A stretch of DNA of 64,000 nucleotides, from contig NZ_CP049272.1 in the NCBI RefSeq assembly GCF_003048775.2, positions 1,736,001 to 1,800,000 of the forward strand, written 5' to 3'. How positions within the stretch are numbered: position 1 is the first letter of the stretch; every line of letters starts with the position of its first letter. The DNA comes from Campylobacter concisus (lineage in GTDB: Bacteria > Campylobacterota > Campylobacteria > Campylobacterales > Campylobacteraceae). A model generated the notes under the pieces. The model had not been told where the DNA came from. It did no database searches and worked only from the letters and a program-made list of their open reading frames with translations. Position numbers and translations under genes: made by a program. Of the stretch, positions 1 to 64,000 are shown in pieces.

Positions 1-1502
1 TAAATGCCGATGCGGTCGAGATCGCTAGGCTATCTCTTTGGCTCCGCACAGCTGTAAAGGGACGAGTTTTGACAGATCTTAGTAAAAATTTAGTAGCAGC
101 AAACTCGCTTTTAGAATTTCCTTTTGACTTTAAATTTGATGTCGTTATCGGCAATCCTCCCTATGTCAGACAAGAGGCGATAAAAGAGCAAAAGCCTGCC
201 TTACAAGAATATAAAGTTTATAGTGGCACGGCTGATTTGTTTGTCTATTTTTATGAGCTTGGCATTACACATCTAAAAGAAAATGGGTTTTTAGGTTTTA
301 TATGTTCAAACAAATTTTTCCGTGCCAGCTATGGTGAAAATTTACGTAAATTTATATTAGAAAATACGCAAATAACACACATTATTGATTTTACTGGGGT
401 TAAAGTTTTTGAAGACGCGAGCGTAGATAGTGCAATTACTATTTTTAGAAAAATAAGAGCCGGTGAAAATTCAAAATTTGATTTCCTAGCTTCAAGTACC
501 ATAAATTTAAAAACGCAAAAATTTATCCAAATACCACAATCCACGCTAAACGAAACAAATTTTACTTTTTTAGATAAGAGCAAATTTGAGCTAAAAAGCA
601 AGATCGAAAAAGTTGCAGAGCCATTAAAAAATTGGGGCATAAAAATTCATTCTGGTATCAAAACAGGACTAAATGAAGTATTTATTATTGATAGTGACAC
701 CCGTGATAAAATTTTAAATAACTGCACTGGAGAAGAAAGAGAGCGGACACAAAAGCTCATTAGGCCGATCTTAAGGGGTCAAGATATAAAGCGTTATGAC
801 TATGAGTGGGCTGGGCTGTGGCTCATTTGCACTTTTCCGGCATTAAAGATAGATATTGAAAATTTTCCAAGTCTTAAGGGATATTTACAAAATTTCTTGC
901 CTTATATAGCACAAAGTGGCGAAACCATAAATGGTAAAAAATGTCGCAAAAAAACATCAAATAAGTGGTTTGAGACGCAAGACAATATCGCTTATTATGA
1001 GGAATTCGAAAAAGAGAAAATTTTATGTGCAAAAATTGTGCAAAGTCCAAAATTTGCTTACGATACAAATAATAATATTCCAAACAATACTGCATATTGC
1101 ATAACTGGCGAAAATTTAAAATTTTTATTAGCTTTTTTAAATTCAACAGCTGTTTATAAAATTTTCAACTTTTTCTATGCTGGAGGCGGACTTGAAGGCG
1201 AAATAACAACAAATCGCTTAGAAATTTTGCCTATCCCACAAATCACGCCACAAAATGAAAATTTAGCAAACGAGATAATAAATTTGGTCGATGAAATTTT
1301 AAAGGCCAATGGAAAAAACAAGCTTTACGAGAAGCACATGTCTGCTTTAAATCTTGATGAAAAGCTAGAAGCCAAAGAAAATATCGACGCGCTAAACGAC
1401 AAAATCAAGGCAAGCGACGAAAAAATAGACAAACTTGTTTTTGAGCTTTATGAACTAACAAGCGATGAGCTCGCGCTTATAGCGGGGGGGGGGGGGAATT
1501 GA
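1..1502 (+). CDS. Type IIG restriction-modification enzyme (Eco57I/TaqI-like), C-terminal part, phase-variable
   Basis: The reading frame is open from the window edge (codons in frame from base 3, beginning N-A-D-A-V-E-I-A-R), so the gene starts upstream and the TTG at 69 is not its start. Visible are the end of the adenine-methyltransferase core, the catalytic NPPY motif (near base 155-165), and a TaqI-type specificity region with I-R-P-I-L-R-G-Q-D-I-K-R-Y (about 765-800). A helical, Lys/Glu-rich C-terminus follows. The family methylates adenine and, in fused type IIG enzymes, also cleaves DNA; the nuclease part would lie outside the window. The last codons run through a tract of 13 G (1484-1496), so tract-length changes swap the C-terminal tail. 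The call of a methyltransferase with TaqI-like recognition domain is firm; the nuclease fusion is inferred. Confidence 0.9.
   Translation, partial: NADAVEIARLSLWLRTAVKGRVLTDLSKNLVAANSLLEFPFDFKFDVVIGNPPYVRQEAIKEQKPALQEYKVYSGTADLFVYFYELGITHLKENGFLGFICSNKFFRASYGENLRKFILENTQITHIIDFTGVKVFEDASVDSAITIFRKIRAGENSKFDFLASSTINLKTQKFIQIPQSTLNETNFTFLDKSKFELKSKIEKVAEPLKNWGIKIHSGIKTGLNEVFIIDSDTRDKILNNCTGEERERTQKLIRPILRGQDIKRYDYEWAGLWLICTFPALKIDIENFPSLKGYLQNFLPYIAQSGETINGKKCRKKTSNKWFETQDNIAYYEEFEKEKILCAKIVQSPKFAYDTNNNIPNNTAYCITGENLKFLLAFLNSTAVYKIFNFFYAGGGLEGEITTNRLEILPIPQITPQNENLANEIINLVDEILKANGKNKLYEKHMSALNLDEKLEAKENIDALNDKIKASDEKIDKLVFELYELTSDELALIAGGGGN
1484..1496 (+). repeat. Poly-G tract (13 G), contingency repeat
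   Basis: Thirteen consecutive G residues in an otherwise AT-rich gene, just before the stop of the type IIG enzyme. With 13 G the protein ends four Gly and one Asn later (TGA 1500-1502). With 12 G it would read on to TAA 1582-1584, past the start of the next gene. With 14 G it would end at TAA 1508-1510. Long G tracts are the classic slipped-strand contingency element of Campylobacter. Confidence 0.9.
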
Positions 1503-1546
1503 CGGTATAACAAAAATTTACATATACATCTTACAAAGGGGAGAAA

Positions 1547-2641
1547 ATGAACCAATTAGAGCTTTATTACAATCAGCCGCTTAAATCAAGTAAATTTATC
1601 CCCAGGAAATACGAAATCATCTCGCCAAAAACGCTTATCGTTGGCGCCATTTCAAGTGGCAAAACAGCCCTTGTTTATGAGTTTTTGAGCCATTATAAAA
1701 GCGAAGAGAGACTTTATGTAAATTTAGACGATCTAAGGATAGACAGAACCTTACTTTTAGCAAATTTAAAAGAATTTTTAGAAAAAAATACCCAGATAAA
1801 GGTGCTCGCAGTTGAAAATTTACAAGCTACTGACCTTGCAAATTTAGACTTTTTAAAGGGCGCAACACTTGAAAATATTATCCTTACAAGCAAGGAATTT
1901 TCACTCACGATTGACGGCTTTGCTCGCATAAATTTAAACTATCTCGATTACGAGGAATTTATACTATTTTTTAAGAAAAATTTGGATCAAGATCTGCTTT
2001 TTAGCTACTTTTTGGCTCACGGCAACGAGATAGCAAGTGCTTTTTTGGACTCCAGCGAGGTCACAGCTCACTTACAACAGCTCTTAAGAGCAAATTTAAG
2101 CGAGCAAAGTATTGCGATTTTAAAAGAATGTGCTCCAAAATGCCACGATATGCTTAGTACTTTTGGTATCTACAAAAACCTAAAAGAGCAGATGAAAATC
2201 TCAAAAGATAGTGTCTATAACACAGTAGCCAGCCTTAATGAAAATGGCTTTATAGAATTAGTACCAAATTTAGATGAGAGCAGCACGAGTAAAAAGCTCT
2301 ACTTTACAAATTTTGCACTTCGCAACGCTTTATACCTAAAAAAGGATTTTTTAGCTGTCTTTGCAAATGTCGTTTTTTGCGAATTGCTTAAATTTAAAGA
2401 TGAAATTTACTACACAAAAGAGATTGATTTCTTCCTTAATAAAAGGAAGATCGCGATCATCTGTGTACCGTTTTCTGCACCAGAGATCATCTTTTTAAAA
2501 TTTAAAAAACTCCACGCAAGCTTAAAAGAGCTGGGTGTAAGTAAGCTTCAGATAATCAGCGTCGCAAACCAAGCCGAGCTTAGCTTTGAGGGCATAAAAT
2601 GCGAAATTTTGCCCTTTTCTAGGTGGAGTCTAGGTTTATAA
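1547..2641 (+). CDS. AAA-type ATPase (archaeal ATPase/DUF234-like family)
   Basis: A 364-residue protein with a Walker A motif (G-A-I-S-S-G-K-T, about residues 33-40) and an acidic Walker B-like segment (V-L-A-V-E-N-L, near 87). A helical region with a winged-helix look (K-I-S-K-D-S-V-Y-N-T-V-A-S-L-N-E-N-G) precedes a C-terminal nuclease-like fold resembling DUF234. Its strong ribosome site (AAAGGGGAG) lies 3' of the poly-G tract. Members are often found as orphan ATPases with no assigned substrate. It starts 44 bp after the restriction-modification gene, so co-transcription is likely. The specific function is unknown. Confidence 0.8.
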   Translation: MNQLELYYNQPLKSSKFIPRKYEIISPKTLIVGAISSGKTALVYEFLSHYKSEERLYVNLDDLRIDRTLLLANLKEFLEKNTQIKVLAVENLQATDLANLDFLKGATLENIILTSKEFSLTIDGFARINLNYLDYEEFILFFKKNLDQDLLFSYFLAHGNEIASAFLDSSEVTAHLQQLLRANLSEQSIAILKECAPKCHDMLSTFGIYKNLKEQMKISKDSVYNTVASLNENGFIELVPNLDESSTSKKLYFTNFALRNALYLKKDFLAVFANVVFCELLKFKDEIYYTKEIDFFLNKRKIAIICVPFSAPEIIFLKFKKLHASLKELGVSKLQIISVANQAELSFEGIKCEILPFSRWSLGL

Positions 2642-2660
2642 ATTTAAACCTTTATTTGAT
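2632..2660 (+). terminator. Weak hairpin overlapping the ATPase stop codon
   Basis: A 7-bp inverted repeat (AGGTTTA, 2632-2638; TAAACCT, 2645-2651) with a 6-nt loop is followed by a T-rich stretch. It may end the restriction-modification/ATPase transcript. AU-rich, so only moderately convincing. Confidence 0.4.
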
Positions 2661-2690
2661 TATTGTTTTAAAAGCTTAAAGTAAAGAAGC

Positions 2691-2696
2691 TATAAT
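2691..2696 (+). promoter_or_regulatory. -10 box TATAAT for the exported protein and rnhB
   Basis: A perfect TATAAT lies about 24 bp before the ATG at 2720 and is preceded by T-rich DNA, as usual for sigma-70 promoters in Campylobacter, which lack a fixed -35 box. Confidence 0.6.
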
Positions 2697-2719
2697 CAAA
2701 AAAACTATAAAGGACGGAC

Positions 2720-3574
2720 ATGAGAGCATTTATTGGGATTTTTATACTTATAGTAGGTCTATTTGGCTATGAGATAAATCACGAAAACTGGGCAAAATTT
2801 TATAAATTTATTGGTGAGGCAAATGGTATAAAATTTGAAGTTTATATGAACTATTTTAAAGATGAATTTGAAAATTTTAAGCAAAGTAAGAGCTTTAAAG
2901 TGCCGGCCAAGATAAGCGGACATATCTTTTTTGATGGTACAAAATACGACTACGAAAAAGGTAATCTTGAGCAAAATAGCAGTGAAATTTCGTCGCTAAA
3001 TGCTGTATCTGATAAGATAAATTTAGACGTTAAAAATGAAAATGGCGAGCTAAAGGGCAAAATAATCGTTAAAAATAAAGCCTATAATGCAACTATCAAA
3101 AAAGAAAAAGAGTATGAAATGCTAAATATTGGCATTCAAATGACCGAAGCAAATGGCACAAGATACGAAGCTATAATTAACGATATATTTGCCAAAGAAT
3201 CGGCTAAAAAAAATAAAAATAAATTGCTCTCGACACTTTATGACCTAAAAAGCGAGCGTAAAAAATGGCCAAATAACCAATTTGAAAGCCTAGATAACAT
3301 CTACTATATAAATGACAAAATAAAAAGCATCTGTACCTATAAAAATAACAAAACTAGCTGCGATGTTGTCTTACTTAAAACCAACAAAAAGCTAAAGTTA
3401 AAGCAGATTTTTAAAGATATGAACGACCCTCATCTAAAAGCAATCCTCGCAACAGCAGGAGTTAGCGAGAATTTTGTACTTTCGCCACTTGGGCTTACCT
3501 TTTTAAACGAGGAGCAAATTAGCGTGCCGCTTGATGAGCTAAGACCTTACTTTAGCGATGAAATCGGACTTTAA
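2720..3574 (+). CDS. Exported protein of unknown function (possible DUF3298-like C-terminus)
   Basis: 284 residues with an N-terminal hydrophobic signal peptide (about residues 2-16) and a Lys- and Asn-rich body. The C-terminal stretch reads [12 protein letters not shown] followed by V-P-L-D-E-L-R-P-Y. This resembles the end of DUF3298/RsiV-type extracytoplasmic domains; the resemblance is by eye only. A ribosome site (AAAGGACGG) precedes the ATG. The stop codon overlaps the rnhB start by one base (TAATG), so the two are translated from one message. Export to the periplasm is inferred; no enzymatic motif is visible. Confidence 0.7.
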
Positions 3575-4125
3575 TGGCAAAAATTTGTGGCATAGATGAG
3601 GCTGGACGTGGGGCTTTAGCTGGGCCTTTAAACGTAGCGGCCTGCGTGCTAAATAAAGAAATTTCAGGCTTAAACGACTCCAAAAAACTAACCGCAAAAA
3701 AGCGCGAGGAGCTTTTTAAAGAGATTATAAAAAGCTCAAATTTTCTCATCATTTACTTCTCAAACGTCCAGATAGACGAACTTGGACTAAGTGAGTGCTT
3801 AAGACGAGCACTCAAAATTTTTAAGGCGCATTTTAAGGATTTTGAGATCATTTACGATGGAAATTTAGACTATGGCGTTGGTATCACAACAATGATAAAA
3901 GCTGATAGCAAAGTCTCTGGGGTAAGCGCTGCTAGCATATTAGCAAAGGTTAGTCGTGATAGTTTGATGAAAGGCTGGGATAAAATTTACTCAAAATATG
4001 GCTTTTCTAGGCACAAAGGATATGGCACAAAGGCGCATCTAGAAGCCATTGCTAAGTTTGGCTATTCAAGCCTTCATAGAAAAAGTTTTGTAGTAAAGTC
4101 TTTTGAAAAATCTCTATTTGACTAA
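3574..4125 (+). CDS. rnhB: Ribonuclease HII
   Basis: Endonuclease that removes RNA from RNA-DNA hybrids and single ribonucleotides from DNA. 183 residues, normal for a compact RNase HII. The N-terminus carries the family signature G-I-D-E-A-G-R-G with the catalytic Asp-Glu pair. A further catalytic Asp is expected in the segment I-I-Y-D-G-N, and the motif [14 protein letters not shown] is present in the form [14 protein letters not shown]. It shares its start with the stop of the upstream exported-protein gene. Confidence 0.96.
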
Positions 4126-4133
4126 GATTAATC

Positions 4134-4172
4134 ATCTAAGCATCAAATAGATGCTTAGATAATGCCTTTTTT
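4134..4172 (+). terminator. Terminator hairpin between rnhB and tpx
   Basis: A perfect 10-bp stem (4134-4143 with 4151-4160, arm ATCTAAGCAT) with a 7-nt loop. A short T run (4166-4172) follows on the plus strand. It separates the convergent genes rnhB and tpx. Confidence 0.55.
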
Positions 4173-4695
4173 AATGGCAGCCACAACCGCAACTACCGCT
4201 ACTTTTAATAGCATCAAATACAGCATCGTAGTTTGGCTCTTCTGTCACTTCAGGGACGATTTGTTTGTGAATGATTACGCCATCATTGATGACAAATACA
4301 GCTCTTGCGAGTAGTCCTTTTAGTGGGCCATCGCTCATTAAAATACCATAGTTTTTAGCAAATTCTCCGTATCTAAAGTCACTTCCTACACGTAAATTTT
4401 CTATGCCTTCAGTCGTGCAAAATCTCCCCATCGCAAATGGCAAATCATTTGAGATGATGCTAAGTTTTACACCATGTTTGCCAGCTACTTTTTCGTTAAA
4501 TTTACGAGCCTCTGCTGCGCAAACGCCAGTATCAAGTGATGGCAAGCAAACAAGTACTTCTACGCCATTATTTCCGCCTACGCTAAACTCGCTAAGATCT
4601 TGCGCTACGACTTTTGCTTCAGGAGCATAAGAGCCTACGAAGACCTCATTTCCACTTAAATTTACCTCACTACCTTTAAATTTTGTAGTTGCCAT
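4171..4695 (-). CDS. tpx: Thiol peroxidase (Tpx, atypical 2-Cys peroxiredoxin)
   Basis: 174 residues. It reduces hydrogen and alkyl peroxides using thioredoxin. The peroxidatic Cys is in L-D-T-G-V-C-A-A-E and the resolving Cys in G-R-F-C-T-T-E-G, the pair typical of Tpx. An unusual Cys-rich tail (C-G-C-G-C-H) ends the protein and might bind metal. A clear AAGGAG site precedes the ATG. It lies 14 bp downstream of the transsulfuration gene on the same strand, pairing sulfur metabolism with peroxide defence. Confidence 0.95.
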   Translation of the reverse strand: MATTKFKGSEVNLSGNEVFVGSYAPEAKVVAQDLSEFSVGGNNGVEVLVCLPSLDTGVCAAEARKFNEKVAGKHGVKLSIISNDLPFAMGRFCTTEGIENLRVGSDFRYGEFAKNYGILMSDGPLKGLLARAVFVINDGVIIHKQIVPEVTEEPNYDAVFDAIKSSGSCGCGCH

Positions 4696-4709
4696 ATCTA
4701 TCTCCTTTA

Positions 4710-5852
4710 TTATTTTTTTGCTTTTTTAAATGCTTGATCAAGATCTGCTATTAGATCATCAGCGTTTTCGATACCAATTGCTAAGCGAAGCAAGTTTTGC
4801 TTTATGCCGATCTTATCTAGCACCTCTTTTGGATATGCCTCATGTGTCATCGTCGCAGGCCTGCAAATGAGGCTTTCTACGCCGCCAAGGCTTACCGCTA
4901 GATCAAAAATTTCTAGTGATTTTACAAATTTATTTACATCATATTTTTCATCTAACTCAAATGAGATAAGTGCACCAATGTCGCTTGCTTGAGCCGCTTG
5001 CATCTTAGCCTCTTGCTCGCTATATGAGCCGGCAAAATGCACCACGCTAACTGCGTCATTATTCTGCAAAAATTTGATTATTTTATGTGTATTTTGTGTT
5101 TGTCTATCAAACCTAACGCTAAGCGTTTTAAGCCCACGTATTAGGTAGTATGCGTCCATCGGGCTTATGATGCCACCAAGTGTGTTTTTAGCAAATTTTA
5201 TCTTTTCGGCCAAAGCATCATCGTTTAGCGTGACGATACCAGCGATCACATCAGCGTGTCCACCGATATACTTTGTAGCGCTATAAACCACGATATCAGC
5301 TCCATGATCAAGCACTCTTTGATAATAAGGCGTTAAAAATGTGTTATCCACGATGACTAGAGCACCTTTTTTGTGAGCGATCTTTGAAATTCTAGCGATG
5401 TCTATCACTCTTAAGAGAGGATTTGACGGAGTTTCGATAAATATCGCTGCTACATCGTCACTTATATCATCTTCGCTTAAAAAATTTAGATCATCTATAA
5501 ATTCGCTCTTTATGCCGTGGCTTTCAAAAACGGTTGTAACATATCTATAAGTGCCGCCATAGACGTTACTATTTAGTAGGACTTTTTGCCCAGTTTTTAT
5601 AAGGCTAAGTGCCGCCGCTGTTGCTGCCATGCCTGAACCAAAGCTAAATGCATATTTGCTGCCTTCAACCTTTGCAAAAATTTCATCAAATGCTTTTTTG
5701 GTTGGGTTACTACCACGCGAATATGCAAATTCTTGAAAATTTTCAAGATCATCTTGCACAAATGTACTTGCTAAAAAAACAGGCGGAATAACAGCTTTAT
5801 TTGGGTTATTTTTAGCTTCAATGCCTTTTACGATCAATGTGTCAAGTTTCAT
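4710..5852 (-). CDS. Trans-sulfuration PLP enzyme (cystathionine gamma-synthase/lyase family)
   Basis: 380 residues, the usual length of the Cys/Met-metabolism PLP family. The PLP-binding Lys is in S-A-T-K-Y-I-G-G-H. The substrate-phosphate/PLP residues Y-S-R-G-S-N-P-T and G-S-G-M-A-A-T are also present. The family includes cystathionine gamma-synthase, cystathionine lyases and O-acetylhomoserine sulfhydrylase, and motif reading alone cannot separate these. Upstream of tpx with a 14-bp gap, it is likely in one operon with it. A second C-S lyase (PatB type) lies 0.8 kb away on the opposite strand. Confidence 0.9.
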   Translation of the reverse strand: MKLDTLIVKGIEAKNNPNKAVIPPVFLASTFVQDDLENFQEFAYSRGSNPTKKAFDEIFAKVEGSKYAFSFGSGMAATAAALSLIKTGQKVLLNSNVYGGTYRYVTTVFESHGIKSEFIDDLNFLSEDDISDDVAAIFIETPSNPLLRVIDIARISKIAHKKGALVIVDNTFLTPYYQRVLDHGADIVVYSATKYIGGHADVIAGIVTLNDDALAEKIKFAKNTLGGIISPMDAYYLIRGLKTLSVRFDRQTQNTHKIIKFLQNNDAVSVVHFAGSYSEQEAKMQAAQASDIGALISFELDEKYDVNKFVKSLEIFDLAVSLGGVESLICRPATMTHEAYPKEVLDKIGIKQNLLRLAIGIENADDLIADLDQAFKKAKK

Positions 5853-6069
5853 AAATTTCCTTTTAAAAATTTGTGAAATCTTACATAATAAAGATTAATC
5901 TTCCCCAAACCCACCCAAAACGTAGCTAAATCAGTAAGTGGTAGTAACATTTATTTTTAAGAATGCATTTTTTAAATTGCTGGGATAAATTTAAGCTTTT
6001 GCTCTCTCCCCGCAAGCCTAATAAATTTTTCTTTTTTACTCGCCTTTAGCTACATTTTCACCATAAATT

Positions 6070-6528
6070 TTACTCTACAAGATCAACTTGCCAGTTTGCC
6101 TCTTGTAGCTTCATATCTAGCTCTCTGATCTCTTTGGATAGCTCGTCTATTTGCTTTTGGAGCGTGGCCACATCAACACTACTTAAAATTTTTATCTCGC
6201 TATTTGAGTAAAGATCGACCTTTTGGCTTGCGCTTTTGGCAAAATCCCTAAGCACGCTTGCTTTTTGGCTTAGCGTATCTTTTTTAGCGATCATTTCAGT
6301 TAGACTCGCGCCTTCAAATTTTGCACTTGAGTTTGTTAAATTTATAGTCAAGATCAGTCTAAATAGCTCATCGCTTAGCCTATCAAGCTCTTTTAAAAGA
6401 AGTTTTGGATCTTCACTAGGTCTTTCATTTTCTTGCATTTTTGCATTATCGAGTAACCTACCTTTTAGCTGCTCTAAACGTTTTTGTGTATCGGCTCTTA
6501 AAATGAGAGCCTGAGCTAATTTCATCAT
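6070..6528 (-). CDS. DIP1984-like family protein (septicolysin-related, DUF6847-type)
   Basis: 152 residues, almost entirely helical. The N-terminus (M-K-L-A-Q-A-L-I-L-R-A-D) and the following Q-L-K-G-R-L-L-D-N-A-K match the conserved start of the DIP1984 family, small cytoplasmic coiled-coil proteins found across bacteria. Function is not established; some entries carry the name septicolysin. It is preceded by AAGGAAA and probably starts at the second of two Met codons (6525) or at 6528. It stands alone between divergently and co-oriented metabolic genes. Confidence 0.8.
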   Translation of the reverse strand: MMKLAQALILRADTQKRLEQLKGRLLDNAKMQENERPSEDPKLLLKELDRLSDELFRLILTINLTNSSAKFEGASLTEMIAKKDTLSQKASVLRDFAKSASQKVDLYSNSEIKILSSVDVATLQKQIDELSKEIRELDMKLQEANWQVDLVE

Positions 6529-6588
6529 TTTTTCCTTTTGAAATATAAATTGAGAGAAAATTTCAAATTATATTAGTATCTTTTGGGT

Positions 6589-6594
6589 TATAAT
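6589..6594 (+). promoter_or_regulatory. -10 box TATAAT upstream of patB-like gene
   Basis: TATAAT sits 31 bp before the ATG at 6625, and an AAGGA ribosome site follows (6615-6619). T-rich DNA precedes it. Confidence 0.55.
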
Positions 6595-6624
6595 TGATTT
6601 AAAATTTTATTTTAAGGAAAAGCT

Positions 6625-7791
6625 ATGAAGTACGATTTTGATACGCTTATTAGCAGAGATGGCACTAACTCATCAAAATGGCGAATGAAAAATGATGTTT
6701 TGCCAATGTGGGTTGCTGATATGGATTTTAAGGCTGCACCTGAAATTTTAAATGCCCTACAAAAGCGTCTTGATAATGGCGTCTTTGGCTACTCATTTAT
6801 CCCAAAAGAGTGGAACGAAGCGATTAAAGGCTGGTGGAAGAGGCGTCATAATGTTAGCTTTGAAAACGATTGGATGTGCTTTTGCACTGGTGTTATACCA
6901 GCGATTTCTACTGCGATTAGAAGATTTAGCAATCCAGGAGATCAAATTTTAGTTCAAGCTCCCGTCTATCATGTATTTTTTAACTGCATAAAAAACAACG
7001 GCCGTGAAATTTTATCAAACGACCTTGTCTATAAAGATGGCTCTTATGAGATCGATTTTGAAGACCTTGAAGCAAAGCTAGCTCAACCACTAACAACTAT
7101 GATGCTTCTTTGTAATCCTCACAATCCAATAGGAAAAATTTGGGACAAAGAGACGCTTAAAAAAATAGGTGAGCTTTGCTATAAGCATGATGTTTTGGTT
7201 ATCAGCGATGAGATCCACTGCGACATAACAGATCCTGGTCTAAGTTACGTGCCATTTATTAGCGTTAGCAAAGAGTGTAAAAATAACTCAATCACATGCA
7301 TCTCACCAACAAAAGCCTTTAATATAGCAGGACTTCAAAGCTCAGCTATCATCACACCTAATGAGCAGATACGCGCCAGAATAAATGCGGCTGTAAATTA
7401 TGATGAGATAGGTGAAGCAAACGCATTTGCGATAACTGCGACAATAGCGGCATTTAACGATAGTCAAACATGGCTTGATGAGCTTAGGGAGTATCTTTTT
7501 GAAAACAAAAAGGTCGTTATAAATTTCATAAAAGAGCAAAATTTGCCAGTAAAGCTTCTGCCTTCAAATGCGACTTATCTTTTATGGCTTGATTGCAGCG
7601 CGTTTTGCGAGGATTCGAGCGACTTTATGAATTTCTTGCGTGACAAAGCTGGACTTTGGCTAAATGACGGCAATGCTTACAGGGGAGATAGATTTTTCCT
7701 CCGTATGAATATCGCAACCCAAAGAGCCAGAGTGCTTGAGGGGCTAAAACGCTTACAAAATGGTATAAATTTATACACTTCAAAAAGATAA
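6625..7791 (+). CDS. patB: MalY/PatB-type aminotransferase-fold C-S lyase (putative cystathionine beta-lyase)
   Basis: 388 residues, class I/II aminotransferase fold. The N-terminal segment L-P-M-W-V-A-D-M-D-F is diagnostic of the MalY/PatB branch. The PLP Lys lies in S-P-T-K-A-F-N-I-A-G-L and the cofactor-ring contacts in C-N-P-H-N-P-I-G and I-S-D-E-I-H-C-D. Known members cleave cystathionine or cysteine to give homocysteine or sulfide, pyruvate and ammonia. With the nearby trans-sulfuration enzyme it suggests a methionine/cysteine role. The start has a good AAGGAAAAG site. Confidence 0.88.
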   Translation: MKYDFDTLISRDGTNSSKWRMKNDVLPMWVADMDFKAAPEILNALQKRLDNGVFGYSFIPKEWNEAIKGWWKRRHNVSFENDWMCFCTGVIPAISTAIRRFSNPGDQILVQAPVYHVFFNCIKNNGREILSNDLVYKDGSYEIDFEDLEAKLAQPLTTMMLLCNPHNPIGKIWDKETLKKIGELCYKHDVLVISDEIHCDITDPGLSYVPFISVSKECKNNSITCISPTKAFNIAGLQSSAIITPNEQIRARINAAVNYDEIGEANAFAITATIAAFNDSQTWLDELREYLFENKKVVINFIKEQNLPVKLLPSNATYLLWLDCSAFCEDSSDFMNFLRDKAGLWLNDGNAYRGDRFFLRMNIATQRARVLEGLKRLQNGINLYTSKR

Positions 7792-8254
7792 ATTGAGTAA
7801 ATTTGGCTGAGTGGCTTTTGAATTTTAAGCTACTCCTGCCTAATATTGATACAGCTCGGGGCACTTTTGAAGCAGTGAACATTGCCCCCCCACCACCATT
7901 TTTTAACATCAAATCAAGTTTTGCTAATAAATTTAAAGATAAGATGGCCTACACTAGTTTTTATTTGGTTGCTTTAAATTTAAGTATATGACCGCTCTCA
8001 ATTACGATATAGTAGATTGATAAAGCAAACATTTTATGCCTTTTTGAAGTGGTAAATTCTATGCCCATAGCTTGTAAATTTAGCAGTATGTTTAAAACCA
8101 AAATTTTAAAGATGAGCTATCTCGTATTGTTTTTAAATTTAAGAAAAATTGTTTGCTAAAATAAAATTTTGAGCTATTTTTGAAGTTGCACTTTCTTTTA
8201 AAACAAGATAGTTTTTGCTGATAAATTTGATGATTTTAAAAATTTAGATAAAAG
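7792..8254. other. Intergenic region without a supported gene
   Basis: About 460 bp of AT-rich DNA between convergent patB and sodB. Short open frames exist on both strands, but they lack ribosome sites and read as low-complexity translations. A C7 run (7884-7890) followed by CCACCACC is the only notable feature and is too short to call a contingency repeat. No RNA gene was recognised. Confidence 0.6.
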
Positions 8255-8283
8255 TAGAAATTTAAAGGCGGGAAAGCCCCGCC
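8255..8283 (-). terminator. Rho-independent terminator of sodB
   Basis: A GC-rich 6-bp stem (GGCGGG 8267-8272 with CCCGCC 8278-8283) with a 5-nt loop lies 5 bp past the sodB stop. On the minus strand it is followed by a T/A-rich run (TTTAAATTT). Confidence 0.65.
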
Positions 8284-8288
8284 AGATA

Positions 8289-8906
8289 CTATTTATGTAG
8301 TTCTTTTGTGTAAAACTCAACTGAGCCAAGGCCCTCTTTTAGCGCCCACTCATAAGCTTTGCTCACAAATTCCCAGTTTATGTTCTCATAAAATGTCTCT
8401 AGGTATTTTGGACGAGCGTTGAAGTTGTCGATGTAGTAAGCGTGCTCCCACACATCAACTACTAGAAGTGGCACTTTGCCATCGCTTACTGGAGTTTTTG
8501 CGTTGCTAGTTTGCACGATCTCTAGCTTTTTGCTGCTTGGGTCAAAGACAAGCCATGCCCAGCCTGAGCCAAAAAGCGTTGTAGCTGCCTTTAAAAACTC
8601 CTCTTTGAAGTTCGCGAAATTTGCTTCGATCGCAGCTTTTAGCTCGCTTGGCATCTCGCTTTTTTTAGCGATGCAGTCCCAGTAAAAGTCGTGGTTGTAA
8701 ACTTGAGCAACGTTGTTATAAAGCCCACCTTCGCTATTTGTTAGAATTTCATAAAAAGATGCGTTAGCAAATTTTGTATCTTTTATAAGATTGTTTAAAT
8801 TTGCTACGTAAGTTGCATGATGCTTGCCGTAGTGGTATTCACAGGTTTTTGCGCTAACTACTGCATTGCTATTTGCATCAAATGGAAGTTTTCTAAGTTC
8901 AAACAT
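8289..8906 (-). CDS. sodB: Superoxide dismutase (Fe type)
   Basis: 205 residues. It converts superoxide to oxygen and peroxide in the cytoplasm. Metal ligands can be seen: an N-terminal His in K-T-C-E-Y-H-Y-G-K-H-H, a second His in N-H-D-F-Y-W, and Asp and His in V-D-V-W-E-H-A-Y-Y. The Gly-Ser-Gly-Trp-Ala-Trp stretch is typical. The N-terminal M-F-E-L-R-K-L-P-F matches Campylobacter SodB by recollection. The Fe versus Mn assignment is inferred from the genus. Confidence 0.96.
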   Translation of the reverse strand: MFELRKLPFDANSNAVVSAKTCEYHYGKHHATYVANLNNLIKDTKFANASFYEILTNSEGGLYNNVAQVYNHDFYWDCIAKKSEMPSELKAAIEANFANFKEEFLKAATTLFGSGWAWLVFDPSSKKLEIVQTSNAKTPVSDGKVPLLVVDVWEHAYYIDNFNARPKYLETFYENINWEFVSKAYEWALKEGLGSVEFYTKELHK

Positions 8907-9150
8907 AATAATTCCTTAATAATAAAATTTGTTGTTTTGTATTATAGCCATAAAAAATTAATAAATAAAAATCTTTTAAATTTAGCCGCAAAATATAGGC
9001 TAAATTTAAGCAAACCTAAACTTACATTTTTTTTGGCGGGCTTTTTAAACTTATAGAAAAGAAAAAAATTTGGAGCAAAAATATCCCATACATTTGGTTA
9101 AATGGATTCAAAAAAATTTATTAAATGTAAAAAAATAAAAATAAATTTTA

Positions 9151-9270
9151 TGTGTAAAAAGTAACAAATATAATTTAAAAGTTTAGTTATTGAAAAAAAT
9201 TATAAAAAAATTTTTTTTGAAAAATATAAATTAGCTTTTTAAAAAGCACATTTGTTACTAAAAATACACA
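9151..9270. repeat. Spaced inverted repeat upstream of dctP
   Basis: The left arm at 9151-9169 (TGTGTAAAAAGTAACAAAT) mirrors the right arm at 9250-9270. The innermost 10 bp (AGTAACAAAT/ATTTGTTACT) and outermost 6 bp (TGTGTA/TACACA) pair exactly, and the spacer between arms is 80 bp. A pair of operator sites for a looping or dimeric regulator is a plausible reading; no regulator gene is adjacent. Confidence 0.5.
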
Positions 9271-9338
9271 TATAAAAAAATAAATAGCTGTGAATTTACG
9301 AAACAAAAATTTCTAAATTTTTTTATTTTTTTGAAATT

Positions 9339-9344
9339 TATAAT
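9339..9344 (+). promoter_or_regulatory. -10 box TATAAT of the dctPQM operon
   Basis: TATAAT sits 33 bp before the dctP ATG, downstream of T-rich DNA, with an AAAGGA ribosome site at 9365-9370. Confidence 0.6.
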
Positions 9345-9376
9345 GCGTTTAACAAAACCATTACAAAGGATAAAAG

Positions 9377-10369
9377 ATGAAATTCTTACAAGCTTTACTT
9401 TTCACTTGTGCCATCAGTGGCTTAGCATTTGGTGCAGACAAGGTCTATACGATCAAATTTGCTCACGTTGTCGCAGCTTCTACACCAAAAGGCAAAGCGG
9501 CTGACTTTTTTGCTAAACGTGCTGAGGAGCTAAGTGGCGGTAAACTAAAAGTTCAAGTCTTCCCATCAGCTCAGCTACTTGATGATGATAGAGTTTTTGG
9601 TGCGTTAAAGCTTGGCAATGTTCAAATGGCAGCTCCAAGTTTTTCAAAATTTACGCCTATTGTGCCGCAGTTTCAGCTATTTGACCTGCCTTTCATCTTT
9701 AAAGATGCAGAGCACCTTCATAAGGTCCAAGACGGCGAGGTCGGCGAGGAGCTAAAAGCCCTTGTTACAAAAAAGGGCTTTGTGGCGCTTGATTATTGGG
9801 ATGCTGGATTTAAGCATTTTAGCTCAAGCAAAAAGCCAGTTCTTGTGCCAGAAGATGCAAAAGGACAAAAATTTAGAATCCAAAGCTCAAAGGTACTTGA
9901 AGAACAAATTAAAGTAGTTGGTGGCAACCCGCAAGTACTTCCATTTTCAGAAGTTTACTCTGCACTTCAACAAGGCGTAGTTGATGCGACAGAAAACCCA
10001 CTTTCAAATTTCTATAACTCAAAATTTCACGAAGTTCAAAGCTCGCTCACACTTTCAAGTCACGGATATTTGGGCTATTTAGTCGTTATGAGCGATAAAT
10101 TTTGGAGCAAGCTACCAGATGATCTAAAAGCAAATGTAAAACAAGCTCTAAGCGAAGCAACAGCTTTTGAGAGAGAAGAGACAGCAAAAGAGGACGCTCA
10201 CGTCATAGCTGAGCTTGAAAAATATATAGCAGACACCAAAAAGCTAGAAATTTTCAAGATCGATGATGCACAAAAGGCTGAGTGGCAAAAGGTTATGCAA
10301 TCAATCTATCCTAAATTTTATGATGTTATCGGTAAAGACCTCATAGAAAAGACTCTTGGAACAAAATAA
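9377..10369 (+). CDS. dctP: TRAP transporter solute-binding protein, DctP family
   Basis: 330 residues with a Sec signal peptide (about 1-19, cleavage after A-F-G-A). This is the periplasmic substrate receptor of a tripartite ATP-independent transporter. The DctP-fold signatures are G-K-L-K-V-Q-V-F-P-S-A-Q-L and V-F-G-A-L-K-L-G-N-V-Q-M. The carboxylate-binding Arg is in K-F-R-I-Q-S-S and the N-P-L-S-N stretch is also present. Such systems bring in C4-dicarboxylates, but substrate cannot be fixed from sequence. The stop overlaps the dctQ start by one base. Confidence 0.95.
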   Translation: MKFLQALLFTCAISGLAFGADKVYTIKFAHVVAASTPKGKAADFFAKRAEELSGGKLKVQVFPSAQLLDDDRVFGALKLGNVQMAAPSFSKFTPIVPQFQLFDLPFIFKDAEHLHKVQDGEVGEELKALVTKKGFVALDYWDAGFKHFSSSKKPVLVPEDAKGQKFRIQSSKVLEEQIKVVGGNPQVLPFSEVYSALQQGVVDATENPLSNFYNSKFHEVQSSLTLSSHGYLGYLVVMSDKFWSKLPDDLKANVKQALSEATAFEREETAKEDAHVIAELEKYIADTKKLEIFKIDDAQKAEWQKVMQSIYPKFYDVIGKDLIEKTLGTK

Positions 10370-10911
10370 TGAAGAGCTTTTTTAATGTCCTTGATATAGC
10401 GATAGCCTCACTAAATAAAACTATCGCAGTAGTTGGGCTCGCAAGTGGAACATTGCTAGCCTTTGCAAATGTTATGGCTAGATATTTTTTCGATAAAAGC
10501 TGGTCTTGGGCGAGCGAGCTATCAAACTATCTTTTTATCTGGTCGGCGTTTTTTGCCGCGGCATACGGCTTTAATAAGGGCATTCACGTCAGTGTAACTA
10601 TTTTGGTGGAAAAATTTCCACCAGCCCTTGCAAAAGCGTGTTTAATCTTCTCTCATGTACTAACTACTGTGTTTTTGTTATTTATCGCTGTTTATTCGAT
10701 TGATTATCTACAAATTCTTCACGAGATCGAGCAGATGATAATAGACCTTGGCATACCACAATGGGTACCTATGCTAGTGCTTCCTATAGCCTTTGTCACA
10801 GCTAGTTACCGCTCGACTGAAAAAGCCATAAAAGTAGCTCTAACGCCTGCTGAAAACGTTGTGAGTAACGAGGCACATGAGCTAGCTCATGGTAGCGTAG
10901 TCAAAGATTAA
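10369..10911 (+). CDS. dctQ: TRAP transporter small permease, DctQ family
   Basis: 180 residues with four predicted membrane helices (about 15-40, 50-72, 90-112, 130-150). The conserved W-S-W-A-S-E-L-S-N-Y-L-F-I-W motif of the small TRAP subunit is present. It forms the membrane complex with DctM. Translation is coupled to dctP through a TAATG overlap, and dctM follows after 11 bp. Confidence 0.93.
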   Translation: MKSFFNVLDIAIASLNKTIAVVGLASGTLLAFANVMARYFFDKSWSWASELSNYLFIWSAFFAAAYGFNKGIHVSVTILVEKFPPALAKACLIFSHVLTTVFLLFIAVYSIDYLQILHEIEQMIIDLGIPQWVPMLVLPIAFVTASYRSTEKAIKVALTPAENVVSNEAHELAHGSVVKD

Positions 10912-10922
10912 GGAGAAAAAAG

Positions 10923-12206
10923 ATGACAATAGCATTTTTATTTATCCTACTTTTTGCGCTAATGCTAATAGGTGTGCCAGTTGCGGTTTCACTGGGAACT
11001 AGCACCGTTTTAACAATGATATTTTTTACAGATATAGACATCGCTACGATCCCACAGCTTATATTTGATGGTATCAATAAATTTTCGCTAATGGCGATAC
11101 CGATGTTTATCTTGGCTGGAAATTTACTAAGTAAAGGCGGCTCAGCAAGACGTATCATCGACTTTGCAAAGTCTATGGTCGGACACTTGCCAGGTGGCTT
11201 GCCTATGAGTGCGATATTTGCCTGCATCATCTTTGCAGCAGTATCTGGAAGCTCACCTGCGACGGTTGTAGCTATTGGCTCGATTATGTTTGCAGCGATA
11301 AAAGAGGCTGGCTATCCAAAAGAGTACGCAGTGGGCGGCATAACAACGGCTGGCTCACTTGGAATTTTGATCCCACCTTCAGTTGTCATGATAGTTTATG
11401 GAGTAACTGCTGAGGTAAGTATTGGTAAGCTTTTTATGGCAGGCGTTGTGCCTGGTCTTATGCTTGGAGCTTTTATGCTCGTTCAAACCTATGTTGGCGC
11501 AAAAAAACTTGGATTTAAAGCGACCAAGGCTGAGCCATTTAAAGTAAGAGTACAGAAATTTGCCAAAGCATTTTGGGCGCTTTTAATCGTTGTCGTGGTC
11601 ATCGGCGGAATTTATGGAGGAATTTTTACTCCAACTGAAGCTGCTGCGGCAAGTGCGGTCTATGCACTCTTTATCTCACTTTTTATCTACAGAGATATAA
11701 AGATAAAAGATCTTTGGGATATCTGCCTAGACTCAGCTCTTACAACAGCTATGATATTTTTCATCATCGCAAATGCCGTTGTTTTTGCATATTTGCTAAC
11801 TAGCGAGCAGATCCCTCAAGCTATCGCTTCGATGATACTTGACGCAAATATTGGTATGATAGGATTTTTGATATTTGTAAATATCCTGCTCTTTATCATG
11901 GGTCAGTTCATGGAGCCTTCAAGCGTCATCATGATCATGGTGCCACTATTGCTTCCGATTTCAACGCAACTTGGCATAGATCCGATACATTTTGGCATTA
12001 TCTTAGTTGTAAATATGGAGATAGGTATGGTGACTCCGCCTGTTGGACTAAATTTATTTGTCGCAAGCGGTCTTACAAATATGAACTTAAAAGAGGTCAT
12101 CATGGCATGCTTGCCGTGGACACTTACTTTATTCTTTGGCCTTATCTTGGTTACTTATATACCACAAATTTCTCTTTGGTTGCCAAACATAATGTATGGA
12201 CATTAA
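10923..12206 (+). CDS. dctM: TRAP transporter large permease, DctM family
   Basis: 427 residues with about 12 membrane segments. This is the ion-coupled transport channel of the TRAP system. Family motifs include A-I-P-M-F-I-L-A-G-N-L, S-G-S-S-P-A-T-V-V-A-I-G-S, I-P-P-S-V-V-M-I-V-Y-G and T-P-P-V-G-L-N-L-F. It is the last gene of dctPQM; a strong hairpin follows directly. Confidence 0.95.
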   Translation: MTIAFLFILLFALMLIGVPVAVSLGTSTVLTMIFFTDIDIATIPQLIFDGINKFSLMAIPMFILAGNLLSKGGSARRIIDFAKSMVGHLPGGLPMSAIFACIIFAAVSGSSPATVVAIGSIMFAAIKEAGYPKEYAVGGITTAGSLGILIPPSVVMIVYGVTAEVSIGKLFMAGVVPGLMLGAFMLVQTYVGAKKLGFKATKAEPFKVRVQKFAKAFWALLIVVVVIGGIYGGIFTPTEAAAASAVYALFISLFIYRDIKIKDLWDICLDSALTTAMIFFIIANAVVFAYLLTSEQIPQAIASMILDANIGMIGFLIFVNILLFIMGQFMEPSSVIMIMVPLLLPISTQLGIDPIHFGIILVVNMEIGMVTPPVGLNLFVASGLTNMNLKEVIMACLPWTLTLFFGLILVTYIPQISLWLPNIMYGH

Positions 12207-12240
12207 AATTTAGAGGCTCTTGCCTCTAAATTTATACTTT
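12206..12240. terminator. Bidirectional terminator between dctM and the diguanylate cyclase
   Basis: A perfect 12-bp stem (12206-12217 with 12222-12233, arm AAATTTAGAGGC) with a TCTT loop and T-rich sequence on both sides. It lies between the convergent genes and overlaps the cyclase stop codon at 12232. Confidence 0.75.
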
Positions 12241-13284
12241 TGGGTCGTAATCCGCGCTCATAACGATATTTTTACCATTTCGCTTACCAGCATAAAGTAG
12301 ATTATCAGCTTGTTTTATCATCTTTTCTAAGCTAAATTCTCCCGTACCATCATGAGCAACTACTCCAAAAGTCATTGTTGCGTTGATCTTTATGTTTTCA
12401 AACTCAACTATATTTTTACTCAAAGTCTCTCTCACACGCTCTACGATACTTACAGCTGCATCTTTTTTTACGCCCAAGACAACTGCTAAAAATTCTTCTC
12501 CGCCAAACCTAGCTACTCTATCTTTATCTCTAAATGTATTTTTAAATATGCCTGATAAGCTTCTTAAAACAGCATCTCCTGCGCCGTGTCCATAGGTATC
12601 ATTTATCTTTTTAAAGTTATCGATATCACACATAACGATAGCAAAGTCCCTATTTTTATAAAGATCGTTTTGACTTAAAATTTTCTGCATTGAAGTACGA
12701 TTTAAAAGTCCTGTTAATGGATCGTGATTTAAGATATTTTCAGCCATCTCTTTTTCCTCTAAGATGCTTAAAAATATAAATAAATTTGAGCTCTCCAAAA
12801 GATACGAAACAACAACCGAAAATACGCAAACCATACTTAAGTTAAAAACAAAAAGTAGATCTTTAAAGCCATCAAAATCTTTTACAAGCTGGCCATCTAA
12901 ATATACATAGCAGGCTATGGATAAAATTATTTGCACCGCAACTATTATGTAGTTAAAAAATTTATAGGTAAATGAAGTAAAAAATAGTATTAGCGACGAT
13001 GCTAAAAACAACAACCCAAATCCATATCCCCATCCAAGTGTTAGCATACAAACTAATGCATGAAATAAAATTTCAAGCTGGACTATTACCATTGTTATCT
13101 TGTTATTTTCAGGGCTATCGTAAATAAGCCTTAAAAGGAAAAGATAGGTTGCCACCGAAAATACATTCATAACTGCTAGAATTTCTTCTTTCATAAATAA
13201 AAAAATAAAAAAATAACAGACGTGAGTTAATAATATTGAAAATATGATAATTTTTTGAGCCGTATAGAGTGAAATTCTACGCAT
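12232..13284 (-). CDS. Membrane diguanylate cyclase (GGDEF)
   Basis: 350 residues: six predicted membrane helices (about 10-165) and then a GGDEF domain (about 185-345). The signature is G-G-E-E-F, an active form, preceded five residues earlier by R-D-K-D, a product-inhibition I-site of the RxxD type. It makes cyclic di-GMP from GTP; the membrane part is an unassigned sensor. It overlaps the upstream paralogue by 8 bp, so the two are co-translated. Confidence 0.9.
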   Translation of the reverse strand: MRRISLYTAQKIIIFSILLTHVCYFFIFLFMKEEILAVMNVFSVATYLFLLRLIYDSPENNKITMVIVQLEILFHALVCMLTLGWGYGFGLLFLASSLILFFTSFTYKFFNYIIVAVQIILSIACYVYLDGQLVKDFDGFKDLLFVFNLSMVCVFSVVVSYLLESSNLFIFLSILEEKEMAENILNHDPLTGLLNRTSMQKILSQNDLYKNRDFAIVMCDIDNFKKINDTYGHGAGDAVLRSLSGIFKNTFRDKDRVARFGGEEFLAVVLGVKKDAAVSIVERVRETLSKNIVEFENIKINATMTFGVVAHDGTGEFSLEKMIKQADNLLYAGKRNGKNIVMSADYDPKV

Positions 13285-14356
13285 CCGAGCCCTTTTTTAA
13301 AATTTCTAATTCGATGCGGTCTTTGCCATTTTGCTTGCCTTCGTAAAGCAGCTTATCTACTAAAGTTATGGCTTGCTCAAAATCCACCTCAATACCATTT
13401 GCACATATTAGCATGCCAAAGGTCATAGTAACTGGAGTTTTATCTGGAAGTTTTGCATTGTTTATCTGTTTTTTAAGCCTTTTGCTTACTTCGTGGATAA
13501 ATTCTATCTTTGTATCGGGCAAGATTATCAAAAATTCTTCTCCGCCCCAGCGGCAAACATAGTCTTTGCCTCTAAATGATTTCTTTAAAGCACTGGCTAC
13601 ATCTTTTAAGACCTCATCACCGCAGTCATGCCCGTATGTATCGTTTATTTTTTTAAAATTATCAATATCGCCTAACATTATGACTAAATTTGTGTTACCA
13701 CTTCTTTCCTTGTTGGCAATTAGTTCAAATCTTAAAGTTTTTTCTATTGTTCTTCTATTTAAAAGACCAGTTAAAAAATCATGTTTTGAGTCCTTTTCAA
13801 GCTCTTCCGTCTCTTTTCTTATTTGCTGATATCCACTAGAAGTGATAATATCTGCAAACATTGAAAGTCTTAAAACAATAAAAAAAGCAAAAACAATACT
13901 GCACACGACTATCGCCCCTCGTATAGCTGATGGGATCAGCGGCGCCTCATCTTTATGAATAAAATAAAGAAGTATAAGCAAGATTAATTCTAAAAATGCC
14001 ATTATATAAGTAAGACTCTTTGAATCAAACGCTAGGAAGTAGTTTATAAAAATTACACCAACAAGTATTATCCAAATTCCAGTATTCCAACCCATAGTAG
14101 TAACAATAATAGTAACAAGTAATATGATATTTAGGTGAAATGCAAGAGATATTAATACTCTATATTTTATGTCAAATTTTATTCTAAGCAATATCCCAGC
14201 TGCTATAAATAATAAGCACATAAAAAGTAGTGGTGTAGCTATGATCATAAAAAGCAACAAAGATAGTGCATTTGCAACCATCATAACATCTAATATCGTT
14301 TTATAGATATCATCGATCGCTTTATAACTACTTTGATCTACAAAATCGTGTGTCAA
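13277..14356 (-). CDS. Membrane diguanylate cyclase (GGDEF), paralogue
   Basis: 359 residues with the same architecture as its downstream neighbour: hydrophobic helices to about residue 180, then a GGDEF domain with G-G-E-E-F and an I-site R-G-K-D five residues before it. The phrases F-L-T-G-L-L-N-R and D-I-D-N-F-K-K-I-N-D-T-Y-G-H are nearly shared by both, which points to tandem duplication. The sensory halves have diverged more than the catalytic halves. It starts 46 bp after the acidic micro-protein gene on the same strand. Confidence 0.9.
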   Translation of the reverse strand: MTHDFVDQSSYKAIDDIYKTILDVMMVANALSLLLFMIIATPLLFMCLLFIAAGILLRIKFDIKYRVLISLAFHLNIILLVTIIVTTMGWNTGIWIILVGVIFINYFLAFDSKSLTYIMAFLELILLILLYFIHKDEAPLIPSAIRGAIVVCSIVFAFFIVLRLSMFADIITSSGYQQIRKETEELEKDSKHDFLTGLLNRRTIEKTLRFELIANKERSGNTNLVIMLGDIDNFKKINDTYGHDCGDEVLKDVASALKKSFRGKDYVCRWGGEEFLIILPDTKIEFIHEVSKRLKKQINNAKLPDKTPVTMTFGMLICANGIEVDFEQAITLVDKLLYEGKQNGKDRIELEILKKGSDA

Positions 14357-14402
14357 ACAAAACTCCCTATAAATTTATTCCATTAAATTTCATTAAGTAT
14401 TT

Positions 14403-14561
14403 CTAATAAGAGTCGTAACTATCCTCGTCCTCGTCACTATCTTCGTAGTTGTAGTCATTTTCATCGTAATTATAGTCGTAACTATCGCTACTATCGTCCT
14501 CATCGTCATTAAATTCAGAGTAGTCTTCTTCTACTTCTTCATAATCAAATTCATCACTCAT
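14403..14561 (-). CDS. Small extremely acidic, Tyr-rich protein
   Basis: 52 residues starting M-S-D-E-F-D-Y-E-E. This start is chosen because AAGGAG lies 6 bp before the ATG at 14561, just past the mscS stop. About half the residues are Asp or Glu and nine are Tyr. There is no Lys or Arg and no hydrophobic core. No family was recognised. A disordered, metal-binding or nucleic-acid-mimicking role is possible, but nothing in sequence decides this. Its place between mscS and two diguanylate cyclases suggests co-expression. Confidence 0.7.
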   Translation of the reverse strand: MSDEFDYEEVEEDYSEFNDDEDDSSDSYDYNYDENDYNYEDSDEDEDSYDSY

Positions 14562-14571
14562 TGTTTTCTCC

Positions 14572-16422
14572 TTAAATTTTATCTTTGACACTTTCAATAT
14601 ACAAGCTTTGGCTTGGGAATGCGAAATTTAGACCATTTTGCTTTAAAATATCCATAATCTTTAGCATTACATCTTGTTTGACATCTAAAAATTCTCCCCA
14701 AACGATAGTCTTTGCAAAACAATAAACTAAGATATTTATCGAGCTATCTGCAAAATCATCAACCACGACAAATAAATTTGATTTATACCCAGCATAATCA
14801 TCAACCGAAACTATACTTTGTCTATATTTTAGCCCCTTTTTCTTTGCTGTTATATCCTCACTTTTGGCAATATCTGGATGATTTATCAACATAGTTTTTA
14901 TGTCATCTACACATTTTTTAATCTCGTCAGTTGTTGCTCCATATTCAATGCCTATTAGCATTCTGATACGTCTACCGACTTTTCTTCTACTCCAGTTTCT
15001 AACAGGATCACTTGCTAGTTTTGAGTTTGGCACAAAGATTAAAGCATTATCAAAACTTCTGATAGTCGTCTTTCTAAAGCCAACCTCAACGACAGTACCC
15101 TCTATATCGCCACAAACTATCCAGTCTCCTTGCGAAAATGAGTTATCAAAGAGCATCATGACAGAAGCAAAGAAGTTTGCGATAATGTCCTTTGCAGCAA
15201 ATGCAACAGCAAGACCACCGATACCAAGTGAAGCTATGAGCGCTGATATATCAAAGCCAAGCTTTTGAAGAATTAGTAAAAGTGCGATTATTAATACAAT
15301 TACGTAGACTACTTTTAAAACTAAATTTACAACCTCTTTTCGTCTGCTCTTTTGAGCAATTTTATCGATTATTACTATGCCATAACCATTTAGGATAGTT
15401 AAAACAAGCCATGAAAATGCAACTATATAGACGATCGAGAAGATATTTGCTAGAGTTAGTGGCACTGGTACTGGATAAAAGGCAACACCGATACAAATAT
15501 TTAGTGCATAAATGATAAGAAGCGCAGAGATAGGCTTTTTAACGATATCTACTATCTGATCCTTTGCCTCCTTTACACCTTCGCCCGATGCAATGAGTGA
15601 CATAAGCCAATATGTAAGCTTGGCGAGAATTCTTGTAAGTGAGACAAAAAATAAAAATACTACGATTATAACTACGATCTTGCCAACGTTAAATTTTGCC
15701 GAATTTATAGAAGTTAGCTTATTTATATATTCGACCGTATCGACTAAATTTAACTCTGATAAGATCATGCTTGAGCTTAGAAGATCGGCATTGTTTTTAA
15801 GATAGATTAAGATTTCCTCATCAGTTTCTTTTTTTAGATCAAGCTCGGCAAATGCGTTATCGTAAGAGCTTGAAGTCTCATTTAGCGAATCTTTTAGCTC
15901 TTTTATGCTGACGTAAGAATTTGTTTGTAAATTTAAAAGTCCGTTATCTATAACCTCTTTTATAGAGTTTGCTTTAGCACCTTTTTTAAATATCTCTTCA
16001 AGATTAATTAAAGCCGATAAATAAGCATAATCTATCTTCATTTTCTCAAGCTCAATAGCACTTTGAACGTAAGCATCTTTGTTTGATTGCTTCTCTAATC
16101 TAGCTACTTTTTTTTCTAAATTATTTTTTTGCAAAATAAATTTATCAATATCGTTTTGAGTTACTTCAATCTGCATAACATATAGTGGAATTTTTTCCAA
16201 AAGGTCATTTTTTTTCTTTTGAAGTCCAGCCAAATTTGAATTATCAGCTTTTGTTGAGTTCGTATCTTTTTGCTGTGCTTTTATGATTTGGATTTGATTG
16301 TTTAAAGTCAAAATTTGATTTGTTAGGCTTAGTATATTTTCTTCTTGAGTTTTATTATTTTCAGCACCAAAAAGCATTATAAATGAGAGCAAAATGACAG
16401 TTAAAATTTTACGCATTTTCAC
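14572..16422 (-). CDS. Mechanosensitive ion channel, MscS family, with long N-terminal coiled-coil region
   Basis: 616 residues: a signal peptide (1-20), a coiled-coil, Gln/Lys/Asn-rich periplasmic region (about 25-240), several membrane helices, and then the MscS core. The pore-lining TM3 stretch G-I-G-G-L-A-V-A-F-A-A-K-D-I-I-A-N-F-F-A is followed by the beta domain (F-S-Q-G-D-W-I, V-P-N-S-K-L). It releases solutes on hypo-osmotic shock. The start overlaps the carbonic anhydrase gene by 14 bp. The long N-terminus places it with the larger MscK/YbdG-like variants rather than minimal MscS. Confidence 0.92.
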   Translation of the reverse strand: MKMRKILTVILLSFIMLFGAENNKTQEENILSLTNQILTLNNQIQIIKAQQKDTNSTKADNSNLAGLQKKKNDLLEKIPLYVMQIEVTQNDIDKFILQKNNLEKKVARLEKQSNKDAYVQSAIELEKMKIDYAYLSALINLEEIFKKGAKANSIKEVIDNGLLNLQTNSYVSIKELKDSLNETSSSYDNAFAELDLKKETDEEILIYLKNNADLLSSSMILSELNLVDTVEYINKLTSINSAKFNVGKIVVIIVVFLFFVSLTRILAKLTYWLMSLIASGEGVKEAKDQIVDIVKKPISALLIIYALNICIGVAFYPVPVPLTLANIFSIVYIVAFSWLVLTILNGYGIVIIDKIAQKSRRKEVVNLVLKVVYVIVLIIALLLILQKLGFDISALIASLGIGGLAVAFAAKDIIANFFASVMMLFDNSFSQGDWIVCGDIEGTVVEVGFRKTTIRSFDNALIFVPNSKLASDPVRNWSRRKVGRRIRMLIGIEYGATTDEIKKCVDDIKTMLINHPDIAKSEDITAKKKGLKYRQSIVSVDDYAGYKSNLFVVVDDFADSSINILVYCFAKTIVWGEFLDVKQDVMLKIMDILKQNGLNFAFPSQSLYIESVKDKI

Positions 16423-17053
16423 CCCTTTTATCTGCTAAAAGTTTGAATGTGCCCTCTTTTAAATCGTAGCTAAAAATTTCACCGGTTTCTATAATGTAGT
16501 GCCAGCCATAAATTTGAAGATTTCCTCTTTCATACTCCTCTTTTACATTTGGATAAGTCATTATATTTTCGATCGAATTTATCACATTTAATCTCTCAGT
16601 TAGCCACGCCATCTTTGCTGGATCGTCGCTTGTAAATTTAAGCACTTCTCTCTTAATTGGTTCTATTAGCTTTATCCAATTTCTAACATTTGGTGTAGTT
16701 TTGAGCTTTTTTTCATCCATATAAAGCGCTGCACATCCACCACAGTCAGAGTGCCCGCAAATAATAATATTTTTGATATTTAAAAGCTCTAATGCATATT
16801 CGATAGCAGAAGTCGTTGCCAAAAATTCCTCGCTCACTCTATAAGGTGGCACGATGTTTGCGATATTTCGCACCATAAAAAGCTCGCCTGGGAGGCAGTT
16901 TGTTATCAAATTCGGTACTACTCTTGAATCAACACAGGATATAAAAAGGGTATGTGGGTCTTGTCTATTTTGTAGACTTTTAAAAAGCTCTTCATGCTCT
17001 AAAAAGCCATCTTCCATAAATTTTACCGCACCTTCAAGTAGCGAGTCATCCAT
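16409..17053 (-). CDS. Beta-class carbonic anhydrase
   Basis: 214 residues. It interconverts CO2 and bicarbonate, important for capnophilic campylobacters. Zinc ligands are visible: Cys40 and Asp42 in C-V-D-S-R, and His and Cys in C-G-H-S-D-C-G-G-C. It is first in a minus-strand run with mscS (14-bp overlap). By recollection, the same pairing of a carbonic anhydrase (cynT/canB) with an MscS gene occurs in C. jejuni. Confidence 0.95.
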   Translation of the reverse strand: MDDSLLEGAVKFMEDGFLEHEELFKSLQNRQDPHTLFISCVDSRVVPNLITNCLPGELFMVRNIANIVPPYRVSEEFLATTSAIEYALELLNIKNIIICGHSDCGGCAALYMDEKKLKTTPNVRNWIKLIEPIKREVLKFTSDDPAKMAWLTERLNVINSIENIMTYPNVKEEYERGNLQIYGWHYIIETGEIFSYDLKEGTFKLLADKRGENA

Positions 17054-17144
17054 AGAAATTTATCTCCATTTTTTATATTTTTACGCGATTATAGCAACTT
17101 TTATTTAATCTAAAAAATACTTTAATATATAAATTTTTAACTAA

Positions 17145-17150
17145 TATAAT
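17145..17150 (+). promoter_or_regulatory. -10 box TATAAT upstream of the BI-1 gene
   Basis: TATAAT at the 3' end of a run of A/T in the gap between the divergent carbonic anhydrase and BI-1 genes; AAGGAGA follows at 17213-17219. Confidence 0.45.
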
Positions 17151-17223
17151 TTGTTAAAATTCTTTTTATTCATTGTTTAATTATTTTAGGCTAAACTCAT
17201 TCAAAAATTCATAAGGAGATAAA

Positions 17224-17922
17224 ATGAGTCTGTATGATAGGAACTACGCAAAACAAAATCAAGAAGAACTTGCGTACTCTCAAAGCTCACTAAGCACTTT
17301 TATAAAACAAACTTATCAACTTTTTGCAGCATCACTACTTTCAGCAACAGCTGGCGCTTATGTAGGTATTAGCATCGCTGGCGTTTTTGCGGCAAATAGA
17401 TTTTTGTTTTGGGGGCTTGTTATAGTCGAATTTGCACTACTTTTTGGCTTAATGGCAGCTAAACGTAAAGAGGGATTAAATTTAATACTTCTATTTGCAT
17501 TTACTTTTATAAGTGGCCTTACGCTAACTCCGCTACTTTCAGCAATCCTTACCATGCCAAGTGGAGCTGGTATCGTAGCTCAAGCATTTGGACTAACAAC
17601 AGTTGCTTTTGGTGCGTTAAGCGTCTTTGCGATGAATACAAAACGTGACTTTACAACAATGGGTAAAATGTTATTCATAACCTTAATTGTTATCATTGCA
17701 GCAGCTATTATCAATATCTTTGTTAAAAGTACAATGTTTCAACTTGTAATCGCAAGTATTTCATCGATCTTATTTAGCGCATATATACTTTTTGATACGC
17801 AAAATATTATCCGTGGAAACTATGAAACACCAGTTGAAGGCGCAGTTGCTTTGTATCTTGATTTTGTAAATCTATTTACATCATTACTACAAATTTTAGG
17901 AATTTTTAATAGAAACGACTAA
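17224..17922 (+). CDS. Bax inhibitor-1/YccA family membrane protein
   Basis: 232 residues with seven predicted membrane helices from about residue 28 on. The family fingerprint is visible: G-L-T-L-T-P-L near the third helix, an acidic F-D-T-Q in the penultimate segment, and a final A-L-Y-L-D-F-V-N-L-F. Members are pH-linked calcium leak channels or FtsH-associated proteins in other organisms; the role here is not determined. The ribosome site is AAGGAGA. Its 3' end overlaps the ThiD2-like frame if that frame starts at 17909. Confidence 0.9.
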   Translation: MSLYDRNYAKQNQEELAYSQSSLSTFIKQTYQLFAASLLSATAGAYVGISIAGVFAANRFLFWGLVIVEFALLFGLMAAKRKEGLNLILLFAFTFISGLTLTPLLSAILTMPSGAGIVAQAFGLTTVAFGALSVFAMNTKRDFTTMGKMLFITLIVIIAAAIINIFVKSTMFQLVIASISSILFSAYILFDTQNIIRGNYETPVEGAVALYLDFVNLFTSLLQILGIFNRND

Positions 17923-18298
17923 AGATGAGCGCATCTACCGAGTAATAGATGCGAATCTAAATAGGCTAAAAGAAGGGCTTCGCGTTGTTGAAGATATAAA
18001 AAGATACGTCTTTGATGACGCTAAGCTCGCCTACAAAATAAAATCCCTCCGCCACAAAGCAAAGATCCCACAAAAAGAATTTTTAAAATTTAGAAATTCT
18101 CAAAATGATGTCTTAAAAACTAGCACAAAAAGCGAGCAAGCTAGAGAAAATTTAGACGAGATAATCACTGCAAATTTCAAGCGTGCTCAGGAGAGTGCTC
18201 GCGTGCTTGAAGAGTGCTTTAAGCTCGTAAATTTAGAACAAGCCGAGCTTTTTAAAGGCATAAGATACGAGCTTTATGAGCTTGAAAAAGAACTTTAA
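17909..18298 (+). CDS. ThiD2-like (thiamine-phosphate synthase N-terminal-domain) protein without a standard start codon
   Basis: An open frame follows the in-frame TAG at 17897-17899 and ends at TAA 18296-18298. The protein has R-V-I-D-A-N-L-N-R-L-K-E-G-L-R-V-V-E-D-I and F-K-R-A-Q-E-S-A-R-V-L-E-E, the twin helices of the ThiD2 domain fused to ThiE in some bacteria and standing alone in others. No ATG, GTG or TTG occurs before late in the domain. The likeliest start is ATA at 17909, 7 nt after AGGA (17898-17901), giving 129 residues. An ATG at 17925 lies in another frame that stops after six codons. So this is either an AUA-initiated gene, a gene with a lost start, or a sequencing slip. Confidence 0.7.
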   Translation: METTKDERIYRVIDANLNRLKEGLRVVEDIKRYVFDDAKLAYKIKSLRHKAKIPQKEFLKFRNSQNDVLKTSTKSEQARENLDEIITANFKRAQESARVLEECFKLVNLEQAELFKGIRYELYELEKEL

Positions 18299-18321
18299 CT
18301 AAAAATTTAAATCTTTTCTTG

Positions 18322-18327
18322 TATAAT
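18322..18327 (+). promoter_or_regulatory. -10 box TATAAT upstream of secG
   Basis: TTGTATAATCG, an extended -10 form, 37 bp before the secG GTG start. Confidence 0.6.
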
Positions 18328-18364
18328 CGCAACCAATTATTTTTAAAAATTTAAAGGAAATTTC

Positions 18365-18694
18365 GTGAGTTTAATATTTTTGATCTTACAGTTTGCTCTA
18401 GCTGTCATCATAACTATCGCTGTTTTACTTCAAAAAAGCTCATCTATCGGACTTGGGGCATATAGCGGAAGTAACGAGAGTCTTTTTGGAGCAAAAGGAC
18501 CAGCTGGATTTTTAGCTAAATTTACCTTTGTGGTAGGCGTTTTGTTTATCCTAAACACACTTGCACTTGGATATTTTTACAACAAAGATCTAAAACGCTC
18601 TATCGTTGATAGCGTCGATAGTAAATCTCTAGTCATACCAAAGTCAAACGACGTACCATCAGCTCCTAGTGCACCACAAACTCCAGCAAAATAA
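18365..18694 (+). CDS. secG: Preprotein translocase subunit SecG
   Basis: 109 residues starting at GTG after AAAGGAAA. Two membrane helices (about 2-22 and 53-73) flank the conserved loop with L-L-Q-K-S-S-S-I-G-L-G-A-Y-S-G-S, typical of SecG, which aids SecYEG protein export. The Ser/Pro-rich tail is low complexity. A polysaccharide deacetylase gene starts 2 bp after the stop. Confidence 0.93.
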   Translation: MSLIFLILQFALAVIITIAVLLQKSSSIGLGAYSGSNESLFGAKGPAGFLAKFTFVVGVLFILNTLALGYFYNKDLKRSIVDSVDSKSLVIPKSNDVPSAPSAPQTPAK

Positions 18695-18696
18695 CA

Positions 18697-19656
18697 ATGA
18701 TAAAAACACTTTTAGCGTCATTCTTGGCGCTAACATTTGCTTTAGCAGACGCTCATATTTTAGTCTATCATCGCTTTGACGATCCAAGACATACAAGCAC
18801 TGATATTTCTATTAAAAATTTAAGAGAGCAGTTTGAATATTTCAAAAATAATGGCTATGAAGTCGTTAAACTCTCAAAGCTAGTCGATGCTGTAAATGCT
18901 GGCGAAAAAATACCTGATAACTGGATCGTCATCACTGTAGATGATGGTTATAAAAGTTTCTATGACAAGGCCCTTAGTGTATTTAAAGAGTATAACTATC
19001 CATTCACCATAATGATATATGTCGAGGCTATTGCTGGAAAATATGGCGATTATCTGACATTTGATCAGATTAAAGAACTTGAGGCTTATGGTGAGATTGG
19101 ATACCACTCGTACGCTCATCCAAGGATGACAAAACTTAGCGATGAGGCATTAAGAGAGGATTTTCAAAAGGGTGTAGAGACCTTTGAAAAACATATGGGC
19201 TATAAGCCAAAATTCTTTGCAGTACCTTATGGTGAGATCGATAGTAGAGTCGTAAAACTTGCAAAAGAATTTGGTTTTTTAGCACTTTTAAATCAAAACT
19301 CAGGTGCGGTTTCAGACAAGAGTGATGTTTACGATCTTTATAGAACGCCCGTAATGAACGGTACCAAAATAGCACTAACGTTTAATAGCAAATTTCTAAA
19401 TGCCCAGTGGATATTTCCGGATAGCTATCCGCAAAATAATGCAATAGACAAACTTATTATAAAAACTGATACAAATGCTAGCGAAGGTAGTTTCTTTATG
19501 ACTGGCTTTAATGGCTTTAAAAAGGTACCTATGACAAATGGTGTTTTTGAGTGTAAATTTAACCCACCGCTCGATAAACGCAAAGTTTTAATATCACTAA
19601 AAGTAGATCATCAACGAAGTACAAAACTTCTAATAAAGGACATCAATGCTAAATAA
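18697..19656 (+). CDS. Exported polysaccharide deacetylase-family protein (NodB fold)
   Basis: 319 residues with a signal peptide (about 1-18). The NodB-type motifs are visible: V-Y-H-R-F, the T-V-D-D-G-Y-K-S box with the catalytic and metal Asp pair, and a metal-binding H-S-Y-A-H. A C-terminal beta-rich region (about 220-319) has no clear family. Relatives remove acyl groups from cell-wall or exopolysaccharide amino sugars; the substrate is not evident. It is set between secG and frr, and its end overlaps frr by 11 bp, so it belongs to that operon. Confidence 0.88.
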
Positions 19657-20203
19657 AATTTACGAAACACAAAAAGAAGGCTGCGAAAAAGCAATAGCTT
19701 CATTAAAACGCGACTTTACAACGCTTAGAACGGGCAAGGTAAACATTAATATTGTAGATCATGTAATGGTTGATTATTACGGCTCGCCAACTCCGCTCAA
19801 CCAAGTAGCTACTGTGCTTACAAGCGATGCTTCAACTATCGCTATCACACCTTGGGAAAAAAGTATGATAAAAGCCATATCATCGGCTATCCAAGCAGCA
19901 AATATCGGCGTCAATCCAAATAGTGATGGTGAGAGTGTCAAGCTATTTTTTCCACCTATGACCGTCGAGCAACGCCAAGAAAATGCAAAACATGCAAAAT
20001 CAATGGGAGAAAAAGCCAAAGTCAGTATAAGAAACGTAAGAAAAGATGCAAATGATGAAGTCAAAAAGCTTGAAAAAGATAAAGCTATAACTGAAGACGA
20101 GAGTAAAAAGGGGCAGGATGAGGTTCAAAAGATAACTGACACCTACACTGCAAAAATCGATACTCTTGTAAAAGAAAAAGAGGCTGAGCTTTTAAAAATC
20201 TAA
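19646..20203 (+). CDS. frr: Ribosome recycling factor
   Basis: 185 residues, normal RRF length. It splits post-termination ribosomes together with EF-G. Typical stretches are L-R-T-G-K-V-N (usually L-R-T-G-R-A), [23 protein letters not shown], and the helical K-I-T-D-T-Y C-terminus. Starts within the deacetylase gene, so translation is coupled. Confidence 0.97.
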
Positions 20204-20221
20204 AAATTTAGAATTTTTCCT

Positions 20222-20249
20222 TATCTAGCTACTTTTATGTGGCTAGATA
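20222..20249 (+). terminator. Hairpin downstream of frr
   Basis: A 10-bp stem with one G-U pair (TATCTAGCTA 20222-20231; TGGCTAGATA 20240-20249) and an 8-nt loop, 18 bp after the frr stop. The T tract is poor. Confidence 0.4.
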
Positions 20250-20725
20250 TTCTCTCAAAATAATATTTCAAAAAAATATTTATTAGCAAGTAGTTTATTT
20301 TTTGTCTGTTGTACTTTTATCTATTAAATATAAATAGAACCTAGACTACATAAAACATAGCCGCCACTTTAACTTTAAACTATTTTCATGGATTGCTTTA
20401 GTTTAAATTCTTATTTTGAATTCGTCTTAAATTCTTTATTCAATATTATTAATTTTACATATATTTATACACAGGATTACTACCTATTATGTATTTTGGA
20501 TGTGCTACTACAAATATTATTTTGAGAATTTAAGATAGTCAAAAATAAAATATAAAAACTCTTAAACTTTTCCTTATCTTACAATATCTTACTTTGAATA
20601 AGAAATTTACTACTATTTTTAGTTTTAGTAAATTTTGGACTGAATATTTATAGAAATTTTTTTATAGCCATTATGAACGATAAATCTAGGTAATGCTTTA
20701 TAAAATAAACAAGGAATTAGATAGG
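20250..20725. other. AT-rich intergenic region
   Basis: About 475 bp of very AT-rich DNA between frr and the tRNA cluster. No open frame with a ribosome site, no RNA signature and no clear repeat was found. Confidence 0.6.
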
Positions 20726-20815
20726 TGGCCGGGAGATAGGGATTCGAACCCCAGGAGGCTTTCACACCTCAACGGTTTTCAAGACCGCCGCTTTCGACCG
20801 CTCAGCCATCTCCCG
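20726..20815 (-). tRNA. tRNA-Ser (UGA)
   Basis: A complete class II tRNA on the minus strand. The acceptor arm CGGGAGA pairs with TCTCCCG, the anticodon loop is CTTGAAA (UGA), the variable arm is long, the T-loop is GTTCGAATC, and CCA is encoded. Confidence 0.96.
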
Positions 20816-20873
20816 AATTAAAGATTTGTGATTATAACCAACTTTGCTTAAAATTTACTATAATCTCTAAAAT

Positions 20874-21029
20874 TTACTCTGTTTTTTCTTTAATATATGT
20901 AGCTCCATCATTTATCTTTTCTTTGGTCCATTCTTTGGCATTATGAGTATCTTCTTTTACGCCATGCCAAGTATTTGAACAACCAGTTACAAAAAATGCT
21001 ATACAAGCTGCTAAAAATAAATTTCTCAC
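20874..21029 (-). CDS. Entericidin-like small lipoprotein
   Basis: 51 residues from a GTG start preceded by AAAGGAA. The signal sequence ends in a lipobox (V-T-G-C-S), predicting a lipid-anchored mature peptide of about 35 residues. The mature part (W-H-G-V-K-E-D, then K-E-W-T-K-E-K-I, charged and helical) resembles the entericidin A/B family, small stress-linked lipoproteins. It lies between tRNA-Ser and tRNA-Cys, all on one strand, which raises the question of its own promoter. The lipoprotein call is firm; entericidin kinship is by eye. Confidence 0.8.
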   Translation of the reverse strand: MRNLFLAACIAFFVTGCSNTWHGVKEDTHNAKEWTKEKINDGATYIKEKTE

Positions 21030-21061
21030 TATTATTCCTTTGAGTAGTTATTTTTGAAGTT

Positions 21062-21135
21062 TGGAGGCGACACCCGGATTCGAACCGGGGATCAAAGCTT
21101 TGCAGGCTCATGCCTTACCACTTGGCCATGTCGCC
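21062..21135 (-). tRNA. tRNA-Cys (GCA)
   Basis: 74 nt on the minus strand. The acceptor GGCGACA pairs with TGTCGCC, the anticodon loop is CTGCAAA (GCA), the T-loop is GTTCGAATC, and CCA is encoded. Confidence 0.97.
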
Positions 21136-21141
21136 ATATCG

Positions 21142-21228
21142 TGGTGCCCGAGACCGGACTTGAACCGGTACGGTAAAAACTACCGAGGGATTTTAAGTCC
21201 CTTGCGTCTACCATTCCGCCACTCGGGC
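21142..21228 (-). tRNA. tRNA-Leu (UAA)
   Basis: 87 nt on the minus strand with a long variable arm. The acceptor GCCCGAG pairs with CTCGGGC, the anticodon loop is CTTAAAA (UAA), and CCA is encoded. It lies 6 bp from tRNA-Cys, so the two are likely co-transcribed. Confidence 0.97.
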
Positions 21229-21236
21229 TAAGTTAA

Positions 21237-21311
21237 TGGAGCGGGAAACGAGATTCGAACTCGCGACCCCAACCTTGGCAAGGTTGTGCTCTACCCCTGA
21301 GCTATTCCCGC
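21237..21311 (-). tRNA. tRNA-Gly (GCC)
   Basis: 75 nt on the minus strand. The acceptor GCGGGAA pairs with TTCCCGC, the anticodon loop is TTGGCAA (GCC), and CCA is encoded. It is first in the minus-strand tRNA run Gly-Leu-Cys-Ser. Confidence 0.97.
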
Positions 21312-21416
21312 GTTAAAGTTTGCAATATTATCCAAAAATTGCTTAAAATTTTATTTTGCTAAAACAAATTTCAAAATATTGTAAGCCATAAAAAGATAAA
21401 ATGCCAAAATCTATTT

Positions 21417-21492
<76 letters not shown>

Positions 21493-21594
21493 GTGCTTTA
21501 CTGCTTCTTTTGTTTAATATATTTTCACCATTTTTTACTAAAATTTATACTACATATATGTAAAAATTCAGATTTCTTTCGCTAAATTACAAAT

Positions 21595-22329
21595 ATGCAA
21601 AATTTAAAACAATATGTCAATGAAATTTTAAAAAGTCATAGTGACGGCAATGATCGTATCTTTAGCTTTGAATTTGATGGACAAAAATTTTGGTTAAAAC
21701 GTATTGAAAAAAACATTGAAGGTGGATTTTTAACTAAAATTTTCAAGCCAAATCCTTATAAATCATTTGCCAACGAGATAAAAAAACTTGAAATTTTAAA
21801 CGAAGCCAAAGCTCCTGCTCCAAAACTCATTCTAAAAAGTAATGAGTTTTTCGTGATAGAAGATGTCGGTGAACCGATTTCTCAGCTTTTTAAATATAGC
21901 AACGATGAAAAATTTAAACATGAAATTCTACTAAAAGCGGCCCGCGCACTAGCTGGACTTCACGCACTAAATTTTGCGCACGGACGCCCAGCTCTTAGGG
22001 ATATTGCCATAAAAAATGACGAGATAAAATTTTTAGACTTTGAGTCAAAATTTTTTAGCCATGACCTAGAGCTTCAAAAGTGTCGCGATCTGCTTGTTTT
22101 TATAGACGAGTTATTTCGTTTTAAAATTTCAGACGAGTTTGCAAGCGAAGTCATTAGTGAATATTTGATAGCTGGTGGGACTCAAATTTACGCGCGCTCA
22201 CTACAGCTAATTATAAAATTTAAACCACTTTACTACTTGCTAAAACCATTTAAATCTCTAAATAAAAAGGATCTAAACGCAGTCATCAGAACCTTTGAGT
22301 ATCTCTTACCGATCGCTCAAAATAAATAG
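21595..22329 (+). CDS. Protein-kinase-like fold protein (lipopolysaccharide kinase/RIO-like)
   Basis: 244 residues. It carries kinase-like elements: a Lys in K-F-W-L-K-R near residue 40, and H-G-R-P-A-L-R-D-I-A-I-K-N standing for the catalytic loop. F-L-D-F-E-S-K-F replaces the DFG-type metal loop. This pattern fits small bacterial kinases that phosphorylate lipid A core sugars, and also RIO- or aminoglycoside-kinase relatives. It has only a weak ribosome site, lies just after tRNA-Ala and precedes a PepSY protein. Substrate unknown. Confidence 0.65.
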   Translation: MQNLKQYVNEILKSHSDGNDRIFSFEFDGQKFWLKRIEKNIEGGFLTKIFKPNPYKSFANEIKKLEILNEAKAPAPKLILKSNEFFVIEDVGEPISQLFKYSNDEKFKHEILLKAARALAGLHALNFAHGRPALRDIAIKNDEIKFLDFESKFFSHDLELQKCRDLLVFIDELFRFKISDEFASEVISEYLIAGGTQIYARSLQLIIKFKPLYYLLKPFKSLNKKDLNAVIRTFEYLLPIAQNK

Positions 22330-22404
22330 CAAATTTCTTACCAAATTTATCTCCTCTTAACAAAAAATAAAATAATATTCGCTATTAAAATTCAAAGGAA
22401 AAAA

Positions 22405-23529
22405 ATGTTTTTAAAACGAGGAAAAATCATCTTCAACATCCACCTAATAATCGGACTAATTGCGGCTATTCCGCTAATATTTATGACTCTTTCAGCACCA
22501 TTTGCGTCTTATAGAGAAGAGATCAAAAGTGCGATAAATAAAAATTTTATAAATCTAATTCCTAGCGAAAAAGAAAATTTAAGCTTAAATGAACTCCTAG
22601 CTAAAGCAAAAAATGAGATTCAATTTGATACGCTTGAAAGCTTACAAATAGGTGGAGCAAATGAAGCTTATCGTATAAGCATTACAAAGGATAAAAAGCA
22701 ATTAAATTTCTTCATAGATCCAAGAAGTGGCGAAGTTATTAGCGAGGACTGGGGTGAGAAATTTCGTATCATTATCTTAAGTCTTCATAGAAATTTAGGC
22801 CTTGCTCTGCTTGATAGCAAAGTCCCGGCCAACATCGGCAAGCAAATAGTCGCGGTTAGCTCCATCATCATGGCGCTCCTTGCTATCAGTGGTCTCATAC
22901 TCTACGCACCAGCGATCAAGCGAAATTTCTTAAATTCACTAAAGATCAAGCCAAAAGCAAAGGGCTACGCCTGCTTCTACAACCTTCACACCAGCCTTGG
23001 CACCTACGTGGCGATCTTACTTGTGGTGATGTCACTAACTGGACTTTACTGGTCTTATGGCTGGGTCAGAAGCGGCGTAAATAGTATATTTTTCGATCTA
23101 AAAACAGCTCCAATGAAAAAAAGTCTACCACAATCAAATTTACTTCCAATAAGCGACGAAAAATTTAAAGAGATCGAGACTGCGGAACAAATTTTTAAGG
23201 ATAACATCACGCTAGAGCTAAAATCGCTCACGATAAACGTACCTGAAAATAACCAAACTAACTACACTATAAACTACGAAACAAGTGAGAGCCAAGTGGG
23301 CAAACTAAAGCTTGACGCGAGCGCTGGTAAGATCAAAGAGAATAAGCTTATTAGCAAGGCTGAAAGCATCCCAGAGGCTAAAAAAGCTGGCCGCAAAGTG
23401 CTTAGTCTGCACACCGGTGAGATGTTTGGCGAGATCGGCCAGATCGTATTTGCAGTATCATGCGTGATCGCAGTTTTACTAATAATAACTGGCTTTTTGA
23501 TGACCATAAAAAGGACTAAGGCTCTCTAA
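22405..23529 (+). CDS. PepSY-domain membrane protein
   Basis: 374 residues with four membrane helices (about 12-32, 150-172, 198-222 and 345-368). The H-x-x-x-G (N-I-H-L-I-I-G-L) and later N-L-H-T-S-L-G-T-Y motifs are typical of PepSY-associated transmembrane proteins. A PepSY-like extracellular region reads F-F-I-D-P-R-S-G-E-V-I. Members are commonly iron-regulated and tied to siderophore or flavin/heme electron transfer; the conserved His residues could carry heme. The ribosome site AAAGGAAA is good. No receptor gene is adjacent. Confidence 0.85.
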   Translation: MFLKRGKIIFNIHLIIGLIAAIPLIFMTLSAPFASYREEIKSAINKNFINLIPSEKENLSLNELLAKAKNEIQFDTLESLQIGGANEAYRISITKDKKQLNFFIDPRSGEVISEDWGEKFRIIILSLHRNLGLALLDSKVPANIGKQIVAVSSIIMALLAISGLILYAPAIKRNFLNSLKIKPKAKGYACFYNLHTSLGTYVAILLVVMSLTGLYWSYGWVRSGVNSIFFDLKTAPMKKSLPQSNLLPISDEKFKEIETAEQIFKDNITLELKSLTINVPENNQTNYTINYETSESQVGKLKLDASAGKIKENKLISKAESIPEAKKAGRKVLSLHTGEMFGEIGQIVFAVSCVIAVLLIITGFLMTIKRTKAL

Positions 23530-23600
23530 ATAAAAGTAAATTTTTACCTTGCTTTGGGTAAGATTTTAAGAAATTTTTACTACAAACAAGAGAGAAATTT

Positions 23601-24623
23601 ATGAATAGAAAACGTATCTACAACCCAAGTTCAAATGAAAATTTGACCGACAGAAGAGTCTTTAACGGCAACCCACACGGCATTTTAAATTTCACCAAGG
23701 CAAAATACGAGTGGGCGTTAAAGCTTTGGGACCTCATGGAGGCAAATACCTGGTTTCCAAAAGAGGTCGATACTACCGATGACGTGCGCGACTACGCCTA
23801 CAACCTCACAGAGGCTGAAAAGCGCATGTACGACCTAGTCTGGAGCCAGCTCATCTCGATGGATAGCTTTCAGACAAATAACCTAGCTGATAACATCAAC
23901 CCTTACATCACCGCGCCAGAGATCAACGCCGTGCTAAGCCGCCAAGCCTACGAAGAGGCAAACCACAGCAAGTCTTACGCTGTCATGGTCGAGGCGATCT
24001 GTGACAACACCGACCTCATCTACGAGATGGAGAAGCACGACGACGTCTTACGCGAGAAAAACGACTACATCTCAAGCGTCTATGAAGAGCTTGCGGGTGA
24101 AGTGACTGACGAGAAACTACTTCTTGCGATGGTTGCGAACCAAATTTTAGAGGGAATCTATTTTTACAGTGGCTTTACAGCGATCTACGCTCTAGCTCGT
24201 GCAGGCAAGATGCTAGGCTCAGCGCAGATGATACGCTTCATCCAACGCGACGAGATCACACACCTACTTTTATTTCAAAACATGATAAATTCAGTCCGCA
24301 AAGAGAGGCCTGACCTCTTTACACCTGAGACTGAGGCAAAAATTTATGATATGTTTGAAAAAGCTGGAAATTTAGAGATCAAATGGGGCAAATACATCAC
24401 TCAGAACCAAATAATGGGCTTTACTGATGATATCATCGAGCAGTACATCCACTATCTCATCGACCAACGCCTAGTTGCGATCGGCCTAAAACGCAAATAC
24501 AATGTCGCTCACCCAATCAAATGGGTCGATGACTTTGCGAAATTTAACGACCAAAAGTCAAATTTCTTTGAAGCAAAGGTGACAAACTACAGCAAGGGAA
24601 GCATCAGCTTTGATGACTTTTAA
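23601..24623 (+). CDS. nrdB: Class I ribonucleotide reductase, small (beta) subunit
   Basis: 340 residues. It holds the diiron centre and radical that activate NrdA. Ligand motifs visible: W-S-Q-L-I-S-M-D-S-F, Y-E-E-A-N-H-S-K-S-Y (Glu and His), N-Q-I-L-E-G-I-Y-F and Q-R-D-E-I-T-H-L-L (Glu and His). The ribosome site is AGAGAAA. The partner nrdA is not adjacent: it lies about 31 kb away on the other strand. The 3' end overlaps a lipoprotein gene by 11 bp. Confidence 0.95.
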   Translation: MNRKRIYNPSSNENLTDRRVFNGNPHGILNFTKAKYEWALKLWDLMEANTWFPKEVDTTDDVRDYAYNLTEAEKRMYDLVWSQLISMDSFQTNNLADNINPYITAPEINAVLSRQAYEEANHSKSYAVMVEAICDNTDLIYEMEKHDDVLREKNDYISSVYEELAGEVTDEKLLLAMVANQILEGIYFYSGFTAIYALARAGKMLGSAQMIRFIQRDEITHLLLFQNMINSVRKERPDLFTPETEAKIYDMFEKAGNLEIKWGKYITQNQIMGFTDDIIEQYIHYLIDQRLVAIGLKRKYNVAHPIKWVDDFAKFNDQKSNFFEAKVTNYSKGSISFDDF

Positions 24624-25101
24624 AAATGGAATTTTAGCCCTTGTCTGCGTGCTTTTTGTGGGGTGTGCGAGTAGTAGTCAAAGGATAATTGATCAAGCAA
24701 ATAAAAATAATCTCGAAAATTTCTACGCCTACAAGCTTGTCAAGGTAAAAGAGACAAGCCAAGCAGAAATCTATCAAGAGATGCCAAACGGCGAAATTGC
24801 ACCAAGTTTCGCACCGCTAGGATCTGTGCTAGGAAATGACGTGATGCTTGGCATAAACAAACAGTGTGGCTTTGAAGCAAAAGACCTAAAAGAGGTAAGA
24901 GTAGTTTCACATGATGAGGATATAGGTCTTGGCTTTGAGGTCTGGGTTTTTAATGATCCACTCTCCCAGAGAGATGATAAAATCACAGCTATAAGCGTTA
25001 TTTTAAAAGCTACACCAAACATCGGTGGTACGGATATAAACTGCAAAATTCCAAAAGACTGCCACGACGAAAAACCTATGACATTTGTATTTGGAAAATA
25101 A
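24613..25101 (+). CDS. Small lipoprotein of unknown function
   Basis: 162 residues from the ATG at 24613, which overlaps the end of nrdB. The signal peptide ends in the lipobox F-V-G-C-A, so the mature protein is lipid-anchored. The body has conserved-looking Cys residues (N-K-Q-C-G-F; I-N-C-K-I-P-K-D-C), possibly disulfide-bonded. No family was recognised. The nitrilase gene starts immediately after its stop codon. Confidence 0.75.
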   Translation: MTFKNGILALVCVLFVGCASSSQRIIDQANKNNLENFYAYKLVKVKETSQAEIYQEMPNGEIAPSFAPLGSVLGNDVMLGINKQCGFEAKDLKEVRVVSHDEDIGLGFEVWVFNDPLSQRDDKITAISVILKATPNIGGTDINCKIPKDCHDEKPMTFVFGK

Positions 25102-25869
25102 ATGAGCGAAAATTTAAACCTAATAAGCCTAACTTTAAAGGCAAAAAATGCAACGGATCGCCTAGAGGAGCTTGCAAATTTAGTTGAGGCTGCGCCTAAA
25201 AACTCACTCATTCTTGCAAGCGAGCTTTGCATCAGCGGCTATGACTTTGACGGCTTTTTTGCTGGGGCGAACAAAGCGATACTTGGTGGCATGATAGGTA
25301 GCTTTGATGCAATGCTGCTTGAACGCTTGCAAGAGGTACTTAGTCCAGATAAATTTCTTGGTTTTACACACCTTACTAGCCTAAACAAAAGCGCAGGACT
25401 CGCTCAAATTTCAAATCTAAATCCGCACCAGCCAAAAATTTATAACGAATTTTTGCTTCTTAACTCAAATAATGTCTTTCATTCACAATTTAAAGCCGAA
25501 CTTTTTAGGCCAAATTTAGAGCATGAAATTTTTGCCGCTGGCGATGTGAGCGAGATAAATGCCTTTGATTTTAGAGGGCTAAAGCTTGGCGTGCTAATCT
25601 GTTTTGAACTACGCGATAGCACACTCTGGGCAAAGCTAAAAGGATGTGATATCATCATGGTACCAGCCATGTGGGGCAAGGCTAGAGAGGAAGCCTACCT
25701 TAGCCTTTGCAAGGCACTTGCGATCGCAAACAACTGCTATGTCATGATCTCAAGCTCTCTTGCATTAGAAGTTGCTGGGGTATTTTTACCAAATGGCACA
25801 CTTGTTAAAGAGACGATATTCGATGCAAATTTAATAAAAGAGATCAAAACAAATTTAGGAATTTTATAA
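25102..25869 (+). CDS. Carbon-nitrogen hydrolase (nitrilase superfamily)
   Basis: 255 residues. The catalytic Glu is in A-S-E-L-C-I-S-G-Y, and the nucleophilic Cys is in G-V-L-I-C-F-E-L-R. The catalytic Lys probably lies in S-Q-F-K-A-E-L-F, which replaces the usual Y-x-K-x-H. The superfamily hydrolyses amides and nitriles; branch and substrate are not clear. The gene begins directly at the stop of the upstream lipoprotein gene and is followed by a new promoter. Confidence 0.85.
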   Translation: MSENLNLISLTLKAKNATDRLEELANLVEAAPKNSLILASELCISGYDFDGFFAGANKAILGGMIGSFDAMLLERLQEVLSPDKFLGFTHLTSLNKSAGLAQISNLNPHQPKIYNEFLLLNSNNVFHSQFKAELFRPNLEHEIFAAGDVSEINAFDFRGLKLGVLICFELRDSTLWAKLKGCDIIMVPAMWGKAREEAYLSLCKALAIANNCYVMISSSLALEVAGVFLPNGTLVKETIFDANLIKEIKTNLGIL

Positions 25870-25892
25870 ATTTTAAGATAAGTTTTAAATCG

Positions 25893-25898
25893 TATAAT
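25893..25898 (+). promoter_or_regulatory. -10 box TATAAT upstream of pcm
   Basis: CGTATAATAAC lies 32 bp before the TTG start of pcm; AGGA lies at 25917-25920. Confidence 0.55.
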
Positions 25899-25929
25899 AA
25901 CTATTTAATTTTTATTTAGGATATAAATT

Positions 25930-26562
25930 TTGACCCAACTAGAAGCGATAAAATGCCAAAATTTGGCTAGCGATATAGCCGATGAGATCACGCTAAGTCC
26001 GCTTTTGTTTGACGCGATATCAACAACCGAGCGTGAAATTTTCGTACCTATCCCTGCACATGCTTACAAGCTTGACGCACAACCAATCTTGGGTAATCAG
26101 TGGATCAGCTCGCCACTAACTGTAGCAAAAATGACGATGGCACTAGAGTGCGAAAACATGGACAATATCCTAGAAATAGGCTGCGGTAGTGGCTATCAAG
26201 CAGCGATCTTAAGCAAGCTTGCGCATAGAATTTTTAGCGTCGAACGTATAGAAAAACTAGCCATGGAGGCAAAAAAACGCTTCGAGGTATTAAAGATCAG
26301 AAACGTGCACGTAAGGTATGATGACGGCAACAATGGCTGGCGAAGCTACGCACCATTTGATCGTATCCTGCTCTCGGCAGCTGCTGATGAGATCTCGCCA
26401 AATTTATTTAAGCAGCTTAAAAATGGTGGAATTTTAGTAGCTCCAATGAAGAAAGATGGCAAGCAATTTATCGCTAAATTTAAAAAAGATAAAGATGGAA
26501 ATTTAGAAAAAGAGTACTTAGATGAGTGCCTTTTTGTACCACTTCTTGAAGGTAGAGAGTAA
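25930..26562 (+). CDS. pcm: Protein-L-isoaspartate O-methyltransferase
   Basis: 210 residues from a TTG start. It methylates abnormal isoaspartyl residues to allow protein repair. The SAM-binding motif I is L-E-I-G-C-G-S-G-Y-Q-A-A. The family-typical pre-motif G-N-Q-W-I-S-S-P-L-T-V-A-K-M stands for the usual G-x-x-x-S-x-P. Motif I and the length are normal. ATG is absent near the N-terminus, and TTG at 25930 gives the expected first helix. Confidence 0.92.
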   Translation: MTQLEAIKCQNLASDIADEITLSPLLFDAISTTEREIFVPIPAHAYKLDAQPILGNQWISSPLTVAKMTMALECENMDNILEIGCGSGYQAAILSKLAHRIFSVERIEKLAMEAKKRFEVLKIRNVHVRYDDGNNGWRSYAPFDRILLSAAADEISPNLFKQLKNGGILVAPMKKDGKQFIAKFKKDKDGNLEKEYLDECLFVPLLEGRE

Positions 26563-26598
26563 CCTAAAATAAGGCAAAGCCTAAGCCTTGCCTAAATA

Positions 26599-27183
26599 TT
26601 AGAATTTATAAGTATAGCCTGTATAAATTCCTATAGTCGTATCTCTTAGCTGAGCTCCGCTATTTTTCTTATAAAAAGTCTTATCAGCTTTTAAGCCAAA
26701 CTCGATCGCGTTATGCTCATCAAATGAGTAGATACCGCCCACTTTTGCACCAACTAGCAAGCCTTTGAAATTTTTCTTACTTGTTTCATTATTAAATCTC
26801 TCTCTAACGCTCAAGTAGCCAAGACCTGTGTATCCACCAAGAACGGCTTTAAAATTTTCAGTGATGCTTGGCGTATAATCAATACCGCCTAGAAATTTAT
26901 GCTTACTCCATTTTGCATCCGATTCACTAGCATTTTTCCTAGCTTTAAAGTCATAATAATAACCACCATAAGCTCTATAGCTGTCAAAGTCATAACCGCC
27001 ATAAAAGCCAAGACCATAGTGACCTTTTTTGAAGTTATTTTTCTCACTACTTGCTATGTTTTTTGTTTTGATTTTTGAGTTAAACGAATAATCACCTTCG
27101 CCACCAACAAATGCACCTTGAGCTAGTGCAACTGAGCTTACCAAAGCTAGAATCAAGCTTGATTTTACAAGTAAATTTTTCAT
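26599..27183 (-). CDS. Outer-membrane beta-barrel protein
   Basis: 194 residues: a signal peptide ending A-L-A-Q-G, then alternating aromatic/polar strands such as Y-G-L-G-F-Y-G-G-Y-D-F and a terminal aromatic Phe (Y-T-G-Y-T-Y-K-F), the usual mark of an outer-membrane barrel. The size fits an eight-stranded OmpA/OmpX-like barrel. A good AAGGAGA site precedes it. It is encoded 222 bp downstream of the broken TonB receptor on the same strand. Function unknown. Confidence 0.85.
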   Translation of the reverse strand: MKNLLVKSSLILALVSSVALAQGAFVGGEGDYSFNSKIKTKNIASSEKNNFKKGHYGLGFYGGYDFDSYRAYGGYYYDFKARKNASESDAKWSKHKFLGGIDYTPSITENFKAVLGGYTGLGYLSVRERFNNETSKKNFKGLLVGAKVGGIYSFDEHNAIEFGLKADKTFYKKNSGAQLRDTTIGIYTGYTYKF

Positions 27184-27405
27184 ATCTCTCCTTTAAAAAA
27201 TTTCTGAGATTTTACATCTAAGCTTTTAATCTATATAAAATTTAAATTTAATAAGAAATTTTATACCAAGTGCCAATTTATTACTAATAGTAAATGTAGT
27301 AAGTGTGAGTATTATTAAAAAGATAAGAGCAGAAATACTTAAATTTAGCACAGCTTTAGGGCAAATCCTAAGCCCATAGCCATGCCAAATTTATTAAGTT
27401 ATGCC

Positions 27406-29402
27406 CTAAAAATGTACCTTAAATTTTGCCCAAAAACTTCTACCCGGCTCATAAAGCCTCGTGCCGTTCGGGATAGTTTCGTAGCCTGCGATACCGCCGC
27501 CGTAGCCGCCTTTTGAGTTATGATAGGCGTATTTGGCGTCGTTTAGGTTATCCGCCGCTAGCAAGAATTGATAATTTTTATACTTATAGCCAGCGCTTAG
27601 TCCTAGCGTCCAGAAGCTATCGCTCTTGCCCAGGTCCATGCCGCCCACGTCGCCATAGCCTTTTTGCGCGCGGTTTTGCGATGCGTTAGCATAGAAGTCG
27701 GCTTTGACGAACCAGTCTGGCTTTTCTAGGCCGGCGCTTAGTTTAAACGTTAGAGGAGAAACCTTAGGCAGTGCGTCGCCGTCTTTTAGGCCGCCCGCGT
27801 TTTTAGTCACCTTGCCGTAGACGTAGGATACGCCGGCACCCAGTCTAAATATATCGGCTAGTAGCGTGTCGCCCTCGATCTCGCCGCCGTATAGTAAAGC
27901 ATCGGTATTAAATACATTTGAAGACATACCCATAGGACTATATTTTATCATTATGTAATCATCCATTTTCGAGACGAAGAAATTCGCGTTTAGCTCGTAG
28001 TTTTTATCTTTTAGCACGGTGCCAAAGTCTAGTTGAGTGTTTCTTTCTTTATTTAGCTTAAGATTATCGTCTTTATTCGTTTCCCAGTGATCCGGTAACC
28101 TTTGCGCGTGACCTAGTCCCGCATAAAGCGTTAAATTTTGTAGATATTTTTCGTATCTAAAAAAGCCGGAGAATAAATTTTCGCTCCTACTTTTATGCGT
28201 TAGCAGCTGCTTTCTCTCGCCCGCGTCCAGCCTAAGTCCGCCAAAAAGCCCATAGTCGTTTTCAAGGACGTATTCGTTTTGAGTGTATATCGTTTTATAC
28301 GTTACCTTGCGCTGTTTTACGTGCGTCTTTGATAGGGCGGCGTCCATTTGGGCTTTTGTTACACCCTTCATTCCATTTCCGGCGCCTCGCCATTTAAACG
28401 TATCTTGAGAGTATCCCGCGCCGATAAAGCTAGTTAGATTATCGAAATTTAGCTCACCTTCTAGCTTAAAGCCGTACATATCGCGTATCGGATGGCTGAT
28501 GCTGTATCCCTTGCCGCGTCCCGCACCCGGTACCACCGGACGCATGGTGAAGTTGTCCATTATGTGATCGATTTGATGATAGTACGAGCTTAGCCTGATC
28601 TTGTGCTCGCCGACGTCTTGTTCAAATTTTAGTCCGAAAGACTTGCGGTCAAACTGCACGCCGTCTCTCATCCTATCGGCATACGCCGCTTCTCCATTAC
28701 CCAGATCCGCGCTTAGCTGCAAGGCGGTAGTATCCGTGGGCGTTAGCGTACCTACGAGCGAAACGCTGTTGCGTTTATAGTGCGTATGCATTTTCTGTCC
28801 GTCGCCGCTTTTATAATCGCCACTCTGGTAGTGTCCGCCAGAAATTTCTATGCTGCCTAGCTCGTTGCCCGCCGCTACGTCCGCGGCAGTTTCAAACCGC
28901 TTAAAACTACCGCCCAGCACGCTTACGTTTCCTCCGAAGCTCGGTTTTGATAGCCTTGCTATCTCTCTATCGAAAAATATACCGCCGCTAATGAGCGCGC
29001 CGTATCTGACGTCTTGCGGGCCTTTTACGATGCGAACCGAGCTGTAGTTTTGCGCCGAGATGTAGGTGATGGCGTATCCATGCGCATGCCGCAACCGCCG
29101 TTTAGCGTGCTGCCGTCGATTAGCACCGGCAGTCTAGCCGCCGTCTGCGAGCGGTAATAAACCTCGCTGCCGCCTCCGCCCTTGCGCTCCATCGTAAAGC
29201 CGCTCAAATTTAAAAGCGATTTAGCGATGTCGCCGTTTTCTAGTATCGCGCCTTTGCCCGCTATTTGAGCCTTTGTCGGTTCGTCAAGAACAGACTTTTG
29301 TATCTTTGCGGAAACGGTAACCGGAGCCAGGTCTATCGTTTCTTCAGCACCAAGCATTAAATTTGGTACTAAAGCAAATGCTAAAATGTAAGAAATTTTC
29401 AT
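27406..29402 (-). pseudogene. TonB-dependent copper receptor (OprC family), frameshifted
   Basis: The N-terminal part starts at ATG 29402 (M-K-I-S-Y-I-L-A, signal peptide, plug domain with V-L-I-D-G-S-T-L-N-G-G-C-G-M-R-M-D). It runs out of frame at about 29070. The rest of the receptor continues in another frame (I-T-Y-I-S-A-Q-N-Y, then the barrel) to the terminal Phe at 27406. One missing base between 29070 and 29071 explains the break. Phrases such as G-E-A-A-Y-A-D-R-M-R-D-G, Q-F-D-R-K-S and H-I-M-D-N-F match OprC-type copper receptors. Codons are markedly GC-richer than neighbours, suggesting transfer. Either a true pseudogene or a sequencing error. Confidence 0.85.
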
Positions 29403-29425
29403 GTTTAGTCCTATGAAATTAATAT

Positions 29426-29448
29426 TTAAAATTAAAATTAAAATTAAA
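29426..29448 (-). repeat. Hexanucleotide tandem repeat in the OprC-like leader
   Basis: Nearly four tandem copies of TTAAAA on the plus strand, 24 bp before the receptor start. Its length could vary promoter or leader spacing. Confidence 0.55.
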
Positions 29449-29635
29449 GCAAAAATGAACTTAAACAAAGTATAAATATTTATATAACATTAATTTTACA
29501 ATACAGAAATTTGGCTCAAATAATATTATTTTAGTTGGACTGCATTAAATATATAAAGAAACGATTTTGGCGAATTAAAACCGAAGTAATCTCGGTTTCA
29601 TTAAAATTTTAGCATTATAAAACCGAGATAAAAAT

Positions 29636-31210
29636 TTATAAAATCTCTTTTATGAGCAGCTGCGGGGTAACAAGTCCGCGGAACGAATTTTTTGATATAC
29701 AAAAGATAATATCTATCATCTCACCAACTCTAGCATGTCTTGTAAAGTTAAAAAATAGAGCCTCAAGTGTTTTATTATCCTTTTGCAAGATAAGCTTTAA
29801 GTGGTTTTGATCCCTGCCTATAAGTCTTTCATTTTTAACAAGAGCATTTTTTATCTTAAAGACTGGACGTGGATTTTTCTGTCCGTATGGCTCATAAAAT
29901 TCTAAAATTTCAAGCAGTTCAAAGTCTATCTCGCTTGGCATTATGTCACCAAGTAACTCGTCCGAGCTTTTGCACTCTTGCATATTTAGGCATGAGCAGC
30001 TTTTATTTATCGCTTCTTTAAATTTCACCAAATTTTCAGGCGCAAGCGTAAGTCCAGCCGCTCCTTTGTGACCGCCGTAGCTTGTTAGTAAATTTTCGTG
30101 GCTTGCTATAAGAGATAAGATATCAAGCTTACCAATACTTCTAGCACTGCCTTTTGCACGGCCTTTATCGATACTAAAGACGATAGCTGGCTTTGCAAAG
30201 TGCTTTGCTAGGCGGCTAGCTACGATGCCTATCACACCCTCGTGCCACTGCTCACCCCAAGTGATGATGACTTCATCGTCTTCTTTTACGTCCTTTAGCG
30301 AGCACTCAAAGAGTTGGCGCTCCTCCTCTTTTCTGGAGTTGTTAAATTCAATGATCATATCAAGGTAGTTGTAAGCTTCCTCGATACTTTTAGCACGTAA
30401 AAAGTCAAATGAATTCATTGCATCGTCCATGCGTCCGGCTGAATTTATAAGCGGAGCTATAAGAAAGCTAATATCATCGCACTCAAATTTTTCCTTACCA
30501 TAAAACTCTTTTATAGCGTGAAATGCGGAACGCTTAGACGCATTTAGCTTACAAATGCCAAGGCGAACAAGCATTCTATTCATATCTCTTAGCTCCATCA
30601 TATCAGCGATTATCGCGATAGCTAAAAGCTCTAGAAATTTGCTCATATCGTAATTTAGCCCAAAAACATCTTTTAACGCTCCGACCAAATACCAAGCAAC
30701 CTCAGCACCACAAATTTCAATATTTGGGAAGTTGCAGTCTTCTTGTTTTGGATTGATGATCGCATAAGCTTCTGGGAGAACAGCTGGAGGCATGTGATGA
30801 TCGGTAATGATAAGATCAATGCCTTTTTCTTTACAGATAATGGCCGCATCGTTTGCAGAAATGCCGTTATCAACGGTGATAATCAAGCTTACATCGGCTG
30901 AGAGTTCGTCTATTATCTCAGGATTTAGCCCATATCCGTCTTTAAATCTATTTGGAATTTTTACTAGGTAGTCTTTCACGCCAAGATCATCAAAAAACTC
31001 AGCTAAAATAACGCTTGAAACAACACCATCAACATCATAATCGCCCACAATAGCTATGCGTTCGTTTTTCTCGATCGCTTCTTTTATGCGATTAGCGCCT
31101 TTATAGATATCTTTTAAGGCACTTGGTGTCGGAATTTCACTAATTTTTTTATGTATGTCGTTACAAAATCTATGCGCTAGTAAATTCCTTATATCCTCTT
31201 TATTTAGCAT
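29636..31210 (-). CDS. recJ: Single-stranded-DNA-specific exonuclease RecJ
   Basis: About 524 residues from the ATG at 31210 (M-L-N-K-E-D-I); an in-frame TTG at 31243 would add 11. 5'-3' exonuclease of recombination and mismatch repair. The DHH-family motifs are clear: V-G-D-Y-D-V-D-G-V, the D-H-H triad in I-I-T-D-H-H-M-P-P, and the DHHA1 G-G-H-K-G-A-A-G. Two further Asp residues for metals lie in V-D-N-G-I and around N-S-A-G-R-M-D. Somewhat shorter than E. coli RecJ but normal for the epsilon group. Confidence 0.95.
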   Translation of the reverse strand: MLNKEDIRNLLAHRFCNDIHKKISEIPTPSALKDIYKGANRIKEAIEKNERIAIVGDYDVDGVVSSVILAEFFDDLGVKDYLVKIPNRFKDGYGLNPEIIDELSADVSLIITVDNGISANDAAIICKEKGIDLIITDHHMPPAVLPEAYAIINPKQEDCNFPNIEICGAEVAWYLVGALKDVFGLNYDMSKFLELLAIAIIADMMELRDMNRMLVRLGICKLNASKRSAFHAIKEFYGKEKFECDDISFLIAPLINSAGRMDDAMNSFDFLRAKSIEEAYNYLDMIIEFNNSRKEEERQLFECSLKDVKEDDEVIITWGEQWHEGVIGIVASRLAKHFAKPAIVFSIDKGRAKGSARSIGKLDILSLIASHENLLTSYGGHKGAAGLTLAPENLVKFKEAINKSCSCLNMQECKSSDELLGDIMPSEIDFELLEILEFYEPYGQKNPRPVFKIKNALVKNERLIGRDQNHLKLILQKDNKTLEALFFNFTRHARVGEMIDIIFCISKNSFRGLVTPQLLIKEIL

Positions 31211-31243
31211 GGTTTTGGCAAGAATTTTTAAAGAACTTACCAA

Positions 31244-31562
31244 CTTTATTTAATGCCACTTGTTCACTTAAATTTACACCCATATTGCCAAAAATTTGGC
31301 TATAAAAATACTTCTTTTTCATCGCAATCTTTCGTCTTTATTTTGAATGCTTGGATTATATCTTTTTGAAATTTAATTTCTTATAATTTTAAATGAAAGT
31401 AAGATTTTAGGGCTCATAGCAAGCTTAAAAGCTTTGTTAAATTGATAGTCTTTACAAATTTAACGCGCCAAAAATAGTAAGCATTAGCAAAAATTTATAC
31501 AATTAAATTTATAAATTTTTAAATAGTTTATACCATAAAGTTTAAACCATTTTTGTAAAAAT
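31244..31562. other. AT-rich intergenic region
   Basis: About 320 bp between the same-strand genes for the flavodoxin-fold oxidoreductase and recJ. No open frame with a ribosome site was found; it presumably holds the recJ promoter on the minus strand. Confidence 0.5.
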
Positions 31563-32114
31563 TTACTCCAAATTTCTCAAAAACTCCGCGTATTCTCTAG
31601 CGTCGCGCTCCAAATCGTCCTGGCTTGATACGTAGTCCACGCCCGGAGTCTCCTCGGCGCCGTAAAATGCAAAAAAGTCGCGGTAATCGGCGTGAAAATA
31701 GTATTTAAACGCAAGCTCAAACGGCGTAAGAACCTCGCGCAAGCTAAAATGATAGCGTCCTTGCGGGCAGTAGTCGCTCTTTTTGATGCCTGCGGTCACG
31801 GCTAGCGCCACCTTGCGCCCTGCTATACCATCCGAGCCGCGTCCGTAGGCAAAACCATGCGTCATCACCGCGTCGATCCATGATTTTAAAATCGGAGGGC
31901 AGGAGAAGTTGTGAAGCGGAAATTGCAAAACGAGGGCGTCGTGGGCTCTGATGAGCTCTTGCTCACGCGCGGTGTCTATGTTGCCGTCCGCGTAAACCTG
32001 CGTCAAATCATGAACGCTAAAGCGCTGCGGCTCTTTGAGAGCCTCTTGTAGCAGGCGCTTGTTTATGACCGAGTTTTGGATATCAGGGTGTGCTAAGATG
32101 ATTAGAGTTTTCAT
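31563..32114 (-). CDS. NAD(P)H-dependent flavodoxin-fold oxidoreductase (KefF/MdaB-like)
   Basis: 183 residues. The N-terminal L-I-I-L-A-H-P phosphate-binding loop and L-V-L-Q-F-P-L-H-N-F mark the flavodoxin-like quinone-reductase family. The FMN/substrate segment H-G-F-A-Y-G-R-G follows. Relatives reduce quinones in two-electron steps, protecting against redox cycling, or regulate K+ efflux. Codons (GCG, CGC, CTC) are much GC-richer than the flanking genes, pointing to acquisition. It stands alone between pyrG and recJ. Confidence 0.85.
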   Translation of the reverse strand: MKTLIILAHPDIQNSVINKRLLQEALKEPQRFSVHDLTQVYADGNIDTAREQELIRAHDALVLQFPLHNFSCPPILKSWIDAVMTHGFAYGRGSDGIAGRKVALAVTAGIKKSDYCPQGRYHFSLREVLTPFELAFKYYFHADYRDFFAFYGAEETPGVDYVSSQDDLERDAREYAEFLRNLE

Positions 32115-32196
32115 TTTTGTCCTTAAAAATTTATGGCAAGTAGTGGGATTTATTTGATAAATAATTTAATAAAAACAGCAAAATTTTAAAAGAATT

Positions 32197-32218
32197 TTTA
32201 GAGCCAGATGGCTCTAAA
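32197..32218 (-). terminator. Terminator hairpin of pyrG
   Basis: A 9-bp stem (TTTAGAGCC 32197-32205; GGCTCTAAA 32210-32218) with loop AGAT, 2 bp after the pyrG stop, with T-rich sequence following on the minus strand. Confidence 0.6.
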
Positions 32219-32219
32219 T

Positions 32220-33863
<1,644 letters not shown>

Positions 33864-33979
33864 TTAAATTTATTTATTTTTTAATTGCGGATTATACCCC
33901 TTAAATATTTAGTAAGGCATTAATCGTATAAATTTTAAAAATTATTCTTTAAGTCTTTTTGTTATAGACTTCAAAAACT

Positions 33980-34195
33980 ATGATAAAAAACTACTTAAAC
34001 ATCATTGCCTCTTTATATATAGAGGGCTTTAAAAACATGAAAATAGGCAAAAAATTATGGCTTCTCATAATAATAAAGCTTATCATCATGTTTGGAATTT
34101 TAAAAGCCTTTATCTTTAACGAGACTCTAAATACCAAATTTCAAACCGACGAAGAAAAAAGCGAATTTGTAATTCGTAATTTAATAAAGGAATAA
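33980..34195 (+). CDS. DUF4492 small membrane protein preceding cydA
   Basis: 71 residues with one central hydrophobic helix (about 26-44). The sequence around L-Y-I-E-G-F-K-N-M matches the conserved N-terminus of DUF4492, small proteins found just upstream of cydA in epsilonproteobacteria and Bacteroidetes. It ends 1 bp before the cydA ATG, so translation is coupled. A role in bd-oxidase assembly is inferred from context only. Confidence 0.85.
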   Translation: MIKNYLNIIASLYIEGFKNMKIGKKLWLLIIIKLIIMFGILKAFIFNETLNTKFQTDEEKSEFVIRNLIKE

Positions 34196-34196
34196 A

Positions 34197-35732
34197 ATGT
34201 CTGAGATGGATTTTGTTGATTGGTCTAGGGCTCAGTTTGCGCTGACTGCCATTTACCACTTTTTGTTTGTCCCACTTACTTTGGGGCTAAGTTTTATCAT
34301 CGCCATTATGGAGACGATATATGTCAAAACTGGCGATAAAGTCTGGCTTGAGATAACGAAATTTTGGCTAAAGCTCTTTGGTATAAATTTCGCTATCGGT
34401 GTGGCTACTGGCATCATCATGGAGTTTGAGTTTGGTACAAACTGGGCGAATTACAGCTGGTTTGTCGGCGATATATTTGGCGCTCCTCTTGCGATTGAAG
34501 GCTTGCTCGCATTTTTTATGGAGAGTACATTTTTTGCCATTATGTTTTTTGGCTGGGAAAAGGTTAGTAAGAAATTTCACCTACTTTCAACTTGGCTTGT
34601 CGCGATCGGTTCAAATTTAAGTGCGCTTTGGATCTTGATCGCAAATGGCTGGATGCAGTATCCAATAGGCATGAAATTTAACCCAGATACCGCCAGAATG
34701 GAGATGGAGAATTTCTTTGAAGTCGCGCTAAATCCTCTTGGTATTAGCAAATTTTTACACACAGTAACTAGCGGCTACACCATCTCAGCTATCTTTGTGA
34801 TAGGAATTTCTGCTTGGTTTTTGATAAAAAAACGCCACATCTTGCTAGCTAAAAAAAGTATCGTCGTTGCTAGCGCATTTGGCCTTATCACATCGGCATT
34901 TTTGCTACTTAGCGGCGATGAGAGCGCATATTTTGTAGCTCAAAAGCAGCCTATGAAGCTAGCAGCCATGGAGGGACTTTATAAGGGCGAGAAAAATGCT
35001 GATCTAGTTGCTGCTGGTATTTTAAACCTAGCTAAAAAGCTTGGCGACGAGAGCGAGCCATTTTTACTTGAGATAAAGGTGCCTTATGCACTTGGCATCA
35101 TGGCAAACAGAGAGCTTGACTCATTTACACCAGGTATAAATGACCTACTTTATGGCAATAGCGAACATAATCTAATAAGCGTCGAAGAGAAGATGGCAAA
35201 GGGCAAAGTAGCTATCGAAGCTCTTAAAAACTACAAAGAGGCTAAAAAAGCAAATGACGAGAGCTTGATGAAAAGCTCACTTTCAAATTTAGAGAGCAAC
35301 CTAAATTTCTTAGGATATGGCTATCTTAAGGACGCAAAAGACGCTGTGCCGCCAGTTGCACTTACATTTTATAGCTTTCACATCATGGTCGCACTTGGCA
35401 CTTATTTCATAGCTCTTTTTGCTATTACGCTCTATCTAAATCTTTCAAGAAAATATAAATTTGAAAACATAAGAGCGTTTTTGTGGATCTGCCTCTTTAC
35501 CATACCGCTTGGCTACATCGCAGCTGAAGCTGGCTGGATAGTAGCAGAGGTCGGTCGTCAGCCATGGGTGATACAAGATCTCATGACCGTTGGCGTTGGA
35601 GCTACGAATTTAGCAGACTCAAATATCAAAATTTCATTTATATTATTTGCTGTTTTATTTACGGTCTTGCTGATAGCCGAGATCAAGATCATGCTTAAGC
35701 AAATAAAGATAGGATTTAACGACCATGCATAG
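34197..35732 (+). CDS. cydA: Cytochrome bd-type ubiquinol oxidase subunit I
   Basis: 511 residues with about nine membrane segments. It oxidises quinol and reduces oxygen using hemes b558, b595 and d. An early His axial ligand is in T-A-I-Y-H-F-L-F-V-P-L-T. The hallmark G-R-Q-P-W-V-I-Q occurs near residue 462. The quinol loop is of the short type found in cyanide-insensitive (CioA-like) oxidases. It is part of the run DUF4492-cydA-cydB-micro-protein. Confidence 0.96.
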   Translation: MSEMDFVDWSRAQFALTAIYHFLFVPLTLGLSFIIAIMETIYVKTGDKVWLEITKFWLKLFGINFAIGVATGIIMEFEFGTNWANYSWFVGDIFGAPLAIEGLLAFFMESTFFAIMFFGWEKVSKKFHLLSTWLVAIGSNLSALWILIANGWMQYPIGMKFNPDTARMEMENFFEVALNPLGISKFLHTVTSGYTISAIFVIGISAWFLIKKRHILLAKKSIVVASAFGLITSAFLLLSGDESAYFVAQKQPMKLAAMEGLYKGEKNADLVAAGILNLAKKLGDESEPFLLEIKVPYALGIMANRELDSFTPGINDLLYGNSEHNLISVEEKMAKGKVAIEALKNYKEAKKANDESLMKSSLSNLESNLNFLGYGYLKDAKDAVPPVALTFYSFHIMVALGTYFIALFAITLYLNLSRKYKFENIRAFLWICLFTIPLGYIAAEAGWIVAEVGRQPWVIQDLMTVGVGATNLADSNIKISFILFAVLFTVLLIAEIKIMLKQIKIGFNDHA

Positions 35733-36849
35733 TTTAGGTTTAGAAAATTTACAAATTTATTGGTGGTTTATAGTTAGCCTTCTTGGCGGACTTTTGGTCT
35801 TTATGATGTTTGTTCAGGGCGGCCAGTCGCTCATCTTTAGCCTTGGCAAGGATGAGCTTAAAAAAGATATGCTCATAAATTCTATCGGTAGAAAATGGGA
35901 GCTTACATTTACAACGCTTGTTATGTTTGGAGGCGCGTGCTTTGCGGCGTTCCCGCTATTTTACGCTACTAGCTTTGGTGGTGCCTACTGGGTTTGGCTG
36001 GCTATTTTATTTTGCTTTATCATCCAAGCTGTAAGCTACGAGTACCGCAAAAAGCCTGATAACTTCTTAGGCGCTAGAACTTATGAAATTTTCCTTTTCA
36101 TAAATGGCTCACTTGGCGTTATCCTTATTGGCATGGCGGTTAGTACATTTTTTAGCGGAAGCGACTTTGTGCTAAATGAGCATAACTTTGTCGATTGGAA
36201 GACTCCTTTTCGCGGTCTTGAAGCTTTGGCAAATCCTTACTTGTATTTGCTTGGTATAGCGATGTTTTTCTTATCTCGCGTAGGCGGCTGCTTATATCTT
36301 ATAAACAACATCGCTGATGGCGAATTTATACAAAACGCTAGAAAACAGCTACTTATCAACACCGTGCTATTCTTGCCATTTTTCTTAGGCTTTCTTGCTT
36401 GGGTGCTTACAAAAGATGGCTTTGCATACGACGCAAATGGCGTAGTTAGCCTTATGCCTTACAAATATGCTATAAATTTGATCGAGATGCCTATCGTCGG
36501 TATATTGCTTCTTGTTGGCGTTGTTTTGGTACTTGTTGGAATTTTCCAAGGAGTATTTACAAAAAGTATTCGTGGAATTTTTGCTTACGGCGTTGGCGTT
36601 ACGCTAGCTGTAACTGCGCTATTTTTGATAACAGGCCTAAATGGCACTGCATTTTATCCGTCATTTAGCGACCTTGCTAGCTCGCTAACTATCAAAAATG
36701 CAAGCTCAAGCCACTACACACTTGGCGTTATGGCATATGTTAGCTTGCTAGTACCAGTAGTGCTTGCTTATATCATCGTCGTCTGGAGAGCGATAGATAG
36801 CAAGAAGATCACGCAAGACGAGATCAAAAACGATCATCACGCATACTAA
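35725..36849 (+). CDS. cydB: Cytochrome bd-type ubiquinol oxidase subunit II
   Basis: 374 residues with eight to nine membrane helices. Family features: an N-terminal helix with Y-W-W-F-I-V, G-R-K-W-E-L-T-F, and Y-E-Y-R-K-K-P-D-N. It overlaps cydA by 8 bp. It is the structural partner of CydA in the micro-aerobic respiratory oxidase. Confidence 0.95.
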   Translation: MHSLGLENLQIYWWFIVSLLGGLLVFMMFVQGGQSLIFSLGKDELKKDMLINSIGRKWELTFTTLVMFGGACFAAFPLFYATSFGGAYWVWLAILFCFIIQAVSYEYRKKPDNFLGARTYEIFLFINGSLGVILIGMAVSTFFSGSDFVLNEHNFVDWKTPFRGLEALANPYLYLLGIAMFFLSRVGGCLYLINNIADGEFIQNARKQLLINTVLFLPFFLGFLAWVLTKDGFAYDANGVVSLMPYKYAINLIEMPIVGILLLVGVVLVLVGIFQGVFTKSIRGIFAYGVGVTLAVTALFLITGLNGTAFYPSFSDLASSLTIKNASSSHYTLGVMAYVSLLVPVVLAYIIVVWRAIDSKKITQDEIKNDHHAY

Positions 36850-36858
36850 GGATAAAAG

Positions 36859-36960
36859 ATGTTAGAAGCAGGAATTTTTTTGATACTTTGGCCAGTGACA
36901 TTGTTTGCTAGCTATAAATTTGTTCTTTTTTCTCTTAAGAAATTTGACGCAAATAACTAA
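36859..36960 (+). CDS. 33-residue membrane protein after cydB (possible third oxidase subunit)
   Basis: ATG at 36859 follows AAGGATAAAAG, 9 bp after the cydB stop. The peptide is one hydrophobic helix (A-G-I-F-L-I-L-W-P-V-T-L-F-A) with a Lys-containing C-terminal tail. Its size and position match CydX/CydS-type subunits that stabilise bd oxidases, though it lacks obvious similarity to E. coli CydX. A strong terminator begins at its stop codon, so it is the last gene of the operon. Confidence 0.75.
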   Translation: MLEAGIFLILWPVTLFASYKFVLFSLKKFDANN

Positions 36961-37000
36961 AATTTAGGGGCATTTGCTCCTAAATTCTTCTTTTTATTTT
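36961..37000 (+). terminator. Rho-independent terminator of the cyd operon
   Basis: An 11-bp stem with one G-U pair (36961-36971 with 36976-36986) and loop ATTT, followed by CTTCTTTTTATTTT. Confidence 0.88.
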
Positions 37001-37114
37001 CACCCTTTAAAACAACTCTTTTATAAATTTATTTAAGCCACTTTTCATATAAGCGTTAGTTTTGTGTGAAATTTGGGTAGTAAGATATCATTAAATTTTA
37101 TTAAAGGAGCGAAA

Positions 37115-38884
37115 ATGAGCAAGAATTTCTTAGGTTCTGTTGCCCTTGCGGCTGTTTTGGTTAGTGGTCTTAGTATAGGCATCACTCCACTAGAGGCTGG
37201 AGTCCTGGCTCATCACGTAAAGGTTCAAGGCGAGCTTGGATCAGTCTTTATAAACCCTTACGACGTATCGCCTCTAACTGCTATCATTGATAGAGCTGGC
37301 AAAGACATCAAAGATATCCACGTCAAAGTAAAAGGCAAGCCAGATGGCGGTATCGACATCGACTACAACGTCTCAGAGCATGCCCTGCTTACGCATGATG
37401 GTGTGCCTATTTGGGGACTTTACCCTGACTATCTAAACGAGGTCATCGTTAGCTACACGTTTAACGGAGCTAAAAAGGTAGAAACATATAAAATTTACGC
37501 CCAACCTATCGTCACATATAGCCGTGATTTTAGGTTCTCACACATGCAAAAGACTCGCGTCAAAAAGGTCGATCCTGCCTTTAAAAACAGGCTCTATCTC
37601 ATAAATAATACAATTACAAGCGTCTATAAACCGCTTGATTGGAAAAATGGCGGAGCTGCTAGCTGGAACGACTTTACCGAAAACTACATCGTAGATACCA
37701 AAGGCGAGGTTAGATGGTACCTTGACTATCAGAAATTTTACGACCGAAGCGAGCGCAGAGTGATGGATGGAGGCATGATGATGGGCTTTCATCAACTCAA
37801 AAACGGCGATATCAGCTTTGGCATGGCTCAAAGATATCTAAGATATGACCTTATGGGAAAAGAAATTTATAACCGCCCGCTTCCAAGAGGCTACATCGAT
37901 CTAAGCCATGAAGTTATGCCATTAAAGGATGATCACGCACTTCTTAGGGTTGGCAAATACAACTACCACCACAAAGATGGCAAAATTTCTCACACTATAA
38001 GAGATCACATCATCGAGGTCGATAACACTGGTAAAGTGGTCGAAGAGTGGGATCTAAATGAAATTTTTGGCAACAACGTCTACCGCAGCAATCTCATAAA
38101 AGCGCTTGATGCAAGAGCTGTTTGCCTAAATATCGATATGAACGCAAAAGAGATAAAGATAAGCGACGATCAGCCATTTGGTGACATCACCTCTACTGGC
38201 ACAGGCAGAAACTGGGCTCACGTAAACTCTATCTCATATGATGAGAGCGACGATAGTATTATCCTCTCACTTCGCCACCAAGGTATCGTTAAAATCGGCC
38301 GCGATAAAAAAGTAAAATGGATACTAGCTTCGCCTGAGGGTTGGAGTGAAGAATTTAAAGCCAAAGTACTAACTCCAGTCGATAGCAAAGGCAATAAGAT
38401 AAAATGCGAAAACTCAAAATGCGAGGGCGAATTTGACTGGTCATGGACTCAGCACACTGCATGGCTAACGCCAAGATACGACAACAAAGGCAGCATAAAA
38501 CACCTAAGCGTCTTTGACAATGGCGATGCAAGAGGCATGGAGCAGCCAGCCTTTAAAGAGGATAAATACTCTCGTGCGGTTGAGTACAAGATAGATGAGA
38601 AAAAGGGCACGGTTGAACAAACTTGGCAGTTTGGTAAGGAGCGTGGCTTTGACTTTTATAGTGCAGTTACTAGCAACGTCGAGTGGCAAAAGGATAAAAA
38701 TACCTACTTCATCTCAAGCTCAAATGTAAATTTACTCCGTCCTGACAAGACTATCAAAATGGTCTTAGTTGAGATCGATCCAAAGACAAATGAGATCAAA
38801 TTTGAGATGGACGTGGACTCTGCTTCAAGAGATGATGTCGCTTATAGGGCGATGGTTATTGATCCGGAGGTATTTAGTTATTAG
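37115..38884 (+). CDS. Arylsulfate sulfotransferase (AssT/AstA type), exported
   Basis: 589 residues from the ATG at 37115, chosen for its AAAGGAG site; an in-frame start at 37073 would put 14 residues before the signal peptide. The signal peptide ends near P-L-E-A-G. It transfers sulfate from phenolic esters to phenolic acceptors in the periplasm without PAPS. The region N-W-A-H-V-N-S-I-S carries a candidate catalytic His, and I-K-C-E-N-S-K-C could form the active-site-near disulfide known from E. coli ASST. The usual DsbL/DsbI partners are not adjacent. A hairpin terminator follows. Confidence 0.9.
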   Translation: MSKNFLGSVALAAVLVSGLSIGITPLEAGVLAHHVKVQGELGSVFINPYDVSPLTAIIDRAGKDIKDIHVKVKGKPDGGIDIDYNVSEHALLTHDGVPIWGLYPDYLNEVIVSYTFNGAKKVETYKIYAQPIVTYSRDFRFSHMQKTRVKKVDPAFKNRLYLINNTITSVYKPLDWKNGGAASWNDFTENYIVDTKGEVRWYLDYQKFYDRSERRVMDGGMMMGFHQLKNGDISFGMAQRYLRYDLMGKEIYNRPLPRGYIDLSHEVMPLKDDHALLRVGKYNYHHKDGKISHTIRDHIIEVDNTGKVVEEWDLNEIFGNNVYRSNLIKALDARAVCLNIDMNAKEIKISDDQPFGDITSTGTGRNWAHVNSISYDESDDSIILSLRHQGIVKIGRDKKVKWILASPEGWSEEFKAKVLTPVDSKGNKIKCENSKCEGEFDWSWTQHTAWLTPRYDNKGSIKHLSVFDNGDARGMEQPAFKEDKYSRAVEYKIDEKKGTVEQTWQFGKERGFDFYSAVTSNVEWQKDKNTYFISSSNVNLLRPDKTIKMVLVEIDPKTNEIKFEMDVDSASRDDVAYRAMVIDPEVFSY

Positions 38885-38890
38885 CAGTAT

Positions 38891-38920
38891 CTGGTGTGAG
38901 ATTTTTCTCGCACCAGCTTT
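38891..38920. terminator. Terminator between the sulfotransferase and the next convergent gene
   Basis: A 10-bp stem with one G-U pair (CTGGTGTGAG 38891-38900; CTCGCACCAG 38907-38916), loop ATTTTT, then CTTTTAG on the plus strand. Confidence 0.7.
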
Positions 38921-39270
38921 TAGTTGTTGTTTTGAAATTTATATATTGCTTCTTTGATTCTAGTAAGGTTAAAATTTATCGCTCGCTCTAGCTCTGGCAA
39001 GTCTATATCTTTATCCGCTTCAAATGCTTTTACCATCTCGCTTAGCTCTTTTATCTCATCACTTGCAAGAACTATGCTTTTAAAATTATCATCGTCTATC
39101 TGGTCAAATTTTAAAAAGATCGATGCAAATTTATCTTTCAAAATTTCTTTACTTAGCTTTCTATTTTCCAAAGCTTTCTTTGTTCCACCATTTTTATTAC
39201 AGGTTCTAAATATAGAATCTATTGTTTCATTCACTTCATCAAGTAAAATTTCTGTTTTTTCACTTTGCAT
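38920..39270 (-). CDS. Hypothetical helical cytoplasmic protein
   Basis: 116 residues, charged and mostly helical by composition, without signal peptide, membrane segment or recognised motif. The start at 39270 has only a weak purine-rich leader (GAGAG). Base and codon use match the chromosome. It stands alone between the sulfotransferase (convergent) and an AT-rich gap. No function can be proposed. Confidence 0.6.
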   Translation of the reverse strand: MQSEKTEILLDEVNETIDSIFRTCNKNGGTKKALENRKLSKEILKDKFASIFLKFDQIDDDNFKSIVLASDEIKELSEMVKAFEADKDIDLPELERAINFNLTRIKEAIYKFQNNN

Positions 39271-39792
39271 ATAAAACTCTCTTAACTATAAAATAAATTT
39301 AAAATAAAAGCTAATCGCTCTTGTTTTGGAGATTAGAAGTTGTTTTACTTCTTCGCGTAAAAAGGAAAAATTAAAGTTGTATTTGTGAAGTTATTTTCAT
39401 AAAAGTTTGTGCCAGAATTTAAAATTTTAGTTTGCATTGGCATCACTTTTATGCCCTCTGTTTTTGCGATCATTTTCTCATCCTTGTTAAAAAATTTTAT
39501 CGCATTGTATAAATTTTCATAGATCTTGTAAATTGTACCAAGGTACAATAAAGCCCTATAAATCAATATTTATAACACATTGATAATATTTTTACGTTAT
39601 TATTTTGCATACTGCTTTGATTAAAATTACCGAAATTTCGTAGCTATTTAGCTCATCCTTTTTGGATAAATTTTAAAAATTTAATGTGTTATTTATGTAA
39701 TAAAAAAATTTTTAAATTTGCAAAATTTTTTTAAAATCTTTGATACTTTATATGTGATAAAATCCTCTCAAATTTTAAAAAAAGGATCAAAT
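39271..39792. other. AT-rich gap before ilvD with one doubtful short frame
   Basis: About 520 bp. An open frame of 73 codons on the minus strand (39345-39566) has no convincing ribosome site and no recognised family, although its end (N-T-T-L-I-F-P-F-Y) could be a gene remnant. TAAAAT near 39758 may be the -10 of ilvD. Confidence 0.5.
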
Positions 39793-41466
39793 TTGAGAAG
39801 CGACATAATCAAAAAAGGCTACACAAGAGCCCCACACCGCTCACTTTTACGTGCGACTGGGCTAAAAGACGAGGACTTTGCTAAGCCATTTATCGGCGTT
39901 GCAAACAGCTTTATAGAGATCATCCCTGGGCACTTTTTCTTAAACAAATACGCTCAAATTTTAAAAGATGAAATTCGCAAAAATGGCTGTATTCCATTTG
40001 AGTTTAACTGCATCGGCGTGGATGACGGCATAGCGATGGGGCATGGCGGCATGCTATATAGCTTGCCTAGCCGCGAGATCATCGCAAACTCGATAGAAAC
40101 CGTGATGAACGCTCATGCACTTGACGCACTTGTTTGTATGCCAAACTGCGACAAGATCGTCCCTGGCATGGTTATGGGTGCTTTAAGAGTAAATGTACCG
40201 ACCGTGTTTGTAAGCGGTGGCCCTATGAAAAAAGGCTACACAAAAGATGGCAAGCCAATTGACCTTGCGACTGCATTTGAGGCGGTTGGTAAATTTGAGA
40301 CCAAAGAGATAGACGAGGCCGAGCTAAAAGATATCGAGTGCAACGCATGTCCAAGTGGTGGCAGCTGTAGCGGTATGTTTACGGCAAATTCTATGAACAC
40401 ACTTTGTGAAGCGATGGGCATAGCACTCCCTGGCAACGGCACTATCCTAGCGCTAACCCCAGAGCGTGAGGAGCTTATTAGACAGGCTGCTCGCAGGATC
40501 TGTGAGATCGCACTTGATGAGAAATTTCAGATAAGAAACATACTAAATGAAAAGGCGATCCGCAACGCACTTGTCGTTGATATGGCGATGGGTGGCAGTA
40601 GTAACACCGTCCTTCACATGCTAGCTATCTCAAGAGAGGCTGGCGTAAATTTAGACATCAAAGAGCTAAATAAGATCAGCCAAAATATCGCTCACATCGC
40701 TAAGATTAGCCCAAGCTTACCAAATGTACACATGGAGGACATCGGCAGAGCTGGTGGTATGAATGCAGTGATAAAAGAAATTTCACGCAGAGATAATGGC
40801 ATGCTAAATTTAGACAATCTCACAGTTAGTGGCGAAACTCTGGGAGAGCGCGTAAAGGTAAGTGACATCAAAGATGAAAGCATCATTCACAAAGTAGAAA
40901 ACGCCTATTCGCAAGTTGGTGGACTTGCCATTTTGTTTGGAAATTTAGCCGAGCAAGGCTGTGTCATCAAGACAGCTGGCATCGTTGGTGAGCGTAAATT
41001 TAGCGGCAAAGCAGTCTGCTTTAACTCGCAAGATGAAGCCATAGCTGGCATCTCAAGCGGTAAAGTAGATAAAGGCGACGTCGTCGTCATCCGCTACGAA
41101 GGTCCGCGCGGAGGCCCTGGCATGCAAGAGATGCTAAGCCCTACTTCGCTCATCATGGGGCGAGGACTTGGCGCGGACGTGGCGCTCATCACAGATGGTC
41201 GCTTTAGCGGAGCAACAAGAGGTCTAAGTATCGGCCACGTGAGCCCAGAAGCGGCTGAAGGCGGCATGATAGGCTTGCTGCAAGATGGCGATATCATAGA
41301 TATAGACGTCGATAAATACGAGATAAATGTTCGCCTAAGCGAGGCTGAGATCGAAAAGAGAAGAGCGGAATTTAAGCCAGTTGATAAACCGCTAACATCT
41401 CGCTGGCTAAGACAGTATCAAAAACTAGTCACAAACGCAAGCAACGGAGCGGTGCTAGAAGCATAA
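39793..41466 (+). CDS. ilvD: Dihydroxy-acid dehydratase
   Basis: 557 residues from the TTG at 39793 ([10 protein letters not shown]), preceded by AAAAGGA. A longer frame upstream lacks family similarity. It dehydrates dihydroxy acids in valine, isoleucine and leucine synthesis with an Fe-S cluster. Cluster Cys are in V-C-M-P-N-C-D-K and [11 protein letters not shown]. The [10 protein letters not shown] and [10 protein letters not shown] motifs complete the signature. Confidence 0.96.
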
Positions 41467-41475
41467 AAATTTATC

Positions 41476-41507
41476 ATAAAAGCAAGGAGTAGTCTCTTTG
41501 CTTTTAT
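41476..41507 (+). terminator. Hairpin terminator of ilvD
   Basis: A 14-bp stem with one G-U pair (41476-41489 with 41494-41507) and loop TAGT, 10 bp past the stop; the T run is inside the stem. Confidence 0.6.
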
Positions 41508-41546
41508 AAAAATATTAAAATTTTCTTCACTTTTTAAGGATACTAA

Positions 41547-43115
41547 ATGCAACAAGATTTATATTTTTATGCCGCCATATTTTTAGGAGTACTATTTTTG
41601 ATTGCGATATTTGTCATCTACTCATTTAATAGAGACAAACTCGAGCTAAAAAGAAATTTGACACAAAGAGAGCAAGAAAATTTTGAAATTTCATCAAATT
41701 TTGCAAATTTATCATCTCAAAATAGTGAAAATTTGCAACTAATCAGCGAACAAAAAGCAAGGCTTATGTCAAATCACGAGCGAATATACGAGCTTATCGG
41801 TGAGATCGATTCGCTAAAGACCAAAATAGCACAAAAAGACGAAGCTGAAGATGCGATGGAGCGTGTAATAAACGAGCTTAAAGAGAGTATCGGTACAGCA
41901 AATGAACGAGCTAAAAACAATGAAACAAATTTTAATGCGGCACTAACCGAACTAAATCAAAATAAAAATGCTTTAGTTGAAGCAAGTGAGAGAGAAAATA
42001 GATTAAAACGTGATATGGCTGTCCTTAGAAATGAAATAGAAGCAAAAGAAAATAGCCTAAAAGAGCAAGAGGCAAATTTATTAAAAGTAAAAAATGAGTT
42101 AAATTTGGAATTTTCTAATCTTGCAAATAAAATATTTGAAGAAAAAAGTGCAAATTTTACACAAAATAGCCAAAATTCTTTAGATCTTTTACTAAAGCCA
42201 CTAAAGGAGCAAATTTCAACCTTTCAAGAGCGCGTAAATGCAGTCCACGATGCATCAGTTAAAGGCATGAGCGCACTAGGAACGCAGATTAAGCAAATAA
42301 GTGAAATTGGTATCTCAATGTCAAAAGAGGCAAATTCACTAGCCACTGCACTAAAAGGTAGCAATAAAACACTTGGAAACTGGGGTGAAATACAGCTTGA
42401 ACGCACATTTGAGGCTTCTGGGCTTGTAAAAGATGAGCATTACCTGACACAACAAAATTTCAAGAACGAAGAAGGCAAACGTCTTATTCCTGATTTTATA
42501 GTAAAGATACCAGATGGCAAACACCTAATAGTTGATTCTAAAGTCTCACTTATAGCTTACGAAAAGGCTATCACGGCCAGCAATGAGGAGGAGCTAAATT
42601 TAGCATTGAAAGAGCATATTGCTTCTATGAAAAATCACATAGATAGCTTAAATAGCAAGAATTACGGCGAGATCGTACCTGATAGCCCTGATTTCGTATT
42701 GATGTTTATACCAATTGAGCCAGCATATATCGAGGCTATGAAATTTGATAGTTCTCTTTTTGACTACGCATTTCAAAAGCGTGTAATACTAGTATCTCAC
42801 ACTACGCTTATGCCTATTCTTCGCACAGTGGCAAATTTGTGGCGAATAGAGCGTGGCAATGAAGAGGCCAAAAATATCGTAAAGAGTGCGATTAAAATTT
42901 ATGATAAAGTCCGCAATGTGGCCGAGCATATGAATAGACTTAGCAATACACTAAATACTGCAAATAAACATTTTAACGCCCTTGCATCAAGTTTTAGTGG
43001 TAGAGATGGCCTTGTTAGTAGACTTGAAAATTTTAAACGCTTGTCCCCAGATGAGCAAAAAGATATAGAAGTAAAAGAGATCGGCGTAAATAACGAATTA
43101 GAAAAAGAGGATTAG
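41547..43115 (+). CDS. rmuC: DNA recombination protein RmuC
   Basis: 522 residues: an N-terminal membrane anchor (about 5-25), a long coiled coil (about 35-200) and the RmuC nuclease-like domain (about 205-480). The domain contains N-W-G-E-I-Q-L-E, L-I-P-D-F-I-V-K-I-P-D, V-D-S-K-V-S and P-D-F-V-L-M-F-I-P-I-E. Family members suppress inversions at short inverted repeats, a role fitting repeat-rich campylobacter genomes. AAGGA lies before the ATG. Confidence 0.93.
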   Translation: MQQDLYFYAAIFLGVLFLIAIFVIYSFNRDKLELKRNLTQREQENFEISSNFANLSSQNSENLQLISEQKARLMSNHERIYELIGEIDSLKTKIAQKDEAEDAMERVINELKESIGTANERAKNNETNFNAALTELNQNKNALVEASERENRLKRDMAVLRNEIEAKENSLKEQEANLLKVKNELNLEFSNLANKIFEEKSANFTQNSQNSLDLLLKPLKEQISTFQERVNAVHDASVKGMSALGTQIKQISEIGISMSKEANSLATALKGSNKTLGNWGEIQLERTFEASGLVKDEHYLTQQNFKNEEGKRLIPDFIVKIPDGKHLIVDSKVSLIAYEKAITASNEEELNLALKEHIASMKNHIDSLNSKNYGEIVPDSPDFVLMFIPIEPAYIEAMKFDSSLFDYAFQKRVILVSHTTLMPILRTVANLWRIERGNEEAKNIVKSAIKIYDKVRNVAEHMNRLSNTLNTANKHFNALASSFSGRDGLVSRLENFKRLSPDEQKDIEVKEIGVNNELEKED

Positions 43116-43117
43116 GA

Positions 43118-43151
43118 TATGGCTAGAAAAACTAGCCATAAAATTTATTTT
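43118..43151 (+). terminator. Hairpin between rmuC and the DUF5339 gene
   Basis: A 9-bp perfect stem (TATGGCTAG 43118-43126; CTAGCCATA 43132-43140) with loop AAAAA, lying between the convergent genes; AAATTTATTTT follows. Confidence 0.6.
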
Positions 43152-43435
43152 AAAAGACCTTGTTTTTTCATTTGTTCCATTACTTGAGCAAACATCTCTT
43201 TAGCTTGTTTGCAAGTAGCGTCTTGTTGCTCTTTTGGAAGTGCAGCAAGTTGGTCCATTGATTGCTTCTTTTGATCTTCATAAATTTTTACTTGTTGCTC
43301 TTGACCAGCTTTTTTGTAAGCTTCGACCATTTTGTCGATGTCTGAGAAGTATGATTTGCAAGTATCTGTAAGATCTGCAGCGTTTAGGCTTAGTGCAAAG
43401 CCAAGAGTAGCTAAAACTAAAAGTGATTTTTTCAT
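43145..43435 (-). CDS. Small periplasmic protein, DUF5339-like
   Basis: 96 residues. The signal peptide (1-19) ends L-N-A-A-D. The mature part is helical and Gln/Lys-rich, with two Cys (D-T-C-K-S-Y and D-A-T-C-K-Q) placed to pair across a helical hairpin. The arrangement agrees with the DUF5339 family. The strong AAGGAGAAAG ribosome site suggests abundant expression. Function unknown. Confidence 0.75.
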   Translation of the reverse strand: MKKSLLVLATLGFALSLNAADLTDTCKSYFSDIDKMVEAYKKAGQEQQVKIYEDQKKQSMDQLAALPKEQQDATCKQAKEMFAQVMEQMKKQGLLK

Positions 43436-43502
43436 CTCTTTCTCCTTATAAAAATTTAAAATAATTATAGTACTTTTTGCTTATAAGAGAGTAAATTTGA
43501 AA

Positions 43503-43540
43503 TAAAAAATTCATAGCCAAAGCTCTAAGCGCCTTGGCTA
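43503..43540 (-). terminator. Terminator of the desulforubrerythrin gene
   Basis: A 10-bp stem with one G-U pair (43514-43523 with 43531-43540) and a 7-nt loop, followed on the minus strand by TGAATTTTTTATTT. Confidence 0.7.
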
Positions 43541-43550
43541 TTTTGGCTTT

Positions 43551-44195
43551 TTAGCCTAGGAATTCGCGCTTAAAATACTCTTTTGGAGCTTTGCAAAGCG
43601 GGCAAGCACCTGGAGCTTTTTTGCCTCTGTGAACGTGTCCGCAGACCTCACAAACCCAGATATCTTCTTCATCACTCTCAAAAAAGCCCTCTTCATCAAG
43701 CATCTTTTTAAGCTCTAGATACTCCCTCTCATGCTCAACCTCAACCTTGCCGATCGCGTTAAATAGCCTCTCAACATCTCTTAGCTCTTCTTCTTTTGCG
43801 ATCTTTGCAAAGTCTGGATACATTGTCGTATGCTCGTAGTTTTCGCCAGCTGCTGCATCAAGTAAATTTTTATCCATCTTATCGATCGGATCGTTCATTA
43901 GCTCGTGATATTTTTTAAACTCCGCTCTTGCGTGCCATTTCTCATTTTCAGCTGCCTCGTAAAAGTGCCTAGCAATAGCATGATAGCCTGCTTCTTTGGC
44001 TAGATCACCGTAAAGCTCATACTTGTTTCTAGCTTGTGATTCGCCAGCAAATGCCTTCATCAAATTTACCGCTGTTAAATTTTCAGTGATGCACTTCATC
44101 TCTTCGCCGCAACAGGTTAGTGTACCGCCGCCAACCTTTTGCACCTCGATCTCGTTGCCGCATTTTTCGCATTTGTATGTTTCGTACTGTCTCAT
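43551..44195 (-). CDS. Desulforubrerythrin
   Basis: 214 residues from the ATG at 44195 (M-R-Q-Y-E-T-Y-K-C). It has three metal modules. An N-terminal desulforedoxin-like iron site carries C-E-K-C and T-C-C-G. A four-helix diiron domain has E-S-Q-A-R, E-K-W-H-A-R, E-N-Y-E-H and E-V-E-H-E. A C-terminal rubredoxin site has C-E-V-C and C-P-L-C. It reduces hydrogen peroxide; C. jejuni has the same architecture and nearly the same length. It adds to Tpx and SodB in this window's oxidative defence. Confidence 0.95.
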   Translation of the reverse strand: MRQYETYKCEKCGNEIEVQKVGGGTLTCCGEEMKCITENLTAVNLMKAFAGESQARNKYELYGDLAKEAGYHAIARHFYEAAENEKWHARAEFKKYHELMNDPIDKMDKNLLDAAAGENYEHTTMYPDFAKIAKEEELRDVERLFNAIGKVEVEHEREYLELKKMLDEEGFFESDEEDIWVCEVCGHVHRGKKAPGACPLCKAPKEYFKREFLG

Positions 44196-44288
44196 TTTGA
44201 CTCCTATTTTGATAAATTTTGAGTGGATTATAACCAAATAATTAAAATAAGTAAATAATAATTTTTATTGATAACGTATATTATTATT

Positions 44289-44513
44289 TTATTTTTTACA
44301 CAAAATTTGTGTGAGTTTTGTTACAAATGGAGAGACTAGCAAAAGCACAGGATACGCCACTATAAAGGCTTTTACATAAGCAATTAGCCAAATTTTTACA
44401 AAGCCATCAATAAAACCAAGGTTTAGATATGTCAGCACAAATGACATGAAAAAAGCCATAAATGCTGACATTATAAACGCAAAAACATATTTATAAAATT
44501 TTGCTGGTATCAT
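44289..44513 (-). CDS. DUF2798 small membrane protein
   Basis: 74 residues with two membrane helices (about 8-30 and 42-64). The pattern F-I-M-S-A-F-M-A-F-F-M-S-F followed by W-L-I-A-Y-V-K-A-F and Y-P-V is that of DUF2798. Its start overlaps the end of the flavoprotein gene by 4 bp (ATGA type), so it belongs to that operon. Role unknown. Confidence 0.82.
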   Translation of the reverse strand: MIPAKFYKYVFAFIMSAFMAFFMSFVLTYLNLGFIDGFVKIWLIAYVKAFIVAYPVLLLVSPFVTKLTQILCKK

Positions 44514-45070
44514 GAAATTTTGCCTATCAGCTCCTCTAGCCTCTTTGCATGATCAAGCGCCTTTTGCCTCATCAAAGCAAGCTTTGCCTCATCGTGCCTG
44601 CTCTGATATGATAACCCTCCGCTATAAACATAGCCTGCAAACTCCATACCACACATATTTGCTAACGCCTTAAGTGACGGCAAAAATTCCTCTATCTCAT
44701 AGCGCTGAAGCGCCTCTTTTTTATAAAGCTCCTCAGGCGAGCCAGAAGTAAATGAAAGCACCAGCTTTTTGCCACGTAGCTTATCTCCCTTGCTGCCATG
44801 AGAGAAGCCATGAACTAGCACATCCTCAAACCACTTTTGCAAAAGTGACGGCACGCCGTACCAGAAAAATGGATAAACAAGCACGATTACATCAGCTTTT
44901 ACTAGCTTTTCTTGCTCGGCTTTTACATCGATAGCATAGTTTTTATAAAGCTCGCTTAGTATGTCAAATTTAGCCTCTGGCAGGTGCTTTTTTAGCTCGC
45001 CCAAGATGATCTTATTCGCAAAAGAATTTTCAAGGTCGGTGTGACCTGATACGACTAAAATTTCACTCAT
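44510..45070 (-). CDS. NAD(P)H quinone-reductase-like flavoprotein (flavodoxin fold)
   Basis: 186 residues. I-L-V-V-S-G-H-T-D at the N-terminus, V-L-V-Y-P-F-F-W-Y-G-V-P-S-L-L-Q-K-W-F-E-D-V-L and H-G-F-S-H-G are the MdaB/KefF family landmarks. It probably reduces quinones or quinone-like phenolics with NAD(P)H. It is placed directly after the tannase gene (29-bp gap), at the end of the aromatic-ester cluster, with AGGGGC as ribosome site. A distant relative lies at 31563-32114. Confidence 0.87.
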   Translation of the reverse strand: MSEILVVSGHTDLENSFANKIILGELKKHLPEAKFDILSELYKNYAIDVKAEQEKLVKADVIVLVYPFFWYGVPSLLQKWFEDVLVHGFSHGSKGDKLRGKKLVLSFTSGSPEELYKKEALQRYEIEEFLPSLKALANMCGMEFAGYVYSGGLSYQSRHDEAKLALMRQKALDHAKRLEELIGKIS

Positions 45071-45099
45071 TTTTGCCCCTTAAATTTACTTTCTTAAAT

Positions 45100-46672
45100 T
45101 TACTTACAAACAAAGCTACTTGCCTTGCTAGCATCTCCGCCCACGTATGTAGCCACCTTTGGATAGGCACATACTAAAAATTCCTTGCCAGCGTAGGTCC
45201 TACTTTTTGCTAGCATTCTCTTTGGCGCTTCACCCTTTTCATGCCACGCTTCAAGCGCACCAAGCGGATCGACGTCATCTATGCCGTTGCCGCCACCGCA
45301 GTGGTTCATCCCAGGTAGCGCAAAAAAATGCCGCGAAATTTTGGCTATTTTCATTATCAGCCTCTAGCTTTTTAAACCAATCCCTTTGATCTTTTGCCGA
45401 GAAAACTGGGTCTGAAACGCCAGTTACGATGATTATCTTGCCGCCATTTGCGCTAAATGTGCTAAGGCTTGTTGAGATGGCGTCATTTATCGCTGCGGTC
45501 TCGAAAGTCTTTGGCGTGTCTTTGTCAAAGTCAAAATTTATCGTGTCAAAATTTGGCTGTGCTGGCGTTAGAAAATAATAATTCACCGAGCCGCTTGAAA
45601 GCGTGATATTTCTAGCGTTTGGCTTGGTGCTTTGTGAGTCGCCCAGCTTCCACTGCCTCCAGCCCTCAGCGCTCACGCCTGAGTCGTAAAACCAGCCGCT
45701 ATAAATTTGCTCGCCCTTGCTGTTTTTGGCTCCGTTAAAGATTTTCTCTATCGCCTCTATCTTTTGCTTCTCTAAATTTAGACTTTTTGGATCAAATTTG
45801 CACGCCTCCCAAGCATTGATGATCCCATCTTTTAGTCCGTCTAAGCCGTCACATTTTTCTAGCACGGCGTGGCTTAGCTTGTCAAGGTCGTCCTTAGTTA
45901 GGGCATTTGCAAAAATTTTCTCGCCTTTTTCATTTTTCGGAGCTATCTTCATAAGGGCTTGGTTGTCCCACTGCTGAGCGATCGCCGCGCGAGATAGCCT
46001 AAAGCCAGGGTTTGCAGCGATGACGCCATCAAATTCAAGTGGATAGCGCTGGACTGCGATTAGTGCTGCCCTACCGCCATTTGAGCAGCCCATGAAGTAG
46101 CTATGTTTTGGCTTTTTGGCGTATGCGGTGGCTAAAATTTGCTTAGATGCGTCCGTTACCTTGCCGATCGCCTGATAGGCGTAGTCTAGCCTTGCTTGCT
46201 GATCTAGCCCAAACTCTGCCGTTGGCTCTGGGTGTCCTGAGTTTGTTGTAACTACCGCGTAGCCTCTAAGAAGCGCTGGCGTGGCTGTGCTTGTTCGTAT
46301 CGGCACTGCGCCAAGAGCAGGTGCTACAAAGCCGTCCATACCGCCCCCACCTTGAAATAAAAATTTCTCATTCCACTGCTCTGGCAGCCTTAGCTCATAG
46401 TCTATCGCATACTCTTTGCCATCTGAGCCGGTGCGCTTATATAGTTTGCCATGCACCACGCAGTGAGGCTTTGCTTTGATAGTGTTTTTACTGCCACCAG
46501 TTAGCGCAGACATCTTATCGGCTGATACTTCGCCACTCTCATTCCACACCGCGTCTATCATCTCGTTGTTTAAAATTTTCACATCTTTTAAACTCTCACA
46601 TCCAGCCCTATCAAGGGCAAAAGCTGTGCTACTAACAAGTGCTAGTGCGCAAAAAAGTGAAATTTTCTTCAT
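45100..46672 (-). pseudogene. Tannase/feruloyl esterase family protein, frameshifted in an A7 tract
   Basis: The signal peptide (1-19) is followed by an alpha/beta-hydrolase of the tannase family. The nucleophile is in M-G-C-S-N-G-G-R with the family's Cys before Ser; a candidate acid lies in V-T-G-V-S-D-P. The first frame ends at 45275. The missing tail is in another frame (F-F-A-L-P-G-M-N-H-C-G-G-G to the stop at 45100). Dropping one base from the seven A at 45322-45328 joins them exactly and restores the His-Cys of the CS-D-HC motif. As read, the product lacks its catalytic His. It may be switched off reversibly rather than dead. Confidence 0.85.
45322..45328 (-). repeat. A7/T7 tract at the tannase frameshift
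   Basis: Seven A on the plus strand (T on the coding strand). Six would restore the full tannase reading frame. Short for a switch, but it lies exactly at the break. Confidence 0.6.
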
Positions 46673-46680
46673 AACATCTC

Positions 46681-47364
46681 CTAAAATTTTACCTTGCTAA
46701 ATGAGATCTCGTTCTTAAGACCAAAGCCGTCAAATTCATCTATTAGCCCCGCTCGCTCTTTGGCGTAAGCCTTGTAGTTTTCGCTGTGGCGGTAGCTCTC
46801 AAAGCTAGCTTCGTCTTTGTAAATTTCAACCAGCACCCACTTGTTTGGCGCGTCCTTTTGACTAAAGGCAAACTGTGCAAATGCAGCGTCATCTACGCTT
46901 TTTTGCATATATTTTTTGATGATCTTTTCAAATTTCGTATCGCTTTTTGCTAAGAGGCTTAAATTTGTGATGTGAAAGTAGGCATCTTTTAGGCGCTCTG
47001 ACGTTAAATTTTTAGAAAACGCAGCCCTCTTTTTCACGCTTGTAGCCTTTTTGCTAGCCAAAATTTCAGCGCTTGCGCTTGCAAATTTCTTAAAATGCGC
47101 CGAGCTTAGATGCTTTTTATAAGCCGCCTCATCCTCATAAAACTCAAGCACGTAAAATAGCTCTGGCTTACTCTTTGCACTCGCAAAAAAGATCGCCTGC
47201 GTGCCTGGCTCACTCTTTGAGCTAAGGATATTTTCCCTGCCAAGCTGCTTTAGCAAGCTCTTGTTATTTGGCGTTGAAAGCAGCTCGTATAAGCTCACTT
47301 TCGCCTCCGCCCCAAAGGCAAAAGCTGCCGAAAATACTAATAAAAATAGCTTTTTAATCATCAA
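46681..47364 (-). CDS. Exported protein with two ABM (antibiotic biosynthesis monooxygenase-like) domains
   Basis: 227 residues. The signal peptide ends near F-G-A-E. Two ferredoxin-like repeats follow. The first has E-L-F-Y-V-L-E-F-Y-E-D-E-A-A-Y-K-K-H and the second K-W-V-L-V-E-I-Y-K-D-E-A-S-F-E-S-Y, each followed by the H/N-x-K segment typical of ABM dimers. ABM proteins act as cofactor-free monooxygenases or heme degraders. The exported location and duplication are unusual. It lies between the two tannases with gaps of 8 and 12 bp. Confidence 0.8.
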   Translation of the reverse strand: MMIKKLFLLVFSAAFAFGAEAKVSLYELLSTPNNKSLLKQLGRENILSSKSEPGTQAIFFASAKSKPELFYVLEFYEDEAAYKKHLSSAHFKKFASASAEILASKKATSVKKRAAFSKNLTSERLKDAYFHITNLSLLAKSDTKFEKIIKKYMQKSVDDAAFAQFAFSQKDAPNKWVLVEIYKDEASFESYRHSENYKAYAKERAGLIDEFDGFGLKNEISFSKVKF

Positions 47365-47376
47365 ATTTCCTTAAAT

Positions 47377-48813
47377 TTATTTCTCAACCACTCTTTTAAT
47401 CCAAGCAAAAAGCTCGTCTAAATCGTAGTCGCCGCCATGTCCTTGTCCCCAGACCGCTTCAAAATCAACCTCTTTGCCAGCATTTTTAAGCGAAAGCGCG
47501 AGCATAGCAGGTACGGCAAGGGCTAAGTCGGTGTCGTTTGTGCCCTGTCTTATGCGGTAAAATTTCGCCGCTTCATTATTTTTAGCGTAGTTCATCGCAT
47601 TCATCATCTTTATGACGCTAGCGTCTGCCATCTCGCCGCCGCTTCGCTCTTTTGCAAATTTAGTAAAGTGCTTTGCAGGCGTTTTGCTATCGCCAAAGAG
47701 GTCGTTTTCAGGATTTTCTAGCCCAAATCCGTCAAAGGCAACCACCGCTTTAGCGCGTTTTAGCGAAGCGATGAAGTCTTCTAGCTTAAATGTATATCCA
47801 AGCGAGCAGCCCTGCGTGTCAAGAGTTATAAATTTAGGTGTGAGCGTGTTTTTGTCGCTGCTTTTTGTAGCGGTAAATGCCTTTGAGATGAGGGCGCTTA
47901 TATACTCTTTGAAGCTGCCCTCGCCGTTTTCATCAAGGCTTAGCGCGTGGCCTTTGGCGTCTTTTAAATTTAGCGAGTTTAGATAGGCTGGGAATTTGCT
48001 CTTTAGCTCGCGCGAGAGCTCTTGTTGTGTGGCGTTTAGCTCGCCCGTGATAGTCTTTGGCTTTTTGATCCTGTCGTTAAAAGTGTTCGCGTTAAGACTT
48101 GAAAGATCAAGCCTTTCAAATTTATCCAAATCCCCAAACATCCACTCATACGCCTCGTCCTCATGCTCTAAATTTATCACAGGGCAGTAGGCTGAAGCGG
48201 CATAAATTTGATCGTCTGCCTTTGTAGCGCCTAGCTCTTTAAGATATGGCTCATACTCTTTTGCCCCTGCGCTTGTGCCAAGAAGTGCCGACATCGCGCC
48301 GCCTGCGCTCGTGCCGTTTGAGATTATTTTATTTGCGTCGCCTGGCATAAATTTGTCGTTAAATTTAAGATATCTAACAGCCGCTTTTAGATCGACTATC
48401 GCAGCTGGGGCTTTGCCGATAAATTTCTCGCCATCTTTTAGCGTCCTGCCCCTAGCGCCAACGCTTGCCACGACGTAGCCTCTAAGAAGCGCTTCAAGGG
48501 TGGCATTTGGCTTTTCGTTTTGGATTTCTGGCTTTTGTGGCATTGCGCTCATGTAGCCACCGATAGCATTTGGCATAAAAATGGCCGTCTTTTGGTCGCC
48601 AAATTTATCCTCTGGCACGTAGAAATTTAAAATCTCATAGTCGCTAACTGGCTTTGATACATAGACTATGCCCTCATAAGCTCTAAATTTAAGCGTCCTC
48701 TCGCCAACTTGTACGCTTTTTAGCTCAAATTTCTTTTCATTAAATTTAAGCTCGCCACCAAAGCAAGCGCCTACTAAACAAACCCCTAAAATAGCAACTC
48801 TAACGCCTTTCAT
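47377..48813 (-). CDS. Exported tannase-like esterase (subtype B-like alpha/beta hydrolase)
   Basis: 478 residues with a signal peptide ending G-A-C-F-G-G; the Cys could make it a lipoprotein. The nucleophile motif is N-G-T-S-A-G-G-A-M-S-A-L-L-G, very like bacterial subtype-B tannases. A C-terminal G-Q-G-H-G-G-D-Y-D offers the catalytic His, and R-Q-G-T-N-D-T-D an Asp. Such enzymes cleave galloyl and protocatechuoyl esters. Intact, unlike its distant cousin downstream. Starts 70 bp after the SDR gene. Confidence 0.82.
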   Translation of the reverse strand: MKGVRVAILGVCLVGACFGGELKFNEKKFELKSVQVGERTLKFRAYEGIVYVSKPVSDYEILNFYVPEDKFGDQKTAIFMPNAIGGYMSAMPQKPEIQNEKPNATLEALLRGYVVASVGARGRTLKDGEKFIGKAPAAIVDLKAAVRYLKFNDKFMPGDANKIISNGTSAGGAMSALLGTSAGAKEYEPYLKELGATKADDQIYAASAYCPVINLEHEDEAYEWMFGDLDKFERLDLSSLNANTFNDRIKKPKTITGELNATQQELSRELKSKFPAYLNSLNLKDAKGHALSLDENGEGSFKEYISALISKAFTATKSSDKNTLTPKFITLDTQGCSLGYTFKLEDFIASLKRAKAVVAFDGFGLENPENDLFGDSKTPAKHFTKFAKERSGGEMADASVIKMMNAMNYAKNNEAAKFYRIRQGTNDTDLALAVPAMLALSLKNAGKEVDFEAVWGQGHGGDYDLDELFAWIKRVVEK

Positions 48814-48883
48814 GATCTGCCTTTTTATTTTGTCCTACTTTTTGCTTTACTAGCCTTGGCGTAGGCTACCAGGGCTTTAGCGC

Positions 48884-49624
48884 CTAGTTATCTTTTGGCT
48901 CGTATTTGATCGCGTAGTCAAATTTTGGCTTGCTTAAACTAAACTCAAAGCTATCTCTATCGACCGAGCCAACGCAGTAATGGCTATCATAAAGGCGAAG
49001 CAAAAACTCCGCCATCTGCTCGCTCGTGTGGTACTTTTTAAACGCCTTGTCGTAATCGTAGCTCTCTTTGCTAGTTGCCACCATGCCAAATTCTGTCTTT
49101 GTGGCAGCTGGAGCTAGGACTTTTGCCTGCATTTTTGCCTGCTTGTCCTGTGCTAGCTCGTGGTAAAGTCCCTCGCTAAAGGCACTTACGAAAAATTTGC
49201 TAGCGCAGTATGTGACGGCATTTGGCACGATCTTGTAGCCACCTATCGAAGAGATGTTTATAAGCTGCGTATCTTTGTCTTTGTATTTTTTAGTAAAGAG
49301 CGTTGAGAGCGTGACAAGCGAGATGATGTTTAAATTTATCATCTGCGTGATTTTTTCTAAATTTTGCTCGCCGACCTTGTTGTAGTCGCCAAAGCCAGCG
49401 TTATTTATAAGCGCTTTTAACTCAAATTTTTCTAAATTACGCCAAAGAGCTAGGGTATTTTCTTGATTTGAAAGGTCGCAAAGCTCTATCACCACATCGA
49501 CATTTGCAAATTTGGCTATCTCGCTTTTTAGCTCTTCTAAAAGCTCGCCACGCCTTGCAAATGCCTTTACCGCGGCCGCTCCTATGCCTGAGCTTGCTCC
49601 AGTGATGGCGATGTATCTTTTCAC
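48884..49624 (-). CDS. Short-chain dehydrogenase/reductase with a shortened Rossmann start
   Basis: 246 residues. It has the SDR cofactor motif T-G-A-S-S-G-I-G, N-N-A-G, a catalytic Ser in I-S-S-I-G-G-Y and Y-C-A-S-K. Between A-F-A-R-R-G and E-L-L-E-E-L the segment that normally forms beta strand 2 and its cofactor-specifying Arg/Asp (about 10 residues) is absent. This suggests an in-frame deletion between short Ala-Arg-Arg repeats. Activity may be impaired. It overlaps the upstream oxidoreductase gene by 4 bp. Confidence 0.85.
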   Translation of the reverse strand: MKRYIAITGASSGIGAAAVKAFARRGELLEELKSEIAKFANVDVVIELCDLSNQENTLALWRNLEKFELKALINNAGFGDYNKVGEQNLEKITQMINLNIISLVTLSTLFTKKYKDKDTQLINISSIGGYKIVPNAVTYCASKFFVSAFSEGLYHELAQDKQAKMQAKVLAPAATKTEFGMVATSKESYDYDKAFKKYHTSEQMAEFLLRLYDSHYCVGSVDRDSFEFSLSKPKFDYAIKYEPKDN

Positions 49625-50262
49625 TTCGCGTACTCCATCGGGCTATAAATTTTGACACCCTCGCTGTGGTCATCTTGCGCTACTTGCACGATCACCTTAG
49701 CGATGTCAGACGCTCTCATCGGACGATACTCGTCAAAAAAGCCTTTTGGGATAAATTTAAACGCCTTTATCGCTAGATACTCGCCAAGTCTAAATTCCTT
49801 TCTCTCAGCCTCGATAAGTGGCAGCCTAACGACATGAAACGAGCTATATCCAAGCTCTTTTATCTTTGCTTCTGCCTGACCTTTTGCCTTTAGGTAAAAC
49901 GAGCCTGACTTTCTGTTTGCCCCTGCGGCTGAGAGTAAAACAAAGCGTTTTGCGCCGCACTCTAAGCCAAATTTAGCGAAATTTATCGGATAGGTCACAT
50001 CGACTTTGTAAAACTGCTCTTTGTGCTTTGCCACTTTCATCGTCGTGCCAAGCGCGCAAAATACATCATCAGCGATAAATGGCACCTCATCTTTAAAATC
50101 ATCAAAATTTACTATCTTTACTTCAAGCTTTTCATGAGTAAAATTTAGTTCGTGCCTAGCAAGGGCGATAACCTTACTGTAATGCTCGCTCTGGCATAAA
50201 TTTTTTAAAATCTCACTTCCCAAAGCGCCACTGGCTCCAGCTATAAGGGCGATCTTTTTCAT
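49621..50262 (-). CDS. NAD(P)-binding Rossmann-fold oxidoreductase (atypical SDR, YwnB/HTATIP2-like)
   Basis: 213 residues. The N-terminal cofactor loop is I-A-G-A-S-G-A-L-G-S-E. F-C-A-L-G-T-T and F-V-L-L-S-A-A-G-A mark the NmrA/HTATIP2-type branch of atypical SDRs, many of which lack a proven substrate. The ribosome site is AAAGGAAAG. It is translated ahead of the SDR with a 4-bp overlap and follows the alcohol dehydrogenase by 29 bp, within the tannase cluster. Confidence 0.85.
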   Translation of the reverse strand: MKKIALIAGASGALGSEILKNLCQSEHYSKVIALARHELNFTHEKLEVKIVNFDDFKDEVPFIADDVFCALGTTMKVAKHKEQFYKVDVTYPINFAKFGLECGAKRFVLLSAAGANRKSGSFYLKAKGQAEAKIKELGYSSFHVVRLPLIEAERKEFRLGEYLAIKAFKFIPKGFFDEYRPMRASDIAKVIVQVAQDDHSEGVKIYSPMEYAK

Positions 50263-50291
50263 ATCTTTCCTTTGTAAAATTTAGATAAATT

Positions 50292-51437
50292 CTATCTCGC
50301 TAAGGCAAAAATTTCACTTATTGCCTCTTTTGTATAAATTTGCTCCAAGCCCCTACCCTTGGTATAGTCATAAACTAAAGCCATTATCTCGTCTAAATTT
50401 GTCTCATCAACGCCGATTTCAATGAGGCTTGTTGGCGTGCCGATCTTGCTAAACCACTCTTTTAGCCTCTCTATGCCTGCGTCTGCGTCATCCACGCTAA
50501 AAATTTCTTTGCCAAAGCGCTTAAATGCCTTTAAATTTCTACTCTTATACCACTTCATCCAAGCTGGCATAACGACACTTAGCCCAGCCCCATGCGCGCA
50601 ATCAACCACCGCACCTATGGCGTGCTCGATCATGTGATTTGGATATGAGTAGCCGGCTGTGCCAACGTAAGTTAAGCCATTTAGCGCCATCGTCGCAGCC
50701 CAAGCAAACTCGCATCTAGCGCCATAGTTTTCTGGCTCTTTTAGTAAAATTTCAGTCGTTTTCATGACCGTTTTGATGTTTGCTTCGATGTATAAATTTA
50801 TGATCTCAGGCTGAATGCTTGCCGTAAAATAGCCCTCGATGCTGTGAGCGATGATGTCTGAGGCTGAATAGACCAAGTACTCCTTGCTAACGCTTGCTTG
50901 AAGCAGCGGGTTTACCACTGAAACTTTTGGGTAAAGACAAGCGCCGTGCATGGCAAATTTCTCTTTTGTGGCTTCGTTTGTGACGACTGAGCCGCCGTTC
51001 ATCTCTGAGCCAGTTGCTGCAAGCGTTATGATGTCAAAGATCATAAGTGCTTCGCTTGGGTCTTTGCCTGTAAAAAAGTCCCAAACATCGCCATTATATT
51101 TAGCTCCAGCGGCCACAGCCTTTGCCGTGTCAAGCACTGAGCCACCACCTATGGCTAGCACGCTATCGACACCTTGCTTTTTAGCTAAATTTATAGCCTC
51201 GTTCACCTTGCTTAGCACTGGATTTGATTTCACGCCACCTATCTTGCAAAACTCGATGCCATTTGCACTTAGGCTCTTTGCTGCGATATCAAAAAGGCCA
51301 TTTTTTATGATCCTATCGCTACCATAGATGATAAGCGTCTTTTTAACGCCAAATTCTTTCATATATCTGCCGATATTTTGCTCTTTATCTTTGCCAAATT
51401 CTATTTTTGTAGGGTTTAAAAAGCTAAAATTTTGCAT
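50292..51437 (-). CDS. Iron-containing alcohol dehydrogenase (YqhD/butanol dehydrogenase type)
   Basis: 381 residues. NADPH-binding G-G-G-S-V-L-D-T-A-K, followed by metal-site residues: Asp in S-A-S-D-I-I-A-H-S with its His, H-M-I-E-H-A, and H-G-A-G-L. The family reduces aldehydes to alcohols. First gene of the minus-strand run that includes the two tannases, so it sets the start of that putative operon. AAGGAGA precedes the ATG. Confidence 0.93.
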   Translation of the reverse strand: MQNFSFLNPTKIEFGKDKEQNIGRYMKEFGVKKTLIIYGSDRIIKNGLFDIAAKSLSANGIEFCKIGGVKSNPVLSKVNEAINLAKKQGVDSVLAIGGGSVLDTAKAVAAGAKYNGDVWDFFTGKDPSEALMIFDIITLAATGSEMNGGSVVTNEATKEKFAMHGACLYPKVSVVNPLLQASVSKEYLVYSASDIIAHSIEGYFTASIQPEIINLYIEANIKTVMKTTEILLKEPENYGARCEFAWAATMALNGLTYVGTAGYSYPNHMIEHAIGAVVDCAHGAGLSVVMPAWMKWYKSRNLKAFKRFGKEIFSVDDADAGIERLKEWFSKIGTPTSLIEIGVDETNLDEIMALVYDYTKGRGLEQIYTKEAISEIFALAR

Positions 51438-51511
51438 AGTTTCTCCTTATTAGTTTTAATGATTATAGTTTTGCAAAGCAAAAATTTTTGTTAAAAATAA
51501 TGAGTAGAAAT

Positions 51512-52186
51512 TTAAAAATTTCTTAGTTTAATAGGAAGTTTTGAGATAATCTTTTTCGGATCAAAGCTACTTTTAGCATCAACTAAATTTCCAAAATTTT
51601 CACCTGTGCTAAGGAATTTTTGCAAATAATAATTGCCTCTATATCCAAGGTTATAAAGAATTTCAGACATCAAAGAAATATCTGTTTCGTTTAGAAAGTC
51701 TGCATGCACAGTTGTTCTTACTTCAAAATCAAAATTTATCTCAAGCAGATATTTTAGCGTGCTAATAAATTTTTCATATAAATTTGAGCCAGTTACACCA
51801 ACAAATTTCTCTTTTGGCGCTTTAAAATCAAGTGCGATATAGTCAATCAGCCCTTCACCTATCGCCTCTTTTAAAATCTCAATATGAGAGCCATTTGTAT
51901 CAACCTTTAGGCAAAAATTTCTTGACTTAACCTCTTTTGCAAGTTTTAAAAACAAAGGATTTGCCGTGCATTCGCCGCCGCTAAAGACGATGCCATTTAG
52001 CTTGCCTATGCGGCGGTCCAAGAAGTTACAAACCTCATCCATTTCTATATTGCCATTTGAATTTACAACTTCTATATTGTAACAATACATGCATCGCATA
52101 TTACAGCCTGCAAACCAAACTACCGCAGCCACTTTGTCTGGATAATCAAGCGTAGTAAATGGCGTTATACTAAAGACTTTATGCAA
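51512..52186 (-). CDS. nrdG: Anaerobic ribonucleotide reductase activating protein (radical SAM)
   Basis: 224 residues. The radical-SAM cluster motif is C-N-M-R-C-M-Y-C, preceded by T-T-L-D-Y-P-D-K as in NrdG-type activases. G-G-E-C-T is the SAM-contact motif. It generates the glycyl radical on the class III reductase. The stand-alone glycyl-radical gene and nrdD lie immediately upstream; a hairpin between them may lower nrdG expression. Confidence 0.9.
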   Translation of the reverse strand: MHKVFSITPFTTLDYPDKVAAVVWFAGCNMRCMYCYNIEVVNSNGNIEMDEVCNFLDRRIGKLNGIVFSGGECTANPLFLKLAKEVKSRNFCLKVDTNGSHIEILKEAIGEGLIDYIALDFKAPKEKFVGVTGSNLYEKFISTLKYLLEINFDFEVRTTVHADFLNETDISLMSEILYNLGYRGNYYLQKFLSTGENFGNLVDAKSSFDPKKIISKLPIKLRNF

Positions 52187-52209
52187 ATTTATGGACCTTT
52201 TGAGATTTA

Positions 52210-52240
52210 AAAGGCACAGAAGATTGTGCCTTTTTTATTT
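52210..52240. terminator. Hairpin between the NrdD radical-domain gene and nrdG
   Basis: A 9-bp perfect stem (AAAGGCACA 52210-52218; TGTGCCTTT 52225-52233), loop GAAGAT, T runs on both sides. On the minus strand it lies 38 bp after the small gene and 24 bp before nrdG, so it can act as an attenuator or a full terminator. Confidence 0.75.
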
Positions 52241-52270
52241 GAGTTTTTATGTTTTTATTGGCTGCGGTGA

Positions 52271-52441
52271 TTATCTTTTGCAGCAACTTGCGTATTCATC
52301 AAATTTAATACGCTCTTTATGCTCGCCTTTTTTACCAAGGTTAAAGCTCTCAACTGGGCGATGATAACCCATAACACGAGTATAGACTACGCATTTTGTG
52401 CGTTTGTCTTGAACTTTTTCCAAAATTTCTTTTTCTGTCAT
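52271..52441 (-). CDS. Stand-alone glycyl-radical domain of class III ribonucleotide reductase
   Basis: 56 residues, starting 9 bp after the nrdD stop with a strong GGAGAGG site. It reads V-Y-T-R-V-M-G-Y-H-R-P-V followed by F-N-L-G-K-K-G-E-H-K-E-R, the glycyl-radical C-terminus of NrdD. In single-chain enzymes this comes right after the Zn-binding Cys pair. The radical Gly should be Gly25. The neighbouring NrdD ends just after its Zn motif without it. So the class III enzyme here is made from two polypeptides. The C-terminus ends in adjacent Cys residues (C-C-K-R). Confidence 0.88.
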   Translation of the reverse strand: MTEKEILEKVQDKRTKCVVYTRVMGYHRPVESFNLGKKGEHKERIKFDEYASCCKR

Positions 52442-52450
52442 TTCCTCTCC

Positions 52451-54553
52451 TTATTTGGAATTGTTTTTCTCTTTTTCTATTAATTCTGCATCACAAAGCG
52501 GACAAAATTCATGCTCTCCAGCAATGTAACCATGTTTTGAACAAACGCTAAACACAGGCGTTATAGTGATATATGGAAGCTTATAATTTGAGATTATGCT
52601 CTTTACAAGCTCCTTGCAAGCTTTAGGTGAGCTGATCCTTTCTTTCATATAAAGGTGAAATACTGTACCACCAGTGTATGAAGTCTGAAGATCATCTTGC
52701 AAATCAAGTGCCTCGTAAGCATCATCTGTAAAATTTGCTGGAAGCTGGGTTGAGTTTGTATAGTAAATATTCTCTCCCCCGCCTGCTTGGATGATGTCTG
52801 GATAGCGCTTTTTATCCTCTTTGGCAAAGCGGTATGTTGTGCCCTCAGCTGGAGTCGCCTCAAGGTTATATAAATTTCCAGTTTCTTCTTGAAATGTCCT
52901 TATCTTATCGCGTAAAAATTCAACCATCTCAATAGCAAAATCACGTCCAAATTTTGTTGAGATATTCTCTTTATCATTTGTGAAATTTCTAAGAAGCTCG
53001 TTCATACCATTTATACCAATCGTGCTAAAGTGGTTATTAAAGTGCTTTAGATATCTAGCTGTATAAGGATAAAGCCCTCTGTCATACATCTCTTGGATAA
53101 ATTTGCGCTTTTTTTCAAGTGTCGATTTAGCAAGCTCCAAAAGATAGCTAAGCCTGTTATAAAGTGCGACTTTATCACCTTTGAAGTTGTAGCCTAGGCG
53201 AGCTAAATTTATAGTGACAACACCGATCGAGCCTGTCATCTCAGCACTACCAAAAAGACCACCACCTCGTTTTAAAAGCTCTCTTAGATCAAGCTGCAAG
53301 CGGCAGCACATAGAGCGGACATGTCCTGGTTTATAAGCTTTTTCGTTTTCTATCTTATTGCCATTTTCATCGTAAGTGTATTGTGAGCCAATGAAATTTT
53401 GAAAGTAGCTTGAACCCATTTTGGCAGTATTTTCAAAGAGTACATCCGCTACTTCGCTATCCCAATCAAAATCCTCTGTGATATTTACCGTTGGTATCGG
53501 AAATGTAAAAGGCTGCGAGCACTTATCGCCAGCTGTTAAAACCTCATAAAATGCCTTATCTATGCGTGCCATTTCAGGCTCGAAGTCCTTGTAGGTCATA
53601 TCGATCAAATTTTTTCTGCCACGCTCGTTTGCTTTTTTCAAAATTTTCTCATCTTTTACATTTGTAAAGAGGTGTATATCATCGCTCGTTGGGATCTGAT
53701 CTCTTAGGTCGCTTGGGCAAGTGATGTCGATGGTTACGTTTGTAAATGGACTTTGTCCCCAGCGCGCAGGCACATTTAAGTTAAAAATAAAGCTAGTGAT
53801 CGCCTTTTTGATCTCAGCGTCACTTAGATCGTCTTTGAAAACATAAGGCGCAAGGTAAGTGTCAAAGCTAGAAAACGCCTGAGCACCCGCCCACTCGCTT
53901 TGCAAAATTCCTAAGAAATTTGCCATCTGATAAAGCGCCTCTCTAAAGTGCTTTGGAGCCTTACTCTCAACTCTGCCACGAACGCCGTTAAAGCCCTCGT
54001 TTAACAAAGCTCGCAAGCTCCAGCCAGCACAATAACCTGTAAGGCAGTCAAGGTCGTGGATGTGGTAGTCACCATTTCTGTGAGCAAGTCCCTCTTCTTT
54101 GCTATAAACAGCGTCTAGCCAGTAGTTTGCGATGACTTTACCAGCGGTGTTGTTGATGAGTCCTGCGTTTGAGTAGCTTGTATTTGAGTTTGCAGAAATT
54201 CTCCAATCAGTGCCATTTATATACTCATTTATTGTTTGAGTTGAATTTATGTAAGTCGTATCGTCATTTAGGCCTAAAATTTGCTCACGCTGAAGCTTGT
54301 GGGTATGACGGTAGAGCATAAAGCTTTTTAAAACGTCGAAATACCCGCTATTAAATAGCTCTTTTTCGATCGCATCTTGGATGTCTTCGACTGTTATCGC
54401 GCTTGACTTTTGAAAGATATCTTGGACAACATTTGTAAAAACTTTCTCATCATAAGCTAAATTTTCGCTTGCAAATGCCTTTTTTATCGCATCTACTATC
54501 TTATATGCTACAAATTCTTGTCTTGTGCCATCTCTCTTCAAAATCTCACGCAT
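52451..54553 (-). CDS. nrdD: Anaerobic ribonucleoside-triphosphate reductase, large part lacking the glycyl-radical tail
   Basis: 700 residues. An N-terminal ATP-cone (I-L-K-R-D-G-T-R-Q-E-F) precedes the class III catalytic domain with active-site Cys (C-C-R-L-Q-L-D-L). The C-terminal Zn site is V-C-S-K-H-G-Y and F-C-P-L-C. It then ends after 12 more residues, where single-chain NrdD would continue into R-V-x-G-Y. That piece is supplied by the next gene. It makes deoxynucleotides from triphosphates without oxygen. Confidence 0.95.
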   Translation of the reverse strand: MREILKRDGTRQEFVAYKIVDAIKKAFASENLAYDEKVFTNVVQDIFQKSSAITVEDIQDAIEKELFNSGYFDVLKSFMLYRHTHKLQREQILGLNDDTTYINSTQTINEYINGTDWRISANSNTSYSNAGLINNTAGKVIANYWLDAVYSKEEGLAHRNGDYHIHDLDCLTGYCAGWSLRALLNEGFNGVRGRVESKAPKHFREALYQMANFLGILQSEWAGAQAFSSFDTYLAPYVFKDDLSDAEIKKAITSFIFNLNVPARWGQSPFTNVTIDITCPSDLRDQIPTSDDIHLFTNVKDEKILKKANERGRKNLIDMTYKDFEPEMARIDKAFYEVLTAGDKCSQPFTFPIPTVNITEDFDWDSEVADVLFENTAKMGSSYFQNFIGSQYTYDENGNKIENEKAYKPGHVRSMCCRLQLDLRELLKRGGGLFGSAEMTGSIGVVTINLARLGYNFKGDKVALYNRLSYLLELAKSTLEKKRKFIQEMYDRGLYPYTARYLKHFNNHFSTIGINGMNELLRNFTNDKENISTKFGRDFAIEMVEFLRDKIRTFQEETGNLYNLEATPAEGTTYRFAKEDKKRYPDIIQAGGGENIYYTNSTQLPANFTDDAYEALDLQDDLQTSYTGGTVFHLYMKERISSPKACKELVKSIISNYKLPYITITPVFSVCSKHGYIAGEHEFCPLCDAELIEKEKNNSK

Positions 54554-54840
54554 TACTCGCTCTTTCTTCTAAATTTTTCAATATAAAGTTTAAAAGTATA
54601 GGACAAGAAAGCTTAAACAATAGATAACTATTTTATTTTGTTTAATAATATTTATCAAAAAATATAAAATTTTAAAAAGTTTTCTTAAAGGATAAATTTA
54701 AGTTATATAAGTATATTAAACTAAATTTTTATTATTTTACTTAAATAATTATTTTAGTTTTAATTTTTAAAATAGTATATTTAAATGTTTCTTTCATATA
54801 GATCTTTATTTAATTTATATTAATATTAGCCGGTTTTCAA
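54554..54840. other. Very AT-rich intergenic region
   Basis: About 290 bp between the divergent nrdD and a lipoprotein gene. Composition is extremely AT-rich with TATATT-like boxes, and no open frame of note. It must carry the promoters for both; an RNR regulator site was not recognisable. Confidence 0.5.
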
Positions 54841-54853
54841 TAAAGGAGTTTAA

Positions 54854-55306
54854 ATAAAAAAAATCACAACCCTCGCCCTAGGTCTACTTTTAGCTGGCTG
54901 TGCAGCATCAAACGGCGTAAAATCACCCGAAGATGGCATGATGAAAAGCTTTGCGAAGTGCGCCTTAAAATCAGATAGCACAGTCATTATGCTGGTGCCA
55001 AGTAGTGGCTTTCTTGCTGACGCGATAGCTAGCGCAACAACTAGCGTTTCAAACAATGAAGGAGGCTTTTATAACAATCTAACAGCTGAAATGCAAAAGG
55101 GCGTAAATGCCTTTGTGATCTACGGCGAAAGCGGCATTACAACGGAGTCACTTATGGCAAATGTATTTACAAGGCTAAAAGAGCATAATGTAAATGGCAT
55201 GCGGTTTTGCATATCAGCAGGACTAGAAAAGAGCGAGAAGCTAAGCAAGCTAGCAGATGAGCTTGGTTATAAAACTAAGCTTTGTGACACTTCCTTAAAT
55301 TTATAA
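54854..55306 (+). CDS. Lipoprotein with AUA as the apparent start codon
   Basis: The frame begins right after an in-frame TAA (54851-54853). The first codon, ATA at 54854, is 6-7 nt after AAAGGAG (54842-54848). It is followed by K-K-I-T-T-L-A-L-G-L-L-L-A-G-C-A-A-S, a textbook lipoprotein signal. The first ATG (54938) lies beyond the lipobox and would give a protein without any signal. The mature part has S-S-G-F-L-A-D-A, an N-N-L-T-A-E-M region and two Cys; no family recognised. Either ATA initiates or the start codon is mutated. Confidence 0.72.
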   Translation: MKKITTLALGLLLAGCAASNGVKSPEDGMMKSFAKCALKSDSTVIMLVPSSGFLADAIASATTSVSNNEGGFYNNLTAEMQKGVNAFVIYGESGITTESLMANVFTRLKEHNVNGMRFCISAGLEKSEKLSKLADELGYKTKLCDTSLNL

Positions 55307-55331
55307 ATTATAAATTTAATAGACAATTTAA

Positions 55332-55363
55332 AAATTTAAGAGAGAAATTTCTCTCTTAAATTT
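55332..55363. terminator. Perfect 16-bp inverted repeat between the lipoprotein gene and nrdA
   Basis: Left arm 55332-55347, right arm 55348-55363. As RNA it folds to a 13-bp stem with a 6-nt loop. T-rich DNA follows on the minus strand. It sits 2 bp beyond the nrdA stop and serves both convergent genes. Confidence 0.75.
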
Positions 55364-55365
55364 AA

Positions 55366-57741
55366 CTACTGACATCCCTCACATTCGATCGAGCGGTCAG
55401 CTACGTCGTTTAGTTTTTCGCTGTCAGGCGACTCTGAGCGTAGATAGTAGGTTGATTTTAATCCAAGCTCCCATGCAAGCGTGTAAATTTCACTTAGATA
55501 TCCGCCGCTTGCTTTGTCTAGGCTCATAAATATATTTAAACTTTGGCCTTGGTCGATCCACTTTTGGCGAATCGCGCCTGCTTTTATCAAAATTCTCTGA
55601 TCAAGCTCGTATGCTGGTGTGTAAAACTGCCAAGTATCAGGGCTGAGATTTGGCACGACATTTGGGATCATACCGCTTAGGTTGTGCTCAAACCACTTGC
55701 GCTTATAGACTGGCTCGATGGTCTGAGTGGTACCAACAAGGATCGAGATCGAGCTAGTTGGAGCGATCGCCATTAGGTAGCCGTTTCTCATGCCGTCGCG
55801 CTTGACCTTCTCTCTTAGCTTATCCCAGTCGCAGACATTTTCATCAAACAGCCCGCCTTTGACGTTTAAAAGCGCTTTTGCGTTCTCGTTTGCTGTGTCT
55901 ATCGGCATGATGCCTTTGCTCCATTTTGAGCCCTCAAATTTTGGATAGACGCCCTTTTCTACGGCTAAATTTGAGCTAGCATAGATCGCGTTGAAGCTTA
56001 TATTTTCCATTATGCTGTCAATGAGCGCCAAGTGCTCATAGCTACCCCATTTTACGTTTTTCTCAGCTAGCATTTGCGCCTCACCCATGACGCCAAGGCC
56101 GATCGAGCGAGATGATAGGTTGGTGTGTTTTACCTTTTTGTGCGGATAGAAATTTAGATCTATAACATTATCAAGCATCCTGATAGCTATCGGCACGACA
56201 CGCTCAATATCCTCTTTGCTATTTATCTTGCTTAAATTTATACTTGCAAGGTTGCAAACTGCCGTTTTGCCCTCGATGCTCTCTTTTTCTACGATGAAAA
56301 TTTGCTTGCCTTTTAGGCTATCAAGCGCGCTTAGCTTTTTGGCTTTTTTAGTTATGCCACTATCGACCGTGATGTCTTCTTCTTCGTCAAATAGCTCCTC
56401 GCCGCCGTCTTCATAAGTGATCTTGATCTTATAGTAGTTTGGCGCTGTGTTTTGGAAAATTTCGGTACATAAATTTGAGCTTCTGATGATGCCCTCGTGG
56501 TCGTTTGGATTTGTTTTGTTGGCATTGTCTTTAAAGCATAAAAATGGCATACCAGTTTCAAAATAGCTGGTTAAAATTTTCTTCCAAAGCTCTTTTGCAA
56601 GGATGGTATTTTTCTGGATATTTTCGTCGTTTTCATACTCTAAGTATCTCTTCTCAAACTCCTCACCATAAAGGTCGCAAAGGTCGCTTACTTGAGCTGG
56701 GTCAAAGAGGCTCCAGCGACCATTTTCTTTGACACGCTTCATAAATAGGTCGTTTATCCAAAGTGCAGGGAAAAGCTCATGTGCACGGCGCCTCTCTTCG
56801 CCTGAGTTTTTACGAAGATCGAGAAAATCGCTCACGTCCATGTGCCAAGGCTCGATATAAACAGCGATCGCGCCCTTTCTAGTACCTAGCTGATCGACCG
56901 CCACTGCGATGTCATTTGTCACTTTCAAAAATGGAATGATACCGCCAGCTGCGTTTTTGTGTCCGTCTATACTACCGCCCATCGCACGCACCTTGCTCCA
57001 GTCCCAGCCAATACCGCCGCCAAATTTTGAAAGTAGTGCCATCTCTTTGTAGCTATCAAAAATGCCCTCGATATTATCAGGTGTGCTGCCTACATAACAG
57101 CTACTTAGCTGGTGACGCGTCGTACGGGCATTTGAGAGCGTCGGAGTAGCGAGCATCACTTCAAATTTAGAGATGAGGTCGTAAAATTTCTTAGCCCAGC
57201 CTTGGCTATCTAGCTCGTTTTGTGCAAGAAACATAGCAATTGCCATAAACATATGCTGTGGTAGCTCGATTGGCATGCCATTTTTGTCTTTTATGAGATA
57301 GCGGTCATAAAGCGTTTTGATACCAAGGTATGCAAACTGAAGATCGCGCTCAGGCTTGATATAAGAGTTTAGATCCTCAAGATCGTACTTCTCTTTTAGT
57401 CCAGGGATGATACGGCCTACCTTTTCGCCTTTTACTAGGTAGTCTTTTAGGTGGTTGTAGCCGTTAAATCCAGATACTTTGTGATAAAGGTCGTATAAAA
57501 ATAGCCTCGCAGCGACAAATGTCCAGTTTGGGCGGTCGATGTCGATCTTATCAACTGCTGTTTTTATAAGAGTCTGCTGAATTTCCTCAGTCGTGATCAT
57601 GTCCCTAAACTGGATTTTCGCATCTACCTCAAGCTCGCTAAGGCTTACGTTGCTAAGACCTAGGACGGCTTCGTTTGTGTATTTTTTGATCTTACTGATA
57701 TCAAGCTCTTCGGTTCTGCCATTACGTTTTATAACTTTCAA
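55366..57741 (-). CDS. nrdA: Class I ribonucleoside-diphosphate reductase, large (alpha) subunit
   Basis: 791 residues. The ATP-cone allosteric domain at the N-terminus (V-I-K-R-N-G-R-T-E-E-L) is followed by the barrel. Active-site Cys are in Q-L-S-S-C-Y-V-G and N-L-C-T-E-I; L-A-S-I-N-L-S-K and A-P-T-S-S-I-S are also present. The C-terminal redox pair is C-E-G-C-Q, which shuttles electrons from thioredoxin. It reduces ribonucleoside diphosphates aerobically together with NrdB encoded far away at 23601-24623. Confidence 0.97.
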   Translation of the reverse strand: MKVIKRNGRTEELDISKIKKYTNEAVLGLSNVSLSELEVDAKIQFRDMITTEEIQQTLIKTAVDKIDIDRPNWTFVAARLFLYDLYHKVSGFNGYNHLKDYLVKGEKVGRIIPGLKEKYDLEDLNSYIKPERDLQFAYLGIKTLYDRYLIKDKNGMPIELPQHMFMAIAMFLAQNELDSQGWAKKFYDLISKFEVMLATPTLSNARTTRHQLSSCYVGSTPDNIEGIFDSYKEMALLSKFGGGIGWDWSKVRAMGGSIDGHKNAAGGIIPFLKVTNDIAVAVDQLGTRKGAIAVYIEPWHMDVSDFLDLRKNSGEERRRAHELFPALWINDLFMKRVKENGRWSLFDPAQVSDLCDLYGEEFEKRYLEYENDENIQKNTILAKELWKKILTSYFETGMPFLCFKDNANKTNPNDHEGIIRSSNLCTEIFQNTAPNYYKIKITYEDGGEELFDEEEDITVDSGITKKAKKLSALDSLKGKQIFIVEKESIEGKTAVCNLASINLSKINSKEDIERVVPIAIRMLDNVIDLNFYPHKKVKHTNLSSRSIGLGVMGEAQMLAEKNVKWGSYEHLALIDSIMENISFNAIYASSNLAVEKGVYPKFEGSKWSKGIMPIDTANENAKALLNVKGGLFDENVCDWDKLREKVKRDGMRNGYLMAIAPTSSISILVGTTQTIEPVYKRKWFEHNLSGMIPNVVPNLSPDTWQFYTPAYELDQRILIKAGAIRQKWIDQGQSLNIFMSLDKASGGYLSEIYTLAWELGLKSTYYLRSESPDSEKLNDVADRSIECEGCQ

Positions 57742-57926
57742 AAATATCTCTCCATGTTAAATTTTAATTTGGGATTTTATCCAAAAGGAGATAAAAACTC
57801 TCTTTGTTAAAAAAGTGATTTTAGATATAAAATTTGACTCAAAAAATAATATTGTATTTTTAAAAAATTAAAAAATTTGATCTTATTTTAAAATGATTGT
57901 AAAAATTTTTGAAGCGATGTCTTGAA

Positions 57927-57952
57927 GCAAGAAGCATAAATTTGCTTCTTGC
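57927..57952 (-). terminator. Hairpin downstream of purB
   Basis: A 9-bp perfect stem (GCAAGAAGC 57927-57935; GCTTCTTGC 57944-57952) with an 8-nt A/T loop, 8 bp past the purB stop. The T tract is weak. Confidence 0.5.
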
Positions 57953-57960
57953 ATTTAAAT

Positions 57961-59292
57961 TTACTTGCCAAAGACTCTGGCGAAAATTTTATCTACGTTT
58001 TTGGTGTAGTAGTTGTAGTCAAAGCACTCTTTGATCTCATCTTTGCTAAGGCTCTTAGTTAGGTCTTCATCGTTTAGCAAATTTTGTAAAAATAGGCTGT
58101 GACCTTGCTCATCGATCGCTTTTTTGCCCTCTTGCAAGTCTGCCCAGACCTTCATAGCGTTGCGCTGAACGATCTTGTAGGCGTCCTCTCTAGAGATTCC
58201 ACGCTGTGGCAGTTGTAAAAGCACGCGCTGTGAAAAGACTAGGCCGCCTGTTAAATTTAAATTTTTCATCATATTTTCTGGATATACGACTAAATTTGCT
58301 ATCAAATTTTTGATACGAACCAGCATAAAATCAGCCGTGATAAACATATCTGGTAGGATAAATCTCTCGACCGAGCTGTGGCTGATGTCGCGCTCGTGCC
58401 AAAGGGCTACGTTTTCAAGTGCTGGCGTAACGTATGAGCGTAGCACTCTGCAAAGGCCAGTGATGTTTTCGCTAAGGACTGGGTTGCGCTTGTGTGGCAT
58501 CGCGCTTGAGCCCTTTTGTCCTGGGCTAAAATACTCCTCCGCCTCATAAACCTCGGTCCTTTGGTAATGCCTAATGGCAACTGCGATCTTCTCGCAAGTA
58601 GAGGCTAGAACTGCGATGGCGCTCACCACATGCGCGTAGCGGTCACGCTGGATCACTTGGTTAGATGCTGGGGCAGCTTTTAGGCCAAGCTCTTCGCATG
58701 TTAGCTCTTCAAATTCCATCGGAGCGTGGGCTAAATTTCCCATAGCACCTGAGAGTTTACCGTAGCTGATCGTATCTTTTGCGTCTTTGATGAGCTTTAG
58801 CGCCCTTGCAATCTCGTCGTACCAGATAGCAAGAACAAGGCCAAAAGTTATCGGCTCGCCGTGGATACCGTGGCTTCTGCCAACCATGAGCGTGTGCTTG
58901 TGCTCGTTCGCTCTGTCTTTGATCGCCTGCATAAACTCTTCAATGTCGCTGATGATGAGCTCTAGACTCTCTTTCATCTGAAGTGCGACGGCTGTGTCGA
59001 TGCAGTCGCTTGAGGTCATGCCGTAGTGCACGAATCTGCTCTCCTCGCCAAGGCTCTCGCTGACGCTTGTTAAAAATGCGATGACGTCGTGCTTTGTCGT
59101 CTTTTCTATCTCGTCGATGCGAGCCACTTCAAATTTAGCATTTCTGCAAATTTTCTCGCAGTCGCCGTCGCTTATGAAGCCAAGCTTATTCCAAGCTTTA
59201 ACTGCAGCTTTTTCTACCTTGAGCCAAGCGTCGTATTTTGCTTGTATACTCCACTTTTCAGCCATCTCTTTGCGTGAGTATCTTTCGACCAT
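57961..59292 (-). CDS. purB: Adenylosuccinate lyase
   Basis: 443 residues. It catalyses two fumarate-releasing steps of purine synthesis. The superfamily signature is G-S-S-A-M-P-H-K-R-N-P, with an upstream catalytic His in G-R-S-H-G-I-H-G and T-S-S-D. The start at 59292 follows AAAAGG. It precedes nrdA on the same strand with a 219-bp gap, so both nucleotide genes may be linked but have separate hairpins. Confidence 0.97.
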   Translation of the reverse strand: MVERYSRKEMAEKWSIQAKYDAWLKVEKAAVKAWNKLGFISDGDCEKICRNAKFEVARIDEIEKTTKHDVIAFLTSVSESLGEESRFVHYGMTSSDCIDTAVALQMKESLELIISDIEEFMQAIKDRANEHKHTLMVGRSHGIHGEPITFGLVLAIWYDEIARALKLIKDAKDTISYGKLSGAMGNLAHAPMEFEELTCEELGLKAAPASNQVIQRDRYAHVVSAIAVLASTCEKIAVAIRHYQRTEVYEAEEYFSPGQKGSSAMPHKRNPVLSENITGLCRVLRSYVTPALENVALWHERDISHSSVERFILPDMFITADFMLVRIKNLIANLVVYPENMMKNLNLTGGLVFSQRVLLQLPQRGISREDAYKIVQRNAMKVWADLQEGKKAIDEQGHSLFLQNLLNDEDLTKSLSKDEIKECFDYNYYTKNVDKIFARVFGK

Positions 59293-59476
59293 TGTTGAAC
59301 CTTTTTGTATTAGTTTTCTTTATCATAAAAATAAATTTTAGCCTTGAAAGCTAAAAATCACATAGTATAATTTTATAAAATTTAAGTTTGGATTATATAA
59401 AATCCGTGCTGAAATGTCGGTTATACGCTTATAAATTTGTGCTTAATATAGCTCACTCGTTTTAAAAGGATCGCCT

Positions 59477-60385
59477 TTGCCCTACGTAAATAAATTTATT
59501 GCCACTGCAAACAAACAAAAAGCGTATGAAATTTTAATGAAAACTGGCTTTAGCATGAGAGAAGCACAGCGCTTCATAGATAAAGGTAGGCTGATATGTG
59601 ACGGTAGTGTCGTGAGTGAGAAAAATGCCATTTTGTGTGGCGAGGTATTTTTGATCGACTATGAGGCCAAGCCAAAGGGACTAAAACCGATCTTTGAGTG
59701 TGAGAGCTTTGCTGTATTTGACAAGCCAAGTGGAGTGCTGAGTCACCCAAATGGCAGACACTGTGAGTACTCGCTAAATGATGAAATTTATACGCTTTTT
59801 GGACGAGATGCGAGCGTGGCACATAGGCTAGACTTTGAGACGAGCGGCGTGATAGTCGTGGGCAAAGATAGAAATTCTACGATTAAACTAAAGAAAATTT
59901 TTGAAAATAGAGAGGTTTTTAAAAGCTACGTCGCAATGGTACAAGGTAAGATCGAACGAGAATTTATGATCGATGCCAAAATGGATCTAGCAAACAACTA
60001 CGACGATGTGAAAATGCGGATGCAAATTTGCAAAAACGGCAAGAGCGCTGTGACTAAAATTTTGCCGATCAGATATTTTGACGATATCGATACAACTTTA
60101 CTTCGGGCTATTCCTCTCACTGGCAGGCAGCATCAAATTCGCTTACATTTGTTTCATGTGAAACACAAGATCCTTGGCGAACCACTTTATGGTTTGTCAC
60201 GTCCACAGATCGAGAAAATTTTAGATAAAGAAATGTGTGAGCGTGAACGGATAAATTTAACTGGTGCAAAAAGGCTCTTGCTTCACTCGGACGAAATTTC
60301 ATTTAAATTTGATGAAATTTTTTACAAGATAAAAAGCAAATTTGACGCTGAAAACGAGTTTTATAGATTTGCAAAAGAGAGCTAA
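59477..60385 (+). CDS. RNA pseudouridine synthase, RluA family
   Basis: 302 residues from a TTG start with AAAAGGA in front. An N-terminal S4-like RNA-binding segment (M-R-E-A-Q-R-F-I-D-K-G-R-L-I) precedes the catalytic domain. The nucleophilic Asp is in A-H-R-L-D-F-E-T-S-G. Further family motifs are L-T-G-R-Q-H-Q-I-R-L-H-L and I-L-G-E-P-L-Y-G. It isomerises uridines in rRNA or tRNA; the exact site cannot be read from sequence. Confidence 0.93.
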   Translation: MPYVNKFIATANKQKAYEILMKTGFSMREAQRFIDKGRLICDGSVVSEKNAILCGEVFLIDYEAKPKGLKPIFECESFAVFDKPSGVLSHPNGRHCEYSLNDEIYTLFGRDASVAHRLDFETSGVIVVGKDRNSTIKLKKIFENREVFKSYVAMVQGKIEREFMIDAKMDLANNYDDVKMRMQICKNGKSAVTKILPIRYFDDIDTTLLRAIPLTGRQHQIRLHLFHVKHKILGEPLYGLSRPQIEKILDKEMCERERINLTGAKRLLLHSDEISFKFDEIFYKIKSKFDAENEFYRFAKES

Positions 60386-60550
60386 CTTTAGTCTAATTTT
60401 TTTAATAAATTTCTATTTCTCATAAACCTTTACCTACGTTTTGCCAAAGTTTATCGCTTTTAAATACCACAATAATAATTTTATAGTTTATGCAATTAAC
60501 ACTCCATTTTATTTCTTTATAAGAGTTAGGCTTTATCTTGATGTTAAGGC

Positions 60551-60661
60551 TTAGAATTTATGCCTATCTTTTTCATCTTTTAAAACTTTTAAAATAAGCC
60601 CTAATCCAAGTAAAACCACAATAGTAACAAAGACTATTTCGGCTATATCAAGTACACTCAT
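60551..60661 (-). CDS. 36-residue membrane protein coupled to rlmN
   Basis: ATG at 60661 lies 1 bp after the rlmN stop (TAG 60663-60665), so reinitiation by terminating ribosomes is likely. It reads M-S-V-L-D-I-A-E-I-V-F-V-T-I-V-V-L-L-G-L-G-L-I-L: one membrane helix, then a charged tail (K-D-E-K-D-R-H-K-F). No family was recognised. The coherent helix and placement support a real gene. Confidence 0.6.
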   Translation of the reverse strand: MSVLDIAEIVFVTIVVLLGLGLILKVLKDEKDRHKF

Positions 60662-60662
60662 T

Positions 60663-61799
60663 CTAACTCACACTGGCTTTACTATTATCTTCAAGCGACT
60701 GTGTTTTTAAATTTTTATCACTGGCAATAGCTTTAAATTTTGCATTTTCATTGCGTTGTTTTAACTGTCCACAAGCTGCACTTATATCAAGTCCTTTGCT
60801 CTGTCTGATCGTGCAAGTAACGCCGTGATCTCTTAGATATTCTTGAAATTTTAGCATGCTGGTAAGCTCAGGTCGTCCAAATTCACTGCCCTCATGTGGA
60901 TTAAAATATATAAGATTTACCTTTGCTTTTATGCCATGAAGTAGTTTTACCAACTTTTTAGCATCACTCACGCTATCGTTTAAATCCTTTATAACAAGGT
61001 ATTCAAACATTACACGCTTTCGCATATCGATAGGAAATCCCCTAACAGCATCCATAACAGCCTCGATGTTATATGCCTTATTTATCGGCATTAGGCGGCT
61101 TCTAAGCTCATTAGTAACAGCATGAAGCGATATGGCCAATAACACGCCAAGATCCATCTCACCAAGCTTTTTTATCTGACTGCCAAGTCCGCTAGTTGAA
61201 ACGGTTTGACGACGTGGTGATATGGCTAGACCCTCATTAAGAGCTAAAATTTTGATAGCTTTACTAACGTTAGTAAGATTATCAAGTGGCTCACCCATAC
61301 CCATATAAACGACATTTATACGTCTTTCATAAGGTATTTTATTTTCTCTTTTTATCCATAAAATTTGTCCCACAATCTCGCCTGCAGTCAAATTTCTAAC
61401 AAGCCCACCCTTTGCTGTTAGACAAAAAGCACAGCCCATTTTACAGCCAACCTGCGAACTAACACAAACCGTATAACGAGCATGGCGACTGACCTTTCCA
61501 TTCTCATCACCAATCTCCTCTTTCATCGGGAGCAAGACACTCTCTATCTTTAGCCCATCTTTTAGCTCAAAAAGATACTTGATCGAACCATCACTACTTT
61601 GCTCAAATTTTACACATTTTAAAGGTTCGATATAAAATTTTTCAGCTAGACCTTGGCGCATATCTTTAGGTAAATTTAGCATTTGGCTAAAATCGGTTGC
61701 ATTTTTCTTATATATCCACTCGTAGATTTGTATTGCTCTGAATGGTGGAGAAACTAACTCTTTTAGCTCATCAATACTAAGATCAAGCAAATTTATCAC
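60663..61799 (-). CDS. rlmN: 23S rRNA/tRNA adenine-C2 methyltransferase RlmN
   Basis: 378 residues. Radical SAM motif C-K-M-G-C-A-F-C, preceded by [20 protein letters not shown] is the Gly-rich SAM box, and a Cys near the end (A-A-C-G-Q-L) completes the methylation mechanism. It methylates A2503 of 23S rRNA and A37 of some tRNAs. It overlaps the upstream phosphorylase-like gene by 4 bp. Confidence 0.96.
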
Positions 61800-62476
61800 A
61801 TATTTTCCTTTATATATTTTGTTAGAATTTTCTTGGCCTCTGCGTGATTTTTTATAAAATCAGCATGTGCATTTTTATCACAAAAATTTGTCGCTACAAA
61901 AATTCCATAAGCTGGAATTTTAAAAATTTGAGCTACTCTTAGAACAGAAAAAAACTCCATATTTTCTAAAAAATAGCCTTTTTCAAATATCTTATGAGCC
62001 AAATTTTTGTCTATAGTTATGAAATTTGATGAATTTGTTTTGATAGTTCCACGTGAAACGATAGAAGAAATTTCACACTCAATCGGTGAATAAGATCTAT
62101 TTTCTACGCTAGAAATTTCAATATTTGCCCCAACCGAGCTTTCATAAATTTGTAAAATTTCACCATCTTTATAAAGACCAGCTGAGCCAACGAAAACTAT
62201 TTTTTCTGGCATCTGATATAAATTTCGTTCAGGATTTTTTGACAAATTTTGGCTTATATTTTTTAGCTCTGGATTTGATGAGTTTGCAAATTTAGCCTCG
62301 ATCTTTGCAAGATATTGCGAATCGATATTTTTTAAATTTATACCCTTTTCATCCGCTCCAATACATGCTCGTTTCTGCAAAAATTTTGTCAAATTTATCG
62401 CCATATCAACTAGGCCCACACCCATTGGCAAAGCAAAGTCAAAAATTTCGTTTTTTCCAGCAGAGATAACTAACAT
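61796..62476 (-). CDS. Purine-nucleoside-phosphorylase-like protein (PNP/UDP family)
   Basis: 226 residues. It has the N-terminal phosphorylase-fold start (V-I-S-A-G), an internal [10 protein letters not shown], and an N-M-E-F-F segment matching the M-E of the family's nucleoside pocket. Several loops are shortened against classical PNP, so activity and substrate are uncertain. It sits between hisF and rlmN, sharing 1 and 4 bp with them, and so is translationally linked. Confidence 0.72.
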
Positions 62477-63231
62477 CAGAGCCTAACCTCAACGCCATTT
62501 GCCTTGAGATACTCTTTTAGTTTTTTTATCTCGATTTCGCCAAAGTGAAATATCGAAGCAGCCAAACACGCATCAGCCCCGGCTTCAAAAGCCTCTTTAA
62601 AGTGCTCCATCTTACCAGCGCCACCACTTGCGATAGTTGGTATAGAAAGCGTGCTAAATACCTTTGTTAGCTCAAGATTAAAGCCTTGTTTGACACCGTC
62701 ATTATCCATGGACGTTAGTAATATCTCACCTGCTCCACGCGACTCGACCTCTTTCGCCCAAGAAAAGGCGTCTTTTTTAGTATCGATCCTGCCACCATTT
62801 ATAAAAACACTATAGCCATTTTCGATCTTCTTGGCATCGATCGCTACTACAACACATTGCGAGCCAAATTTCTTAGCCGCCTCATCAATCAAATTTGGAT
62901 CTTGTATGGCTGATGAATTTAAGCTTACTTTATCGCAGCCAGCATTTAAAAGGCGAGAGATATCATCAATCGTGCGTATGCCTCCGCCAACTGTTAGTGG
63001 GATAAAGAGCTTACTTGCAACCCTTTTTACGACATCAACTATCGTATCACGCCCAAGATGAGAGGCAGTGATATCTAAAAAGCAAAGCTCATCAGCGCCC
63101 TCGTCATTGTATCTTTTAGCTATCTCGACAGGATCTCCAGCATCAACAAGCCCTACGAAATTTACGCCTTTTACGACTCTGCCATCTTTTACATCAAGGC
63201 ATGGGATTATGCGTTTTGCAAAATGATTCAA
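62476..63231 (-). CDS. hisF: Imidazole glycerol phosphate synthase, cyclase subunit
   Basis: 251 residues, a (beta/alpha)8 barrel. Catalytic Asp residues are in [12 protein letters not shown] and L-L-T-S-M-D-N-D-G. Phosphate-binding motifs are V-G-G-G-I-R and A-S-G-G-A-G. It joins ammonia from HisH to the ribosyl intermediate in histidine synthesis. hisH is not adjacent; the neighbours are a helicase and a phosphorylase-like gene, each overlapping by 1-4 bp. Confidence 0.97.
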
Positions 63232-64000
63232 ATCTGTCCTTTATCTATTTTTCTAGCCGCTACCTCAAAATATGGCAAATTAGACCAATTTTCTCGGTTA
63301 CCAATTATATAAACAACCTCTTTTGCTCTTGTTAGTGCTACATTTAGTAAATTTGGCGTACTAGCAGCCCATGCTCTAGCGCCTTTTGTGGCACCACCAA
63401 GAACAAATATAACAACATCAGCTTCTTTGCCTTGCATGGTGTGAATGGTACCAGCCCCTTTTAAATTTTTACAAACATCTTTAAAAGGTGTTATTATTTT
63501 AACACTATCTTTTAGCTTGGCTAGTTTACCATCTAAAAGCTCTTTAACGATCATGCCTTCGGCTTTATTATAATTACCTATCCATTCATCACTACTAACG
63601 TCAATCCACTCTGTTTTGATATTAGGATCACTAAGTTTACTTTCACTATCTCTGCCAAGTATCATCATATCATCATATGTTGTTTCGTTTGAAATTTTAA
63701 ACATAGGATTGGCACACCTTCTATGAACGATAAGTGGCGAACCAACCCAAATGGACTTACCCTCTCCTTTTATATATGTACCAATATCTTGTACTTTATC
63801 GGCTCGAAGTTGAACTGATGATTTTAGTAGATTAAACTCATCCTTTGCATCACAGTAGCGTAAAATAGCGTTATTTAAAGCTGGTGGCAATGTTACAACG
63901 GGCTCAAGTTGAAGTGGATCACCAACTACAACAGCCATGTTTGAACGAAGCAGTGCACCTAATGCGTTAGTTAAATTTGCCTGCCCTGCCTCATCTATTA
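63228..64000 (-). CDS. SF1 DNA/RNA helicase (UPF1/SMUBP-like AAA_12 type), C-terminal part
   Basis: The open frame continues beyond the right edge, so the gene starts outside the window. Within it are the Walker B/motif [10 protein letters not shown], motif [22 protein letters not shown] (motif V region), and motif [10 protein letters not shown]. This order is that of superfamily-1B helicases of the UPF1/Dna2 type. DNA or RNA substrate cannot be decided. Its 3' end overlaps hisF by 4 bp. Confidence 0.9.

What the first reader, a model, noticed from the sequence alone, without database searches (positions are those of the whole stretch)
44289..51437. A tannase-centred operon in a Campylobacter
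Eight consecutive minus-strand genes with gaps or overlaps of at most about 70 bp encode an alcohol dehydrogenase, two Rossmann oxidoreductases, a subtype-B-like tannase, an exported two-domain ABM protein, a tannase/feruloyl esterase, a quinone-reductase-like flavoprotein and a DUF2798 protein. Three carry signal peptides. Together they could cleave phenolic esters outside the cytoplasm and handle the resulting quinones or aldehydes. Such a pathway is not a standard Campylobacter trait.
Basis: partly seen in the sequence, partly recalled or inferred. Interest (0 to 1): 0.72.

Follow-up and report, generated by a model that had tools for sequence, protein, structure and literature searches.

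The report
Tannase joined to Campylobacter reductase operon

Summary
The eight-gene block exists as described, with one error. The gene called 'a tannase/feruloyl esterase' (PF07519) is split here by a frameshift in a T-run just before its catalytic His motif. Across 27 genomes of the C. concisus complex it is fully intact in 5, lacks its signal peptide in 4, is split in 5 and is reduced to a scar in 13. The SDR gene also lacks ten codons here. The other esterase, TanB, is a convincing subtype B tannase: 574 bits against a cut-off of 300, all catalytic and galloyl-binding residues present, intact in 26 of 27 genomes. The block is standard in C. concisus; other Campylobacterales sampled lack TanB, apart from sister Campylobacter. 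Two facts change the picture. The reductase backbone (Fe-ADH, SDR, exported two-domain ABM protein, KefF-type flavoprotein, DUF2798) occurs without tannases in other Campylobacter. And in all six TanB-bearing non-concisus Campylobacter, TanB lies between FecB-type and FecCD/FecE transport genes; C. concisus keeps that transporter without TanB. Best reading: a carbonyl/quinone-reductase operon that captured TanB. The most novel open reading is that TanB frees metal from galloyl or catechoyl ester chelates.

The parts
50292..51437 (-). Iron-containing alcohol dehydrogenase (YqhD-like, not equivalog), first gene
   Evidence: PF00465/PF25137; NF011717 205 bits, below its cut-off of 645; homologue in 46 of 48 genus genomes
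51462..51467 (-). TATAAT, candidate -10 element 25 bp before the ADH start
   Evidence: sequence; identical in the larger sub-clade of relatives and absent from the second sub-clade; no good -35 match
49621..50262 (-). NAD(P)-binding Rossmann protein (PF13460)
48884..49624 (-). SDR with a ten-codon in-frame deletion after residue 22 (near 49558), removing the segment around beta-2
   Evidence: alignment of 27 genomes, only this genome deleted
47377..48813 (-). TanB, subtype B tannase with N-terminal leader; S169, D427, H459, K355, E369, D429, C210
   Evidence: NF041556 574 bits; 6YQ4, 7Q6Y, 4J0C; residues invariant in A1, roles from PMC8958541
46681..47364 (-). Exported two-domain ABM protein
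   Evidence: PF03992, two stretches; PDB relatives 3mcs, 3f44
45275..46672 (-). PF07519 esterase (MHETase/feruloyl esterase/tannase family), N-terminal frame with Ser and Asp of the triad
   Evidence: PF07519 278.6 bits, profile 1-412; best PDB match MHETase; His absent
45322..45328 (-). T-run where the reading frame breaks
   Evidence: relatives in frame at this point
45100..45354 (-). Out-of-frame C-terminal part of the PF07519 gene, with the catalytic-His motif
   Evidence: PF07519 66 bits, profile 410-490
46522..46549 (-). N-side copy of an imperfect repeat near which most deletions of the PF07519 gene in relatives begin
   Evidence: junction mapping; coordinates read
45228..45249 (-). C-side copy of that imperfect repeat
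   Evidence: coordinates read
44510..45070 (-). Flavodoxin_2 flavoprotein, KefF/quinone-reductase type
   Evidence: PF02525 128 bits; KefF NF002044 134 bits, below its cut-off of 210
44289..44513 (-). DUF2798 small membrane protein
   Evidence: PF11391

Best explanation
It is probably one transcription unit of C. concisus: a carbonyl/quinone-reductase stress operon, older than the species complex, that took in a periplasmic subtype B tannase (TanB) and a second aromatic esterase (PF07519) that is now being lost. Shown: gene content, order, near-universal presence in the complex, purifying selection on intact genes, catalytic and galloyl-binding residues of TanB, the break in PF07519, and tannase-free versions of the backbone elsewhere in the genus. 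Inferred: TanB cleaves galloyl (and protocatechuoyl) esters in the periplasm; the exported ABM protein acts on the freed catechols or pyrogallols or their oxidised forms; the cytoplasmic flavoprotein, SDR, NAD-binding protein and Fe-ADH reduce quinones and aldehydes that get in. The esters are detoxified, not eaten, because no dedicated gallate decarboxylase was found.
For: TanB passes the tannase_B cut-off almost twofold and has every triad and galloyl-binding residue of CbTan2/TanLp. The nearest solved relative, 6YQ4, is the oral Fusobacterium nucleatum tannase; TanBFnp of that species acts only on gallic and protocatechuic esters among 27 phenolic esters tested (PMC5828091). Block order is conserved in 26 relatives. 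dN/dS is 0.06-0.16 for the intact operon genes. Backbone without tannase: SDR-ABM2-KefF-YciI-AraC in G042 (L191), KefF-YciI-ABM2 near Fe-ADH and an AraC gene in G032 (L190), Fe-ADH, SDRs, AKR and DUF2798 in G031 (L192). One UbiD gene.
Against: No transcript, substrate or phenotype data. Inactivating lesions occur in ADH, SDR, ABM2, KefF and DUF2798 of some relatives, so the block is dispensable in places. Part of one sub-clade lacks KefF, and that sub-clade has a different leader region. TanB's other home in the genus is a transporter operon, which points to another role.
Confidence: 0.5

Rival explanations
1. TanB serves metal acquisition: it hydrolyses galloyl or catechoyl ester chelates of iron (dietary tannins or catecholate xenosiderophores) in the periplasm so that metal is released for a FecBCDE-type importer; in C. 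concisus the gene has been moved away from that importer.
For: In 6 of 6 TanB-bearing non-concisus Campylobacter, TanB is on the same strand between a FecB-type binding protein (PF01497) and FecCD (PF01032)/ATPase genes; G031 adds a TonB siderophore-type receptor (221.9 bits, cut-off 223.5). C. concisus keeps the orthologous FecB-FecCD-ATPase without TanB. Known TanB substrates are esters of vicinal-OH, metal-binding acids (PMC5828091).
Against: Five of the six genomes are one tight clade, so there are only two independent lineages. No convincing Fur box upstream of either locus. The binding protein has no close characterised relative and could carry heme, nickel or cobalamin. In C. concisus TanB is nowhere near the transporter.
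Confidence: 0.25
2. TanB and the reductases are only neighbours: a relocated esterase landed in an unrelated reductase cluster and shares only its promoter.
For: Each component occurs separately elsewhere in the genus; PF07519 comes and goes; extra unrelated genes are inserted next to TanB in one sub-clade.
Against: TanB and the exported ABM gene stay together in all 27 genomes of the complex, under purifying selection where intact; three exported products in a row are unlikely to be accidental.
Confidence: 0.2
3. The break in the window's PF07519 gene is a sequencing error or a phase-variable switch, and the strain has two working esterases.
For: The break lies in a T-run, and another relative (G011) has a length change in a different T-run of the same gene.
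Against: The gene is split or deleted in many relatives by clearly different lesions, including large deletions with several junctions; relatives show no out-of-frame variants at the window's T-run that would mark a switch; the tract is short.
Confidence: 0.1

Closest known systems
TanBFnp, subtype B tannase of Fusobacterium nucleatum subsp. polymorphum (nearest PDB chain 6YQ4)
   Same: Family, length class, signal peptide, oral habitat; best PDB match
   Different: Activity of the Campylobacter protein untested; genetic setting differs
CbTan2 (7Q6Y) and TanLp (4J0C group)
   Same: Ser-Asp-His triad, Lys-Glu-Asp galloyl site and nearby Cys all align
   Different: CbTan2 has no predicted signal peptide
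MHETase / PF07519 tannase-feruloyl esterase family
   Same: PF07519 fold with Ser and Asp motifs; best PDB match MHETase
   Different: The window copy lacks the catalytic His in frame; substrate unknown
E. coli yqhC-yqhD-dkgA aldehyde-stress locus (recalled from general knowledge)
   Same: Fe-ADH, an AKR closest to DkgA and AraC_N regulators occur in the backbone loci of sister Campylobacter
   Different: ADH is far below the YqhD equivalog cut-off; the window's genome has no AraC_N gene and no AKR in the block; tannase and exported ABM added
Periplasmic siderophore esterases (IroE, PfeE, C. jejuni Cee; recalled)
   Same: Esterase gene in or near an iron-siderophore-type importer
   Different: TanB is a tannase-family enzyme; no siderophore-esterase family matched

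Membership tests
Subtype B tannase | NF041556 curated cut-off (300 bits) | tested here: met
   574.4 bits
Subtype B tannase | Ser-Asp-His triad with GXSXG | tested here: met
   S169 in GTSAG, D427, H459, aligned to CbTan2 S175/D439/H471
Subtype B tannase | Galloyl-binding Lys, Glu, Asp | tested here: met
   K355, E369, D429 aligned to CbTan2 K365/E379/D441; invariant in six Campylobacter TanBs
Subtype B tannase | Hydrolysis of galloyl esters | not testable with these tools
   needs enzyme assay
PF07519 tannase/feruloyl esterase | Profile score over cut-off | tested here: met
   278.6 and 66 bits in two frames, cut-off 29.8
PF07519 tannase/feruloyl esterase | Complete catalytic triad in one open frame | tested here: not met
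   His motif is in another frame in the window; in one frame in relatives such as G009
Antibiotic biosynthesis monooxygenase (ABM) | PF03992 domains | tested here: met
   two stretches, 76 bits
Antibiotic biosynthesis monooxygenase (ABM) | Quinol oxidase/monooxygenase activity | not testable with these tools
   no substrate evidence; the two-domain PDB relatives are named only 'putative monooxygenase'
KefF quinone oxidoreductase | NF002044 equivalog cut-off (210 bits) | tested here: not met
   134 bits; Flavodoxin_2 family met
YqhD aldehyde reductase | NF011717 equivalog cut-off (645 bits) | tested here: not met
   205 bits; Fe-ADH family met
Single operon | One transcript across eight genes | tested here: inconclusive
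   gaps at most 70 bp and a TATAAT before the first gene; promoter-like counts no higher than in shuffles
FecBCDE-linked esterase (sister species) | Same-strand position inside the transporter genes | tested here: met
   6 of 6 non-concisus TanB genomes; not so in C. concisus

The most novel reading that the evidence does not exclude
In oral Campylobacter the tannase is a metal-acquisition enzyme: a periplasmic galloyl/catechoyl esterase working with a FecBCDE importer to strip iron (or another metal) from tannin-type chelates, later wired in C. concisus into a reductase operon that copes with the redox-active products.
Probability: 0.22. Interest if true: 0.7.

Novelty: new variant of a known kind. 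Interest (0 to 1): 0.42.

Why it matters
Tannases of oral bacteria are usually read as detoxifiers or sugar scavengers. A tannase built into a metal-chelate uptake operon would be a new physiological role and would tie diet polyphenols to iron supply in oral and gut Campylobacter. No paper on a Campylobacter tannase was found in the held library. The recurrent loss of the second esterase offers natural presence/absence strain pairs for tests.

Tried and rejected
Gallate catabolism: only one UbiD-family gene, in a 625-codon open frame that looks like the housekeeping enzyme by length. Fur control: best match 13/19 at the ADH leader, a score reached or exceeded at 28 places in the window and absent from the second sub-clade; upstream of the fec loci 10-12/19. 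Promoter and terminator scans no better than shuffles. TanB with ABM, PF07519 or KefF neighbours outside the C. concisus complex: none in the other fetched TanB loci; the one PF07519 hit is a G043 locus without TanB. Rfam: only tRNAs. PADLOC: the upstream radical-SAM gene scores weakly as viperin-like, judged a superfamily match. Phase variation of PF07519: not supported. Structure prediction was not used because sequence already fixed the families.

Full report
What is there. The window lies at G000:C1:1736001-1800000 of a 1.83 Mb Campylobacter genome; its TanB relatives include named C. concisus records. The block 44289-51437 on the minus strand is real: Fe-ADH, NAD(P)-binding protein, SDR, TanB, exported two-domain ABM protein, PF07519 esterase, Flavodoxin_2 flavoprotein, DUF2798. 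Gaps are 29, -4, 70, 12, 8, 29 and -4 bp. It is flanked by a radical-SAM gene upstream and rubrerythrin downstream.

ORF 45275-46672 carries profile positions 1-412 of PF07519 and ORF 45100-45354 positions 410-490 in another frame. The break is in a T-run directly before the His motif. Among 27 genomes of the C. concisus complex I count: full length with leader and Asp/His motifs in 5 (G006, G009, G012, G016, G028; G028 carries a GCSNSGR variant of the Ser motif); catalytic domain open but leader out of frame or lost in 4 (G011, G014, G026, G027); split or internally deleted in 5 (G000, G005, G015, G025, G030); only end fragments or nothing in 13. The fragments show about six different junctions, most at or near an imperfect repeat on either side of the catalytic domain. 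The gene is therefore being lost repeatedly, although copies whose N-terminal part is open still show purifying selection (dN/dS 0.094). The window's SDR also lacks ten codons that all other genomes have; whether it still folds is unknown.

TanB is the solid part. It scores 574 bits against NF041556 (cut-off 300). It aligns over its length to 6YQ4, 7Q6Y and the TanLp structures. S169, D427 and H459 match the triad, K355, E369 and D429 the galloyl site, and C210 the active-site Cys of CbTan2 (PMC8958541); all are invariant in six Campylobacter TanBs. It is open in 26 of 27 genomes of the complex. In a sample of 249 Campylobacterales genomes only members of the same genus group pass the cut-off.

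The backbone is older than the tannase link. Fe-ADH homologues occur in 46 of 48 genomes of the genus. G042 has SDR, exported ABM, KefF-type flavoprotein, YciI and an AraC_N regulator in a tight row; G032 has KefF-type flavoprotein, YciI and exported ABM with Fe-ADH and an AraC_N gene nearby; G031 has Fe-ADH, NAD-binding and SDR genes, an ABM remnant, a DkgA-like AKR and DUF2798. None of these loci carries TanB or PF07519. This resembles the aldehyde-stress locus yqhC-yqhD-dkgA (recalled) with quinone-handling genes added, though the equivalog cut-offs for YqhD and KefF are not met.

TanB has another home. In the six non-concisus genomes with a full TanB (G031, G034, G037-G040; G040 is C. showae CC57C by contig match) it lies on the same strand between a FecB-type binding protein and FecCD plus ATPase genes (in G040 the short contig ends inside FecCD), with a TonB siderophore-type receptor in G031. 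The window's genome and two other C. concisus genomes examined retain the orthologous FecB-FecCD-ATPase set with no TanB and only about 25 bp between FecB and FecCD; G004, G045 and G046 have the transporter and no TanB. Campylobacter TanBs form one clade (100/100), but the order of branching within it is weak (82/53), so 'ancestral in fec, moved in C. concisus' is the simplest reading, not a proof. The six genomes are two independent lineages at most.

Mechanism. Most likely (about 0.5) TanB hydrolyses galloyl esters outside the cytoplasm, and the ABM protein and cytoplasmic reductases handle catechol, quinone and aldehyde products, for detoxification. A dedicated gallate decarboxylase is not evident (one UbiD gene). 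The main rival (about 0.25) is metal acquisition: the known TanB substrates, gallic and protocatechuic esters (PMC5828091), are metal-binding groups, and the sister-species setting is a metal-chelate importer. No Fur box supports it and the importer's ligand is unknown.

Limits. Signal peptides were judged by eye. Operon status rests on spacing and a -10-like TATAAT that one sub-clade lacks. The genome set holds one genome per species-level cluster, so strain-level frequencies within a cluster are not known. I could not check reads for the frameshift. The dN/dS values are simple pairwise Nei-Gojobori means.

Noticed in passing
L076, L078, L080, L186, L187, upstream of the FecB-type genes: A palindrome AATAT-N11-ATATT (AATATGCATTTTTGTAATATT), in two copies in L076 and L080, precedes the FecB-type genes of several Campylobacter and may be an operator; the regulator is unknown.
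   Followed up: partly
L084:239-3263 (G043): A PF07519 esterase about 50-56% identical to the C. concisus gene lies directly behind an OprD-family porin gene in another Campylobacter genome.
   Followed up: partly
Between TanB and ABM2 in G008, G014, G016, G017, G019, G021: A sub-clade-specific gene for a 140-172 aa exported protein with no Pfam match (one member tested) is inserted between TanB and the ABM gene.
   Followed up: partly
Between SDR and TanB in G019 and G021; behind a truncated KefF in G027: A flavin-reductase-domain gene (G019, G021) and a YciI-like gene (G027) occur in the block, further redox cargo.
   Followed up: partly
43145-44237: Rubrerythrin and DUF5339 genes downstream lie in the opposite orientation and order in one sub-clade (G006, G008, G014, G017, G019, G021, G025, G027), a local inversion.
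   Followed up: no
L192 (G031), 2508-11828: The Fe-ADH/SDR/DUF2798 region of G031 holds a transposase-like gene, a cupin gene and fragments of the SDR and ABM genes, so that version of the block is decaying too.
   Followed up: no
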